DNA from: Ulota crispa
Taxonomy: Eukaryota > Streptophyta > Bryopsida > Orthotrichales > Orthotrichaceae
Reading direction: 5' to 3'
DNA length: 64,000 bases
Assembly: GCA_963920765.1 (NCBI GenBank)
Contig: OY987251.1
Coordinates: 15,722,830 to 15,786,829 of the forward strand
Made by a program: the position numbers and the translations under genes. The notes below the pieces were generated by a model. The model was not told the origin of the DNA. It saw only the letters and a list, made by a program, of their open reading frames with translations, and did no database searches. This document shows positions 1-64,000 of this stretch, piece after piece. Numbering within the stretch: the stretch's first letter is position 1; every line of letters begins with the position of its first letter.

Positions 1-2
1 GA

Positions 3-1549
3 TTAGCTAACCAGACTGACAAGTATGCTGAGGAGAAATTTTGTAGCATACCTCACCCTCACAACGGTCACTGTGTCTCAAACTGTAAAGCCCAGAGGGA
101 TAGGAGAGTACTAGAGTTCTTGGTCCCAATCCTACTTTTGAAGCGTCCTACTTACCTCACCTTCACATTTGCCAGTACTATCTTTGGTGCACTGTCAGGA
201 GAGTTTCCGATGAACTAGAGGTTAGTAATTGGGAAACTCGTGGATAGGTTATTCAAGGGATTAGGAAACACCAAGCCTTCTGAACTTTCCCCTTTTCTCT
301 TCCATCTCTATTCTCACCACAACCTGTTTAGAAATAGAGAGCACGTCAAATGGAAGAAAGCGGAGGTAATGAGGGTAAATGATATCACCTTAGAACTAGA
401 ACTAGAGGAGGAAGAAGACAAGGAATACTCGGATGAGGAGGCACTACACGTCAAGGTGACCTGGGAAGTCCGAGTTAAAGGGAAGGAACTCGCTGAACCT
501 TCCAAGGTTTTTGAATCGGAAGTCCGAGAGAGGTTTAAGCCGGATCTTATCTCCGGGATTGTGAAGGAGCTAGGAGAGGTCCAGCGATTGATACGCTTCC
601 ACCAAGAGCATAATCGGAAAATGCACCAGCTCTTGGGAGGGGCTTCACAAAAAGAAATGATTGCCAATGTGGAGAGTTTAATTAAACTCAAAACCTCAAG
701 GCAATTGAAAGTGGACAAATAGTCTCGACAAATGAAGGATCTGCATGGCAAGTTGAAGGAAGAGAGTGAAGGAGACAAAGTGACTCAAGAGGCCAACTTG
801 GAGATCGCCAAGCTCACGCATTTTGTTGGGAGTCCAAGTGACGTGGTGAACAAGGCAAAGCTCTATGACGCAGAAGTCTTGAAGGAAGGATCGCAAGTTA
901 GAGCAAGGTGGTTTCAGTGGTGGTGAAGTACGAAATGACAATGGAGGTGATGCTGTTGGAGATGAGGAGTATCTTGGCAAGTATTAAAACTAGCCAGGGT
1001 ACGAGTGAAGGATCCGGGCAAATCAAGGATGTTATGCCCACCCGAAAGTCTCCTGTTGTGCAATTGCCAAAGCCGACCACACCATAGGAGAAGGAGGATG
1101 TGACAACCCCAACAACTGGTCATCTTCCCAGCAAGCTCAATGTCGGTGCCGAAGAGGAGAAATTAGCACTTGGGTCCCAGGATTAAGGCCAGGATCCCAC
1201 TACACTAGAAGATCAAGCCTTGACTCGGGTTCCTAATCCGGTGAAGCGGAAGACTACGGCCAAGCGTGCAAGGGAGTTGTTTTCTCTAGGCAAGAGCAAG
1301 GTGTCTCTGATCAAGATTGATCTTCCAAATGACTCTCCTTCCGAGGCAACAACAAGTGATGGAGAGACTTCAGAGTTCTCGGAATGTTTGGCAAGTTCAG
1401 ATTCATCCAATGATTCTGATCTAGAAGTAGTTAGGATTGCCGCTCAGAGTACCCGGAAGATGAAAAGTAAGACTCCTGCCAAGGGTAAAGGAGCAAGCAA
1501 AAGCCGAAGATTGCTAGCGCAAAAGGCAGTGTCTACGGCTCAGAATTAG
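3..1549 (+). pseudogene. Broken transposon/retroelement-associated reading frame (gag-like?), fossil
   Basis: A coding-like stretch runs from the window edge in one main frame to about 926, with a further basic/acidic segment at 1220-1549. The first part contains a hydrophobic block around 'LEFLVPILLLKRPTYLTF' followed by 'IFGALSGE'. I associate this arrangement with repetitive, transposon-linked plant proteins. The next part is acidic (Glu-rich near 400-450) and then a charged, probably coiled-coil segment. The last part is Lys/Arg- and Ser-rich. The frame is interrupted a few times, so this is a decayed copy. No zinc knuckle, protease or polymerase motif is visible. It could be a Gag-like ORF or an accessory ORF of a DNA transposon. 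The left end lies outside the window. Confidence 0.4.
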
Positions 1550-2826
1550 AAAAAGACCTAGTTCTTCAGTAGTAGTAATAACTAAAGTAACTAGGGTAAA
1601 TAGAATAAGGGAAACAAGCACTAGGAGTAAAACTATAGTTACTTCTTGGTACAGTGCATGTGGCACCCAGATTCAGGATTATAGGATCTCAAATCTACTT
1701 TTCTCGGGATTTTTCGGCTAAGGGGGGACCACTACTTTTTGATAAAGGGAATGACACTTGTCATTTCCAAGACCTCAGCTTTTCAAAGAGGAACTTTTTA
1801 GTTTCCCTAGGATCAGCTATTAGAGGCATGATTGTGATTAGTGCCTCGATTCATTTTGTATCTTTGATTCACCTAATGCAAGCCAAGCTTTTCTATCTTA
1901 GTATTTTGAATTGATCACTTGGGGTGTTGTATATGGAATTGTGAGCATTAAAAAGAGAGGAGAGAGAAGTGACCCCGGATCTTGTCTAATTTGATTTCTG
2001 GAGCCAATAGGGAGGTGGATAGAATACTATGTGTATTAAGGGGCAATTTCTGTTTGGATTTACAATCCAGAAACTCCTCTGAAGAATAGCCAATCTTAGA
2101 TTGGGTGCGTCTGAATAGCAATCCCAATGCATGCTAGCTGACGGTTAAGAGGTTCCATTACCACTAGGAGTGATTGTGGGCAAAGGAGCAAGAATCTTTT
2201 AATTGTCTGGTTATTGTCTTAGCAACAAGAATTATGTCAAGAAGGGTTTATCATTGTAGTATGTTGAGGTTGTAGGGGTTCTCTGCATGACCTATTGGTC
2301 TAGATCTACTTCCGAACTGGCTATGAGGGAGTAAATGCACATTGTTGTTTTTGTGTTCTTTGTTGTTATTTTGTTTAGTGATACTTCACTCACTATAAAT
2401 TGCTGAGAGGTAGGATTTCACGTGGCCTTCTCTAATCTCTAATCACGGAACCCTCTAATATAAAGGCTAAACTTGTTTTATTGTTATGTGTGTGATGTTT
2501 AGATCCGGAAGAAGTACAGGGATTGACCACTCCTTCTTGAAGTCCGGAACATTAGTGAGGAAAGGAAGGATAGTTAGGAGTCTTGTTGGTTGACTAAGGA
2601 TCTTCTGGTTACCTTTTCTCCTTGTGTGTGTGTTTGGTGTTTATTTGCAAATTACCTACAGGATTTCTTCATCTTGTTCCGGACAACCTTAAGGATCTAC
2701 AAACTAAATCTCTGTGGAACAAATACAAGTCATCTACTTGGTGTTTTAAGTTGTTTTAAATGCCAACGGGAAGATAAGTACTTTCTTATGCTATCTCATC
2801 CTTCCTTTTACGTTTGTCCTCTAAAC
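1550..2826. other. Intergenic, no gene recognised
   Basis: This moderately AT-rich sequence contains only short frames without recognisable motifs. It could be the 3' part of the broken element to its left. I could not pair terminal repeats that would prove this. Confidence 0.4.
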
Positions 2827-2830
2827 CTAC

Positions 2831-3303
2831 CATGAATCCATGATCAAATCAGCCACTATTCCACCTTGCTTGTGACCCGCCCAGCTCTTGCAGAACTGAA
2901 GGTGTTTACACTCCAAACTTTGAAAAATGTCACTCTTCTTGAGGTGATGGAAAGTGATGCCATCCTCATGGCATATTCTCTTTCCCTCATGTTTCTCCAA
3001 ATTATCAGCCTTAGGAACCATTACCTTCCGCCTACCACTTATATTAGTGCAACTTTGGTAAATAACTCCAATAATATCCCCAGCAGCATCAAACTCACCT
3101 TCAGCCCAAGTAAACTTGCAGGCCCATACTTCCTGCCAGCATCTTGTAATAGTACTGGTAGCAGCTTTTCTTCTCTTGCGTGAAAGAGTTGCAGCTTCAA
3201 TCATCTTCCCCTTCCCCTTTAGATCTTGTTCAACATCAGCGTCAATTGCACTCAAATTGTTGAGATCAAGAATGTCAGCATCAGCAACGTCCGGCAACAT
3301 CAT
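2831..3303 (-). CDS. Single exon of a zinc-finger/hAT-like transposase-related protein
   Basis: An ATG-started frame of about 157 codons opens with an acidic N-terminus and a basic KGKGK/RKRRK stretch. It then shows an aromatic 'W..KFTWAEGEFD' block, 'GRRKVMVPKADNLEKHEGKR', and a later 'CKHLQFCKSW' motif. The order (Trp/Phe block, Cys pair, 'PK.DNL.KH.G.R', CKH) resembles the N-terminal zinc-finger domain in front of hAT-like transposase domains in plants. That is recalled family knowledge, not a search. The expected first Cys of the Cys pair reads Tyr (YQSC), so zinc binding may be lost. A plausible 5' splice site (ATG|GTAGGT) lies just before the frame's stop, so this may be exon 1 of a spliced gene. 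No downstream exon was found, so it is probably a truncated remnant. Confidence 0.4.
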
Positions 3304-3900
3304 TGTTATTTTTGAAGGTAAACACTGCTAATACGTTGAAGGCATCTGAGACATACGAGTCTATGAAATGTGGGTAACGCTAATACTGGGTGGCAGGTAC
3401 TTTCCCATGCGGTTGCAATTTTGGCTGGAGGCAAAAGTCCTCACTTGGAAATTTTCTGGGAGTTTCAAGCAGGGCTCCATCTGACATCTTGGATGCCCAC
3501 AAATCTTAAGAATGGAAGATAGAATCAAGAAGGACTAAAGCTTGATGTGCACAAGACAAAACTACAAATTTGACTCAGTCTACTAGCAGAAACCCCTTCA
3601 AAAAACGCTGCAAAATTATTGTACACTCCATATCCACAAATTGCAAACTCAACCCACCAAAATGTTTGTGTGCGCAAAGGAGGACCCTACACCTCAAAAC
3701 TAAGACTTAAGAGACACAAAGAGGAACTAAGATCTCGCTCCAACAAGATCCAGACCAACATACACAAAGCTAGCTCAAGGTGTTATCAATGATATTCCAC
3801 AACTTTCCAAGGCCAACAAACTATAGATGTTGTGTCAAGGAAAGCCGTGGCAAGTAACCCCCACTCTCCATTCCATAGATCCTGCAAGCCAACCTCAAAC
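3304..3900. other. Intergenic, nothing recognised
   Basis: No coding frame of note and no repeat structure was seen. The stretch ends at the CACTA-type MITE. Confidence 0.4.
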
Positions 3901-4045
3901 CACTAGTAAAAAAACAGATCCTAAATGACTAAATGACAATGACTTAACCACAACTGCAATGATTATACAACAACTACAAAATGATTCTATAGTTGTGGTT
4001 TAGTCATTGTCACTTAGTCATTTAGGACCTATTTTTTTAATAGTG
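3901..4045. mobile_element. CACTA-type MITE (145 bp) with 3-bp target duplication
   Basis: The element begins CACTAGTAAAAAAAC and ends with the inverted counterpart ...TTTTTTTAATAGTG. The arms (about 60 bp, including AGRTCCTAAATGACTAA and GACAATGACT) pair almost throughout, so the whole unit folds back. The flanks carry the direct repeat AAC on both sides (3898-3900 and 4046-4048). Termini starting CACTA with a 3-bp duplication are the hallmark of the CACTA/En-Spm superfamily. The element has no coding capacity. Confidence 0.8.
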
Positions 4046-4920
4046 AACCCAAAAGCCTCACACACAACATCACAAACTCTCCAATCTCTGTTGTTGGCCT
4101 AAAACGCCTAAAAAACCAGCACTTGCAAAACAGCACAGTAAGCCAACATAAGCCTCAAATAACAAAGCAAAAATAAGCAATTTCACACAGCCCAAACCTC
4201 CACATTCATAGAGCTCACTATAGAACTCAAGTAATTCATAGAAAATAAGGCGTAAGAATAATCTCCGCTTGTTGAACGGAAACTTATAAATGGAAGCATT
4301 GCTGAATGCTGGCAATGGCAAGGTAGCACTGTGGCAGCGTTTGTGGACCCAATGCAATCTCCAAAAATTTCTTCATTTCCATTTCCACTTTCCCAGCCGC
4401 AAAATTTTGAAACAGTAGTAAATGCAAAGGCAGAATTGGCGTCTCAAGATTTTCCCAGCAGCTAAGAAGCGTTGCAGTGCAGGAAACGTAGGCAAGTGAA
4501 ATTTGAACAAACAACAATGGCATGAAAATCTTGCGGGAGAGGCAAAGCGACTGAGAGTGCATTCACTACAATTGACTGAAACCAATCAATGACAGCAACA
4601 ATGACTGCTTGCATTGATGTGGAAACCCTTAAACAATTTATCAAGCATTTGTAGCCAAGTGACCAATTTCCAAATTTAAACGGACGGAGCTGCAACGTTG
4701 CAGCAGCGAGAAGGCCACGCTCCAAGCAAGGCACAGCTAGCGACACGTTGTGAGCAAGGAAGGTAAGCAACCCTAAACTTTTGCATTATTGCTAACGCAC
4801 TAACCTTGTGGTCTGACATTAGTGCTATATATGTGTAGGGCCAGGCAAGATTGTCCTCATCACGCCACGTTTGGACGTTGAGATCCAACCCCAACATTTG
4901 TCAAGATGAAGTCCGTTGAT
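4046..4920. other. Intergenic, no gene recognised
   Basis: Several overlapping minus-strand frames of 70-100 codons occur here. They have no recognisable domain, no shared composition and no splice logic. The base composition is slightly less AT-rich than the surroundings, so an unrecognised decayed exon is possible. Confidence 0.35.
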
Positions 4921-4959
4921 ATAATTTCAAAAGTGGATGAAAAGATGCACTGTGCAGAT

Positions 4960-5400
4960 GAATATTTCCATCGACAGTGGATAAGAAATCCAGTGGACGG
5001 ATGTGGCGACGCCTGCATTAGACGGCTTCAATCAAAGATAATCCTCAACGGTCCACGACTCCACATTGACGGTTGATATGGACGGCCAGATGGATATATT
5101 GGTCGGACGGCTAGATGGATGGTTTAGTTTGATGGCCTTCTTGGACAGCCAGATGGACGCCCTAATTGGACAATCCGGATGGATGACCAAATGGACGGCT
5201 AGCTTAGACGGCTAGATGGACATCTCAGTTAGACGGCCAGATGAACATCTCGATTAGACGGCGAGATGGACGGCCACATGGATGGCCTAGTTTAACAACC
5301 TTCATGGATGGCCTAATGGACAGCCTCATTTGACGGCCTCATTTGACGGCCAAGTGGACGGCCTGGTTGAACGGCCAATTGGACAGCTTGCTTCAACACC
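4960..5400. repeat. Degenerate minisatellite rich in GACGGCC / AGATGGA
   Basis: Short units of the type 'gacggccagatgga' and 'gatggcctag' recur more than fifteen times at irregular spacing of roughly 15-30 bp. The same vocabulary appears in two other places in the window (10590-11100 and 12590-12890). No open frame is maintained through it. Confidence 0.65.
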
Positions 5401-5620
5401 TTATAAAATTTATGCATAACTTCTTGAATAAATGTGTTTACCAAATCTTTACCAAAATCAAATCTTAATACTAAATGTAACCTTGTACATAAAAATTACT
5501 CCCAAAATTTACAAAAATTAACAATTAGTGTATACGTTCACAACTTCACATTTAGTGTTGGCAACATTTTGTTGACATTTAGTGTTTGGATTTGTAATTA
5601 GTGTTGCCAACAATAATTAA

Positions 5621-5850
5621 CAATATAAGTGTAGTGCTAGGTAGAGTTGTGGGAATACAAGCACGCTTCCAACTAATTTAGCAGCCGACACACCTCTTGC
5701 ACTTTGTTGTTTGCTGACGCCAAGCACAAAGACAAATTGACAATATAAGTGTAGTGCTGGGTAGAGTGGTGGGAATACAAACGCGTTTCCAACTAATTTT
5801 GTAGTTGACACACCTCTTGCAATGTCAGGTTTGCTGACGCCACGCTTAGA
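5621..5850. repeat. Tandem duplication, period 120 bp, two copies
   Basis: 'caatataagtgtagtgct' starts at 5621 and again at 5741, exactly 120 bp later. The copies remain alignable through 'cacacctcttgca' and 'tttgctgacgcca'. They differ by scattered substitutions. No coding function is seen. Confidence 0.85.
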
Positions 5851-6175
5851 GAGTCAAAGCAAGACATGGAGAAGTAGATCTAGAAATTTAGAGCTCCATA
5901 GAGGCCACATTATTTCAAATTTGCAATTATTATTGGTTGTATGGAGTTTGATTTTCAGCAGGCTTAAAGTATATGTTTTCAAGAATCTTTGAACAGAGAA
6001 AAGCTGGCTAGTGTAGTTTAATTTTGCCTCCAACAAAAAATTTCAGATTTTTCAATTCTTAATTAGAAAGTTATGCTGATGAAAGGGTAGAAAATGCGAA
6101 AAGTTCACAAATCATGATGTGTTGGTTGGTGCTGATGTAACGGTTCTTAACTGCTCTAATCAATGGATGGACGTT

Positions 6176-6353
6176 CATGGTTGGGGGCAAGATCTTATCA
6201 AGATATATAGCTCTTTGGTATTGACAAATGGTCCTCATGCAAATTTATCTGGATGTGGTTGCAAAATTCAACCACATCCACATAAATTTGCGTGAGAACC
6301 ATGCGTTGAAACCAAGGAGCAGTGTATATTGATAAGACCTCACCCACAACTAT
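6176..6353. mobile_element. Hairpin MITE-like foldback, about 178 bp
   Basis: The left arm contains 'gatcttatcaa', 'ggtcctcatgcaaattt' and 'ggatgtggttg'. The right arm contains the inverted order: 'caaccacatcca', 'aaatttgcgtgagaacc' and 'ttgataagac'. Nearly the whole unit pairs around a loop near 6260-6272. No target duplication could be fixed with confidence, so the superfamily is not assigned. Confidence 0.7.
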
Positions 6354-6369
6354 GGTTGTCTATTGCCAG

Positions 6370-6441
6370 GAGGACTTGAACCCCAGACCCCTTGGGTACC
6401 AGCCCATGGGCCTTCAGCAACACACCATGTGCTAGGCCAGA
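6370..6441 (-). repeat. tRNA-like SINE head, copy 1
   Basis: Read on the minus strand, this segment has an A-box-like start (TGGCCTAGCACATGG) and, about 50 bp on, a B box (GGGTTCAAGTCC) that matches the pol III consensus. This is the spacing expected for tRNA-derived SINE promoters. A close copy lies at 6675-6743. I could not draw a full cloverleaf, so a functional tRNA is unlikely. Confidence 0.5.
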
Positions 6442-6499
6442 TGTCCAATAGTGAATTAATATTGTACTTGAATTGTAAATCACAGTACCATCATTTTTT

Positions 6500-6835
6500 G
6501 CAAGTTTAGAGGCTATTTCAGCATATTGAAGTATTTGTTTATAAGAATCTCTAAACCAAAAAAAGTTGGCTATTGTAGTTCAATACTTCACCTTCATCAA
6601 ATTTTTTGCAGATTTCTTTTTTTTTAATAAAAAGTTATAAGCATAAATAACAAGTTCTAAAGAATTGCAACTTAGAGGGTTTGAACCCCAGACCTCTTGG
6701 GTACTAGCCCATGGGCCTTCACCAACACACCATGTGCTAGGCCAGATGTCCAATAGAGGATTAATAATGTACTTGTATTGTAAATCATAGTACTATTTTT
6801 ATTTTGCAAGTCTGGAGGCCATTTCAGCATACTAA
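6500..6835. repeat. Degenerate direct repeat around the SINE heads
   Basis: Blocks such as 'ttggctattgtagtt ... catcaaattttttgcagattt' near 6560-6620 match a diverged block at about 5965-6050. 'tgcaagtctggaggccatttcagcata' near 6810-6835 matches about 6500-6525. The locus is a small nest of duplicated segments. Confidence 0.45.
6675..6743 (-). repeat. tRNA-like SINE head, copy 2
   Basis: This is a near copy of 6370-6441. On the minus strand it has TGGCCTAGCACATGG followed by GGGGTTCAAACCC. Homology between the two copies continues about 90 bp to higher coordinates (to roughly 6530 and 6833). It stops close to the B-box side, so the two heads sit in a larger direct duplication. Confidence 0.5.
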
Positions 6836-7999
6836 GCCCTAAAGGACCATGGCTTTTATTTTGTCACAAGATACTCAAACTTGTCACTTCTATGGCAAAG
6901 AGTAAAAAAGTTTGAAAATTGGGATTTTTGCATATCTAACCATAGGTTCTTATACCAGACTTGTATAAGAATGGGTCATTCAAACCTTAAAAACTTTGAC
7001 AACATATTTTGCAAGATATTAGCATTTAAAGTGTAAAAAACAAGCTTTTTTGCACCTTGCACGACTAGATTATTTGACTTTGAACCTCTTTAACTTAAAA
7101 TTTTTGCACCATGGAGTTTTGAAGTTTATTTTCTAGTTGTGGAGAATTGAGTTGAGAATCTTTAGAAAAAAACCAAAACAAAAAATACTTAATTTTCATT
7201 CTTTAAAAGAACATTAAATACAAGAATGTTTGACATTGAACAAAATCTTACATTGTTAATAACCTTGCACTAGAATTGAATCACAATAATCCCAATGGTC
7301 AGATTGTCCTAGCAAGTACCAAGCAATCATTACACTTTCCAAAATATATTTTTTCAAAAATATTAAATTTGCATTTAAAAATGAAGTTTATAAGTTATTT
7401 TTTCGTAGCACAACCACACTTGCATCTGTAAAAAAATAGGAAAGAGGTGTGGTTCACCATGTTACAATTTATTGAGTTAGGAAGAAAGTAAGGAAACTAG
7501 TTTTTTCAATAAGTGATGTAGTAAAATGCTTCTAATACATGTAGTAATTCCAGATCACATCATGCGGTTCTTTCACAAAAGTGTTTATTTCCATGAGTTT
7601 ACTACACTGATCTATGGTTTAAGAATATACTCTATTTTTGTTTTGCAAGCGAGCATAATACAAATGCACACTACAATATGTAGAGAAGACAAAGTGAAAT
7701 GTACATGCTTCATTCCACACCAAATTTTGCAAGTGCAACAACAAATGCTAAGCCTTCTTGGATCCTTGTTTTGAACAAATTCCTATACATGTTTACATCC
7801 ATGTAGACTAGTTGCACACATTTCCAACAAAAACTATTTACTCATCTCCTTATGTTACAATGTTATGCTTTGGTACGTATCAAAAATGTTTCAAAAATGT
7901 ATAAACTAGCCATCTAGGAATCTAGGCATCTCCTAGATCTATAATGTGTTGCGCTAAATCTATGTCATTTCCAAAAAATCTTTGCAGCTCTTCGTGAGA
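6836..7999. other. AT-rich intergenic, nothing recognised
   Basis: No convincing coding frame or repeat was seen. Confidence 0.4.
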
Positions 8000-10315
8000 T
8001 TACAAAGTGGTCAACGTCCTAATTGTTCTTGCATTGTACCGGTCGTGGATGTGGTTGAATACGGAACTTAAGAGTTGAACCTCGTGGAACGTATTGTCGA
8101 TAATAAAGGCAAATAGTTCCTTGAATGTCATATCATCTTTCTGTCCCAATGCGATACCATTGTTGTCATATATGATGCCTTGTGGGTGGAATTCAGGTGA
8201 ATAGATGTCTCTACATTTGTCCCAATGTTCCACCTGCAAGTTGACTTGCATACAATCGTTGCTCACATTTGCCTTCTGGGATGACCCACTTGATGATGCT
8301 GGTGATCTTTTTAACAGTCCTACCCTCCATGGCGCGTTGCAAGGTTTGTGTCAATTGATGTTGTGAGTCTCTGGACCACTTCTACATCTAGCACAAATTG
8401 TTCCCCCAATGCAACCTATTAGAATCCCCTCGTAAATTAGCTTTGTCATGCTCATGATGAATTGGCATGTGGTCTAGGGTGCCAAACATTTGGTAAAGCC
8501 GTCTATGATAGGGGGCCTTGCAAGTAACGCATCTCTTTCTAGTCACCATGTAGGCAAGGAGACACCCAGGATGGTACATATGTGGACACGTACCAAGGCT
8601 CCATCTGCCCTTGGGGCCATAAGGATCTAGGCACACCCTGCATACCGTGTTGTCTTTTAGAAACTCCAAAACTTCAGGCCACAATAAGGAAGGTTTGCCT
8701 ACTTGGCCTAGGCGCAAGTACCTACATTATGTAGTGTCGTATTAGAATTGCAACTCGGGCACCACATTCCAATCAATGCTTGCGTTTATGCGGTTTGTTG
8801 CCAACATGGGGGGGAACATCTCTTTGATGCAAGGCCACGAGGTCAAGCCAAAATACCGCTGACCTCTATCATTGAATTCTGCAACAATTCTCTTAAGTTC
8901 TTGCTGCATTTGTTGAGCTTTGTTTTCAAACATGACGCATGTCAACTTCATGTTCAACAACTGCATTCTCTTCCTTTCAAGGCTTTGAACCAACCTTGTA
9001 TTCAAGGCCCGGAGGGTGTCCAATTGTTCTCCCAAGTCAATGTTTGCTATGCTAAGAAACACAACATTTTCCTCAACTTCCTGGGAACAAAGTTCTACGG
9101 CGTGCATGGAGTTGGTTAGCTCTTCCATGCTTGCCTTTGTACTTGCAATCTCTGCTTCCGCTTGCTCCGCACGTACACACATGCAAATCCAATGTGAGTC
9201 CCCCAAGGTTTTCCACCGCTTGGATTGCTTCAGCCCTAGTTGCATTTGAACTTTCACCCCTGAAAGTTGAAGGCAAGAATGATGAAAGAGGTCGCACCGC
9301 AAAGTCATTCGCTCGAGTGGCAGCTACCGGGCTGTCATCCGCAGCATACATTGCGATTGCCACAACATCATTTAGCAATGCAGTATTGTCCATGCTTGAT
9401 TGTCCTCCGCGAGCTAGAAAGGTGGCTTGGCTTCTAACTAGCTTGTCATTCTCATCCTTCAGGCGTTGCACCTTTACTCTATGGACTTCCACATCTGCTG
9501 AATGTGCCCTTACTACCTTGTCCTTCTCAGCTTGCAGCGTCAACACTAAGTCTCACAAGTGTTGGAGTTCCTCATCATTGGCAAGCTCCATGAATCAAGT
9601 TGAAGACAATATTCTCTTGTTGTGGCGGAACAATTGCGGTCACATGCTCCTTAGTTGCCGCTGGAACCACAATCTTGTTTGCTACATTTGGTACATGCAA
9701 CTTGCGTTCCTCTAGTGGTTCAACCTCCACAGCCACATCTTCAACTTCCGCTTCGTTAAAAACTTCCACATGGCCCCCATCATCATTTGCTAGAATATCT
9801 TGTGTCATTGGTTCAACCTCTTCCATGTGCACTAGCATATTCTCTAAGGACATGTCATCATTTGCAGGAATGCTACAAAGTACGTTTGGAAACCGGTTTT
9901 TTTGTTTAGTGGTTTGTTAGGTAGTCCAATCTACATCCTTCCCAAAAACCTCTACCTACACCATTTGACACTATGAGAGCGTTGCATCTTTCTTCGTGAC
10001 TTTGTCTCAAAGTGCCAATGTCACTTTCGTCAACCTCTTCTTGAACGCAACGTGCTTGCAAATCTTAATGTTTGCTACTCTAGATCTCACGTGTATTTCA
10101 TACCATATAAGATCCCAGTGGCAATTTATGTGGGCCCAATCAATGTACTTCCAACATGTCATTCTTGTCCACGGTTCCACCTCCTGTTTCCAACCATGAC
10201 GTGTCAAAATCCCCACATCATGATACGTGTCCCAATCTAGCACCAACCTATTTCCCCTCTTCCTCGGGGGTTCACCTTCATTTCTTGAGTGAATTAGAGA
10301 GCTTGGAGTAGCCAT
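8000..10315 (-). pseudogene. Decayed gene: basic N-terminal domain, coiled coil and C-terminal RING-H2 finger
   Basis: Reading down the minus strand, an ATG at 10313-10315 starts 'MATPSSLIHS', followed by 'PPRKRGNRLVLDWDTYHDVG' and a Trp-rich segment. Next come an acidic segment (9575-9853), a long charged coiled coil (about 8800-9546, with runs such as 'VQRLKDENDKLV') and a RING-H2 finger at about 8540-8660. The finger reads C-x2-C ... C-P-H-x2-H-x2-C ... C-x2-C, with all eight ligands present. A further conserved-looking tail lies at 8000-8266. RING-H2 fingers usually act as E3 ubiquitin ligases, so that role is inferred for the ancestor. The segments lie in different frames, and the N-terminal frame meets a TGA where CGA would be expected. 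The locus is therefore broken or needs introns I cannot place. The family is not recognised by name. Confidence 0.55.
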
Positions 10316-10589
10316 ACTATTTACCTGCACAATAACAAACCACAATCTATAGGAAGATACAAATGGCAAGTTGCTGTGCCTTTTATTGCGTGGAGGCAAC
10401 TGAAATTTGGCAAAGCAATGCCACATGTAACACTTCTCCTCAATTTGCAATGCAAAGCTTTCTCAAGCAAAGACAAAGCAACTCAAAAGAGGAAGCATGG
10501 TAATGAAGGGATTTTGCAAGTTTATACACCCCAATTTCCCAAGATAGTTGGGTTGGTAATTGGGGTCAAATTGGCATTACACCCCCAAA

Positions 10590-11110
10590 TCTGGATCGTG
10601 AATGTGGATGGACGCGCCCCTCTATTGACGGCCTAGGCATCCACGGAGCGTCCACGGAGGTTTGATAGCCTGTTGACAGATTTGGAGGGCCGTCCCTAGC
10701 CTTGTACCGCCATCATGAAAAGTTAAACACCGTCCCCATTAATCGATGAGCTGCTTGTTGGCGAGGAGTCTATCGGCAGGTTTGGCGGACCGTCGATCGC
10801 TTTGGAGGACCGCCGGCCGCCTCAGTGATTTGTCCAAAGGTTTGGCAGGCCGTCCATAAGTTCGGATTCTCGTCCCAATGGTCGAGGCGCCGTCGTTAGC
10901 CTTGTGTTCTCATAATCATATATTATAGGCTGTCCAAGCTCGTTGATGGCCTACATAGACAAACCTACCGACATAATCAACGGCCATCATCACTCCTCAA
11001 CAATCTGGAGGGTCCATCAAAGGTCTCAACAACCCCTGCCACTTGTCGACGGCCTTGGCGGACAGATGGTCCGTCTAGTCAAACATCTATGATTGAATGT
11101 TGACAACCCT
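10590..11110. repeat. Second GACGGCC-rich degenerate minisatellite
   Basis: This GC-rich patch has irregularly spaced units such as 'gacggcct', 'ggccgtcc', 'ggaccgtc' and 'ggcggac'. Both orientations occur. Vocabulary is shared with 4960-5400 and 12590-12890. There is no open frame. Confidence 0.5.
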
Positions 11111-11589
11111 TGGGTTGAGCGCAATGGCCCTTGAAACTCCCGTCCATCACTTTGTTCCCAGCAAGGTTTCCAAATTTGGCAATTTGAGGCAAAAGTGAAC
11201 CAATTTTTGTTGACTAGCACCAATCTTGTAGAAAATGAACTCTAATATTTGGATTAAATTGTCAAATAACTTCAAACTTAAAAAAAATTGGATGAAATTG
11301 CCAAATTGTGAATGAAAACCAACTTATAGACAGGTAACATGTGCTAATGTAATATTTTTTTGTCCATTGTGTAGATGAATGTTGAAATATGGAGCAGCAC
11401 TATAACAATTTAAATTGCCACTTTGGCACTTCTTAAAAAAAGAAAAAAGAAAACTTGATCCCCACTAGACGTGGGCTTGTCCATTTCAACGTTCTCAAGT
11501 TCTAACGGATGGCGAGTTCAACTCCATATAAAAAAGGTATGTCAACCTCTAAAAGACCACACCCTTTTTTCTTTGAAATAATAATTATA

Positions 11590-11945
11590 ATAAAAATAAT
11601 TCCGCCCCAAAATTTCAGGCGTCTGTAACCACTCTTATAACAAAAAAGTTGATGTACCCCAAGCTGCGCTTTTTTTTCTCACGTAGGAGATCAATGTTGG
11701 TATATGTGGGAGAATTATCAAATCAATTGGATTTATACATCAAAAAGGAAAAAGTTATAAGTAAAATGAAGTAGGGAATGAGTCAAAACACCAAATTGTT
11801 AAGCATTTAATTATTGAAATGAAAAATGCAAATCCTAAAGGTTATAGGGTTTAGGGTAAAATATCTATTTCCTTTGGTTTAATTTTGATTCCAAAATAGG
11901 GAAAATTGAGTAAAGCAGGACTTCAAAGTTCAAAATTTTTGTGGA
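11590..11945 (+). repeat. Fragment of the dispersed leader repeat of the telomere-associated element
   Basis: The block from 'aaaatttcaggcgtctgtaaccactcttata' through 'gtgggagaattatcaaatcaattgg', 'taagcatttaattattgaaatgaaaaatgc' and 'gaaaattgagtaaa...gacttcaaagtt' aligns with 29770-30110. Part of it also aligns with 45330-45380. It contains 'gggtttagggt' near 11850. It is non-coding and diverged. Confidence 0.65.
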
Positions 11946-12395
11946 ATTAATTGACGCTCACTCCTTGGTGACCCCCTTAGGGTTCACAATTTCAAGTATT
12001 TGTACAAAGATGGAATGACGAGGTTCCTATATAAAACACATAGCAATAATAGTTGGAATGACTTGAAACTTGCACATTCACTTCCAATTTGGGCGAGAGT
12101 CATGTGAGAATTTTTGTGGAATTAATTGACGCTCACTTCTTGGTGACCCCCTTAGGATTCACAATTTCATGTATTTGTTCAAAGATGGAATAACAAGGTT
12201 CCTATTTAAAACACATAGTAATAATAATTGGAATGCCCTAAAACTAGCACATTTGCTTCTAATTAGGGTGTGTGACATGTGGGAATTTTTTGGAAGGAAA
12301 TTGAAACATGGTTCATGGTGACCCCATTGGAGGTCACATATTCAAATATTTGCCAAAGGATGGGATATCTGGGTATTTATTTAATGGCATTTAGG
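11934..12395. repeat. Tandem repeat, period about 175 bp, three units
   Basis: 'gtggaattaattgacgctcact' occurs at 11941 and 12116. A third, more diverged unit begins near 12290 ('ggaaggaaattgaaacatgg...ggtgacccc'). The shared parts include 'ttggtgacccccttagg' and 'aggttcctat'. No coding function is seen. Confidence 0.75.
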
Positions 12396-12589
12396 GGTTA
12401 ATTGAGCAAAGGTATCGATGAGCGTGTTTAGTTTTGTAGGAATATTCTAGGAATTAAATAACCCAACATTGGTTTTCACCCACTTTGCTCCAATTCTTGT
12501 AGCCAGGGCGACGCGTGTACAAATTCCTGTAGAGTCGCAATCGAGAGTGAATTTTCACGAATAGTCTGACCCTAGGTCGCTCCAACTGT

Positions 12590-12890
12590 CTTTGCAGAGT
12601 ATCCAATGGACGGCCTGCCTGTCCAGTGGACGATTTCCACATCCATTCCTCGGATGGCCTCTTTGACAGATTGCCCATTGCCTTGTTGGCATGCCCAAGA
12701 CTATAGATAGCCAGCCCGTTGCCTGGATGGCCTTCCCGTCCCCTAGACGGTCCCCCATCGCCTTGTTCGCCTGCTCGTCGCCAAGATGGCCTGCCTGTCA
12801 ACCAAAAGGCCTACTTGTCTCCAGAGGATGGACTGCTCGTCTACTCGACGGACTTTCCATTCCCTTGACAGACTGCCCGTCCACAGGAAT
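12590..12890. repeat. Third GACGGCC-type minisatellite (mostly opposite orientation)
   Basis: Units like 'ggcctgcctgtcc', 'gatggccttcccgtcc' and 'gactgcccgtcc' recur. They are the counterpart of the GGACGGCC units at 4960-5400. Open frames across it have the repetitive composition expected of a repeat, so no protein is called. Confidence 0.5.
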
Positions 12891-13077
12891 CGCCTTTTTA
12901 TACTTCACTTTTGGTTTCATTTGCACAAGTCTCTCTTGCTCTGACAGTGCTTCCTTGTCCTAGATTGACTTTGATCCTTGTTTGGGAGAGCGGGTGCTTG
13001 GATAGGGGCTTGGGTGAAGGAGGGCAAGGGAAGATTTTGCAAATTTTGCAACCCTTAAACCCTAAATCCTTTGTTTC

Positions 13078-14000
13078 TTGTACTTGATTTATATTTCAAT
13101 GGCCAGGCAAGATTTTTCAAAGGAGAAGGTGGATGCCTGGTTCATAGGCATTAAAGATCTAGTTGTGCAAATATCCCGGGAATCAATAGATTGCGTGTAT
13201 GGAGGGCATGGCGGCTACACCAAATGGGGCCAACGCTCATGGTGTTGGGAAATCTTCAAAAGAGAAGAAGCAAAAGCAACAAATACAGCACTGAGCTTCT
13301 AGCCCAAAAGATTGGCCAAGTAAAATTGCAACAAGGAAGTTGCACAAAGTGGCTTTGACTTTTTTTGAGCAATACTGGATTTCACAGTTGGACAAGGCAT
13401 ACATCTCAAAGGAAACCCATGGATTGGATCTATGAAGAAGAAGTTGGAGCACATGTTTTGAACAACGATGCACAATGACGAGTAGCTGGAAGTCTACATG
13501 AAAGAGAATTTCAATAAATGGCTTGATGATCAAGTGCAAATGTGAGTTTGCAACCTCGCCCAAGTGGCTAAGAATATTAAAGCCTTTAAATAGGATAATG
13601 AGCCAAAGCAACCAGCGTTGTAGCTGCTGCACATGATGGTGTACTGGTGGCACAATGCGGTCCGTGGATTCTTGTCAAGCAATATCCGCTCTGCTCCGTG
13701 GTTACAAAAGAGTCAAAACTTGGCCATAGGTCAAGGGGCAACAAGAGGGGTGGTGTTCCTTGAGCAAGGACTGGTGGTGAACGTCTTTTCTTGCAGCAAC
13801 AAGCAAGGGGGGCATGGATGGGTGCATAGGGTGAGCCTCTAGAACTCAAAGCATATTATGATACAATAGAATTAGCAGGCAAAACATCTTTACATGTTGA
13901 CAACTTGAAGAAGGCTAGAGAGAAGTTGTCCATCGAGGCATTGGTTTGCCTATGCGAGCATCCAAGACCAATATCAGAATTTAGAGAAAGATATTAGTTA
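13078..14000 (+). pseudogene. Unrecognised decayed coding-like segment
   Basis: An ATG near 13099 starts 'MARQDFSKEKVDAWFIGIK' in a good context, after 'aaccctaaatcctttg' and GC-richer sequence. A short coding-like run follows. The sequence to about 13850 then keeps coding-like fragments interrupted by stops. No domain is recognised. It may be a degraded transposon ORF. Confidence 0.25.
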
Positions 14001-14953
14001 AAAGAAAGTGTGCTGCATATAAATCTAGAAATCATAATAAGCAACAACTATCATTAGACTGAACCAAATCGTGGGAACAAATGAATTGATAAGGATAAAT
14101 CATGTACTTTTTTCAAAAAAACAGAGGCGGTACAAGAAATGAACAAGTTTGTATATAAAAATTGCACCTCAACCCAATAAACCACCTTCTGTAGCCACTG
14201 CTTGATCTTATCCTCTGTCTTTGTAGGATGCAAGAATTTCAAGGCTATGCGGCTAAGTAAAAGAGAGTTCCAAATGGATAACCACCTAGCTTTGTAACCA
14301 CCGAGTGTACAAGCTCCGGATATTATCTGAAGCTTCTCAAGCGTCAGGTCCGGTTTCTCATAGATTTCCCAGTGTTTCCTTATCTGCAAAAAAAATGAAA
14401 TGGTAAATGAGAAATTCAACACATAATTTTGTCCATTAGTATTTAACATGACCTATATCTAAAGAGTTGAGGTAGCAATCCTAGCAATCTTGAAGTAGGA
14501 GTACTAGGCCGCGTAAGCACTAGCAAGCCAAACACACTCCTAAATTAATTAAAATCAGTTGAATGCCTCTGGCAACAGCTTCCTTGGAATCCAAGGAGGC
14601 TATTTATTACAACTATTGGGCTGTGCTATGTTTGGCATCCTTCAATACAAAAACAACATAGAAAACCAAGGATCGGTCTAGGTTTCGAGCAAGGTAGCAA
14701 GATATTAAAACGCAATTTGTTTTAAATTCCTAAAGCTACAAAATTGACATCTCATGTCAATCAGTGGAGCCTTCTGAGTTTTCTAGGAGTTTTGTGTCAT
14801 TACATAAGTTGTGATATGGTTGAAATGAGCATCTACAGAATCACACTTGAGTTGACTTTATCATTCCAAGTTCCAACATGTGTATGCAAGGTCTCAACTC
14901 AATTCTATTTACTTGTAGTAGAATTAAAACAATGTCAAGGCATGGGTAGGTTG

Positions 14954-14984
14954 GCAGCCTCCTTGTAATCTGAGGAGGCTGCCT
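14954..14984. repeat. Perfect hairpin GGCAGCCTCCT...AGGAGGCTGCC
   Basis: An 11-bp perfect inverted repeat surrounds a 9-bp loop. The core 'GCCTCCT...AGGAGGC' recurs in the 168-bp array at 25850-26990 and near 14580. Confidence 0.6.
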
Positions 14985-15419
14985 TTAAAACTAAAATGAC
15001 TTAGAACTTCTGCCTCTAGGTTCCAATAAGGCTTTGGAAGGAACACTTTACCTTCTGTTATGACAACTTTGAAGGCCTACTGACAGAATTGCTGTGCTCT
15101 AGTAAAGGCTAAGCCAAACCATCAAAAGCGTTTTTTATACAAATCCAGCTTGAAATTTGGAAGAACAATGCGTTCAAGGAATCAAAACAATCAGTTTAAG
15201 AAAACTCTAGGTTTCAATCAGGGCATCCAAATAACAGTTTGCATTTCATTTTTATCAAAATGTGACGCCTCAAACGTCATTCCTGCACTCCAAATGATTA
15301 TAAACTGGATAATTGACATGTTTTAAACGTTATTCTTCCTTCTAGGCTTACATATCACCGTATCAAAGACAAGGTGCCTAAAAATACTTAAAACTGGTTA
15401 AGTTTTGCATAAACAACAA

Positions 15420-16340
15420 AATTGGTACTGGGCCTATACTTGCCTCTTAAGTTCCAAGCTAGTGAAAGAAGGGCCAATCTGGAATCTATAAAATCAAGTT
15501 AAAGACAACCAACATATTGATTACCTGGCCTTCAACCTGCTCCTAGGTTCCAACCTAGGGTCTTGAAGGTCAATTGGGAATCTGATTAATCAACTGAAAC
15601 TAGGACAACGAAATGGAACTTGGTCCATCATCATGCTCTTAGGTTCCGACCTAGTATCTAGAAAGCAATGTTCAAATCTGTTTTATCAATTGAAACTAAG
15701 ACACAAATTTGAAACTAGTCATTAAACATGCTCCTAGGTTCCAACCTAGTGTATTAAAGGCAAATTTGGAATCTAATTTATCAACTAAAATTTAGATAAC
15801 AAATTGTTTACAGGACCCTCAACTTGCTCTTAGGTTCTAACCTAATGTCAAGAAGGCAAAGTTCAAATCTGTTTTATCAATTGAAACTAAGACACAAATT
15901 CAAAACTAGTGCTTGAACATGATCTCAGGTTCTGACCTAGGGTCAAGAAGGCAACATTTGAATCTATTTTGTGAGCTAAAACTAGGACAACAAATTGGAA
16001 ACCGATCCTTCAACGTGCTCCCTGGTTCCAACCTAGTGTCCCGATGGCAAAATTGGAATTTGATTTGACATCTAAAATTTGGACAAATGATTCATTATTG
16101 GACCCTCAACCTGCTCTTAAGTTCTGAGCTTGGCTCTCAAAGGTCAGTTTGGAATATGTTTTCACTAGTTAAACTCAAAGAATAATTTAATTACCAGACC
16201 AAAATCCTGCACTAAGTTTCCAAAATACATTTTTAGGACAATTTTGAAATACAATTTGTTAAGCAAAACTCAGAATTTGGATTCAATTATGGACCTACAT
16301 CCTACCTTGATGTTCCAATCTATGATCATGAAGGTTGATA
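15420..16340. repeat. Tandem array, period about 96 bp, about ten units
   Basis: The block 'ggttccaacctagggtc...aagg' or its variants recurs at 15450, 15546, 15642, 15737, 15833, 15928, 16025, 16120, 16216 and 16311. Spacing is 95-97 bp. Units share 'ctcctaggttcc' and 'ctaaaactaggacaacaaatt'. Divergence is appreciable, so the array is old. It lies inside the decayed DGNH-type gene, probably in an intron. Confidence 0.85.
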
Positions 16341-18999
16341 TAGGATCAAAAATAAATTTGGGTGATTGGGGTTCTATATATTTTTGTCAATATTAATGGA
16401 GTACTGGTCACCAATTGTTTGTAATGTGAAACAGGTCCAAGGTATTACTAGGATATTACTGGTTCTACAAAGGGTCACTAATTGCATACTTGGTTCCCAG
16501 CTGAGTATACATGTCCACTTTTTGAAAGTGTGAATTATTGAATTACAAAAATTGTTTACCATCTTGAGTTTTGGTTATGAATTGACAAGTTTGACTAAAT
16601 AGTAAACTATTCAACTACATACTGATTTAATAGAATGGATGTGTGAACTTCATATTTGCATAACAAAATTGAACTCACCATTAGGTTTCACTCCCAAATC
16701 TAAGAAGGTAATGTTGCATGATTATAAGTGATTCTGGGCCTCACACGTTACTTGAAACATTCTATGACCAGCCCTTTTCTAGTCTAATATAGTGTGTCAA
16801 ATGACCCAAGCAATAAACTAGTCAAAATATTTATGTGATATGTGGTCCTAGATCCAATTTATATTCTACTAATTACCTTTTGGGTGTAACCTAGTTCTGA
16901 GTTGCGGCCAAGACATCAGAAGCATGTTTTATAAAATGGTTTGCATTAATTAGATGAAACCGAGAGACAAAATGTTAAGTAAACTAAAGCCGTTGGACTA
17001 GGAATACCATACTTCCTCCAACCACCTGGCTCCATGCTTTGGATTTGCCACGCCGATAATCTTATCAAAGTCAGTCTTGAAGTACTTAACTTTGCCTGCC
17101 GTTGCAAGTGCCATGGCATTGTGAACACCAATTGCTGTTTGATCCTCTAGTTTCACTCTTTCAGTATGAAACCGCGGCCTCGTTGGCAGCTGCGGTGACC
17201 TCTTGCTGCAACAACCACCATCAAAAATTAGCATGGACTCATTCTAACATTGAAAAACTGCACTCCATACAATGCACCAAAGCTGAACACGGCTTACTTT
17301 GTGCAAGAAGCAAATAAAGACTTCAGCACTCAAGGGATGCCACTGGAGTGGCTTTAACTTCTGATTTTGACACATACAATACTCTTTAGCAGTGAGGAGA
17401 TCCTTGAAATCCTTGAGTTTGAGCAACCCGTAAGTGTTTACTTTGTAAATGCAATGGATGAGGTTGGTCGTGACGTGCCCATATTTAGTAGAGTTGAAAA
17501 AGAAAAACCACTTAACAAGATCAATGGTAACTTCACAAGTGTAGTATGCGTTGCTTAATGTAACTAACCAAGCAGCTACTAGTTGATGAGATTTTGTCTT
17601 TCCAAAACAATTTGCCCAAACATATACATAACACTTGAAGCTAATTGCACATTTCAAAAGTACCTTGAAACACACTCAATACAATCCATTTGACTCTAGT
17701 TGGGGGATATGGAATACTCACCAATTCACATTGTTCATTACATGCATTGCTAATGCGGCGCAGCCCCTAGTGTCTATAACAATGCACTCAGGCCAATAGT
17801 GCCATGCGCGTTCCATGCTCTTCAATTTCTGGATGGAATTGGTCCATGCTGCTAACCAATGATTGCCGTCCCAAACGTAGAACATCAAACTGTTGAGACA
17901 CTTTCTATGGAGATGGCTTAGGAGCTGAAGCTCAAACCTCTCATTTTCAATGACCCAAAGTGAATCCCACAATTTCACTATGTCATCTGTCACTAACTGA
18001 GTCTAGCCTTGGTCATTGTAGGGTGACGGAAACATCACCCTACTTCCTTTGCTGTAGCCATGCACAAAAGCGCTCTCTAGAGCAATGACGTCCTTTTCAA
18101 GCATTGGCCTCACTAAAGGCAAGGATAGCATCCTACACAGTGGACTGGCAAACTTTGTTGAACCTACAAGTTTAAATCAAATTGACTTGAGTACGCTGTT
18201 GTAGTCAAGCAAGGAGTCCAGTCGAAACTTGTCAATTACTTTGTATTGTGTTAACTTTGCACTCTCCATGTTCTTGTCCTCACTTGGACCCTGCAAACAT
18301 GGAAGAATATTACAAATGTTACATGCATGGCAACTAAAGTGAATTGCTTTTATTGTCCGCTTTTTACTAAATAATTTAGATAGACAACAATTACGTAATA
18401 GCTTGAATGATTGATTGTAGATGCTTAACGTTGTTCTCTGCAAATGGTGAATCCTAATCTGGAAAGTACTTTGATTCATTTTGATTGCATTAACGCCAAT
18501 TAAATGCTCATACCATGTAAGCTCTTACGGTTTGTTGCAAGTAACATAGTACTATTGCACTATATGCTTGAGCAGATTCAGCAAAATGTTCTACAAGTTT
18601 GTGAACAATTTAAGTAAATCAAGTTTGTAGGATTTAGAAACTTATCGGGGCGGATGTCACCACAGCTTGCGGAGCCGTTGGATCTTGAATGCCTCTCTCT
18701 CCGTCGCCGCCCAGTATTTCGGCACACTCCATCAAGCTTTGTTGATTTACCTCCGGCACATTGTCTTTGTTGAGATCCACAACGTCTTTGCTGATAGACC
18801 TTGGACTCGCCAACCGCAACCCTGGAGGGTGTGAATCTTCACCGCTACTTCCCTGACGAGACCCACCTACTCGACTTGCCTCTCTTGCCATTCTCAACAA
18901 CCCGGACCCAAAAACAAATTAGAATAAAGTCAATGTAACCCAATCCAATATAGCTCTTGTTGTTGATCAGTAACACAAAAGCAACTGCAACTCAATGAT

Positions 19000-20600
19000 T
19001 TAAGCGCAAACACAAAAAAGCCCAATCTTCAGCATTGTAGGATGATAATGCTAAAGCTTGTTCCTTAAATCTTGAGAATTTGAGGGTTCCAATCAAGCGT
19101 CTTTAAAATGAACATCAATATTCAAGGATGCAAGGAAATTGCACACCCTAAAGTCAACTAGATACACAAAGTGAACCTTAGAAATGAAGCTCCCTATTTT
19201 GGGGAGAGGAACTTGAAGGTCCCACCCATCGCATCCAAGACCAAGAAATCTAATGACCTAATCGTGCCTTCTTGAAGCAAAGAAGAAGGCACAATCACTA
19301 ATCCAGCGACCAGAAGGGCAGTAAGCGCAAGCACAAGAAGAGCAAGTGATGGATGAACTAGCGGGAGTGTTGCAAGCGTAGGCATGAGATGAGCATGCTG
19401 CAGTCGATCAAGCAGTAGGGTTGCAAGCGCAAGCACAAGATGAGCATGACAAAGCCGATTAAGCGGCAGGGTTACAAGCGCAAGCACTACATGAGCAAGT
19501 GGCGCCAAAATATTCGTAGGTTGGATAGAAGCTCAGTAAACATCTTCATTTTGAAATAAAAGTTGACGGGACTCAGGACTAAAGCGCATACGGAAAAGGA
19601 ATTGTCAGGTCATAATGACACAATATTCTAGAAATTGGCGCCATCAAGTACATTAGTATTCTTGACGATTTTAAACAACAATATGAGATACTTCTCTCCC
19701 ATGGAGCTTGTCAAGATTTATGTCATTGTTACTTCTAGATTTGAATATTAAAGCAAAAACCTTTTACTCAAGTAAGTACTGAACATGTTGTTGTGCTAAA
19801 TTGACATCTAATGCTAAAGACAACTACCATAACAATTGTTCAGACAGTAACCAGCGAGCTAATATCATTTGGCTAGTATATGAGATGTAAGCCACAATAA
19901 ACTTCCAAAGATTTGGCAAAGGCGTCACAAAAACATGACCTAAATCAAAGCACATAGTGATAAGCTAAATATCAAAGGTAACAAGGCAAGGGTAAGTCAT
20001 TTTTGTACCGTATCATCAGATTGACTAGCTGCGCCATTGTATCAGCCTGCAGCATCCAAATTTTGGGCAAGCAGCATGAACACGTCACTTGAATCTAAAT
20101 CATTGACCTCTCATCCTCTACTTCCTATAAGATAGTTTCTGAACTGTACTATTAGCTTGCGCTCTAGTCACCCTTTGGAAACGACAAGACATGGCATGTT
20201 GTGCTAATTGTTTCCTTGTGCAAAACTTAAAGCTGGCTTTCCATCTTGCTCTATGTGGTATCTCCTGCATTCTTAAACTAATGAAAAACCACTGCTTCAG
20301 ACCATCATTCACACAACCAAGCACAAGTTGCTACAACACTTCTATGTAGCAAAAGATGACTTAGTTTCTTTGGCTTGCCCTCTGTATAGGAGTGCGCAAT
20401 TCCTAGACATTGATTAATTTCTATAGGAAAATCTTGTTGATTTCAAGCCGACAATGATAGATACGCGCAAGGTGCGGCAATCTAGTTGGTAAACAGCTGG
20501 AATGAATAATCATGGTTGCCCTTAACAATTTCACATAACGTGACTTGCAACTATTTTTTTTACCAAGTTACTTCCATTAAAAACTGCTGCGGCTTTATTG
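19000..20600. other. Intergenic; includes a ~60-bp minisatellite at about 19325-19500
   Basis: 'gcaagcgcaagcacaagatgagca' and its variants recur about three times with a period near 60 bp. The minus-strand frame across it has the Leu/Ala repetition expected of a repeat, not a protein. The rest shows nothing recognisable. Confidence 0.5.
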
Positions 20601-20606
20601 TACAAT

Positions 20607-21587
20607 GGGTTTGGAAAAGATTTTGTTCACCCCATTGTAATAGTCAAAAGACTTAGCATTTTCTTGAATGCAATTTGTGTTTTTTTATCTTGTAACGCTA
20701 AGCTTTAATTCATACACAATCCAAATCAATTGTACCAAATTTGAGTTCTAGAAAATCAAAATCCTATTTTTGGTGAATGAAATTACATAAAATTCATGGT
20801 TTTACATGATAATTGATTAAAATACATTGTTGATGAGTTTTTGAGCTTTGATTGCACGGATATGTAGGAAACATCCATGTGCACATCTTTTTTTCTAACA
20901 AAGATCTCCAAAAAGTTTGTCGAGTCTTCTTTAAGAGAATTTAATATTGAAGTGATCATAACCAACTTTTAGTAAAATAGATACTTCTTTATGGTGATTA
21001 GATTTTGCAAAATGACTCATCTAATGTGATTAAGTTTGTACCTTGGGCCATGATGATATGTTTACTTTGCCAAAAGCTAATTAAGAAAAAAAAAATCTTT
21101 ATTTTTCTTAATTGGCTTTTAGCAAAGTAAACATATCATCATGGCCCAAGGTACAAATTTAATCACATTAGATGAGTCATTTTGCAAAACCTAATCACCA
21201 TAAAGAAGTATCTATTTTACTAAAAGTTGGTTATGATCACTTGAACATTAAATTCTCTTTAGGAAGACCCTACAAACTTTTTGGAGATCTTTGTTAGAAA
21301 AAAAGATGTGCACATGGACGTTTCCTACATATCCGTGCAATCAAAGCTCAAAAACTCATCAACAATGTATTTTAATCAATTATCATGTAAAACCATGAAT
21401 TTTATGTAATTTCATTCACCAAAAATAGGATTTTGATTTTCTAGAACTCAAATTTGGTACAATTGATTTGGATTGTGTATGAATTAAAGCTTAGCGTTAC
21501 AAGATAAAAAAATACAAATTGCATTCAAAAAAATGCTAAGTCTTTTTACTATTACAATGGGGTGAACAAAGTCTTTTCCAAATCCAC
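20607..21587. mobile_element. Large foldback element (about 980 bp), older member
   Basis: The two arms (about 20607-21085 and 21108-21587) are inverted copies, from 'ttggaaaaga.tttgttcaccccattgtaata' at the outside to 'actttgccaaaagctaattaagaaaaa' at the centre near 21097. A few per cent of positions differ between the arms. The interior 'gatcataaccaa.ttttagtaaaata.atacttctt' and a short coding-like run ('KKDVHMDVSYISVQSKLKNS') match the foldback at 50213-51086, so this is a family. No transposase is encoded. I see no clear target duplication. Confidence 0.8.
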
Positions 21588-21725
21588 TATATACTACGAA
21601 CGGGTAAATTCCAACCCTTGTATGTACCTAAGAAGACCTTTGGGATAATATTTACCATGTTACATACCGTACTATTTGAAGTGCCAATTATGTTCAGTAC
21701 CCCTATGTATTGCCAGTGATCTATT

Positions 21726-24700
21726 TTGAAATCAAAACTAAATCCCTATATTGGATTTTGCTGCTCAAAGTTGGAAGGTACTATCTTTAATGCTTGCGGC
21801 GTTGTTGTCAGTGTCATCCTCACCCCACTTTACCATTCAAGAACTTCAAGTTTTGGCTCAATAATCTCTCATCATTTGTTGTTTTGTTGTTTTTGGTTGT
21901 TGCTAAGTATGATGATGGCCTCTGTTCAAGGCAATGGCGCTGCTATTCCAATTTTGTTTCTTTATTTTGCAAGTGGCATTGCTTGGATTCCAGCTTCTAT
22001 TTTAGGCTTGCGCTTCCACCTTGATAGGAACACAATTTGGGTAGAAGAAGAACTATTTGATGCAAAAGGGATTCAAGTCATTCCTATTGTCTTGCGCTTG
22101 CAGATTTACACTCCTATTGGACAAGGGTGGGAGCTTAGGCCAAGCAACTACCATGCCTTTGGCAATTCTGCGGTTGTGCAGGATATAACATCTTTGAACT
22201 TGACACTTGGTTCAGCCACTTCTACCCTTCCAATGTCGTGCAGAGCTTGTGAATTAGTTTACCTTGCTAATCACATTTATGTTTCACTGGCTGAGTCATC
22301 GAATGACGACTTAGTGATAACTAATGGCAGAAGTGGTTTCCTATCTCCAATTCCCAAAAATAGCTCCACTCTATGTTTTCCTACGGAAAATACTCCAAGT
22401 AGTTCTTTTCCACCACTAATCCATCCTAAAGTTGAGGGGTTCATTTCCATACAACAGTGCCTCAAAGATTTGCAGAATCGTCCGCGTGCTAGAAACAAGC
22501 TAAAACTTCTAGATTTAGACACAATTGTGTGTGAATCAATACGTCACCTCCCCCAATCTTTCAATGGCGATATTATGTTCAAATTGCCTCCAATTTCATT
22601 GCCATCTGCTTCCTCTACACCATCTTTGAGATCAAACTCTAGCAGTCACGTGGGTCACCAACTAGAAGGGATGGATAGGAAGTATGATGCTCATAATTGG
22701 ACCCATACCCACACCACAAATATTGCCAACGACTTTGGGCTGAAGTTCCGTTACTCATTTTGCGTTGGCCACCTAGTTTGCTTGAATGTCCATTGCCCAA
22801 GAGCCTTGCGTGGAGGGCAGCCAAACAAAATTGAGTGGACCAGATCTTTGCCATCGGTTTTTGCTGTTTGTGCCATGTGTCTAGAGAAATCCAATTTAGT
22901 TTGCAGGATTTGTAAAATTGTTCTTTAATGCAAATCGCCTTGCCCTTGTCGTATATACAGGATTCTCAATTCTTCAAGTTTACCTAAGGCATGTATTCAT
23001 GTGGGAACACATGCCCATCCAATTGGTAAGGGTATTTGTCAAGATTCCATTGAGCTCACCTCAAACCTAATAGAGCATCAGGTCTCTTTGACACCAACTG
23101 CCAAGAACTCGGCAATTGCACTTGGTGCATGTAAAGAGTTTTTGGACACAGTGTTATTCTATGAGGAGGGGCAGCACAATATTAGAGAACCATTAAGAGG
23201 TGAACCACTAGTTGATGTCATGGACAGGTTTTGAGAACTTAGCTCTCCAAGCATTAGGAACAGAATTTCTAAGTTCAAGAATAGTACTAGCGGTGGGCCT
23301 ATTGATAACATTATCACATTGAAGCTTAAGAGCACATATTCATTCATCCAAGATAGCATGTTTCCAGGTCAAGGGAAAGATAAGGTGTACTTGTTTAAAA
23401 TGTCAGAGGATGGTCCAAAGAGCGGGGCCAACTGAGTTAGGCAAATGCAACTCGAAGGAGACTTGCAAAGTTTGTGGTGTATGTTTGACCACGTCAAGAG
23501 GGTTAAAGGGTGGACAACTATAGCTACCCATGTCTATGACACTGAATATTGCCGTGTCATGACCATTTGTGTTTGCAATATGATGAGCAAAGATGCTCTA
23601 TTGCAAACACAAATGTGGCTTTCCATAAACTCTGTAATGGTGCACCATGGCATTAGGAAGATAAACTTCAAAGGTTTTATGGCAGACAATGCCATGGCCA
23701 ATTGGCACGGAGTTTGAGTGGTTTATGGCAATGGAAATAAGCAAGAACCAATGATTGACCGAGAATGCTTGTGCTTGTTGCATTGGACCACGTCACTGAA
23801 TCAGCATACCAATAAACTCATTTGCACGGAGTTTTGTCATGCCGATAAACAATTATGGAAGCAATACAAAGATGCCAAGACTATGCTACACGCCGATGAA
23901 AGGTATTTGGGAATAAAGGCATGGTGGCTATCTTCAGGAGCAGCATTAGAGGAGTCTCTTTGGGAGTTGGACAATTGGTTGGACTTTTGGCACTTTTGCT
24001 ATCGGCAGTGGAGAGGCTTCTTGGAGTTGGTAAGTACACTTTTTACCATTGATCCTTCATGCATTTATTCCATCCAATTCTGTACTGCTCTTTTGAAGTT
24101 GCTGTCAATTGTCAAATAGATTGCACTTTTGCTCCAAATTTTTTGATGAATGTCATATGTATGTTCTTCCCTTTTGCTATTGCTTGAACCAACTATCCAC
24201 ACACTGTTGATGCAGAAGCTATACTTGGAAGAGCTAGCTAAAATACCCATGTATAACCTAGCTGAAACAGTCCATAACAAATGGCAACAAATGTCCGACA
24301 AGCCTAGAGAGGGCTTGTATGTTGCTACAACGGACAACATGGTGCATTCTATGCAGCAATCAATGAACTACTAGGCATTTCTATAAGGATTTTCTTCCGG
24401 CACTAGTCCAAAATTAGATGAGCTCCGTCTTCGTGCAGCACAACATAGCAAAAATCCAACTATGTTTGCAGAAGCCGTAGCTAAGCTTCCAAATGTAGAT
24501 CAATTCACAGTACAAATCCCTCATCTTGAAGTCAAGGAGGTGTTTGGTTCAACCAACCAAAAATTGGACATTCCTCTAGGATCCGACAGCGACTTGCATC
24601 ACCACAACAAAGTCAACTTTTCAGCTCCAAAAGTACAAACAATATCAACTAAAGCCTAGTTGGAGGCCATAGCGACTCTCATTGCTATAAGTGAGATTGG

Positions 24701-25624
24701 CAAAGGAAGCGGGTTGCCTCCTCATGCAACAAAGGTACACAAATCACAGTCTAATAAAAAATTATGGCATATTGCAAGATGTATGAAGGAAACAAAGACA
24801 TGCCACGGAGTGCAAGTAGAGATGAAGAAAAAGTGTGACGCTAAGATAAACAAGCAAAAGAAAGCCGAGACTGTAGCAAAACATACAATGGGCAAATGAC
24901 AATGTATAGTTCAAGGGCCATGATCAATTTTGACTTTTGGTGTTGCGCGGATGATCTCCAAAGGTGTGCAGGAGGAAGTAAGGTCAATTGGGTTCTAGAT
25001 TGGCTAGCGGTACCAAAAGTATGGCCAGTTGCATATGGGATTAAGCTCAGTCTATCTGCAATCTCATCTTTGGAGGAAGCTGGGTTTCAATTGCAAACGG
25101 AACCTGCAAAAGGGTCAAAAATGAATCTTTTTGAGGATTTTGCTGACTGTGATGGCCCAATTCTGTTTAACCCAAAGCCAGTTGAAGAAAATGTCAAACA
25201 TGTTGGTGGAAGTACTTACCCAACTCAGCGGCTTGGACGTATTATTAGAAGAAATCCTATTGTGCCAATTGTTGAGCATCAAAATAAATGGGACACTGCT
25301 CGTAATTTGAAAGCTACTATAGATTCTATAGTTGTGATACCATATCTCGGATATGATAGAGTAATTACATTGCAGCCACAAATTTACCCATCCCAAAAGA
25401 CTTACTGCATCACTATTTTGGATTTCCCATCATGTGCTTGTGAAGACTTCACCACTATGAAGATAGCGTCCCTTGGTCAAAGGAAGTGTTGGATAAATTG
25501 TAAACATCTTTACTATGTATTTAGATTTCTTTGTAAGGCCAATCATGATGAAGACAAGTACATTCATGCAGCCAGCCTTAGTTTTGATGAGGTGAAGATG
25601 CTTCTAAATAATAGTGATCTATAG
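21726..25624 (+). pseudogene. Decayed MULE-type (Mutator-like) transposase with zinc finger and SWIM finger
   Basis: A single frame runs from 21726 to about 24895 with several in-frame stops, then a frame change leads to the SWIM-containing end. Order of parts: a 240-residue N-terminal extension; 'FGLKFRYSFCVGHLVC...HC' and later 'HVGTHAHP', the C..C..HxH layout of the WRKY/GCM1-like finger of MULE transposases (about 22735-23015); a DDE-type core with 'YDTEYCRVMTI', 'FKGFMADNAMANWHGV' and 'ECLCLLHW' (23540-23810); and a SWIM finger with CAC followed 17 residues on by C-K-H (25430-25510). A spliceosomal intron (24030-24215, GTAAGT...TGCAG) is in phase. The stops make this copy inactive. It could also be a transposase-derived host gene family (FAR1/MUSTANG-like) that has decayed. 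Confidence 0.75.
24030..24215 (+). other. Spliceosomal intron in the MULE-type transposase
   Basis: The donor TTG|GTAAGT and acceptor GATGCAG|AAG flank 186 bp. Both exon edges are in phase 0 of the same frame (RGFLEL|KLYLEELAK). The intron contains a polypyrimidine-rich 3' part. Confidence 0.75.
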
Positions 25625-25849
25625 AGGATAAACAAACATTATAGTTAAAGGCGTTTAGTTGACATTTTAGGGGGGCGCTGTAGCTTGCCTCCCCTATAAC
25701 CCTATTATATCACCCAGATGTTTATGTAATGCACTTGAACCTCCTCAATACTTCAAAACGTGTGTTGCTTCTCCTTAAGTGTCCACACGGGCCTTCTCAA
25801 ATTTCAAAGATAGTCCTTTGATTTTATATAACTAGCATTAGTGGACCTT

Positions 25850-26990
25850 TAAAGGTCAATCCTTGCTTATTTACAAATTGGATCAAACCTTCCACTTGGC
25901 CTTCTTGGGTCCAAGGAGGGTTTCTTGGGTACATAAATGACTTTGTGTATAATTAGAATTGTTGGGGTAAGCCTCTTTGGATTCCAATGAGGTTTATAAT
26001 TAGCAATAGTGCACCTCCTAAAGTAGGTCACTGCTTATATACATATTGGATATGACCTCTCATTTGACCTTCTGGGTTCCGAGGAGGGTGTCTAGGCTAC
26101 ACAATTGAATTTGTGTTGGATTGTTATTATACAAGTAAGCTTCCTTGGATTCCAAGGAGGCTTTTATCTAGCAATAGTGGACACCCTAAATTAGGTCACA
26201 GCTTAAATACAAATTGGATTTTACCACTCAATTGACCTTCTGGGTTTTGAGGAGGGTGTTTTGGCTACACAAATGAATTTGTGTATGATTAGTATTGTTG
26301 GAGTAAGCCTCCTTGGATTTTGAAGAGGCTTATAATTAGCAATGGTGGACCCTCAAAAGTAGATCATTGCTTATATACAAATTGGATATGACCTCTCATT
26401 TGACCTTGTGGGTTCCGAAGAGGGTGTCTAAACTACACAATTGAATTTATGTTGGATTATTATTGTAGGCATAAGCTTCTTTGGATTCTGAGGAGGGTTA
26501 TAATTAGCAATGGTGGACCTCCAAAAGTTGGTCAATGCTTATATACAAATTGGATACTACCTTTCACTTGACCTTCAAGGTTCCGAAGAGGGTGTCTTGG
26601 CTACACAATTGAATTTGTGTACGATTAATATTGTTGGGGTCAGCCTCCTCGGATTCCAAGGAGGCTTATATCTAAAAATAGTTCAAAAGTAGGATATAGC
26701 TTAAATACAAATTAGATCTAAACCTAACGTTTGACCTTCTTGTTTCCGAGAAGAGTGTCTTGGTTCCACAAATGAATTTGTATATGAATAATATTGTTGG
26801 GATAAGCCTTCTTTTACTCCAAAGTGGGAGTGCACTTCCTCGAGTGGACCACTATAAGTAACGGACTAATCAAGTTCAAATTTTGTGTTAGCCTCCAAAT
26901 GCCCTTTTAGGTTCTGACGTGGGTTTGCTAGGTTCAATAGTGAAATTGTTATTGTCTCACTTTTTCCCTTATCAGATTCCAAGGAGGCTC
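25850..26990. repeat. Tandem array, period about 168 bp, about seven units with an internal hairpin
   Basis: 'cttctgggttccgaggagggtgtct' or its variants start near 25911, 26069, 26237, 26405, 26573, 26736 and 26903. Most units also contain 'gcctccttggattccaaggaggc', an almost perfect hairpin, plus 'gcttatatacaaattgga'. The array begins about 200 bp after the end of the MULE-type frame. Confidence 0.85.
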
Positions 26991-27780
26991 AAGTGTACCT
27001 AGTTTTGAACTTCTCATTTATAAAATATTGCAATTCTTTATTTGGACCTATGATCTTGCTGATATCATTATTCATGAATTATTAACCTTTTTATGGAAAG
27101 CATGAATAAACAGGATACTGTTAATACTATTTGATCAAGGTGACAAATCATTGCCACTTTGGAATCTGAGGAGGGTTGTTAGTTTTTTCATTCATATTGG
27201 CGTATCAAATGTCTCTATATTTATTTGAAGTCACCATGTTAAGCCCCTAACTATTGAGTTCCTCCTACCATTCTTCATAATGTTTGAGTGATTGTAGTTA
27301 TATTTATCTCTAAATCGTCTTTGTTTATCATCCATTGGACAATTCTTAAGTGAATGAAAGGATAAATGTCTTTAGATTGTGGATGAATGACTTTTGTTCA
27401 TGGATGAATGATTTTTGTTAGTGCATGAATGTTTTTTGTTTGTGGATGAATTTTATCTATCTCTCCTATGGTCATAGCACTTTTCATCCGTAGGCAAATT
27501 CCAATTTACTACTTTTGCGTCCACTTATGCTTTATGAACCTTCGGTTTATAATCATTTGTGCTTCACTTCTTAGTTATTGCACAACAAATATCAAATTCT
27601 ATGAACCAATTATCAGATTTCAAATTAGAATTGCAACATTTATTGCACGTGAATCCATTATTTCACAAAAATATATAAAATTTACTGCTCAAATATGAAC
27701 CGCTCAAATATGAACCGCTCATTGCTTGTTGCTCAATGTTCATTGCTCCCCGCTCAAACCTTAGCATTATTGTCATACAA
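26991..27780. other. AT-rich spacer; short repeats, no gene
   Basis: Small direct repeats are visible ('gtggatgaatg.tttttgtt' near 27380-27450 and 'aaatatgaaccgctc' near 27690-27720). No coding segment is recognised. The N-terminal part expected for the copy at 27.8 kb is not here. Confidence 0.45.
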
Positions 27781-27782
27781 AA

Positions 27783-28889
27783 ATGGGTTGGTTTGTTCCT
27801 CTTGGAAGGAACATATTTGACTACGGTGCAGTGTTAGTTACAGATGGCATCCATTTGTACAGATTTAGTAACACTCAACGCGTTGCTTGACGCTATAGGG
27901 ATGGTTTGGTTCACGACATGTGTGGCCTAATTAGATCCAATTTGGTGGCCTTCAGGCCGACTATAGATGAGCATATAGCAAAGGTGAAGATTTATCCGTA
28001 GCTATGCCATGAGGTTTTGTCTGTGATGCAGAAACAGACTCTAGATGATTCGCCAGCTATCATGCTTACTATGCGTACCAGATTAGGCCATCTAGGAAGT
28101 TTGTTGGAACTTTGGGAGGTTATGCCAAAGGATAGGCGCAGAGCTTGACTGTCGGGTGTTCAAGTAGAGGTTACTGTTTGCACAAAGAAAGTTGTTGACG
28201 GTCGTCAACTTTCTTGTGAACTGAATCACTTGCACGTAGATGGCATAGAGGATGCATTACAAGCTTCTTTTCACACAGCCATCCTTCTTGTTGACCGATT
28301 TATGAGGACTTTCAGACAGAGATACTAAGAGTTTGCCCGGTTGGTTCACGATATGAACGAGTATGCGCCAACGGTTTGTATTTGAAGCGCCTTGACATTT
28401 GCTCATTCAGTGATGGGATGGAGCGGCAAAAACATGGCACGCCAACTAGCGGATGTATGGGTATTGAAGCTTGCAGAGGCACATTAGTGCGCTCTCAGAG
28501 ATGCACTAGACTTTTTGTATGATGGATACGAGCAGGATGGCAGACAAACTCGTGACCTCATTGTTGATTTTCTCAACAATGCACAATGGTTTGTCCATAG
28601 CAGAGCGCACAATCAGATTGTTGATGGACTCATGTTGAAGAAAGCAAACCAAGGGGGATATTGGAAGAAGGAAGGAGTGTATGTCGACCGTGTTGGTGCA
28701 GGGCGCTATTTTACAGGACTATTCAATGCAAATTGGAGAGATCATGTACAGTTCATTCCAAAGGCTGTAGTTCTAGAGGTTGTAGTTCCAGAGGGTGTAG
28801 ATCCGGAGGTTCTAGGCCCAGAGATTATAGCCCCAGTGATACATATTCCGCGTGTAGTGGAATTGTCTTCATCATCAAATGATATGTAA
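27783..28889 (+). pseudogene. 5'-truncated, broken relative of the 588-aa protein gene
   Basis: Throughout this stretch one frame aligns colinearly with residues from about 235 to the C-terminus of the 588-aa protein at 60767-62533. Matching landmarks are 'VPLGRNIFDYGAVL', 'HEVLSVMQKQTLDD', 'VEVTV', 'SALTFAH..MGWSGKNM', 'FLYDGYEQD', 'LIVDFLNNAQWF' and the end 'VVELSSSSNDM'. The last 124 residues (28515-28886) are uninterrupted. The rest carries several breaks, and the N-terminal two-fifths are missing. Protein identity looks roughly half. DNA composition is much more AT-rich than the intact copy, as expected from long decay. Treated as a fossil of a mobile element of unknown class. Confidence 0.75.
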
Positions 28890-28959
28890 TTGATTACATG
28901 TGACACTCTGGTACATTTAGTATATTGTATGGGATTACCTCTCTTTTTTACTATTACAC

Positions 28960-29520
28960 ATTACACTTGTATTTAGTGATCTTATCCCTTGATATTCATA
29001 TTCAAGTCCATGATTTAATCCTAAACAAACCTCCCCTCCAATTTTCTAAATCCTAAACCCTCTACCCATGTAACCCTAAACTCTATGATTGATTACTTGT
29101 ATGTGTACATCACCCCTAAACGCCTAAACCCCATGTAACCCCTAAAATCCCAAACCCTAACTTGCATACATCCATTTCCATTTGAAATAACAAGAACAAG
29201 ACCAAATCAGCATGGATTAGTCTATAGAAATTGTCCAATTTGACATTATTTTTGTCATTTTGGACACATTTAGTCAGTTTGGAAGTGTCAATTACAACAA
29301 AATTTCTTGTACTATTAGATCTTGACTGGATAATAGACCCCGTAACCCTAAACCCTCCAATTATACCCCTAAGAGTTATGTGACCATCTTTACTTCTTGA
29401 TTGGATAATGGATTCCTGTAACCCTAACCCCCCAACCTATACAACCAAGAGTTATGTGATCATCTCTACAAACCTGCAACCCTAACTAGTCCTAAACCTG
29501 CAACCCAAAAAAAATGTATC
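28960..29520. repeat. Degenerate CCCTAAA-type tract 3' of the truncated copy
   Basis: Motifs such as 'catgtaaccctaaac', 'cccctaaa' and 'aaaccctaac' are scattered through the stretch with telomere-like CCCTAAA spacing. A segment near 29220-29310 ('gtcattttggacacatttagtca') resembles part of the CACTA-type MITE at 47820. A similar segment is at 57100-57210. Confidence 0.55.
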
Positions 29521-29549
29521 TAAAAAAAAACTAAAACTTAAAATCTATA

Positions 29550-30200
29550 AACTTGACGTTGAACCGTGAAGCTCCAAGTTACTATGAATTGCCACTTTGA
29601 GAGAAATGAGTAGAAGGGTAGGAAATAATGTTCCGTTTCCCAAATCCAGCCGTAGGATCGTGCCATAGATTGGAAATGTACTTTTGAAAAAAAAAATCAA
29701 ATCATTCTAGATGAAAAATGAAGGAGATGTTTACATTTGAAGTGGAAAAGAAGGTTTTCATTTTTGTGCTGTCCCCCTAAAATTCACAACCCTTTGTCCA
29801 ACCTTACAAGAAAATAATTATTGCACACAGAGCTGATGTTTGTTTTTTCCATGTAGCAAACCGATGTAGGTTTGTGTGGGAGATTTCTCAATTATCATAT
29901 GGAACTGCACTACACATGGAGGACAATCATAAGTATAAAAAAAAAGTGGAGAATGACTCAAATAACTGAAATGCTAAGCATTTAATTACTAAAATGAGAA
30001 TTGCAGTTCATGATGGTTATAATGTTGTGATAAACCATCAAAATCTTTTGGTTTTGTTTTTTTTCTAAAATATTGAAAATTGAGTAAATTAATGGACTTC
30101 AAAGTTTATTTTAGAGTAGAGAATCCATAATTGTCCGCAAACAAAATCTCCTCATAACTTTCATCCCATTCATCAAAATGGAATGATTCAAAGCTCCCCA
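29550..30200 (+). repeat. Leader repeat of the telomere-associated element, second copy
   Basis: This aligns with the reverse complement of about 63250-63930, the non-coding region upstream of the 588-aa gene. Shared blocks include 'gccactttg.gagaaatgag', 'ccgtaggatc', 'aaatcaaatca.tctaga', 'atgaaggaga', 'gagctgatgtttgttttt' and 'taactttcatc'. It follows directly on CCCTAAA-like sequence. No copy of the ORF follows it, so it belongs to a different, ORF-less unit from the truncated gene at 27.8 kb. Confidence 0.75.
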
Positions 30201-30540
30201 AGTATATATAGATCTAAAGAACCAACTTCCCAAAATAAACTCAAAAAATGTAAGTTTAAACAAGTTCTTTGGCTCTCCTAAACCAAACAAAGAAAATTAC
30301 ATATCATGCAATAATTTTTGAACCATGAAGTCATAAGTTATGAAACTTGTTAGGCATAAAAGCTACTCCTTGATCACATCATGTGTGAAAATTTCAAAAA
30401 AAAAACTATAAAACCCATTGGTAATGAGCTGCCCAAAAACGCTATGTTGCCAAAAAAGGGTGTTTAGGCCTTAAGGAGTTAACCCATGTAACCAATTGTT
30501 CTATATCCAACTATAAATCAATTGTTTTGAACTGATTTGA

Positions 30541-30605
30541 TACCATCAACCCTAAACCACCCTAAACCCTAAACCACCCTAAACCCTAAACCACCCTAAA
30601 TCCCC
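30541..30605. repeat. Interstitial CCCTAAA tract
   Basis: Several units of CCCTAAA alternate with 'ccaccctaaa'. This is the C-rich strand of the plant telomere repeat on the plus strand. Confidence 0.8.
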
Positions 30606-31309
30606 ACCGTTCAAAATCTCATGTTTTCTAATTTGGGCAACAATTCAAAATATGGATTTTTGACTCCCATGTAATATTTCCCCAAAATCAAAATTTACCT
30701 AATGCCTAATCCCATGAAATTGTGTCTCGTTATACTTGTTGGAATAAAAAAAACTCCACAAATTGACCTTAAGACTCCAAAATATATGGTCACCCAAAGT
30801 AGCTAGATTCCACTGGCTAAATCCTTTACATCCTCCTAAAGCTTGCCCAAATCAAGGATTAAAAAAATGACACATCACCAAACTTCTCCCTTGTACAATA
30901 CAAGACATGACACCACCCTACCCATCCCATCCGCTCTCTAAGCCACTCCCCTCGTTTGCCCAACTTAAGACATTCTTCTCCTAATTGTCGAACAAATAGA
31001 ATATTTTCTATATTCCATGAAGAGTCTAGAGCAAAGGAGGCGCTTCAAGGAACAATGAGCCGATCATAAATTTTTCTCAAACTAGCAACTCCATTTGGAC
31101 TTGAGTGGTAGCCCAAAATTTGAGCTAAAAATGCCTCTTTTGTATACCCCTACACCCCCAAGCACCCCTTTTGGCCATATTGGGCTCCTTGGTCCTTTGG
31201 AGGTTCAACCATGGATCCTAAGTACACCCATCTACTAATACTAAACCACCCACCCTTTAAAAAAAATAAAACATGAAAAACACAAACTCAAAATTTCAGA
31301 CCCTTATCC

Positions 31310-31490
31310 AAAAAAGTCAGCCCTAAATCCAAAGTCAACGCTTTAATAATTCAAAATCTAAACATCATTAGGAAAAAAAAACACCGCCATTGGACTCAGA
31401 ACAGTTGATTTAGAGGGGGTAGGTCACCTCAAAACTTGATTCTAAAAAAAGAGTTTCCCTAGGATACCCATGTAACCCTAAACCCTCTAC
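31310..31490 (+). repeat. 3' end of a telomere-associated element joined to CCCTAAA
   Basis: 'aaagtcaacgct', 'attggactc', 'gggggtaggtc', 'gatacccatgtaaccctaaaccctctacc' align in order with the sequence 3' of the 588-aa gene (minus strand, about 60520 down to 60330). There 'aaagtcaacgc', 'ttggactcgc', 'gggggggtaggtcc' and 'catgtaaccctaaacc' occur in the same order. With the leader at 29550 it delimits an ORF-less unit of about 1.9 kb. Confidence 0.65.
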
Positions 31491-34400
31491 CAAAATTTAC
31501 TTATGGAACTACAAAACATCTATGTTGCAGCTCTCTTACAATTGCAAAACTACTACATTGCAACTCTCTTACAACTATTCTGATTCCGTACAAAGTGAAT
31601 TGACTCTTAACCACGTCTAAAATAATATGGTGGGAGCAAGTAAGGATTTGGCACTTGGCAAAAGAAGACCCTTTTACAATGGTATATGAGTGGGGACCAT
31701 GTAGTTTGTAGTTGAATATTAGGAGGGAATGTATATTTATGTCGGGCACCTCCACAAAGTTTTATGCTTGTTGGTCAAGTTGGGGCAATTTGAGCTACAA
31801 TACACAAAAAAATTCTAGTAATGCAGATGTAAGACCAATGAATACTATTGACATCACCAAAACTATCTGACATGTTGGATCCAATAGGTTCACAATGACT
31901 GGGATTCAGCTTGAAGTATTGTAGTGGTACTTAGTGGTATACAGTAGATTATGTCCTAAACAACTACAATTATAATTGTTTATAAAGTGCTATTTTGCAT
32001 GTTTTCTTCTATTGGTAGCATTATGTAATAAACAACAAAGGGATCAAGAGAAGTAATCAACATGAAAAGGCACTTGCTTACATTGACCAGTTGGTTCAGA
32101 AACAAGAAGCTGAACTAATGCAATATGCAACAATAAATTTCACTGCTAAGTATAGACAATACTACGGAACCTCTTCCAGAATCCTCAAAATCGTTTGAAT
32201 TTGCTAGTTTTTGTTCAATGAGGCCAAATTCAAACCTAAACTGAAGCTACAAGACGCACAAGGAAATTGGGAATGGCCGTGAGGAACAGCTACTATCAGA
32301 CCCTGGATTTGAAATAGAGTGTGAATATGTGGGAGTTTGGAATTGAATGGGGCTTGCTATGAAGACGGCCTCCTAAACCCAAAACCTAGCGTTGCATACA
32401 AAAGAAGACTTTACATCCTTTTGCCATTGTTATTTTCCGATGATAAATCCTTAGCAAAGCCTCCCTCCTCCAAACAATATTTTTCAAAAAACAAATCTTG
32501 GACATGGGAAAAGATGAGGAAGAAAGAGTTATGGAGTTACTTATCTCACCCCCCCCTACGCATTGACTACGACGGCCGCAGGAAAATTGGGCTACTCCTG
32601 GCAGCTTTTATTTTAGGAGAAATCCACCTTGGAGGCGCAACAAAAGGAGGTTTGTGTTGCCCTCGACCCCTGCTACCACTTCTTCTTGCTCCTTGCCTCC
32701 CCTCTGGACCTCAATGGTGATTGGGCTCCAATGTTTCTCCCTTCCAAGGATCTCCAATCAGCAACCCCCCTACCTTTTGTATGAAGAACACCCTTGTCAA
32801 TTTTTATTGAAAATCAGCAACCCCTCCGACGACTACTATCATGCACAGCTCTTCTCTCGCCACGCCCTTGACAACTCACCTCTTTGTCAATGACTTTGTC
32901 AATTTTTGCTTCAGACCATCCTAGGTGAACGATGTCTAAATTATGGACATGCATAAGAAGGGCGCTTTCATATCAACTAAAGAGATGCTGGGGTTAACCA
33001 AAATTGCAAATTATGGTTTTTGCTAAGGGAGGGAGGAAGTATTCTTCTTAGCTTCTTGGCCATAATGGACTTTCTACACTGCATCAGATTGTCTGTTGCT
33101 TGAAAGCTGTGGACATGACCCTTTAGAGCTCCTCCTTTGGGTGGGCAAATTGCAACTTTGTGGGTGACATTTGGAGGTATGGTAGTCGGGTTTTGCAGTT
33201 CTCTTGCCTTGAACAGACTGCGTCAAAGCAGTGTTTGCAAGTTGAGCAAGAGGAGCGCTCTAGAAGTGCAACCTTCTAGTTGAGCCTCCTTCCATAGTCT
33301 CCCCATGGTGATTGGTCGCACAATCTAGGAAGAATGTATTTTGCAATGAAGAATTGACCTCTGCGCTAAAGCCTCAAGGGTCACCCTTGCTTAAGCACTC
33401 ACTCCACCTAAAAATGTACTGCACATGCCTTCAGAAGAGGAAACAATGCCAGTTAGGGTCCAACACTCCAAAAGATCAAAAAGTATGAGGAGGTCGTTGT
33501 CTCTTACGAATCCATACGGTGTTGGTGAGGCTTAAAATGAAGCGTGCCTGAGCTTCAGTTGTGCTGCAATTGCCCAAGGGTGCAGAACTTGCTGCTCACA
33601 CTTCCACGCTGGCAACGTTGACTCCGCATTAGACATTGGCAACGTTGACGTTGCTGAATCCTTGCATGCACGAAATTGTAAACACTAACCACTTTCTCCC
33701 AACGTAGGCGACCCCTTTTGGAAATCATTACCGCGCCTCTCTCTAAAAGCACAAAAAAACCCTAAATTATACTCCTGCGTTATTGCCAAATCTGCTCTAC
33801 CGCAACCTATCCACTACTATCAATAAGCCTTGGGGCCATGCCACTCTTTTGCATTGAACCGCGCCACTCTCTTGAATTGAATTGCGCCCAGCCAACAGTG
33901 TGACGCGTCTCCCGCCATTTCATCAAATAGATGATGCCAGCACGGAGTGGAATCACATGTTGACCCTTGATTACACCCATTCTTCTTTTGGGTTCCCTAC
34001 TTAAAGCAAATATACATACATCGTATACTTGCCCATGTATAAACAAAGCTGGAAGATTGAAAAACAATCTGCAAACCCTAGCAATTGTTGCATATGGTCA
34101 AGGGAAACATAGGTACAAAGTCTTCCAAAGCCAAGGCAAAGCACAACATGGAAAGGCCTTCAAATACAAGCAAAACACCTTGTATTGGTCACAGTGGCAT
34201 GCTGTGTCTTTTAGGGGTTAATACACATGGATGAATAGTGTAGTTAATTTCTAAAAACTCTTCAAGGATTGATACTTCGTAAGAAGGCACTTTCAATATA
34301 CAACATTTTTCAATCATTCAATCATGTGATACTTGGAGGGACATATGCATATCATATGCTTATCAAGAAATAATTTTAATGACAAAGCAAGTGTGACAAA

Positions 34401-34732
34401 CAAACTATCCAAAGTCCTTATGTGATTATCTAAAATAGGCATGATTGCTTTGGCTTGCAAAAAGTTTGTAATTCATACAAAACATGGAGAGATCTTCAAA
34501 GTTTTAAGGACATAATAATACATAATGATATGAATAGTTCATTAATAGTTCAATATGACTTTGTGAGTTAGATTGAGCATCTTTTTGTAATTTTTTATAA
34601 AGCAATTATGACTCATAAAAATTCCAACTGCAAAATCAATATCGTACCAAGCATATTAAACTACCAATCACTTTCATTCTAAGAATACAAATGTTTGAAA
34701 GCTTGAATTTAATTTTGTATAATTATCAATTA
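31491..34732. other. Intergenic, no gene recognised
   Basis: There are frames at 32337-32720 (plus) and 33807-34067 (minus) without recognisable domains. The stretch 32300-34000 is less AT-rich than its surroundings and could hold decayed coding DNA. The end of the aspartic protease gene (stop at 34733) lies at the right edge. Confidence 0.4.
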
Positions 34733-37700
34733 TCAAAAATCACAATTATTTGGTTGCCACCGAACTCTGTAATTATCTGGATCAACTTCAATGAGATAAT
34801 CTCTCATTTGAGTCCCTGAAAACCCAACTCACAACACAAATTGGTTATTTGTAACCGTTGATTTAAGAAAACCATGTACTTTTTAAAATACATTCTCTTA
34901 AAAGAAGTTACAATAAAACTCACACACTTTTAGGACAAATTTTACACAATTTGAGTATAATTTTATCCTTTTGCACAAAATTAGAAGGTTTTCTAAGCAT
35001 ACAATACTAGACATTTTTGTTTACTAACAAATAACTAAAAATTGATAAAATTAAAACTTGATAACTTCTAGCCAAACATTGATAAAGTTTAGAATTGAAT
35101 CATTGACTTTGTGGTTCAAAGATTCACTTGTTATTTTCACTACGTTACTCATTTTAACAATGTAAGTTATTCTTGAACAACAAAGAGATTCTAAAATAAT
35201 ATGCGCTAATGTCATAGTATGCTAAAGTTAGTGTAAAATTAATCAAGATTTACCAATTTTTGATTCCAAGAATAACCCTAAAAAAAGAAGAACAATGGTA
35301 CTTGTTAAAAGTACTTGATTTAGAAGATACATTAGACATTTGGAATACCAATCTAAGCGTTACTCTAAGTTTTTTGAATTAAGACCTTCTAATTTCTAGA
35401 ATATAACGCATATTCAAATAAATTTAGGTTTCTGGTTTGAAATTACATAACAGTATATTTGGGTATAAAGATTGACCAAGACTTCAAAGTTTGATTTTTT
35501 GGATTCTAACATTAGTACCAAGCTCTTTTTGTAAATCTCTTAGTTTCTCTTAAAGAAATTTCACTAGAATGTAAAAGTCATTTTTTGATTTAATGTGTTA
35601 TGGATTGAACATGCAATATGTGATATCAAAGTGGATAATGAATTCACTAATTAATTAGATACTCACTTCCAAGATTAGAGTCTTCTTCAAATACTTTAAA
35701 TTCCATGTCTTCTCCAGAACCTTGTGTATGTATTTCAAAGTTTGTTAACAAAATGTTTGAGCACAACAATAGTTCATCTTCCTGTTAATAAAGTAAACAT
35801 GCTAAAATGTTAGGAATCCTGAAATCCTTATCTTTTTGTAGTGTATTAATCAAAGTGAATATTTTTTGTTATACATTTTTCTAAAAACAAACAATAATAA
35901 ACCACTGAGCCAAATAACGATAGATATTTGTTTATGTACAATTGACTAACAAACTCTATTTATTCCAATTATTTTTTTGAATTTTCACTTTCATAAAAGT
36001 AATTTATTCCAAATTATCTAAAATTTTATCAATAGAAAAAAAGGAAATAAAAAAAATCATATTAGTGTAAAGATACAAGTGCCATATAGCACAATCATTA
36101 GAATGTAAAAATAATTCTCTATATTGTTTATCATTAAGTACTAAGACTTGAATACCTTACACTTGAGTATTGCTTTAGGATTCTCTATTATGACTATATT
36201 TTAAGTGTTATTTTTAGTACTACACACTTAAATTATGGATTCAAAGATACTTTGATGAATATTTATTTATCATTTCATAAAGTATGAGCCCTTACCTTCC
36301 ATTCTAAATAATTTCTAGGTTGAACCACTAGACATTGAGTTGGATTATGATTTTTTATATCAGGGTCTCCTTTGAAGCAAAATGTGATACTTGGAAAATT
36401 GTCAATTGATGATGTTGTTGTGCCCTGTAATAATAATCACATTCAATTGTATGTTAATTCATTTTATCAATACGTGACTTTTTCAAACAAGACTATTAAA
36501 ATAATGATAAGCAAGTCACTACAACTTAAACATATGTTTCATAATCATTTTACATAAGTTTATACTAGTTGTTCATAGAAATTTCAACCCCAAAAATCAA
36601 CTCTACACAATATATAAATCTCAACTAGTTCATGTGTTTCAAGTGATTTCAAAATGCACATTTGATAATTATTTGCACACCTAGCTTTAGCAAAAAAAAA
36701 AAACATACTTTACAAAGCATTATCAATTTGCTACTTCATTTTTCATAAAGCATTAGCAATAGAAAAAAATAGTAGAGCAAAAAAACAAAAAATTTAGAAA
36801 ATAAAACCTTACATTTATTGTGGAGTATGTGGAGTTGTATCTCTTAAATAACATGCGTTACCTCTATAAAGTTGAGCCGAAATGAGCTCAAAAAAGGATA
36901 AAATATGTATGAACTCTACTACCCACCACTACCACTTATTGTGACCTCCATTTTATATTGAGACAAATACAAAATCTTTTACATAATCATCCAAATTAGC
37001 ACTTTGAATTATGTTTTAAAGCTACCTCATGCAACTTTCCGTTAAGGCAATTTTCATTTTATGATGTTCTTTTTTTTAAAATGTCATTTACATATAGTTC
37101 ACACTTTCTAATAACCCCTAAATGCCCAAGGCACCAAATTTTGGTGTCCAAATTTGTTTAAGAAACTTTGAAACTATATGCAAGGCGTAGATTTGAATAT
37201 TTTCCTTTTTTTTTTATTGGAGAAGTTATGGGCTGAAGATAGCTTCAACATCCAATTTTTTTTTGGTGGAAGCTAAATTGCAAGTATACCTTTTGTATCA
37301 TGAATAGTGTCATGGAGCCTATGACAAGTTGCCACATTGAAAAAAAAAGCATCAAGTTGAGGAAAAAGTGAAGATTTCCCATGAGCATTCCCTTGGGCAA
37401 TAAGGGCCCTTTTCCTGAAATTTTGTCATCTAACAAAATCTAAAAGTGCCTTTGGACTAATTTCACTTGGAATGTCTTTGTTATAAATATCAAAATTCAT
37501 CCACCACCAAATTTTTTTTTTCTTAGTGACAAATGATCAATAATTAGACTAAAAAATTCATTTGCATTAGGAAAATGCGCTTTGATAGTTGCATTGCAAG
37601 CTCATTTGTGAAACTGTGGTCATGGAATTGGAAGGACGGCCATTAGTTTTGAAGTAACAACTGTAAATACTAATGCATCCTAAGTGGTTGTTTCCCAATT

Positions 37701-40700
37701 TTGTATCCAAAAGTTACCAGCTGCATTAGATGTTTTGGACAGCTCCAAAAAAAGCAAAACATTCCTTACTCATCCACATTCAGTCACAGATATCTTAAAA
37801 TCCACATGGCCGTTTTGGATTTTTTTGGTAGCACCATCTAGAAGCCTTAAAGTTGAAGATATTGTAGTGACCATTTCAATTTGATGTGTAATAATGATCT
37901 TGCAAGGACAATTCAGAAACTTCAAAACTGCCTTTCACAAACAAGAACAACACTTTTGGGCATTTAGAGGTTAAATTTGAATTTGATGAATTGGTGACAA
38001 TGGATAGTTGAGAAGCTTTCTACATTTATTGAATTCTTTGATTATTCTTTAAGTAATATCAACACATATTTATTAAAACTAGATAGATATTCTTTGGCTC
38101 ATTTTATATGCTCCAATGACAAGAACAATGTAAAATTTGCCTCTTTTTATTTCCAATTAAACTTCAAAGGAAACTTTGTAAAAACATTGTATAGGTAGTA
38201 TGGGTATTGTATTCACAATGAATATGTAATAACTTTTAAACCATACACCATCTAAATAAAAAATCTTTCTCTTGACTTTAAGATGTTCACCAATAAAAAT
38301 CTAGGCGTTTATAACTTATTCATACGGCATACATATCAACCCATGAAAGCACAGGTGGACGATAAATCATCTGCTAGCTTTGAAAAAATATTTTGTACAA
38401 AAGAAAAAACTCAATTCTTATCTGATTTTTTTTTCAAATATGATCATAAACACATGGTCCATCATGGAAGGCAAAATTAATCTCATCAAATACATTCATA
38501 TCTGTAAAATTGTTACAAAGTGTTTATTTTCATACTGCCTTTTTTGCAATTTTTATGAGGTCAACATGTATTGCTGACTTTTGTAGCTTTTAGGAACTAT
38601 AGTACAAGCTAGGCACCTGCCAAAGCACTATAGCTCTACAAGGCAAGGTAGGCCACGGATGTAAGCCCAATGATTAAGGGTTAAACATGCTTAGATGTGA
38701 TTGGTTTTTACTTGTTTACCATTATTTATTTCTAGTTTACATAGCAATGACAACCAGTAAATGTATAACAACAAGAAATCTTTTAGAAAACATCCAATGG
38801 AATATGATTTTGAAGGCATCTAATAGAGCCTTTTGCAAGTTTGTGGTTTTCTAAACTTTAACAATTGCTTAAATGGTACATATGATACAATAACTAGCAT
38901 CAAAAAAGTAGATCATATGATTTTTACAATTGTTAGGTCTTATTCATCAAAATCTAAAAAGTTGCCCAAAATCAATAGGTAGGAGAAATTATAATCTTAG
39001 CAAATAAAAAAAGTTTGACAATCTCAAAAGTTAAAAAATCATTCTCACAATTTTGCAATGAAAGATACCTTACTATTGCAGGGTTCTCTTTGCCACTTAT
39101 TACCATTTTAGAAGCTTAAGAAATAGTTTGAGTTCTCTAAAAAAATAATTCTTATACATCTAGAACAAACACAATTTGTGTGTATGTATGTACCTTGGGG
39201 GCAATCCAACATTGTCTACGATCTATATATTGGAAATCAAGGTCACTTTCGGTTTCAATATATCCTTTCCCCTCTGCATGAGAATCAAGCTGCTTCCAAA
39301 TGTTTGATTTACATGTCAATTTGGAATATATCACACGACAAAGTGCAACAAGTAACATAAAGGCACTTGTAATTTTAGGGTTTAGGATTTAGGGTTTAGA
39401 AATTTTTATGCTATTTATATTGAATTCATAATAAATGAAGGGAATTGATAAGGGCCCACTTTGGGTTTGATATATGCACACCCCTCACGGGGTAAATATT
39501 AGATTTTTACCATCAAAAAGCTGCATCTAAAAATCTTGAATTTAGATTTGGACTTAGAGACCTTGATTTTTAGTCTAGAATCATAAGTGAGGTTACAATT
39601 GAATAACACCAATGAAAAAGCCTAGCTTTTTTTACAAACAAAATTTTAAAACAATATTTTCACCTTTGGCAAAGCTTTTTTATTGGGTGATGTTCAATTG
39701 TAACCTCCTGTATGGCTATAGACTAAATTAAGGTCTCTAAGTCCAAATTTGAATTCATAATTCTCAAATTCATCTTTTTGATGGTGATAATCTAAAATAT
39801 ATCCCCAAGAATGTGCATATATCAAACCCAAGGTTTGACCTTATCAATTCCCTAAATAAATAAAATTTATTATCATTTCAATAGACTTTGAATCTCAATA
39901 TGTAAAAGATAAAGACAATGAAAGAATGTACTTTTCTTGTGAAATCTGCATAGAACCAAGAACCCAAATGTGTTACCATGGCTCCGGTATCAAGGGTAAG
40001 AGGCACACCACTTGTAAGAGGGTAGTGAGTTTTGCCTTCAAATATAATATAGTTTAGTATGGCATTCACTGCACACCATAACCTCCTGCACTCTTCAACA
40101 AAAAAGTAGCATTATTTAGTGGTGCTAGGACAAGGTCAATGCTCTAAGTGAAGAAAACAAAGTTGACCATATTCAAGTATTGACGATAAAAAGATATTTC
40201 ATTTAACTAGACCTGAACACAAAAATAGGAGGAGATCTTGACATTATTGCAACTTTTCTCTTACAAAGGTGACCTTATCCAAGCATCATTATAATTTGGG
40301 TGAAACATAAATTAATAAGAGCCACTCAAGGAATAATACTTACTTTTTTGTTTGACAAGTTTTCACAAAATCTATATCAAAACAATTACTCTTTTTTGAG
40401 ATCATGAAAAAGAATTATTATATATTGTTTCTCTACTTTAAAAAAAGATTTGCAACAACACATGAATGAATTCTCGCTTCAAAGTTCAACATCAAATGGA
40501 CTAATATACAACTTCTAACAAGTCCTTTGTATTTTTTTTATTAGGATGCTCAAATTATTGAGTTAGATACCCTTTGTTGAAATTGATCAAGTTTTGAATT
40601 GAACTTATTGTAATTGATAACATTGAGTAAATTTAAGATTGATACACATGAAATTGATGTTGTCATTGAATGAAACATTATACCAAAATATCCACAAAGG

Positions 40701-43700
40701 ACTAAATTAAAGACCTCAAAATATTGCCAATAGCTCCTAATTTTTTTGTGATATGTTATAAACCATTTGTAATAAAATATGTTTTCATGATGATGAGAAT
40801 TACATAGTTTTTTCAATAGAAAGAAACCAAAATCAGTGGACCAAGTGATAGATTGTTCCAAAATATTGTTTCAAAATAATTCACCCTTTAGTGTTTGTTA
40901 GCTCAGCCCAACCAAAATGGTTTACACCAAACTTTTCTTGTAAATTAACACCAATTGTAACATAACCAACATCAATCCTTGACAATAATAGTTGTCTTGG
41001 CTTTGCTTGCCCTAAACAAATTCCAATTCTTCTGTTGGTTATAAGCTTTGATTTCATCCAATCACTTGTGATTGTTCTCTTACTAACACCCAAACCAATG
41101 ATTCCATCACAAGCAAATTCCGTTACCTTACCTTGTGTATCATCCGTTATACACCTGAAAATCCAACAAACATAAAGGAAGTTAATTAATTAACTCAAAC
41201 CATAGCATTGGTTATAAAGCTCAATTGTGAATCATATAACAAGTATCCTTGTTTTGAAATCATTTTTTTATAAAAGCAACTTTTAGATTATTTGCATATT
41301 TCCTAAAATTCAAGGTCCATCTTTATAATTGATTCCATTGAGGGAATTCTCCGTACATGCCATTCATCTTGGATGCTGAATAATTTGTTTTCACTACGCT
41401 AGGAACCAATATTCTTTGAAACAAATTACAAAAGGTTTAACATTGCATATGTAGACAATGATTTATTGTTATATAGAAGGTTTGGAGTCAACCCCTAAGC
41501 GTCACAACAAAGGTTTTTTAGATCCAGATTCCGGGAACACCTTAGTCGTCAAACCTTATAGTCTTCATATCTATATGGTGGATTTCTACACAACTTATAG
41601 ATTTGCACTTGTCAAGAAGTTGCCCACAAATTTCTAGGATGGATTTTTTAGTTGTTGGTTACACTCCAAGTTATTCCATTTTGTTTAGGATGCTCTTCCA
41701 AACATGATGTTCTATTTATGACGCTTAGGGATTGAATACTAAATTTGGTGCTTTTGGAATTTGGGCTTATGACCATACATTTGGACCTTGTACTATTGAA
41801 AAGACCAAAAAAAATGACAAGCCTGAATAATTTGTATGAAATCTATGGTCCACAAGTACACAAAATTGCAAATACAACAAAATATTCAAGCCTTCTAAAC
41901 GTTTTCAGAAATAGCATATGTTTGTGCATAAAATACCAATGCAAAAACATATTTGGCATGTTGCAAAATCTCAAAACTGAAAGATTTTATTTCAAGTACT
42001 GCAAAATTGAATAGTGAAATTCAGTGTATATTAATATCATTTTGGACAATCTAGTTTTAACACAACACATTGATTCAATTAATAGTTAGTTAATAATTTG
42101 AATTGAGAACTTCATAAACATGATGAATAAAAACTCCATAATCATGTCAATCATATTTGTAATATAACTCTCATTACTTTAGAGAAAAAATGATATTTTC
42201 TTTGGTCTTATTTACTTTGAATACTGCAAATTCTTATATTTGTATGTGTCACAATTTTGTTTAATTCTAAAATTAACTTGCAAGCCTTGAGAGGCATAAT
42301 TTGAGCTCTTAATACTTTTTGAGCAAGCTCTCGTACCCAAATAATGCTTTGAATAAATTTGAGGAAATTTGATGATTATAGAGCTCTACAAGTTAAAGTT
42401 TATTTACTGCAATTTTGATAAATATTGCAAAATTGATGATTCTTATTATGTGTTTTTTTATTTCAAATCTCATATTCAGCACCTAAAATTGTCACTTCAT
42501 CAAAAAATTCAAACCAAGTTTGGTAAGACACACATATTTAAACTATAATATTGTAATTGTTCTATTTTTACTACTAAAATATTGATCTGCAAGAATTATT
42601 TTTTGCATCAACAAATTGCATTAGCAAGAAAAAAATCAGATATATATCATTGTTTTTTGGTGCTCGGTATGCACATATTTCCAAATAAAAAACCAAAAAA
42701 TTTACAAATGTTACCTAATATAATGTGGTGGGGATTGACAATACTTAACCCTTTACAGCACTGAACCATATTGTGGTTTAGGAGAGTGGTTTCTGGCCTA
42801 TAAAGCAAATTGCTCAACAATTTGGAAATTGGTCTTAAAGAGCGCATGCGTGCACAAGAATCTTGCATCCAACTAAAAAATAGCAATGGAATTGGGTTGT
42901 GAGCTGACAAATAATGATGTCTATACAACACGGCCTCAAAATAAATATCCATTTTTGGTCAAACATGAATCAAAGCAACAATGCAATACCTCAAATTATT
43001 AAAAAGGATTTTGCATCTCAATTACAAAATCCCAAAACAATTCAAATTCCCTAAGAAATACGCACATATTGTTTCTCTCTATGGTACTAGATTGTAGTAT
43101 TTGAAGATCTATTGGAATGGTATTGCCATTTCATCTCTAAAAAATTTCACCTTACATGTAAGGCCAATTCTTCATTGTTTTCACCAATCACATTCTTCAT
43201 GGCATTTATGATATTTTCTATAAAATCAATTTTAGATGGCAACTAAAGTGAGATACTTGACCATTTTTGTCCACTTAGCTACATCTTATGATTGCTATTT
43301 TTATCCATTTTGTGTGAAAGAAATCTCATTGGAAAGGTGTGGAAGCTTGCTTTCTAAAAATGTAAGGCTCTTCTCAAGCAAAGCTCACATGAAGCAATAA
43401 CATCAAAAACTACACAAACATGAAAACTATAGATTTTTCACTTGTGACTTACTCAATCGTTATAATGTTTCATCTCAAATAGTAGATCTAGTTGAATTCT
43501 TCCTACTTCACAATAAGCAAAGCATTCTTTCCATTTGTACGGTCGGATTATTCAAATTGGGTCCAAATTTGATTGAATTGCACACCTAAGTTCACCATTA
43601 TTGTTGCTAGTAGATTTTGAGAAAATGTGTGTGGTCTTTAGTTAACTTCAAGTCAGAGTTACATACAAATTACGGGTCCTTCTTATTTTATATCTCCTTA

Positions 43701-46700
43701 TGCTTCATTTCATTTTGAGACAAACAAAAATTTCATTTGTCTAACTCTTTTGTGTGTTCTTTAACCCTTTTTCTTTTGTTTTTCAAAGGGCACAAAGTTG
43801 TCAGAGACATAAATTTATATACAAAAAAATTTAAAAGATAAAAATTCACTTTTGGAAGTGGCAACAAACAAACTTGTTTTCAAACTTCAAGCATTATGAT
43901 CTTGCAACTACACAAGTTTCAATTTTTCATTTATTGCGTCTTGTATTAATAGTGCTAATTTGCACTAATCCAAATAGTATATGAATAATTTGGAAGGCAC
44001 CTTACTGAAGTGGTTTGTAGTAATTTAGATTAACTCAATATACTATGGATTACAAAATTTGATTACTACCTCAAAAAGCATGAGTCAAGTGGCCAAACTT
44101 TTGAGAAGATTTAGCAAGCATGTATCTCAACTGAATAGAGAGTGTGAAAAATGTTCCATTATAGGAAGGGTGCCACCACATTGTTACTTGACAAACAACA
44201 AAACTTTGTGCTCAAAACTTTACTTAGAGAGCAATGGCAAACAGCATGTCACACCTTCACACTAACTAGACAAAATTCACCAAAACAAAAGTGAAGGGGT
44301 CTCTCATTTTTTAAAGTCTCACACTAAGAAAAATAATTTGTGCAATACCAATTTGTTCTAAAAATGAGGGGTGTACTTGAACAAACTCACAAAAATATAC
44401 AATCCTCTAATTAGACCCATCAGTGACTTATTTAGAAAAAGTTGGAGGTTTTAGCCTTGCTTTTGGGCAAAAAAGAGTATTTCATAAATAGGTTTGGGAC
44501 TCAAAACACTTAACCCTTAAACGACCAAACAACCATAGGGGATAGTATGTATGGTGCCGTATGACTCATTTGCTACCTACAAATAGGTTTAAATTTGCAT
44601 CTTGACTAGCTCACTAGAACCGCATTGATCTATATTCTAACTTCTTTGTTGATCTCAAATGTAGTAATGCTATGGGTGCATCCCAAATACAAGAAAAATA
44701 CATTGTATTGTATTGCTTGCTAAGGCATGCTCAGACGTTTAAGGGCTAAGTTTGAATTGTTGTTAGTAGTGTAGAAATTGAAATACATACATAGTTTGTG
44801 TGTGTGTGGCAATTACCCAAGTACTCCTTGCCCTGTCACTTCCATTTTGTCTGAGGTTGGTAATGTGAAGCTCTCCCAATAATAAGTACCCCTGTGTTTT
44901 GATCCGTCTCCATAATCAATCCATGCTAAGCATTCTAAGTTGTGATGAGTATCACATGGTCTATACCGTCCATGAGGATAGTGTTGGTGCTTTCGGCATA
45001 ATGTTTTGTCTTTTCCACAACACTTTATTGGTTCCATGTTCCTTGGCTTAAAATATCCATGAGGTCCCTGCATCATCACAATTAACATCATTTCCATTGA
45101 CTCCAAAAGGCCCAAGTTCTTTCTTCTATAAAAGACATTAAAAACCACCACTTTTAGGGGAATGGGTAGAAAGGAAGGAGAAAAGTTTTTTCTTGAACTT
45201 TAACCATAGGATCTTGCCCTAGATTACAAGAGGTATTTGTGGGAAAAAAATTAGCTCACTTTAGATGGAGAGGAGTGAGATATTGACACCTAAAGTGAAG
45301 AAAAATAATTTTTTTTCCTTCTTGCCCAAAAATTTCAGAAGCCTTTGACCACTCTTATAGCAAAAGAATTGCTTTGCACAAAGTTGAGACTTGACTACTC
45401 AAGGTAAAATGACCTCAAATGAATTGGAGGTGTATAACATACTTCAAAAAATCTTTGAATGCCAGAAGGTTGTAAATTTTGCAAATACATGAGGCAAAAT
45501 TGGAGGATTTATGTAAAATTCAATAATTTGAATTACAAGGATCCAAACATTGAGAACCAAGGTATCCTAATCCACTACAACTTGGAAAAAAATCAAAAAC
45601 AAACACACAAACTGTTAAAAAATGTAGAGTACCAAATTTTCCAAGAGGCAAAAAGAATGGACGTAAGGAGTCTTCCAAAAAGAGCCCCTTCCACTTTATA
45701 CCCCTTTGTCTGAGTGTCCACACCTTGTGCCCATGGATAGGAGCTGACCCTCTTTGGAGTCAAAACTCACTTACAAAAAAGAAACTTGCCCAAACTGCCT
45801 CTCCTCCCCTAGTTTTGATATATTTTTGCTCAACTTCTTTGTTAAATGTTGGAATGAAGAAAAAATTAGATGGCTACAAAGGCATTTGAATTCCCATTCA
45901 GTTTGATAAAAGTTTCAAAAAATCACACAAACTAGTTTAGCTATAGGAACATGCCAAAATCCCACTTGGCCCTCAAGGGGCCACCTGGGCTTTTAGAAGT
46001 TAACTTGTGAATGCCCAACCAGTCATAATGTTTGCTCCTTCATAGTGCTCTACAACAACATGGCAAGTGCCCACCCATTGTAAAATTTGTAATAGTCAAC
46101 ATTGCATGATGGCCTCACAAAAATTGCAAGAAGGGCACCATGAGACCTAACACAATGTCTTTGAATTTTCTCACAATTTGGATTACCCAAAAGTCATGAG
46201 TACATTTGGTGAGGTTGTTTTTTGCCTTCCATGATGAACCATGTGTTTAAGATCTTTTCCAAAAAAATCATATGAAAAATGGCCTATTCTTGTTTTGCAG
46301 ATATTTTTGTCATGCACAAGATGAAAAACATCCCATTGGCATGTAAGGATCAAAAGTGCACATGATGTTTACGAAACGCTTTTAATATTTCAATAAAAGT
46401 GTACACAATGCTTTTAAAATATTGTCATCCTTGCAGAAGCAAAGCCAATATTGCCACAATTGCTAACACATTCACAAATCTTTTTTAATTTACATACAAA
46501 CATATAGTGAGAAAAAAAAGAAATCATTATCTATAAACACAAGAATAAAACTAAAAATTAAAAACCTTTGCTTTTAGAACTAGAATCTAGTATTGTTATA
46601 AATGCTAAAAAACATTAATTGTTTAAAATATTTGCAATTGGTCTTTAAAGCCTTACAAAGAAATGTTTATGACCTCCATCAAATGCTTTTAAAGGTTTGT

Positions 46701-49700
46701 ATTTTATTTCTTTGCTCAGTGCACAAGTACTATAAATTCTCATACTAAATAGAAAGTATTGTTGTATTGCTACCCCAATCAGATGTTTTTGCTAGTAACA
46801 TCACATGTCCACTACTCTCTTCACCATATTTTTCCTCAATTTTCTTTTCTCATGAAGGTTGACACTACTAATATGTCTCAATTGGGTAGATGCATGGTTG
46901 AGTGGCTCAATTTTGACAAAAGTCCCTGTTTTCAAAGTTCCTTAAGTGGGTTTAAAGATTTTGACTCAAGTGTTAGCTTATAATTGCATCAAGTGTCAAG
47001 GTGGCTAAGTGGCCTCTTTGTATCTACAATGGACTTATAAACTCAATCCAACGGTTCCATGTTTCTAAATTTGTTCTTCTTTAAATTACCCATTGCAAGA
47101 TGTGTTCTAGGGCTTAGGCTTAAATCAATCAAAGTTATTCAAAAAGTCCTTATGCTAAAAGCCTACCCTAGAACTTAGAAAAATACTCAAGTTGCAAAAG
47201 AAAAAAAATTGAAACAACAAACAAAAACAAAGGAGAAAAAGAACTCGTAAGATTGAAGGTTTAAAAAGGCCTTAAAAAGTCCTTTGCAAACATTCTTTAC
47301 ACATTTACAAAACAAGATTATGTTTTCTTGAAATTTTACCCAAAAATCCACTAGAATCATAGTCTTTTGTATTCTTTTAGGTAACTAAATCATCTTTAAA
47401 AAGTCCTTGAAAAACTTGTAGACAGCAAAAATGTCACACTCACATTTTTTCAAAAGTCCTTCACACCTCCCTAAAATGCCAAAAAAGAAACTGAACAACA
47501 TTGTTGTAGTTACAATAAAATTTGAATCTATGTAATGGACTATTTTTTTCTTTTTTGAAAATTTCCAATGTACCATTTGGGCATTTGAGAATTGAATGTG
47601 TGCAATTTTTTATGGTTTGTCATGTTTTTGAGCCTCTCAACCATGCATTCACCCAATTATGACAAGATAGAAATGTTTGACAATAAGTTGCAAGCATGGT
47701 CATACAAAGGTGAAGAAGACAAATAGACCATACACCCTCAAAGTATGGTCTCTTGCTTTGGTCTTTTTACTTTGATACAATGTCACAAGTTGAGAATGTG
47801 CATTGTGGTGGGTTGGCAACACTACAAGAAAGACTATACACAGTGACACGTCCAAATTGACTAAATTGTCCATATTTACAAAAATTTGACAAAAACATGT
47901 CTAAATTGATAGAAAAGTGTCCAAATCAAGGTGACCTAATTGATAGAGAATGTCTTGACACTGCTCTCTTGTAGTGCAAGTTGTGGTGATAATAGCAAAA
48001 CATTTGGATGACATGTGATGTGACTAACAAAAAGAATGTTAATTGAGATAGCAATAGCAAAAATTGTGCCCACAATAGCAATACCTACATACAAGCTATA
48101 ATTTCAATATAGGTGAGTATTGTAATAGCTACTAGTGATATAAGAGAGAAACAAACCAAATTCTTAATATTTGATTTGAGGCCAGGACGTTTGCAGTGCA
48201 CCCATGTGGAATCACTACCAGTGTCGATAACAAAATTAAGCAATTCTGCTTGGATCCCTAGTTTCATCTCAATGTAAATACTTTCCCTGAGATGCATTTC
48301 ACAAAGGAGCACAAATTAGTGAAGATGTCAAAATTCAATGTAAGTTACCACCTGCACAATATTTCATTTTAGCAAACTTGACCTTTATGGATGAAAGAGT
48401 CAAACTAGCAATTTGGATAAATAGGGTGAAATACTGAATTTTTAGTAAGGTGATGCTCACACCGAGGTCGGCAAATTGTGCACAAAGGCATTTGTTCATT
48501 TTTTAGAGTTAATTCACATTACAAGGAAAGGTCATCAAAACTTATTACTCTTTAGAAACACACATGCCCTCAAGCATCATCTCAAGCATTTATCATAATA
48601 AAAGTGCAATAAAAGTATGTTTATTTCTTTACATGGAAAGGTCTTGAGATTATAATTAGAAGATTTTGTGTTTCCTAAAAAAGGTGGAATGGAAAAGGAA
48701 ACCAGTCAAGTTAGTTGAGATTTCAACTACCTCTGAAAGGGCCAATTACTTTATTTAATACTACATTTTTTTGTATTTAAATAACTTTCCTTTCACAAAC
48801 TTTGACTACAACCACAAGCAACATGTTTGCCTTCTATTCATGATTGACCAAATTTTGGAATTGTAATTTTTGTCAAATCTTTTTTTTTTGAGCATTAGAT
48901 ATAATTTTCAAAACTTTGACCATTGTTCTTACACGCAAATGCCTTAGAGTTGATTTTAGAAAATTAACCAACAAATGGCAATGATTTCAATTGTTTTGAG
49001 CTCCAATACTATTTTCAGCTCTTAATCTAGAGCAAGCGATAGTTGCCTTGCATAAGTGATGCTACTTAATGAAAAAGCATATTCCACATTAAAGGCTTCA
49101 AAAACTATATCACTTAATGACTCAACTTTTTATTTTTTAGTTCCAATAGCATATAATGGCTTACATTCTAACTTCATTTCTCTTGCTTTAGTTTGGAAAA
49201 AAGTTTCAATGAAGTAAGTTTTACCTACTACTGACTCAAACTAAATGTCAACACTCTACTTTTGAATGAAAACTTGAACCACGCAATATCCAAATTGATG
49301 AGTAGTACACAGGTGACAATTTTGTGGAGCTATTGATTGTTTTTTAAAATGAATACACATTTTTGATACTTTGGAAATAGGCGGCTTAGCAATGAAACAA
49401 GTTGTAATAAGTTTCCTTTCAATTTGCCCTTTTTTTTATCAACAACATTTTGATGTCATGAACATCTTTTCTCAAAATGCATGAAATGAATTTTGGATGC
49501 ATCCAAGTTTCATTTACAATATCCCTCAACACTCAAATTCCAAATTTCACTATTGATTCATTACACCTTCAAAGTTTTTACAATCACTTGCATTTTCCTC
49601 ATGAACAAATGCCAATGTGCAAAAGTTGTCATTGTTTCTCTTGCACGTTAGAGGGCACCATAAACATACTTAGTGGTACTTTCAACATCATTCAAAATAG

Positions 49701-51797
49701 GTTTGAGCAATGTCCAAGGGGGTTTTGAGTTTCTTTGAAAAAAATCATACAATTTTCATTTATGACCAATTTTATTCATTCATGCTTAAAAGAGTGCATG
49801 TATTAGGTATATGCTCAAATTGCGACCTCTTTCCAAAAGTGTCAAAATAATTAGCTAAATAATGGATATGAAGTGGTTTTTTAATGAACCTATGTTATCC
49901 ATTAAATGAATAGAAGATAAAGTTTACTTTATTGCAAAAGCCAGTCATATTTGGTTTTACCTCATCTCATTACAAGATGCACGTAAACAACTTTTAAGAA
50001 ACCTACAAGTCACAAATAGGTGCCTACTACAAATCTATCAAAAATTCATCAATGACTCAATAATGCTTCAAAAAATATGAAAAAAATTGTATTACATTTG
50101 ACATCTTATTTTTTGGGTCTAAAATTAGACAAAAAATCTTCTTGCCTTGATAAGCCCATGAAAAAGTAAAGTAGGTTTTATAGTGTTGTTTTTTTAATAA
50201 ATTAGTTTACTGTACAATACCCAAAAGAAAGTCTACATACTCCCTTTTTAAGGCATTCAAAGAAGTTTGCTTAATACAAAACATAATTGACATTTTATCC
50301 TCAGATTTTTTGTATGTGATCCTCAAGCAATCTTAATCAAGCACACCAAACTCCAAATACTAAAAACCATATTCCTATTTTTGGTAAATTAATTTGTGTC
50401 AAAATCATGGTTTTACAAGAAAGTTGATTAAAAAACATTGGCATTGAATTTTTGAGATTTGATTGCATGGATATGTTGGAGACATCCATACGCACATCTT
50501 TCTTCCAAGCAAACATTTCCAAACCAATTCCAAAAGAATTCTAAAAAGAATTGATTGTTAGAGTGATCATAACCAAATTTAGTAAAATATATACTTCTTC
50601 ATGAAAATTAGTTTTTGGCAAAAGACTCATACATTGTGATAAAGTTTGTACCTTTAAACGTGATGGTATGTCTATTTTGCCAAAAAACTAATTTTCATGA
50701 AGAAGTATATATTTTACTAAATTTGGTTATGATCACTCTAACAATCAATTCTTTTTAGAATTCTTTTGGAATTGGTTTGGAAATGTTTGCTTGGAAGAAA
50801 GATGTGCGTATGGATGTCTCCAACATATCCATGCAATCAAATCTCAAAAATTCATTGCCAATGTTTTTTAATCAACTTTCTTGTAAAACCATGATTTTGA
50901 CACAAATTAATTTACCAAAAATAGGAATATGGTTTTTAGTATTTGGAGTTTGGTGTGCTTGATTAAGATTGCTTGAGGATCACATACAAAAAATCTGAGG
51001 ATAAAATGTCAATTATGTTTTGTATTAAGCAAACTTCTTTGAATGCCTTAAAAAGGGAGTATGTAGACTTTCTTTTGGGTATTGTATTATAATTTAATAT
51101 TTCCCAAAAGTTTAATCCAATTTTTATTGGCTGACTAACATTTCAACCAATTTTTTTGACATTTCATTTGCTTGACTTTCTAAAGTTTTTTGGATCTCCC
51201 TACTCACCGGGTTTGGACAATTTCCAAAGTATTTAGAGTTATCCAAGCACATAATAGTGAAAGTGGGTTAAGTCAAAGTCGAATGATGTTATTTTGTGAG
51301 CGTAAAATAGTGAACCCATGAGCAGTGAGCCAAGATTTGTGAGCAAGAACCAATTTTGAACTTGAAATCAATGGAATTTTTAAAAAATAGCAACTTTTTT
51401 AAGAGATGAACATTTATAATGAACAATTATATAGCCCTAAGTACACTTATATAGGTGATCTTTAATATTTTGACAAAAAAGTTAGATTCATGGCTCACCT
51501 TCCACGATTGTTTTCAAAATTGAGTTCAAATAACGGATGTGACAATGTCCTACGTCTCCTACCATTTGCTCTGCTGCCCTGGTGCCATGTCTCATCTTGG
51601 CTCCCATTTGGAGACTGAATGTAATTATGACTGTACAAGGGAAACAAAAGTCCTGGCGACGTCCTTAGTGGAAGGTCACTTCTAAATACAACTCGTCTGG
51701 AGTTCCATACAGAAATGAGGATGGCAGTGCTAAACCCCACAAGGGCAATTACCAATCTGAATTTCCGACCTTCCAATTGTTCAAAGGGCGTGGGACT
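34733..51797 (-). CDS. Pepsin-like (A1) aspartic protease, nucellin/nepenthesin type, nine exons
   Basis: Nine exons on the minus strand join in phase with GT...AG borders and no internal stop: 51499-51797, 48157-48286, 44817-45067, 40885-41154, 39932-40085, 39194-39289, 36296-36424, 35667-35781 and 34733-34815. They give 508 codons plus TGA. Landmarks, counted from the first exon listed: a hydrophobic signal-anchor or signal peptide (about residues 13-31), catalytic 'VIDTGSDSTW' (Asp about 121), flap 'DYGDGS' (Tyr about 195), 'DGIIGLG' (243-249), second catalytic 'LTLDTGAMV' (Asp about 349), 'FPSITFCF' and the C-terminal 'MRDYLIEVD...RVRWQPNNC'. This family cleaves proteins in the secretory pathway, wall or vacuole. 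The second site reads DTG where many plant members have DSG, which is acceptable chemistry. The first listed exon starts at an acceptor (tttgcag|AGT), so a 5' exon is missing. A candidate is at 52652-52720. Introns reach 3.7 kb and hold several transposons. Confidence 0.85.
39370..39402. repeat. Short interstitial TTTAGGG tract
   Basis: 'agggtttaggatttagggtttag' is a short, slightly degenerate run of the telomere repeat. It lies just outside the foldback at 39440, within the protease intron. Confidence 0.6.
39440..39852. mobile_element. Foldback/MITE-like element in a protease intron
   Basis: The ends are inverted copies: 'gggaattgataagg', 'tgggtttgatatatgcaca' and 'gaggttacaattgaa' on the left are matched by their reverse complements on the right. 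The middle retains 'ttagagacct' / 'aggtctctaa'. The arms are clearly diverged. It lies between protease exons 39194-39289 and 39932-40085. Confidence 0.7.
45160..45410 (+). repeat. Leader-repeat fragment in a protease intron
   Basis: The order of blocks 'gaatgggtagaaaggaaggagaaaa', 'ccataggatcttgcc', 'tagatggagaggag', 'cccaaaaatttcaga' and 'gaccactcttatagcaaaa' matches the leader at 29590-29800. It also matches the fragment at 11615-11650. It lies between protease exons 48157-48286 and 44817-45067, less than 100 bp from the latter. Confidence 0.6.
47820..47976. mobile_element. CACTA-type MITE (157 bp) with 3-bp target duplication
   Basis: It starts CACTACAAGAAAG and ends CTCTCTTGTAGTG, so the termini are inverted repeats beginning CACTA. 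The direct repeat CAA flanks it on both sides (47817-47819 and 47977-47979). The interior repeats 'gtccaaattga' type motifs. It differs from the MITE at 3901 and shares interior motifs with 57100-57210 and 29220-29310. Confidence 0.8.
50213..51086. mobile_element. Near-perfect 874-bp palindromic foldback element
   Basis: The arms 50213-50623 and 50676-51086 are reverse complements over about 410 bp. I found only a single substitution (near the 'cattgccaatg' block) and a one-base length difference. The loop is about 52 bp. The outer ends read 'tacaatacccaaaagaaagtc' and its complement. Each arm contains the same 61-codon frame (the KKDVRMDVSNISMQSNLKNS region, in opposite orientation). That frame is also recognisable in the foldback at 20607-21587. 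It lies in the first large intron of the protease gene. Confidence 0.9.
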
Positions 51798-51892
51798 CTG
51801 CAAACAAACACGCCATTTGCAAAAATAAATAAATAAAAAGTAGAAACAGTTTTAAAAGAAAAAATCTGATGGACACCTCTGAAATTTGCAAT

Positions 51893-52767
51893 AGGGGCAG
51901 TCACACCTTCTCCAAAAATAAAACTTCACTAAATAATAGGGGTAGTCACGGCTTCTCAAAGAATAAAAAGAAAATGGAGATTGAGAATCGGCTAAATGAA
52001 AGTAGGAGCCAATAGGAGCTCGTTTTTAGTGAAGATGTTGTGACATTCCATTTATCTGTGATGGAGAATAGAGAATGGAAAATGGAAAATGGTTTACTTA
52101 GAGATAGGCAGCACGGTCAGTGATTGGAGGAGCAAAAAGAGCTAGGATGAAAAGCAATTCAAGAGCGGGGATAACAAACAGACCATGGTAAAAAGTTCAT
52201 ATGCTAACTCATTCTCCACTCCATTTTTTACCTCCAGATGAGAAGAATAGGCGAGTGAGAAGTTTAGCATGCTAAGCTAAACTGAAGCCCGGTAGCCACT
52301 AGCAATGCAACACGCTTGTATTCTCATTCTCCGCAAGCACAGAAGAAAGTGCCGTGACTACCCATAATGAAATGTAGTGGAGTGAAAATAGGGCAAAGGG
52401 GAGCACTTCTCCATAAAAGAAGGTGGGACATCCCTTTTGTGATTAGTGAAGAATGGAGAATAGAGAATGGAGAATGGAGAATGATTAAAGTAAGAAAATC
52501 TAAAGTGTAGGTATGAGGAGTAACTTCTAAGACCAAAAGAACTATTGCTAAAAATGAAAAAATAAGGGTAAGCAAAAACTAAGTAGGATGAAAACAAGAC
52601 AAAAATGGATAAAAATTTAATGTGTGGAGATTTTTCCACTCCATTCTTCACCTCCAAAGGTGAAATGAAAAACTTCTCAATCTTCAAAGAATTAGCCCGG
52701 ACAAGGTGCCTTGACCCCATTCTCCAAAGATCAAGAATGTAGCAAAGAAGGTGTGACTATCCCATAA
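51893..52767. mobile_element. Nested inverted-terminal-repeat element(s) upstream of the protease exons
   Basis: 'ggggcagtcacaccttct' at 51893 pairs with 'agaaggtgtgactatccc' ending near 52767. An inner pair, 'ggggtagtcacggcttctc' near 51943 and 'gtgccgtgactaccc' near 52350, is nested inside. Internal repeats 'gagaatggagaatgg' (52080 and 52450) and 'ctccattttttacctcc' / 'ctccattcttcacctcc' also occur. This looks like two related MITE-like units, one inside the other. Family not assigned. Confidence 0.55.
52652..52720 (-). CDS. Candidate first coding exon of the aspartic protease (weak)
   Basis: An ATG at 52718-52720 opens 'MGSRHLVRANSLKIEKFF'. A phase-0 donor (GAG|GTGAAG) follows near 52652, and this would join in frame to the exon at 51797. 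Against this, the segment lies inside a repetitive TIR-bounded region where a similar 'ctggaggt.aa.aatggagtgg' block recurs near 52230. Transcript evidence is lacking. Confidence 0.25.
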
Positions 52768-54990
52768 TGTTTGTATAGATGCCTCTAGATTTTTATAAAT
52801 TGTACAAATATCCTTGTATCATAATTTTCAAGTATTGAATTTGTTGTGCGCACTACTTCTTTCATGATCAATGTTGAAGGAGAGAGCGTAATAGAATAAG
52901 ATAGAAGCAACATGCATATAAAAGGGAGAAGGAAGTGATTATCCACAACATAACACACGCTTGAAAATTATGGTCCAAGGATATCTGAGCAATTTCTTGA
53001 AAACCAAGGGCATCCATACAAATATTGCAAACTTGAGGGATATCCATCAAATTTTTCCCTTTAAATGAAAGGTCTCAACTCTAAACCGAGCTTGTCAAAA
53101 GTACTCTATCAATTTGCCTAAGTTATTTTAAAGGATTCCAAGAAATTTTTTGAACTGGTGAAGTTGATGTTTTGAGAAAAGTGTTTGTTATTTGTCTTGG
53201 ATGTGATGAAGTTTTTGTAGCTTCTAAAATTCTTTGATAGTTTCAGAATTTTACACCATATGGAGAAGGCTGATTTGGCACTTGGGTGTTGACACTGTTT
53301 ACTTGTTGCGTTTGCATGATTGAACGCTTGCAATTTGATACTTTTTGAGCCTTGGAATTATTTATATGAAAATTTATCAAGTGCTAATTTTGGAAAAGAG
53401 TGTATTTTGTTGATCTCCCTATTGGAGATTGAGTATTTTGGATGTGTTTTGGAAATTGTGAAGCCAAGTTTCTCAAATGTGCTTATGTTTTTAACAAACG
53501 TGCGTTTGGCATGAGATAAGTAACATCACAGATTATAGAAAATTCTCTTCATTTTCCAAGGGGAGGTATATAGAGAGTTTCCTATGATTTACCAAGAAGC
53601 TTATGTACAATGGCTTCTATAGCCAAAGAGCAAATTGTATGACATTGGCGGTGGATAATATTCTTTTTTTGCAAAAAATTATCTTTGAAATGTTCCCTAA
53701 AACAATATGAATTTAGTAACAACCATTTTTGAATAATACATGAGCTTTTGTATGAGCTAAAGCACCTCAACAATAAGTGCAACCATGTTGAACTTAGAAT
53801 TGGAAAAGCTAAAAACAACTTGTAAATGGGTTTGTCTTTTTGCAAACTTGTTTGTTGCTTTTGAGTTTTATGACTCCAAGTGAGCATGGAAGTTTATATT
53901 AAATCATGAAATTTGAGAAACATCTGCAATATGTTTTTTTCAAAAAAAATTTGAGAAAAAGTGCAAAAGTATTACTGGAATTGGATCATCATGTTGCCTC
54001 CAAGGCACTTGCAAATTGTAACCACGACCTCCTTGCCTCATTATGTACACAGCAGGTACACTGATAATTGCGCAATAGTTGTATGAACATCTTATTTTGC
54101 TGAAATTGGTTTCACCATCTCTTCACATGTGCAGTGGAATTAGGCTTAGGATATGTTTGTAACATCAACATAGCAAACCAAGTACACCAAAATAAATGTT
54201 GGGTTTTGTGTAAACAATTCAAGTTTCATCACAAATTACTCTATATCCTTTCTCACATGTGCTTTGAATTAATGAATTCTTCTTCAAAAATGAAACCCAT
54301 TGTATTGTTATTTAGAGCATTTTTGCTATGAAAGATTCTTGACATCAATGCAAATGGTTCTCTACATTGGTTGTTTGTTCCTTATTAGTAGACAATTTTT
54401 TTGACATGAACTTCAAAAGCACTATATTAGCATTGCATCTTCGACTTGCTCTTTTAAGTATGGTCTTATTCAAACTTCTTCATGTGTGGCTTTTCATCAA
54501 GAACCAATAGGATGAACCAAATGTAATAAGGACTCTATGTGGTTGTTTGTTATTGTGAACAGCTCATGAAGGTCTACTTGTACAAGAATCCTTGTCTCTG
54601 CAGGTTGAATAACAACATGGCTGCTTTTGTCTTAAGATTGGCCTCAAAATTTTGTAGAGCAATAATTTATATAAAAAGAGTTTTCTTGGGCTAAAGAGGG
54701 CTAAAAAAGAATGAGTTTTTGTCACGTTTTTTGATAGCTCTAATAAAATGGACAGAAGTTTTTTGAGTTTAGCAAAATTTGTAGACACTATTGTAGAGAG
54801 ATGAGTTGATTTGAAATAGTAAACTGATTAATAGAAAGATTAGTAAATTACACAAATTTTGTGTGATTACATTGTTTAATATGGTTTCACTATGGAAGCA
54901 AGATAAAACTAAACTTGTATTGCATCTTCTAAATTATTATCCAATACTATTAATGGGCTCGTGTACCCACCGTTTTGGTGGAAGGCCATT
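52768..54990. other. AT-rich intergenic, no gene recognised
   Basis: Short frames only. None shows a domain or a convincing splice structure. Confidence 0.4.
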
Positions 54991-55034
54991 ACAAGAGGGG
55001 GTATCTGCAAAAAAATTAACATAGATCTATATTC

Positions 55035-55560
55035 TCCCATCCTATGCTCATGGATCCATTCCATCCCATGCTCATGGATCCATCCCATTCCAAACTCATG
55101 AATCCATCCCATACCATGCTCATGGATCCATTCCATCCCATGCTCATGACCCATCCCATCCATGATCATGACCCACCTCTTGCAAATCTATGACCCTTCC
55201 CACCCATGCCCATGACCCATCCCGACCCATCTCATCCCATGCCTGCGACTCATCTCATCCCATCCCATGCTCATGGACCCATCCCAACCCATCTCATCCC
55301 ATGCTTGCGACTCATCTCATCCCATCCCATGCTCATGGACCCATCCCAACCCATACTCATGACCCACCTCTTCCATACCCATGATCCATCTTGCCCATGC
55401 CCATGACCCATCTCATCTCATGACCATGATCCATCCCATCCCATCCCATCCCATCCCATCCCATCCCATGCCCATGACCCATCCCATCCCATGCCCATGA
55501 CCCATCCCATCCTATGCCCATGACCCATTCCATCTCATGCCCATGGCCTCCCATCCAATG
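55035..55560. repeat. CCCAT-type minisatellite
   Basis: Irregular arrays of 'catcccatgctcatggacccat' type units occur, with a pure run of 'catcc' pentamers near 55430-55470. Open frames on both strands (His/Pro/Ser or Gly/Met/Trp repeats) are products of the repeat. Confidence 0.85.
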
Positions 55561-56184
55561 CAAGGTAGAAGATTTGGTTATAGAAAATTCGGTTATTAAT
55601 TAGTTTGTCAACCACCTTACATTCTATTGTTTTGACACCCAATTACCCAACTAATGATATAAGACTATTATAAAAATAGATAGATAGCTAGTGGATCTTT
55701 GCACTTGCAATTCCAATGGAGGGCAATCTATGAATTCTTTGCAATCATTTGTGCTTTGTTTAGCTCAAATTGTAAGTGAACAATTGAGCAAAAAAAATTA
55801 ACACGTTATTTGCATTTTTTTGATAACACATAAAATACTATTATAGAAAGAAGTGCCCTCCATGGCCCCCATGGCATGTCCTCAGTTTGCATTAAAAAAT
55901 ATTCCATGGGATAATATAAACTCAAATTCAATTTTAGATTCAAATCAATTTGCCTCTTCATCTCCCTCCCTACCCCTTTTATATCTCAATTTCAAATTCA
56001 AGTTGGAAAAAGATTGAGTGGGTTCCACCAAAGATGTTCTTTCACACCCAATGTCCATATTCATCACTTTGCCCCTTGGCCCCTCACCCAATCACAAATT
56101 TTATAATCACACAAGTCTTGTAAACCCAATTACCAAGGTAAATGCAAGCTTGAGCATAATTTTTAAATTTCTTTCTATCCATGA

Positions 56185-56390
56185 CATGCCACCTATGCAC
56201 CCATGTCCCCCATGCGCCCATGCCACCCATGTGCCCATGTCTCCCATGTGCCCATGTCCTCCATGCGCCCATGCCACCCATGTGCCCATGCCACCCATGT
56301 GCCCATGTCTCCCATGTGCCCATGTCCTCCATGCGCCCATGCCACCCATTTGCCCATGCCACCCATGTGCCCATGTCCTCCATATGCAGG
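56185..56390. repeat. 18-bp minisatellite (catgtgcccatgccaccc)
   Basis: About eleven units with an 18-bp period vary at two or three positions ('tgccac', 'tgtctc', 'tgtcct'). Because the period is a multiple of three, frames stay open on both strands. There is no other evidence of coding. Confidence 0.9.
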
Positions 56391-56399
56391 CAATTCAAA

Positions 56400-59300
56400 T
56401 CAAGAATTATGCAATGGGGCTTATTAATTAAATATGTCTTTTCATGTCAATCTATACATCTTCTACACTTGATATTGCATTTAGGTTGCCTTGACAATTA
56501 GGTTGCCTTACATTGGAAAACTACCTCATGACTCACCACTTGGCCACTTGGAGGTGCATGCAACTTTCTAGAAACTGGAGTTTCACATGACTAGTAACTT
56601 AATAGCTGCTATTTTGTGGTTCTAGAGCTTCGTTGTTGTTGCTAGACCTTTTAATATTTTTTTATTGCAATAATTGTTGATGAATATTATTGTAGCAGAG
56701 GTAAATATTTAAATAGTGTAAAATGTAAAGATATTTGCGTGAGGCAACCTAAACACAATATTTAGTGTCATTTTAGATTTCAAATTCAAATTTGAAAAAA
56801 ATTCAAAGGGATTCATTTCAATTGTCTTTTTGTCTCCATCCTCACTCCTTTGTATTCAATTCAAGTTACAAATTAAGAGCTATCAAATAAGGTTCATTAA
56901 AATTGTCCTTTCATCTTCCAAATATGAGGTAAATCGGTCATTATAGGTTGCCAACGTGAGTTTTTAAAATTAATTGTAGATGTTATGTGTTGTGAACTAC
57001 CCAGCTAATACAGTTGCCCAGCATTGTATTCTATTATGGAACTTAGATACAATTTATTGGATTTTTGAATTAATTTCAAGGGAACATTGTCAAATTGGAT
57101 AGTTTTTGTAGGTTTGGACATCTTGATTTGAATAAATTTTTGTCATTGTGGACAATTTTAGTCATTTTGACACATTTAGTCAATTTGGGCGTGTCAATTT
57201 GGACTCAATTTCTAGTGACACGGCTTGGAGATATTAGATTTGACCAAAATACCTCAACCTTTGAAGAATCCAAAATCTTGTTGGCTTGTTATATGAACAC
57301 CCATGTGTATTTATGACATTTATGCTCTTGAACGACCAAACATCAATCAAATTGTAACCTTTTAGTTATTTTTTGTTGTTGTTGTTGCTGCTAATAGCTT
57401 AGATAGCCTATCTACATGTCCTGGAATGGTTCATTTGCCTAAATCTTCCAGAGCACATTGTTTTTTTAAAATTAGATTCATTAATGTTTACCACTTGAAT
57501 ATTGACTTGCAAAAGCTTTGCTTGTTTGTGCAACTTTGAGTAGAGGGTGTTATTAACCCTTAAAGATGCAAACATTTTTTTGATGAATGACAAAAAGACA
57601 ATTTATTGGGTGTATGAAAGTCAATTTTCATCCATTTCACCTTTAAAGGCCTAATAGTTTCCTCAAGGACAAATGGATTTTGGGCATGAACCTGTAGCTA
57701 AATTACTCAACGTGATTTTTTGAAACTTTTATTATAGGTGGAGAATTTCAATACTTACAACGGGATCTAAGTTTTACTTCATTCCAATACTTGAAGAAGA
57801 AGTTATGTAAGAAATTTTAGAGCCTGATGGGAATGGGCAACAAGGATAGCAACTTTTTTTGTCTAGTACTTGAACAGATGTTCATGTTGCCCCTTGGATT
57901 TTGCTTTGCCTCCAAAAACATGCAGATTTCAATCTACTTCTCCAATGACAATGACAAAATATAAAAGTCTTTGACCTACAATTACAAAGCCCAATAATAC
58001 CGCTAGATAAGCAAAACGTGATCTGCCACAATCTATGCTTGATGCAGAGCATTTAGGAGGACAAAGGTGCAAAGTCTAGCCAAGACATATGCCACTAAAA
58101 TCCCTACTATGATGTACAATTCCACTTTGTGTTGCGGTTTTCAGGTATCGTGATAAATTGCTGATTCCCATTTTTTGGTAAAATGAAAGCTATATTGGAG
58201 ACATTTTGCAATGTCAAGTTGTGCAGTTGATTTTGAATTATGGGAAGACAATGTTGGAAACCAAATTTCACAAGAACTTTGATGGGTTGGGACTACTCAA
58301 ATACTTTCAAAATTAGAAATGTATGGCAGCCTTGTTTTGTGCAGCTAACTTCAGATAGCAAGCTTTTGTGTTTCTGGTGCAGAGCCGGGTAGACACTTGA
58401 GAAGCCATGTCTTACTTTGTACCACCATGCAACTATGGCATGGTAGAACACAATCTCAGACGCTTTGAACATTGTCACCAGGTGAATTTGCCCTTTCTTA
58501 AGTGACTTAACCTCAAGTTTGTCATTCATTTTTCTCACAATGAGCCATCTCAACCAATACACATGTGCTTCTCAGCCCCTTTCTTTTGGGCCTCATGGGC
58601 CCAAAAAACATCACTTGAAAAAAGCAAGCAAAAAAACATAAGGGAAAATAAAGAAAATACAATAAAAAATAGCCAAACAATAGTTTAGGGTTTTAAGGGG
58701 CACGCCCAAAAAGCTTCAGCCTTGGCCGTAGTTGTTGCCACTTCTAGAGATTGTGCAACATCTCTTATTTTACTTTAGACGCTATATTGCTACAAGTTGC
58801 AAGACAACCTCGCCTCCATGAATGAGTTTTTATGTTTGTGAATATTCTAACATTTGCAAATATGGAACTGCATTGTCTATTTTCTTACAAAAAATCTACC
58901 AAGTGCTAGATGACATCATTATTTTTAGAAACTTTGCCCTTTTTGCTTGAATATAATTGTCTCTAGTCCCTAGAGAACTCAACAATTTTGAGAAGTATAG
59001 CCACTTCAGTACAAAAAAAATTCCCTCAGTGCCAGAAACTGTCACCAATTTTTAGCACACTATGCTAGATTCACCATATCTACAATTCACCATATCTACA
59101 ATTCACCATATCTACAATCCACTATTGCCACCACAATTTATTGATAGATATGAAGTACTCAACCTGTGGGCAACGGTTCAAAATTCAACGTAGCCAGTTT
59201 GGCTTTTTGCCAAAAACCAAAAAAAAGAAGCTGATGCTTTTGCTTAATCTTGGGACTTATGTTGAAATCAAATACGTGTTATTAAGAAGAGTGCATGTAA

Positions 59301-60300
59301 CTTGAGAATTGCATTACCCTATTATGGAACAAAGCTTTTAGTCTTGTTGTTGTTGCTAACTTTCCACTAACATTCAAATGAGACATTGATTCCAGCATGC
59401 GTAGATAAACCTTTTGAAACCGTTTGACATAAACAAATAATATGGTGTCTTTTTTGTGTAGCCTGACTTTCCTCAAGAATCAAGGAATCTCACTCATCTG
59501 ACCCTTGAGCCTTAATATTGGCATATTAGAAGCTAGCCTTATATCAGAGGCGGAAGTCTTGTCTGCTTTAGAGGTTCACTCCTCTCTTTTCATTTTGGTG
59601 GAATTGCCCTTTATATTTATTATGATTATTATCAAGTACTTTTTGTTGGCTTCAATATAGTATTTATAGTGATTCCCTGAAAAATGGAACTGGTGACTGT
59701 ATTTTCAAAGAAATTAGTGCCACAAACATATGCTTATTCATAATTGAAATCCTAGTACAATTGATGTTTTCTCCACAATACTATCCATTGCATGTGCTGT
59801 GCAATTTTGGACACCACTGCACTGATTAGTGACCTGACCACATCCACCTTTTCAGCCATGTGTTTGACCATTCATGTTGTTAACAATACAACCATTCAAA
59901 ACATTAAATCAGCTGCATTACAAAATCATATCTAGCAACATGTCAACATGAAGAAAAGAATTGTAAGCTCACCAGCATTGAAATTGCCAGATGATCATAA
60001 ATTTGGATGTATCATGTAATCAAAAAGCCTTGTCATAGTGTAGGAACAATAGTGGGCCATTTGCAGCGGCTCCAAAGATGGAGCGTGACAGCCATATTTA
60101 AAGAGTACCAATGCTATGGCGGCAGTAAAGTTTGCATGCTTAATGAACAAGTGTGATGCACATTCTTTTCTCATCCTCTACTTAAAGATTCTCACTTGGA
60201 ATGGAAACCAGAATTTTGTTTAAGGTAAACATACCCAATTCCGTCATTTTAGCCTAATCTTGGTGCATACATACCAGGAAACCATTTTAGACTTGAAATC
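56400..60300. other. AT-rich intergenic; MITE-like remnant at about 57100-57215 and 3 x 17-bp repeat at 59073-59120
   Basis: 57100-57215 resembles the interior and one end of the CACTA MITE at 47820 ('gtcaatttgggcgtgtcaattt...tagtg'). 'attcaccatatctacaa' repeats three times near 59075. A minus-strand frame at 58293-58562 has a possible donor but no recognised domain. Confidence 0.4.
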
Positions 60301-60308
60301 TGAAATCT

Positions 60309-60350
60309 AGGGTTTAGGGTTTAGGGTTTAGGGGTTTAGGGTTTAGGGTT
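60309..60350. repeat. Interstitial TTTAGGG tract, left boundary
   Basis: About six units of TTTAGGG on the plus strand include one GGGG variant. On the gene's strand it reads 'ccatgtaaccctaaaccc' immediately after the element's 3' region. Confidence 0.9.
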
Positions 60351-60766
60351 ACATGGCCATCCTATCCAAATCAACTTCTTGGGATTGAGTTTTTGGGGGG
60401 ACCTACCCCCCCATTTTCGATAGCTGCGAGTCCAACCGTGCAATTATTTCTTGATACAATATCGCGGTTTGGGAGATATGAGAGCGTTGACTTTTTGAAG
60501 GAGGCGTTGACTTTTTTTTAAGGGTTTTTTTTAATATATACATACAACGCAAAGTGCGACAGATTTTGGGAGTGAAGGAGTGCGCATTTAGTGGGATCAT
60601 AGATGTTCATCTCACGAGGACAGTAGATTTAGAGGGAAAAATGGCATTCAATATGTGGAAACATGAAACAAAACAAGCATTGGGTTCAGGGCCAAGTCGA
60701 TGGATTATGCAACATGATTCAATATAGGGCATTGGAACAAAGTGTAAATTGCGCTAAAGAGATTGT

Positions 60767-62533
60767 CTACATAGACTCCGACGAAGAGGAAAGCTCGATG
60801 ACGACTTCTGGCTGCTCTGGCACGTCTTCGGGCATCGGGTCCGGCGCCACGTGTTCCGGTGCCGGGGCGGCTGCAACGTGCTCGGGAGCCGGGATTGCGT
60901 CGACGAACTGAACATGCTCACGCCACCTAGCTCCATACAATCTAACGAAATGGCGGGCTGCACCAACGCGATCGTGATACACTCCTCGCCTCGCCCAGTA
61001 CGCATGGCCGGTCCTCTTTCGGAGCATCAGCGGTTCCTGCGTACGGTCACTTACCCGGCCATAGAGAAACCAGCGAGCGTGGGTGAGGAAATCAACTATC
61101 AAATGACGCATGGGTAACGGGTCCTGGTGGTAACCATCATATAGGAAACCCGGAGCAGCTGCTTGAGCTTCCCGTCGTCGAACTCCCTCTCTCCAGGCTT
61201 TTGCGTCTGCCATCTGTTCTCGCATGTTCTTGCCACTCCACCCGACCGCATTGCGAGCAAACGTCAATGCGCTTCGAACACGAATCGTTGGCCTCCCGTC
61301 GTTCGTCCCATGGATCTCTCGAGCCAGACCTTCCACCCTCGCGCGGAAATGTTGCAGGAAGGTGTCGATCTGCAAAAACCGCACACCAAACGGGCCTCCT
61401 AACGCGTGCTCGATGCCTTCGATGCGCAAGAGGTTGAGCTCCGATGCAAGTCGACGGCCCTCGACCACTCGCTGGGCGTGCACGGTGACCTCGACTCTCT
61501 CACCCAGCAACCGCGCCCTTCGTCTCTCGGGCGTCATGGCCTCCCAAAGCGAGCACAGACGGCGGAGGCGTAGGAGTCTGGCGCGCATGCTCGCCACCGT
61601 GCCGGGCATGTCGTCGAGGGTCTGTTTCTGTATGGCAGACAGGACCTCGTGCACCACCTTTGGGTACATCTTCACCTTTTGCACACGCTGCTCTTCGTCG
61701 AGCTTCAATTGGACGGAACCGACGTCGTCGATCTCGCACATCTCGTGCACGCGTCCCCTCTTGAACCGGCGAGCTGTGCGCTGGGCGGGGCTGAACTGGA
61801 ACAACGTCAATGCATCCGTGCGCAAGACGACCCCGTAGTCGAAGACGTTCACGCCGAAAGGGACGTACGGGCCCACCTCCGCGTGATACCGATCAATGAA
61901 GCCATCGATCGTGGGCTCGGCAAACGGGATGCCCCATTTCATGCCGAAGAACTGGACCCTGCAAATGCGGGCTCCGAGGGTGTGGATGGTACGCGACATA
62001 GCCCAGATGGGAACGTTGACCTGGTTCTTGGACAACGTGAGGCTGCTAGAAGCACATGTCAAGACTATGTTGAAATGGGAACGTAAGAAGGTGGTGACGG
62101 CATCCTTGAACCTCTCCCTGGCAACGTCGGTAGGGCCTGCGAAGACTTTGACCACTATGGGATCAGACACGACGTGCAACCAGTCGTCAAAGTCGGTATG
62201 GTCTTTCACCTTCACCTTCCGATTTGCTGGACGGGCCATGATACCGAATAAGTCGGGCAAGTCTAGGGAGAGCATGTTGAAGCACGCGGCGTCGACATCC
62301 ACATCGTTCGGGTTATTGTCATCAGGGTAGCGAGCTGCATCCACGAACGGGCCTCGCAAGGGCGGGAAACGGGGTTGGACGATATTCGGCAAGAGGGAGA
62401 CGTCGACTTCGGGTAGCAGCCTACGTAACGTGCGATCACGTAGATAGGCTACTGGTAGATCCGCCATGACGGGAAGAAGTGGGGGGGGGGACGAGTAGAC
62501 AGGGAGGTTCAGGCGACGGTTCACAGCAATCAT
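60767..62533 (-). CDS. 588-aa protein of unknown family, core of a telomere-repeat-bounded element
   Basis: A single uninterrupted frame starts at ATG 62531-62533. It is far richer in GC than the surrounding DNA. I recognise no domain. There is no zinc knuckle, RT, DDE or protease motif and no signal peptide. The N-terminus (about 1-100) is Pro/Asp-rich. The middle has 'FDDWLHVVSDPIVVKVFAG' and 'HTLGARICRVQFFGMKWG'. The region 250-420 is very Arg-rich and probably helical. Residues 470-545 are the best conserved with the 27.8-kb relative. The C-terminus is a Pro/Ala/Glu-rich linker ending 'PEVVIELSSSSESM', which has the form of a SUMO-interaction motif (hydrophobic core plus Ser/acidic flank). 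That role is inferred. It could be an ORF1/Gag-like nucleic-acid-binding protein or a novel accessory protein. It looks intact here. Earlier in-frame starts are absent. Confidence 0.7.
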   Translation of the reverse strand: MIAVNRRLNLPVYSSPPPLLPVMADLPVAYLRDRTLRRLLPEVDVSLLPNIVQPRFPPLRGPFVDAARYPDDNNPNDVDVDAACFNMLSLDLPDLFGIMARPANRKVKVKDHTDFDDWLHVVSDPIVVKVFAGPTDVARERFKDAVTTFLRSHFNIVLTCASSSLTLSKNQVNVPIWAMSRTIHTLGARICRVQFFGMKWGIPFAEPTIDGFIDRYHAEVGPYVPFGVNVFDYGVVLRTDALTLFQFSPAQRTARRFKRGRVHEMCEIDDVGSVQLKLDEEQRVQKVKMYPKVVHEVLSAIQKQTLDDMPGTVASMRARLLRLRRLCSLWEAMTPERRRARLLGERVEVTVHAQRVVEGRRLASELNLLRIEGIEHALGGPFGVRFLQIDTFLQHFRARVEGLAREIHGTNDGRPTIRVRSALTFARNAVGWSGKNMREQMADAKAWREGVRRREAQAAAPGFLYDGYHQDPLPMRHLIVDFLTHARWFLYGRVSDRTQEPLMLRKRTGHAYWARRGVYHDRVGAARHFVRLYGARWREHVQFVDAIPAPEHVAAAPAPEHVAPDPMPEDVPEQPEVVIELSSSSESM

Positions 62534-63960
62534 GTATTGGAGACGAGTAGATGTTGGATGGCAATAAACGTTTGCATGTGTCAGACGTCCTTATGTAGTA
62601 GTCGTGCTTTTCTATAAATAAGAATGATCTCATGGTAAAGACAAGCTCATCGCCAATTTTAGGAAAATGTCTAATTTTCAAAAAGGGGTTTCGTCTAAGA
62701 ATGTGCGTCCGTCTTTTACTTTTGAAGTGAAGGGGGGGGGGGTTCATTGACATGGCGATAAAGTTCAGGCGATTTTTAGGGAGTGGAGAATGTTATAAAT
62801 TACAGGCGTCTTGTGAGCAAAACTCTCAGTGCAGCTGACAATAGAGTGGACGTTCAAGGTCTGGGTGTGAAAAGGTAGATGTGTGGCCGTACAAATCAGT
62901 TCAGGAATTTAGGAAAATAATATTTGATGAATGGGGGAATTTTGTTTGTAGCCCATGAAGTCCCAGACGTCCTTTCCGGGATCACTCGGGATTCCAGGGC
63001 ATGTATCTGTAGGTACCGTAGTTTATGTGAGTTTGGGGATCTTTCTTTGGAGGGTCCTATGGAATTCCAAGACCTGCACGGGAATTGTACTGTTCCTGAA
63101 CATTTTGACGTTTGCCAACGAAGAAGGCTTGCAGTAGATTTGGGTGCCCGGGGGGGTTCAAGGCGTTACGAAAGGGCCAAAAAATTCAGGAAGAATTGTG
63201 GGCATAGAAGCTACGAACCTAAAATCAGGGTTTAGGGGATTCGGGCATGTGCAAGGAGCTATGCATCATTGGGAATTTCAATGGATGAGATGAAAGTTGT
63301 GAGATGTTTAGGCTGGGGGCAATTAGGGATACAGTGGTCCGAAAAGAACTCGGTTTAGGCATTCATTGGGCTGATCTTCGAGTGTTTAGGGAAAAATAGA
63401 AATCCAAGGGAGTACATTTTGTACCACAACATTTATAACCGTTGGTCAATTCACATTTTAGAAATTGCATGCTTAGCAATGAAGTGATTTGAGCTTCTTT
63501 CACATTTGTTTTGATTAGGACTGTCTCCCCTGTGTGGTGCAGTTCCATACGATAATTGATAATTGTATCACATAGACCTACATTGGTTTAGGGGACATGG
63601 GAAAAACAAACATCAGCTCCGTGGGGAGTGATAATTTTCATGTAAGTGTGGACAAAGGGTCATGAAATTTTAGGGGACAACAAAGAAATGAAATCCTTCA
63701 TTTTGCACTGCAGATGTAGACGTCTCCTTCATTTTCTTCTAGAGTGATTTGATTTTTTTTTCGGAAGCACATTTCCGGTCTGAGGCGAGATCCTACGGGT
63801 GGATTCAGGGAACAAAGCTGCATTTTGTAACTTTTCACTCATTTCTTCCAAAGTGGCAGTTCTTGGTGACTTACAGGGAGAAAAGTGAACGGGACTTCAC
63901 GATTCAACGACAAGTTCTTTGGGTTTAGGGTCCATTTTTTTTTTAAAAAATTCAATTCTC
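62534..63960 (-). repeat. Leader (5' non-coding) region of the telomere-associated element
   Basis: About 1.4 kb lies between the gene start and the right-hand TTTAGGG tract. Its distal part (63250-63930, reverse complement) aligns with 29550-30200 and, in part, with 11590-11945 and 45160-45410. It contains no long frame on the gene strand apart from a short upstream one that overlaps the start (62436-62753). Confidence 0.65.
62608..62622 (-). promoter_or_regulatory. Possible TATA element upstream of the 588-aa gene
   Basis: 'TATTTATAG' on the gene strand lies about 80 bp before the ATG. That spacing would suit a pol II promoter with a short leader. The plus strand reads TATAAATA, so the direction is ambiguous. 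Confidence 0.25.
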
Positions 63961-63974
63961 TTTTTGGGGTTGCA

Positions 63975-64000
63975 GGTTTAGGGTTTAGGGTTTAGGGTTT
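63975..64000. repeat. Interstitial or terminal TTTAGGG tract, right boundary
   Basis: More than three perfect TTTAGGG units run to the window end. The orientation matches the tract at 60309, and also matches what a right-hand chromosome end would show. It cannot be told whether the array continues. Confidence 0.85.

Follow-up and report, generated by a model that had tools for sequence, protein, structure and literature searches.

Mobile elements joined to telomere repeats are best known from fungi, insects and rotifers. In Drosophila, which lacks telomerase repeats, HeT-A is a unit without reverse transcriptase (RT) that has one large ORF, encodes a Gag with zinc knuckles and is attached by its 3' end, while the Y' elements of Saccharomyces are gene-bearing repeats lying beside telomere tracts. 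In Magnaporthe oryzae, MoTeR1 and MoTeR2 have unrelated middles but the same outer segments, 860 bp at the 5' end and 77 bp at the 3' end; the middle of MoTeR2 is 786 bp and, in the account of this source, of no obvious function. One of the two types, MoTeR2, is RT-less, and both are arranged in head-to-tail arrays with telomere repeats between the units (PMC7367193). The FoTeRs of Fusarium oxysporum are described as pointing their 5' end toward the chromosome terminus and being followed at the 3' end by C-rich telomere repeats, with an RT and a restriction-like endonuclease encoded in an ORF of ~3.5 kb (PMC12857005). Terminons and endonuclease-deficient Penelope-like elements are reported to have RNAs whose 3' end carries a C-rich telomere repeat, to form chains of units and to include extra ORFs (PMC12477314).

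The 64-kb stretch of DNA analyzed here (the window) ends in a unit, referred to as unit C, whose body lies between two TTTAGGG tracts that are both on the plus strand, in one shared orientation. Its parts are as follows:

60308-60350, minus strand: C-rich telomere repeats that follow unit C at its 3' end and read CCCTAAA on the sense strand, 6 copies, 94% matches
60341-60356, minus strand: 3' junction, CCATGT followed by AACCCTAAAC, with the identical string in copy A and unit B
60357-60766, minus strand: 3' untranslated stretch of 410 bp, whose last part aligns with the 3' end of unit B
60767-62533, minus strand: ORF of 588 codons without a recognized family
62534-63966, minus strand: leader of 1433 bp, of which 63255-63966 is common to unit B
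63967-63982, minus strand: 5' junction, CCTAAACC followed by TGCAACCC, with the identical string in unit B
63975-64000, minus strand: telomere repeats before the 5' end, 3.7 copies, 100% matches, cut by the window end

The initial annotation had described an intact, GC-rich 588-codon gene with a 1.4-kb leader between two TTTAGGG tracts of the same orientation, and this description holds for the ORF (62533-60767, minus strand), the 1433-bp leader and both tracts (60308-60350 and 63975-64000). The repeat sequence TTTAGGGTTTAGGG has 12 matches in the window with at most one mismatch, seven of them exact and five of these seven in the two tracts of unit C; the chance expectation is 0.02. The ORF (GC 0.587, CpG observed/expected 1.13) contrasts in composition with the left flank at 57000-60290 (GC 0.358, CpG observed/expected 0.24). 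No poly(A) lies between the 3' end and the telomere repeats. Terminal direct or inverted repeats, as in an LTR or TIR transposon, were not found in unit C: self-BLAST (E ≤0.01) paired only the telomere tracts, very short repeats being judged by eye.

A search of the window with the whole of unit C (nhmmer, E <1e-9) recovered five other stretches (30198-29472, 29120-27772, 45436-45092, 11882-11602, and 31491-31299), in agreement with the earlier claim of diverged partial copies. Three of the five fall within 27.8-31.5 kb, in units with telomere-like borders, and are part of the following arrangement:

11602-11932, plus strand: leader-only fragment without a telomere border
27774-28889, plus strand: protein part of copy A (whole copy 27774-29081), matching residues 217-588 (the last 372) at 45% identity, with six in-frame stops and no frameshift
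29066-29081, plus strand: 3' junction of copy A, the same string of CCATGT followed by AACCCTAAAC as in unit C
29082-29490, plus strand: spacer between A and B, not a clean telomere tract, with CCCTAA at 7 scattered places, a duplication of 75 bp and a stretch recurring at 57.1 kb
29491-30198, plus strand: 5' junction (29491-29506) and leader of unit B (whole unit 29491-31483), 72% to unit C
30199-31298, plus strand: middle of unit B, no match to unit C
31299-31491, plus strand: 3' end of unit B, junction at 31468-31483
45092-45436, plus strand: leader-only fragment without a telomere border

Copies A and B thus follow one another head-to-tail on the plus strand, opposite in orientation to unit C on the minus strand within the same 64 kb. 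The telomere repeat after the 3' junction of A is degenerate, and the 5' break of this copy, at 27774, lacks one. The middle of B is interrupted at 30548-30600 by a telomere-like tract, so B may be two units. The remaining two of the five stretches, at 11.6 and 45.1 kb, are fragments of the leader that reach neither end of the unit; copies without TTTAGGG borders had been named as counting against a mobile element, and these two, being internal to the leader, are weak evidence of that kind.

The feature that these units have in common is their ends. The 3' junction is shared by A, B, and C, and the 5' junction by B and C. CCATGTAACCCTAAAC occurs exactly at three places, each at the expected spot and strand, and the sole further match with at most three mismatches has all three; CCTAAACCTGCAACCC occurs exactly at two places, and its other three matches (at most three mismatches) are inside the telomere tract, at 60310-60347. 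The outer leaders of B and C agree at 71.6% of 742 alignment columns (E 2e-96); their 3' ends match in nhmmer (E 7e-10) and over 73 bp at 75% in blastn. Between these ends the middle has been exchanged, the ORF being present in A and C and absent from B, the middle of which matched no family in six frames. At the DNA level, the sense strand of all three units enters CCCTAAA at the 3' end. A listing of collinear repeat pairs in the window (E cut-off 1e-5) contained tandem-array pairs and not the B/C pair, and is no control either way. In viral contigs, the 5' junction pattern had no match and the 3' pattern matched two contigs, the first of which is a bacteriophage by its ORFs, as judged by eye, and was set aside as a chance match.

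In this respect the locus resembles MoTeR1 and MoTeR2, since B and C have ~700 bp in common at their 5' ends and a further 73-190 bp at their 3' ends while their middles differ. As in MoTeRs and FoTeRs, a C-rich telomere repeat directly follows the 3' end, in all three units that have one (degenerate in A), and terminon RNA likewise ends in a C-rich telomere repeat, a feature that is seen here at the DNA level only. A precedes B on the same strand, as in a MoTeR array, but the stretch between them holds scattered CCCTAA and other repeats and not a clean tract. Unlike in the MoTeRs, both types seen here are RT-less, the common ends have diverged (72-75%), and the repeat is TTTAGGG; unlike the middle of MoTeR2, that of C encodes a selected 588-residue protein. 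The RT and restriction-like endonuclease of FoTeRs, and the Penelope RT and hammerhead of terminons, were not found here. HeT-A, to which the initial annotation had likened the element, differs in its zinc knuckles and in its host's lack of telomerase repeats, as the present locus has no CCHC and does have TTTAGGG; MoTeR2 and the rotifer terminons are the better match in layout.

The ORF comprises 588 codons counted from its ATG and 607 from stop to stop, whereas in 500 order-2 Markov shuffles of the ORF stretch the longest stop-free run reached 406 codons, with a mean of 201. The start context is better at codon 23 than at the first ATG. Over 368 aligned codons, A and C differ at 141, 132, and 229 sites at codon positions 1, 2, and 3, respectively (chi-square p 2e-14). 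This bias shows that the ORF was under protein selection in the past, and indicates a gene long tied to the 3' end of the unit rather than recently captured. The annotation as a gene of no recognized family was borne out, with no family in Pfam, NCBIfam, or PHROGs at E up to 10. The single PDB sequence match (E 0.94) was taken as chance, as was a Pfam match to Stf0 sulphotransferase that appeared in the read-through of copy A (E 0.0045, 17 bits against a cut-off of 22) and was absent from the intact protein. No match was found by tblastn against phages and plasmids, and no relative was confirmed in viral and prokaryote contigs among 1 and 11 pattern matches to the protein, or 112 and 42 to the A/C alignment; these collections cover phages, plasmids, viruses, and prokaryotes, and such misses say little on eukaryotes. 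AlphaFold2 models were unusable (mean pLDDT 33.4 from the single sequence, 36.5 for residues 217-588 from two sequences). The protein is basic and has 5 cysteines, with no CCHC zinc-knuckle pattern in its 588 residues. Its conserved tail resembles a SUMO-interacting motif and may guide the protein to SUMO-modified nuclear proteins. The protein might serve the element as a packaging or targeting protein of its own, resembling Gag in role and not in family.

The initial annotation had seen neither an RT nor a zinc knuckle, and motif scan and family search found neither. Of the 100 window ORFs that span 80 or more codons from stop to stop, 30 besides the 588-codon ORF were scanned and showed no RT family; an RT with a restriction-like endonuclease was found neither in these nor in the 588-codon ORF (0 Pfam families). 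The RT motif scan had one match within a stop-free stretch (FSDD at 32433), in an ORF without an RT family, and no Penelope-type RT was found in the window, which was the only sequence searched. The RT partner is therefore hypothetical. The suggestion that the element may be a non-autonomous partner is supported.

Strand-asymmetric G-runs have been reported for telomeric retrotransposons (PMC10088271, PMC12477314). Here, G-runs favor the TTTAGGG strand in the leader of C (35:4, reached by none of 1018 background windows), in unit B at 30602-31298 (19:2, none of 1063), in the 3' stretch of C (10:1), and in the A-B spacer (12:0), with no clear bias in the B leader (5:2) and a reversal in the ORF fragment of A (3:9). 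The leader shared by B and C contains six telomere-like hexamers in C and one in B. The strict quadruplex pattern had no match in the body of C, and folding does not set the 3' ends apart from shuffles, which were at least as good in 50 (C), 191 (B), and 35 (A) of 200. No RNA family reached its gathering score in the window, and a tRNA search found none. Rfam (E up to 10) gave no hammerhead in 60200-64000 and 27700-31600, where the four and five matches, respectively, were each below their gathering score.

On balance, we favor with a modest degree of confidence the explanation that A, B, and C are telomere-attaching retroelements of a single family, whose members seen here lack RT, are mobilized in trans, and have a gene of their own. 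In such a mechanism, the element RNA would end in CCAUGUAACCCUAAACC, and this C-rich tail would base-pair with a TTTAGGG 3' overhang, either at a chromosome end or at a nicked interstitial tract. The RNA would be copied by an RT provided in trans, and telomerase or repair would cap the cDNA with new TTTAGGG, leaving the inserted unit with its 5' end facing the chromosome end. The entry of the sense strand into CCCTAAA in A, B, and C is what would be expected if a C-rich RNA tail were primed by a G-rich telomere overhang. Counting against this retroelement reading, which rests on three units in one window, are the absence of RT, the opposed orientation of A/B and C, the lack of a telomere repeat at the A 5' break and of a clean tract in the A-B spacer, the unclear G-run bias in the B leader and its reversal in the A ORF, the scarcity of telomere-like hexamers in the shared leader of B, the absence of a quadruplex match, and the unremarkable 3' folds. 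As A/B and C are opposite, they cannot both mark one chromosome end, and at least one set must be interstitial or rearranged. The earlier proposal of a mobile element with telomere-repeat borders is partly supported: it stands in its reproducible ends at telomere repeats, is strengthened by the match of B and C at both ends and not in the middle, and is weakened by these opposed orientations.

The main rival, which we consider rather improbable, is a Y'-type subtelomeric block: a segment with a gene, flanked by telomere tracts, that multiplies through recombination or break-induced copying between those tracts, with no RNA step. Such a block would suit the telomere-like repeats that lie, in one orientation, at both ends of C and at the 3' end of A and of B, as well as the fact that no RT was seen, and tract-to-tract recombination could also have set A beside B. 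However, the shared segments end at fixed bases inside the repeat junction (3' in three units, 5' in two), and B has the same two ends with another middle, whereas copies made by recombination would more often have flanks and internal parts in common; moreover, the ORF has no helicase family (Pfam, E up to 10), unlike Y'. Insertion into existing TTTAGGG tracts, interstitial and terminal, by a site-specific non-LTR element that cuts its target, as TRAS/SART do in Bombyx, seems quite unlikely to us, as neither an endonuclease nor an RT was seen and no poly(A) separates the 3' end from the repeats. It would account for TTTAGGG in one orientation on both sides of C, and the opposed orientations would suit interstitial targets, of which short tracts elsewhere (e.g., 39374-39399) are examples; layout alone cannot separate it from end attachment.

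We give little credence to the 588-codon gene being one of several ORFs in a long unit, that is, a piece of a larger terminon or Penelope-like chain, given that unit C has both its 5' and 3' end inside 3.6 kb and that neither a hammerhead nor an RT was found. An ordinary host gene that lies by chance beside interstitial telomere repeats, and of which A is a pseudogene, would agree with the intact, GC-rich, selected ORF, but A retains the junction string downstream of the ORF and B has the leader and 3' end without it, which makes this account highly improbable.

According to a 2025 review, telomere-associated elements are rare in plants, the cases it names being a Selaginella Penelope-like element and the Silene subtelomeric Retand, and Drosophila-like telomeric retrotransposons have not been found there (PMC12477314). 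No report of the present element was among the literature matches listed. It is possible, though we put it forward tentatively, that telomere-attaching retroelements of two or more types, alike in their ends, form a system in a lineage with TTTAGGG telomeres, probably a land plant. One type would be built around a protein family without a known relative, and this protein, not RT alone, may carry the RNA to chromosome ends, perhaps via SUMO binding. If the host is a plant, a family that combines TTTAGGG-bound ends, an exchanged middle, and a selected orphan protein would add to the plant cases, and its protein would be a candidate for telomere homing that lies outside the Gag families known so far.

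The intact copy near the right end of the window, unit C, is bounded by two tracts of TTTAGGG, the plant-type telomere repeat that makes a plant host likely, and its 588-codon ORF is preceded by a leader of 1433 bp and followed by a 3' stretch of 410 bp. With the whole of unit C as an nhmmer query, five further stretches were found in the window at E below 1e-9. The features are as follows:

60308-60350, left TTTAGGG tract of unit C
62533..60767, minus strand, 588-codon ORF of unit C
63975-64000, right TTTAGGG tract of unit C, cut by the window end
27774-28889, plus strand, coding part of copy A, a partial relative of unit C (residues 217-588)
29491-31483, plus strand, unit B, a relative without the ORF
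11602-11932, leader-only fragment
45092-45436, leader-only fragment

The longest stop-free run among 500 order-2 Markov shuffles of the unit C frame was 406 codons. The ORF has a GC content of 0.587 and a CpG o/e of 1.13 (0.358 and 0.24 respectively in the left flank), and codon 23 has a better start context than the first ATG by the usual context rule. Unit B starts at 29491 with the outer leader part (71.6% over 742 columns against unit C) and terminates with the 3' end common to unit C (nhmmer E 7e-10). In between, a middle of 1.1 kb matches nothing in the unit C body at E below 0.1. Because a telomere-like tract divides this middle, unit B may be two units. Both leader-only fragments lack a telomere border and stop short of the unit's two ends, and therefore carry little information on borders. 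A 168-bp tandem array (5.9 copies, 25827-26813) lies about 1 kb upstream of copy A. Elsewhere, two near-perfect palindromes (20606-21586, 981 bp, 96%; 50213-51086, 877 bp, 97%), which are partly about 77% alike, are probably fold-back elements.

The junction string CCATGTAACCCTAAAC occurs without mismatch at the 3' end of each of the three (A, B, and C), and its sole other match within three mismatches has three. Similarly, B and C both have an exact copy of CCTAAACCTGCAACCC at the 5' end, and the three other matches to this string all lie inside the telomere tract. Telomere repeat makes up about half of each string, and the element itself contributes CCATGT and TGCAACCC. At the 3' junction 19 bases agree between A and B; the remainder of the 3' stretch is barely alignable between A and C, so that the 3' end of A was placed by its position, strand, and junction string. 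A short interstitial TTTAGGG tract is also present at 39374-39399, with a 415-bp inverted repeat (76%) 40 bp further (39439-39853).

We counted runs of at least three G on the TTTAGGG strand versus the other strand in 12 stretches, picked with the layout already known:

Unit C leader, 35:4
Unit C ORF, 41:20
Unit C 3' stretch, 10:1
Unit B leader, 5:2
Three further pieces of unit B, 4:1, 19:2, and 3:1
A-B spacer, 12:0
Copy A 3' stretch, 3:1
Copy A ORF fragment, 3:9, opposite to the trend
Outer flanks (plus strand), 12:14 and 23:16, near even

The bias of the unit C leader was equalled by 0 of 1018 overlapping background windows (elements and 55.0-56.45 kb excluded), and those of unit B 30602-31298 and of the unit B leader by 0 and 439 of 1063 respectively. 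TTTAGG occurs 10 times on the plus strand of the unit C leader versus once on the other, a count equalled in 0 of 2000 order-1 and 0 of 1000 order-2 Markov sequences. This enrichment is not a family trait, as the shared leader part has six in C and one in B. A strict quadruplex pattern had no match in the unit C body and five overlapping matches on the TTTAGGG strand of unit B, in a range that includes the tract 30548-30600.

In A, B, and C, the sense strand runs out of the element into CCCTAAA at the 3' end, an orientation that results if a G-rich telomere overhang serves as primer for the reverse transcription of a C-rich-tailed RNA. Such priming would place the 5' end toward the chromosome end. 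The same orientation is reported for FoTeRs (PMC12857005), and the use of such C-rich tails for terminons (PMC12477314). As A and B are plus-strand units and C is a minus-strand unit, the two sets cannot both keep their original insertion at a single chromosome end; at least one of them is displaced, and it may be either A/B or C.

The published plan closest to B and C is that of MoTeR1 and MoTeR2, described in PMC7367193 as a pair of element types that have their ends in common but differ in the middle; they form head-to-tail arrays in which telomere repeats separate the units, and the RT-less type is presumed to depend on the RT of the other. We propose that B and C are RT-less members of a similar system. 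Against this proposal, no RT-bearing partner was seen in the window by motif scan or Pfam (31 of the 100 ORFs of at least 80 codons), and in place of a clean telomere tract the A-B spacer contains a 75-bp duplication, a sequence that recurs at 57.1 kb, and seven CCCTAA scattered through it. Much of the layout is also explained by the main rival reading, in which recombination spread a block of the Y' kind. A, B, and C are similar in layout to MoTeR, FoTeR, Penelope, and HeT-A, and on the defining features tested they are not members of these families.

The 588-residue protein (pI 9.5) has five cysteines, an acidic end (net -10, residues 540-588), and no CCHC pattern, and it was assigned neither a family nor a fold. 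Its proline-rich linker is variable between A and C and its C-terminal residues are alike (VVELSSSSNDM and VIELSSSSESM respectively), a tail whose pattern resembles that of a SUMO-interacting motif and makes it a candidate for one. Other open frames in the window include a RING finger ORF (8388-8726, minus strand; Pfam zf-RING_2, E 1.9e-6), an ORF in which a SWIM-like pattern, CxC...CxH, was picked out by eye, with no support from Pfam (24845-25624, plus strand), and a 402-codon stop-to-stop frame with zero Pfam families (21720-22928, plus strand).

The copy A protein has 45% identity to that of unit C, with six in-frame stops and zero frameshifts. Its three TGA stops face CGN codons of unit C, and C-to-T loss at CpG could in part be their cause. 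Over 368 aligned codons, A and C differ at 141, 132, and 229 first, second, and third positions respectively (chi-square p 2e-14), and residue matching hardly steers this alignment, since the first 337 of its 376 columns are gap-free. dN is 0.48 (NG86), and dS had no computable value, which fits saturated silent sites. The gene and the 3' junction have accordingly been kept together for a long time under protein selection, an argument for a resident gene.
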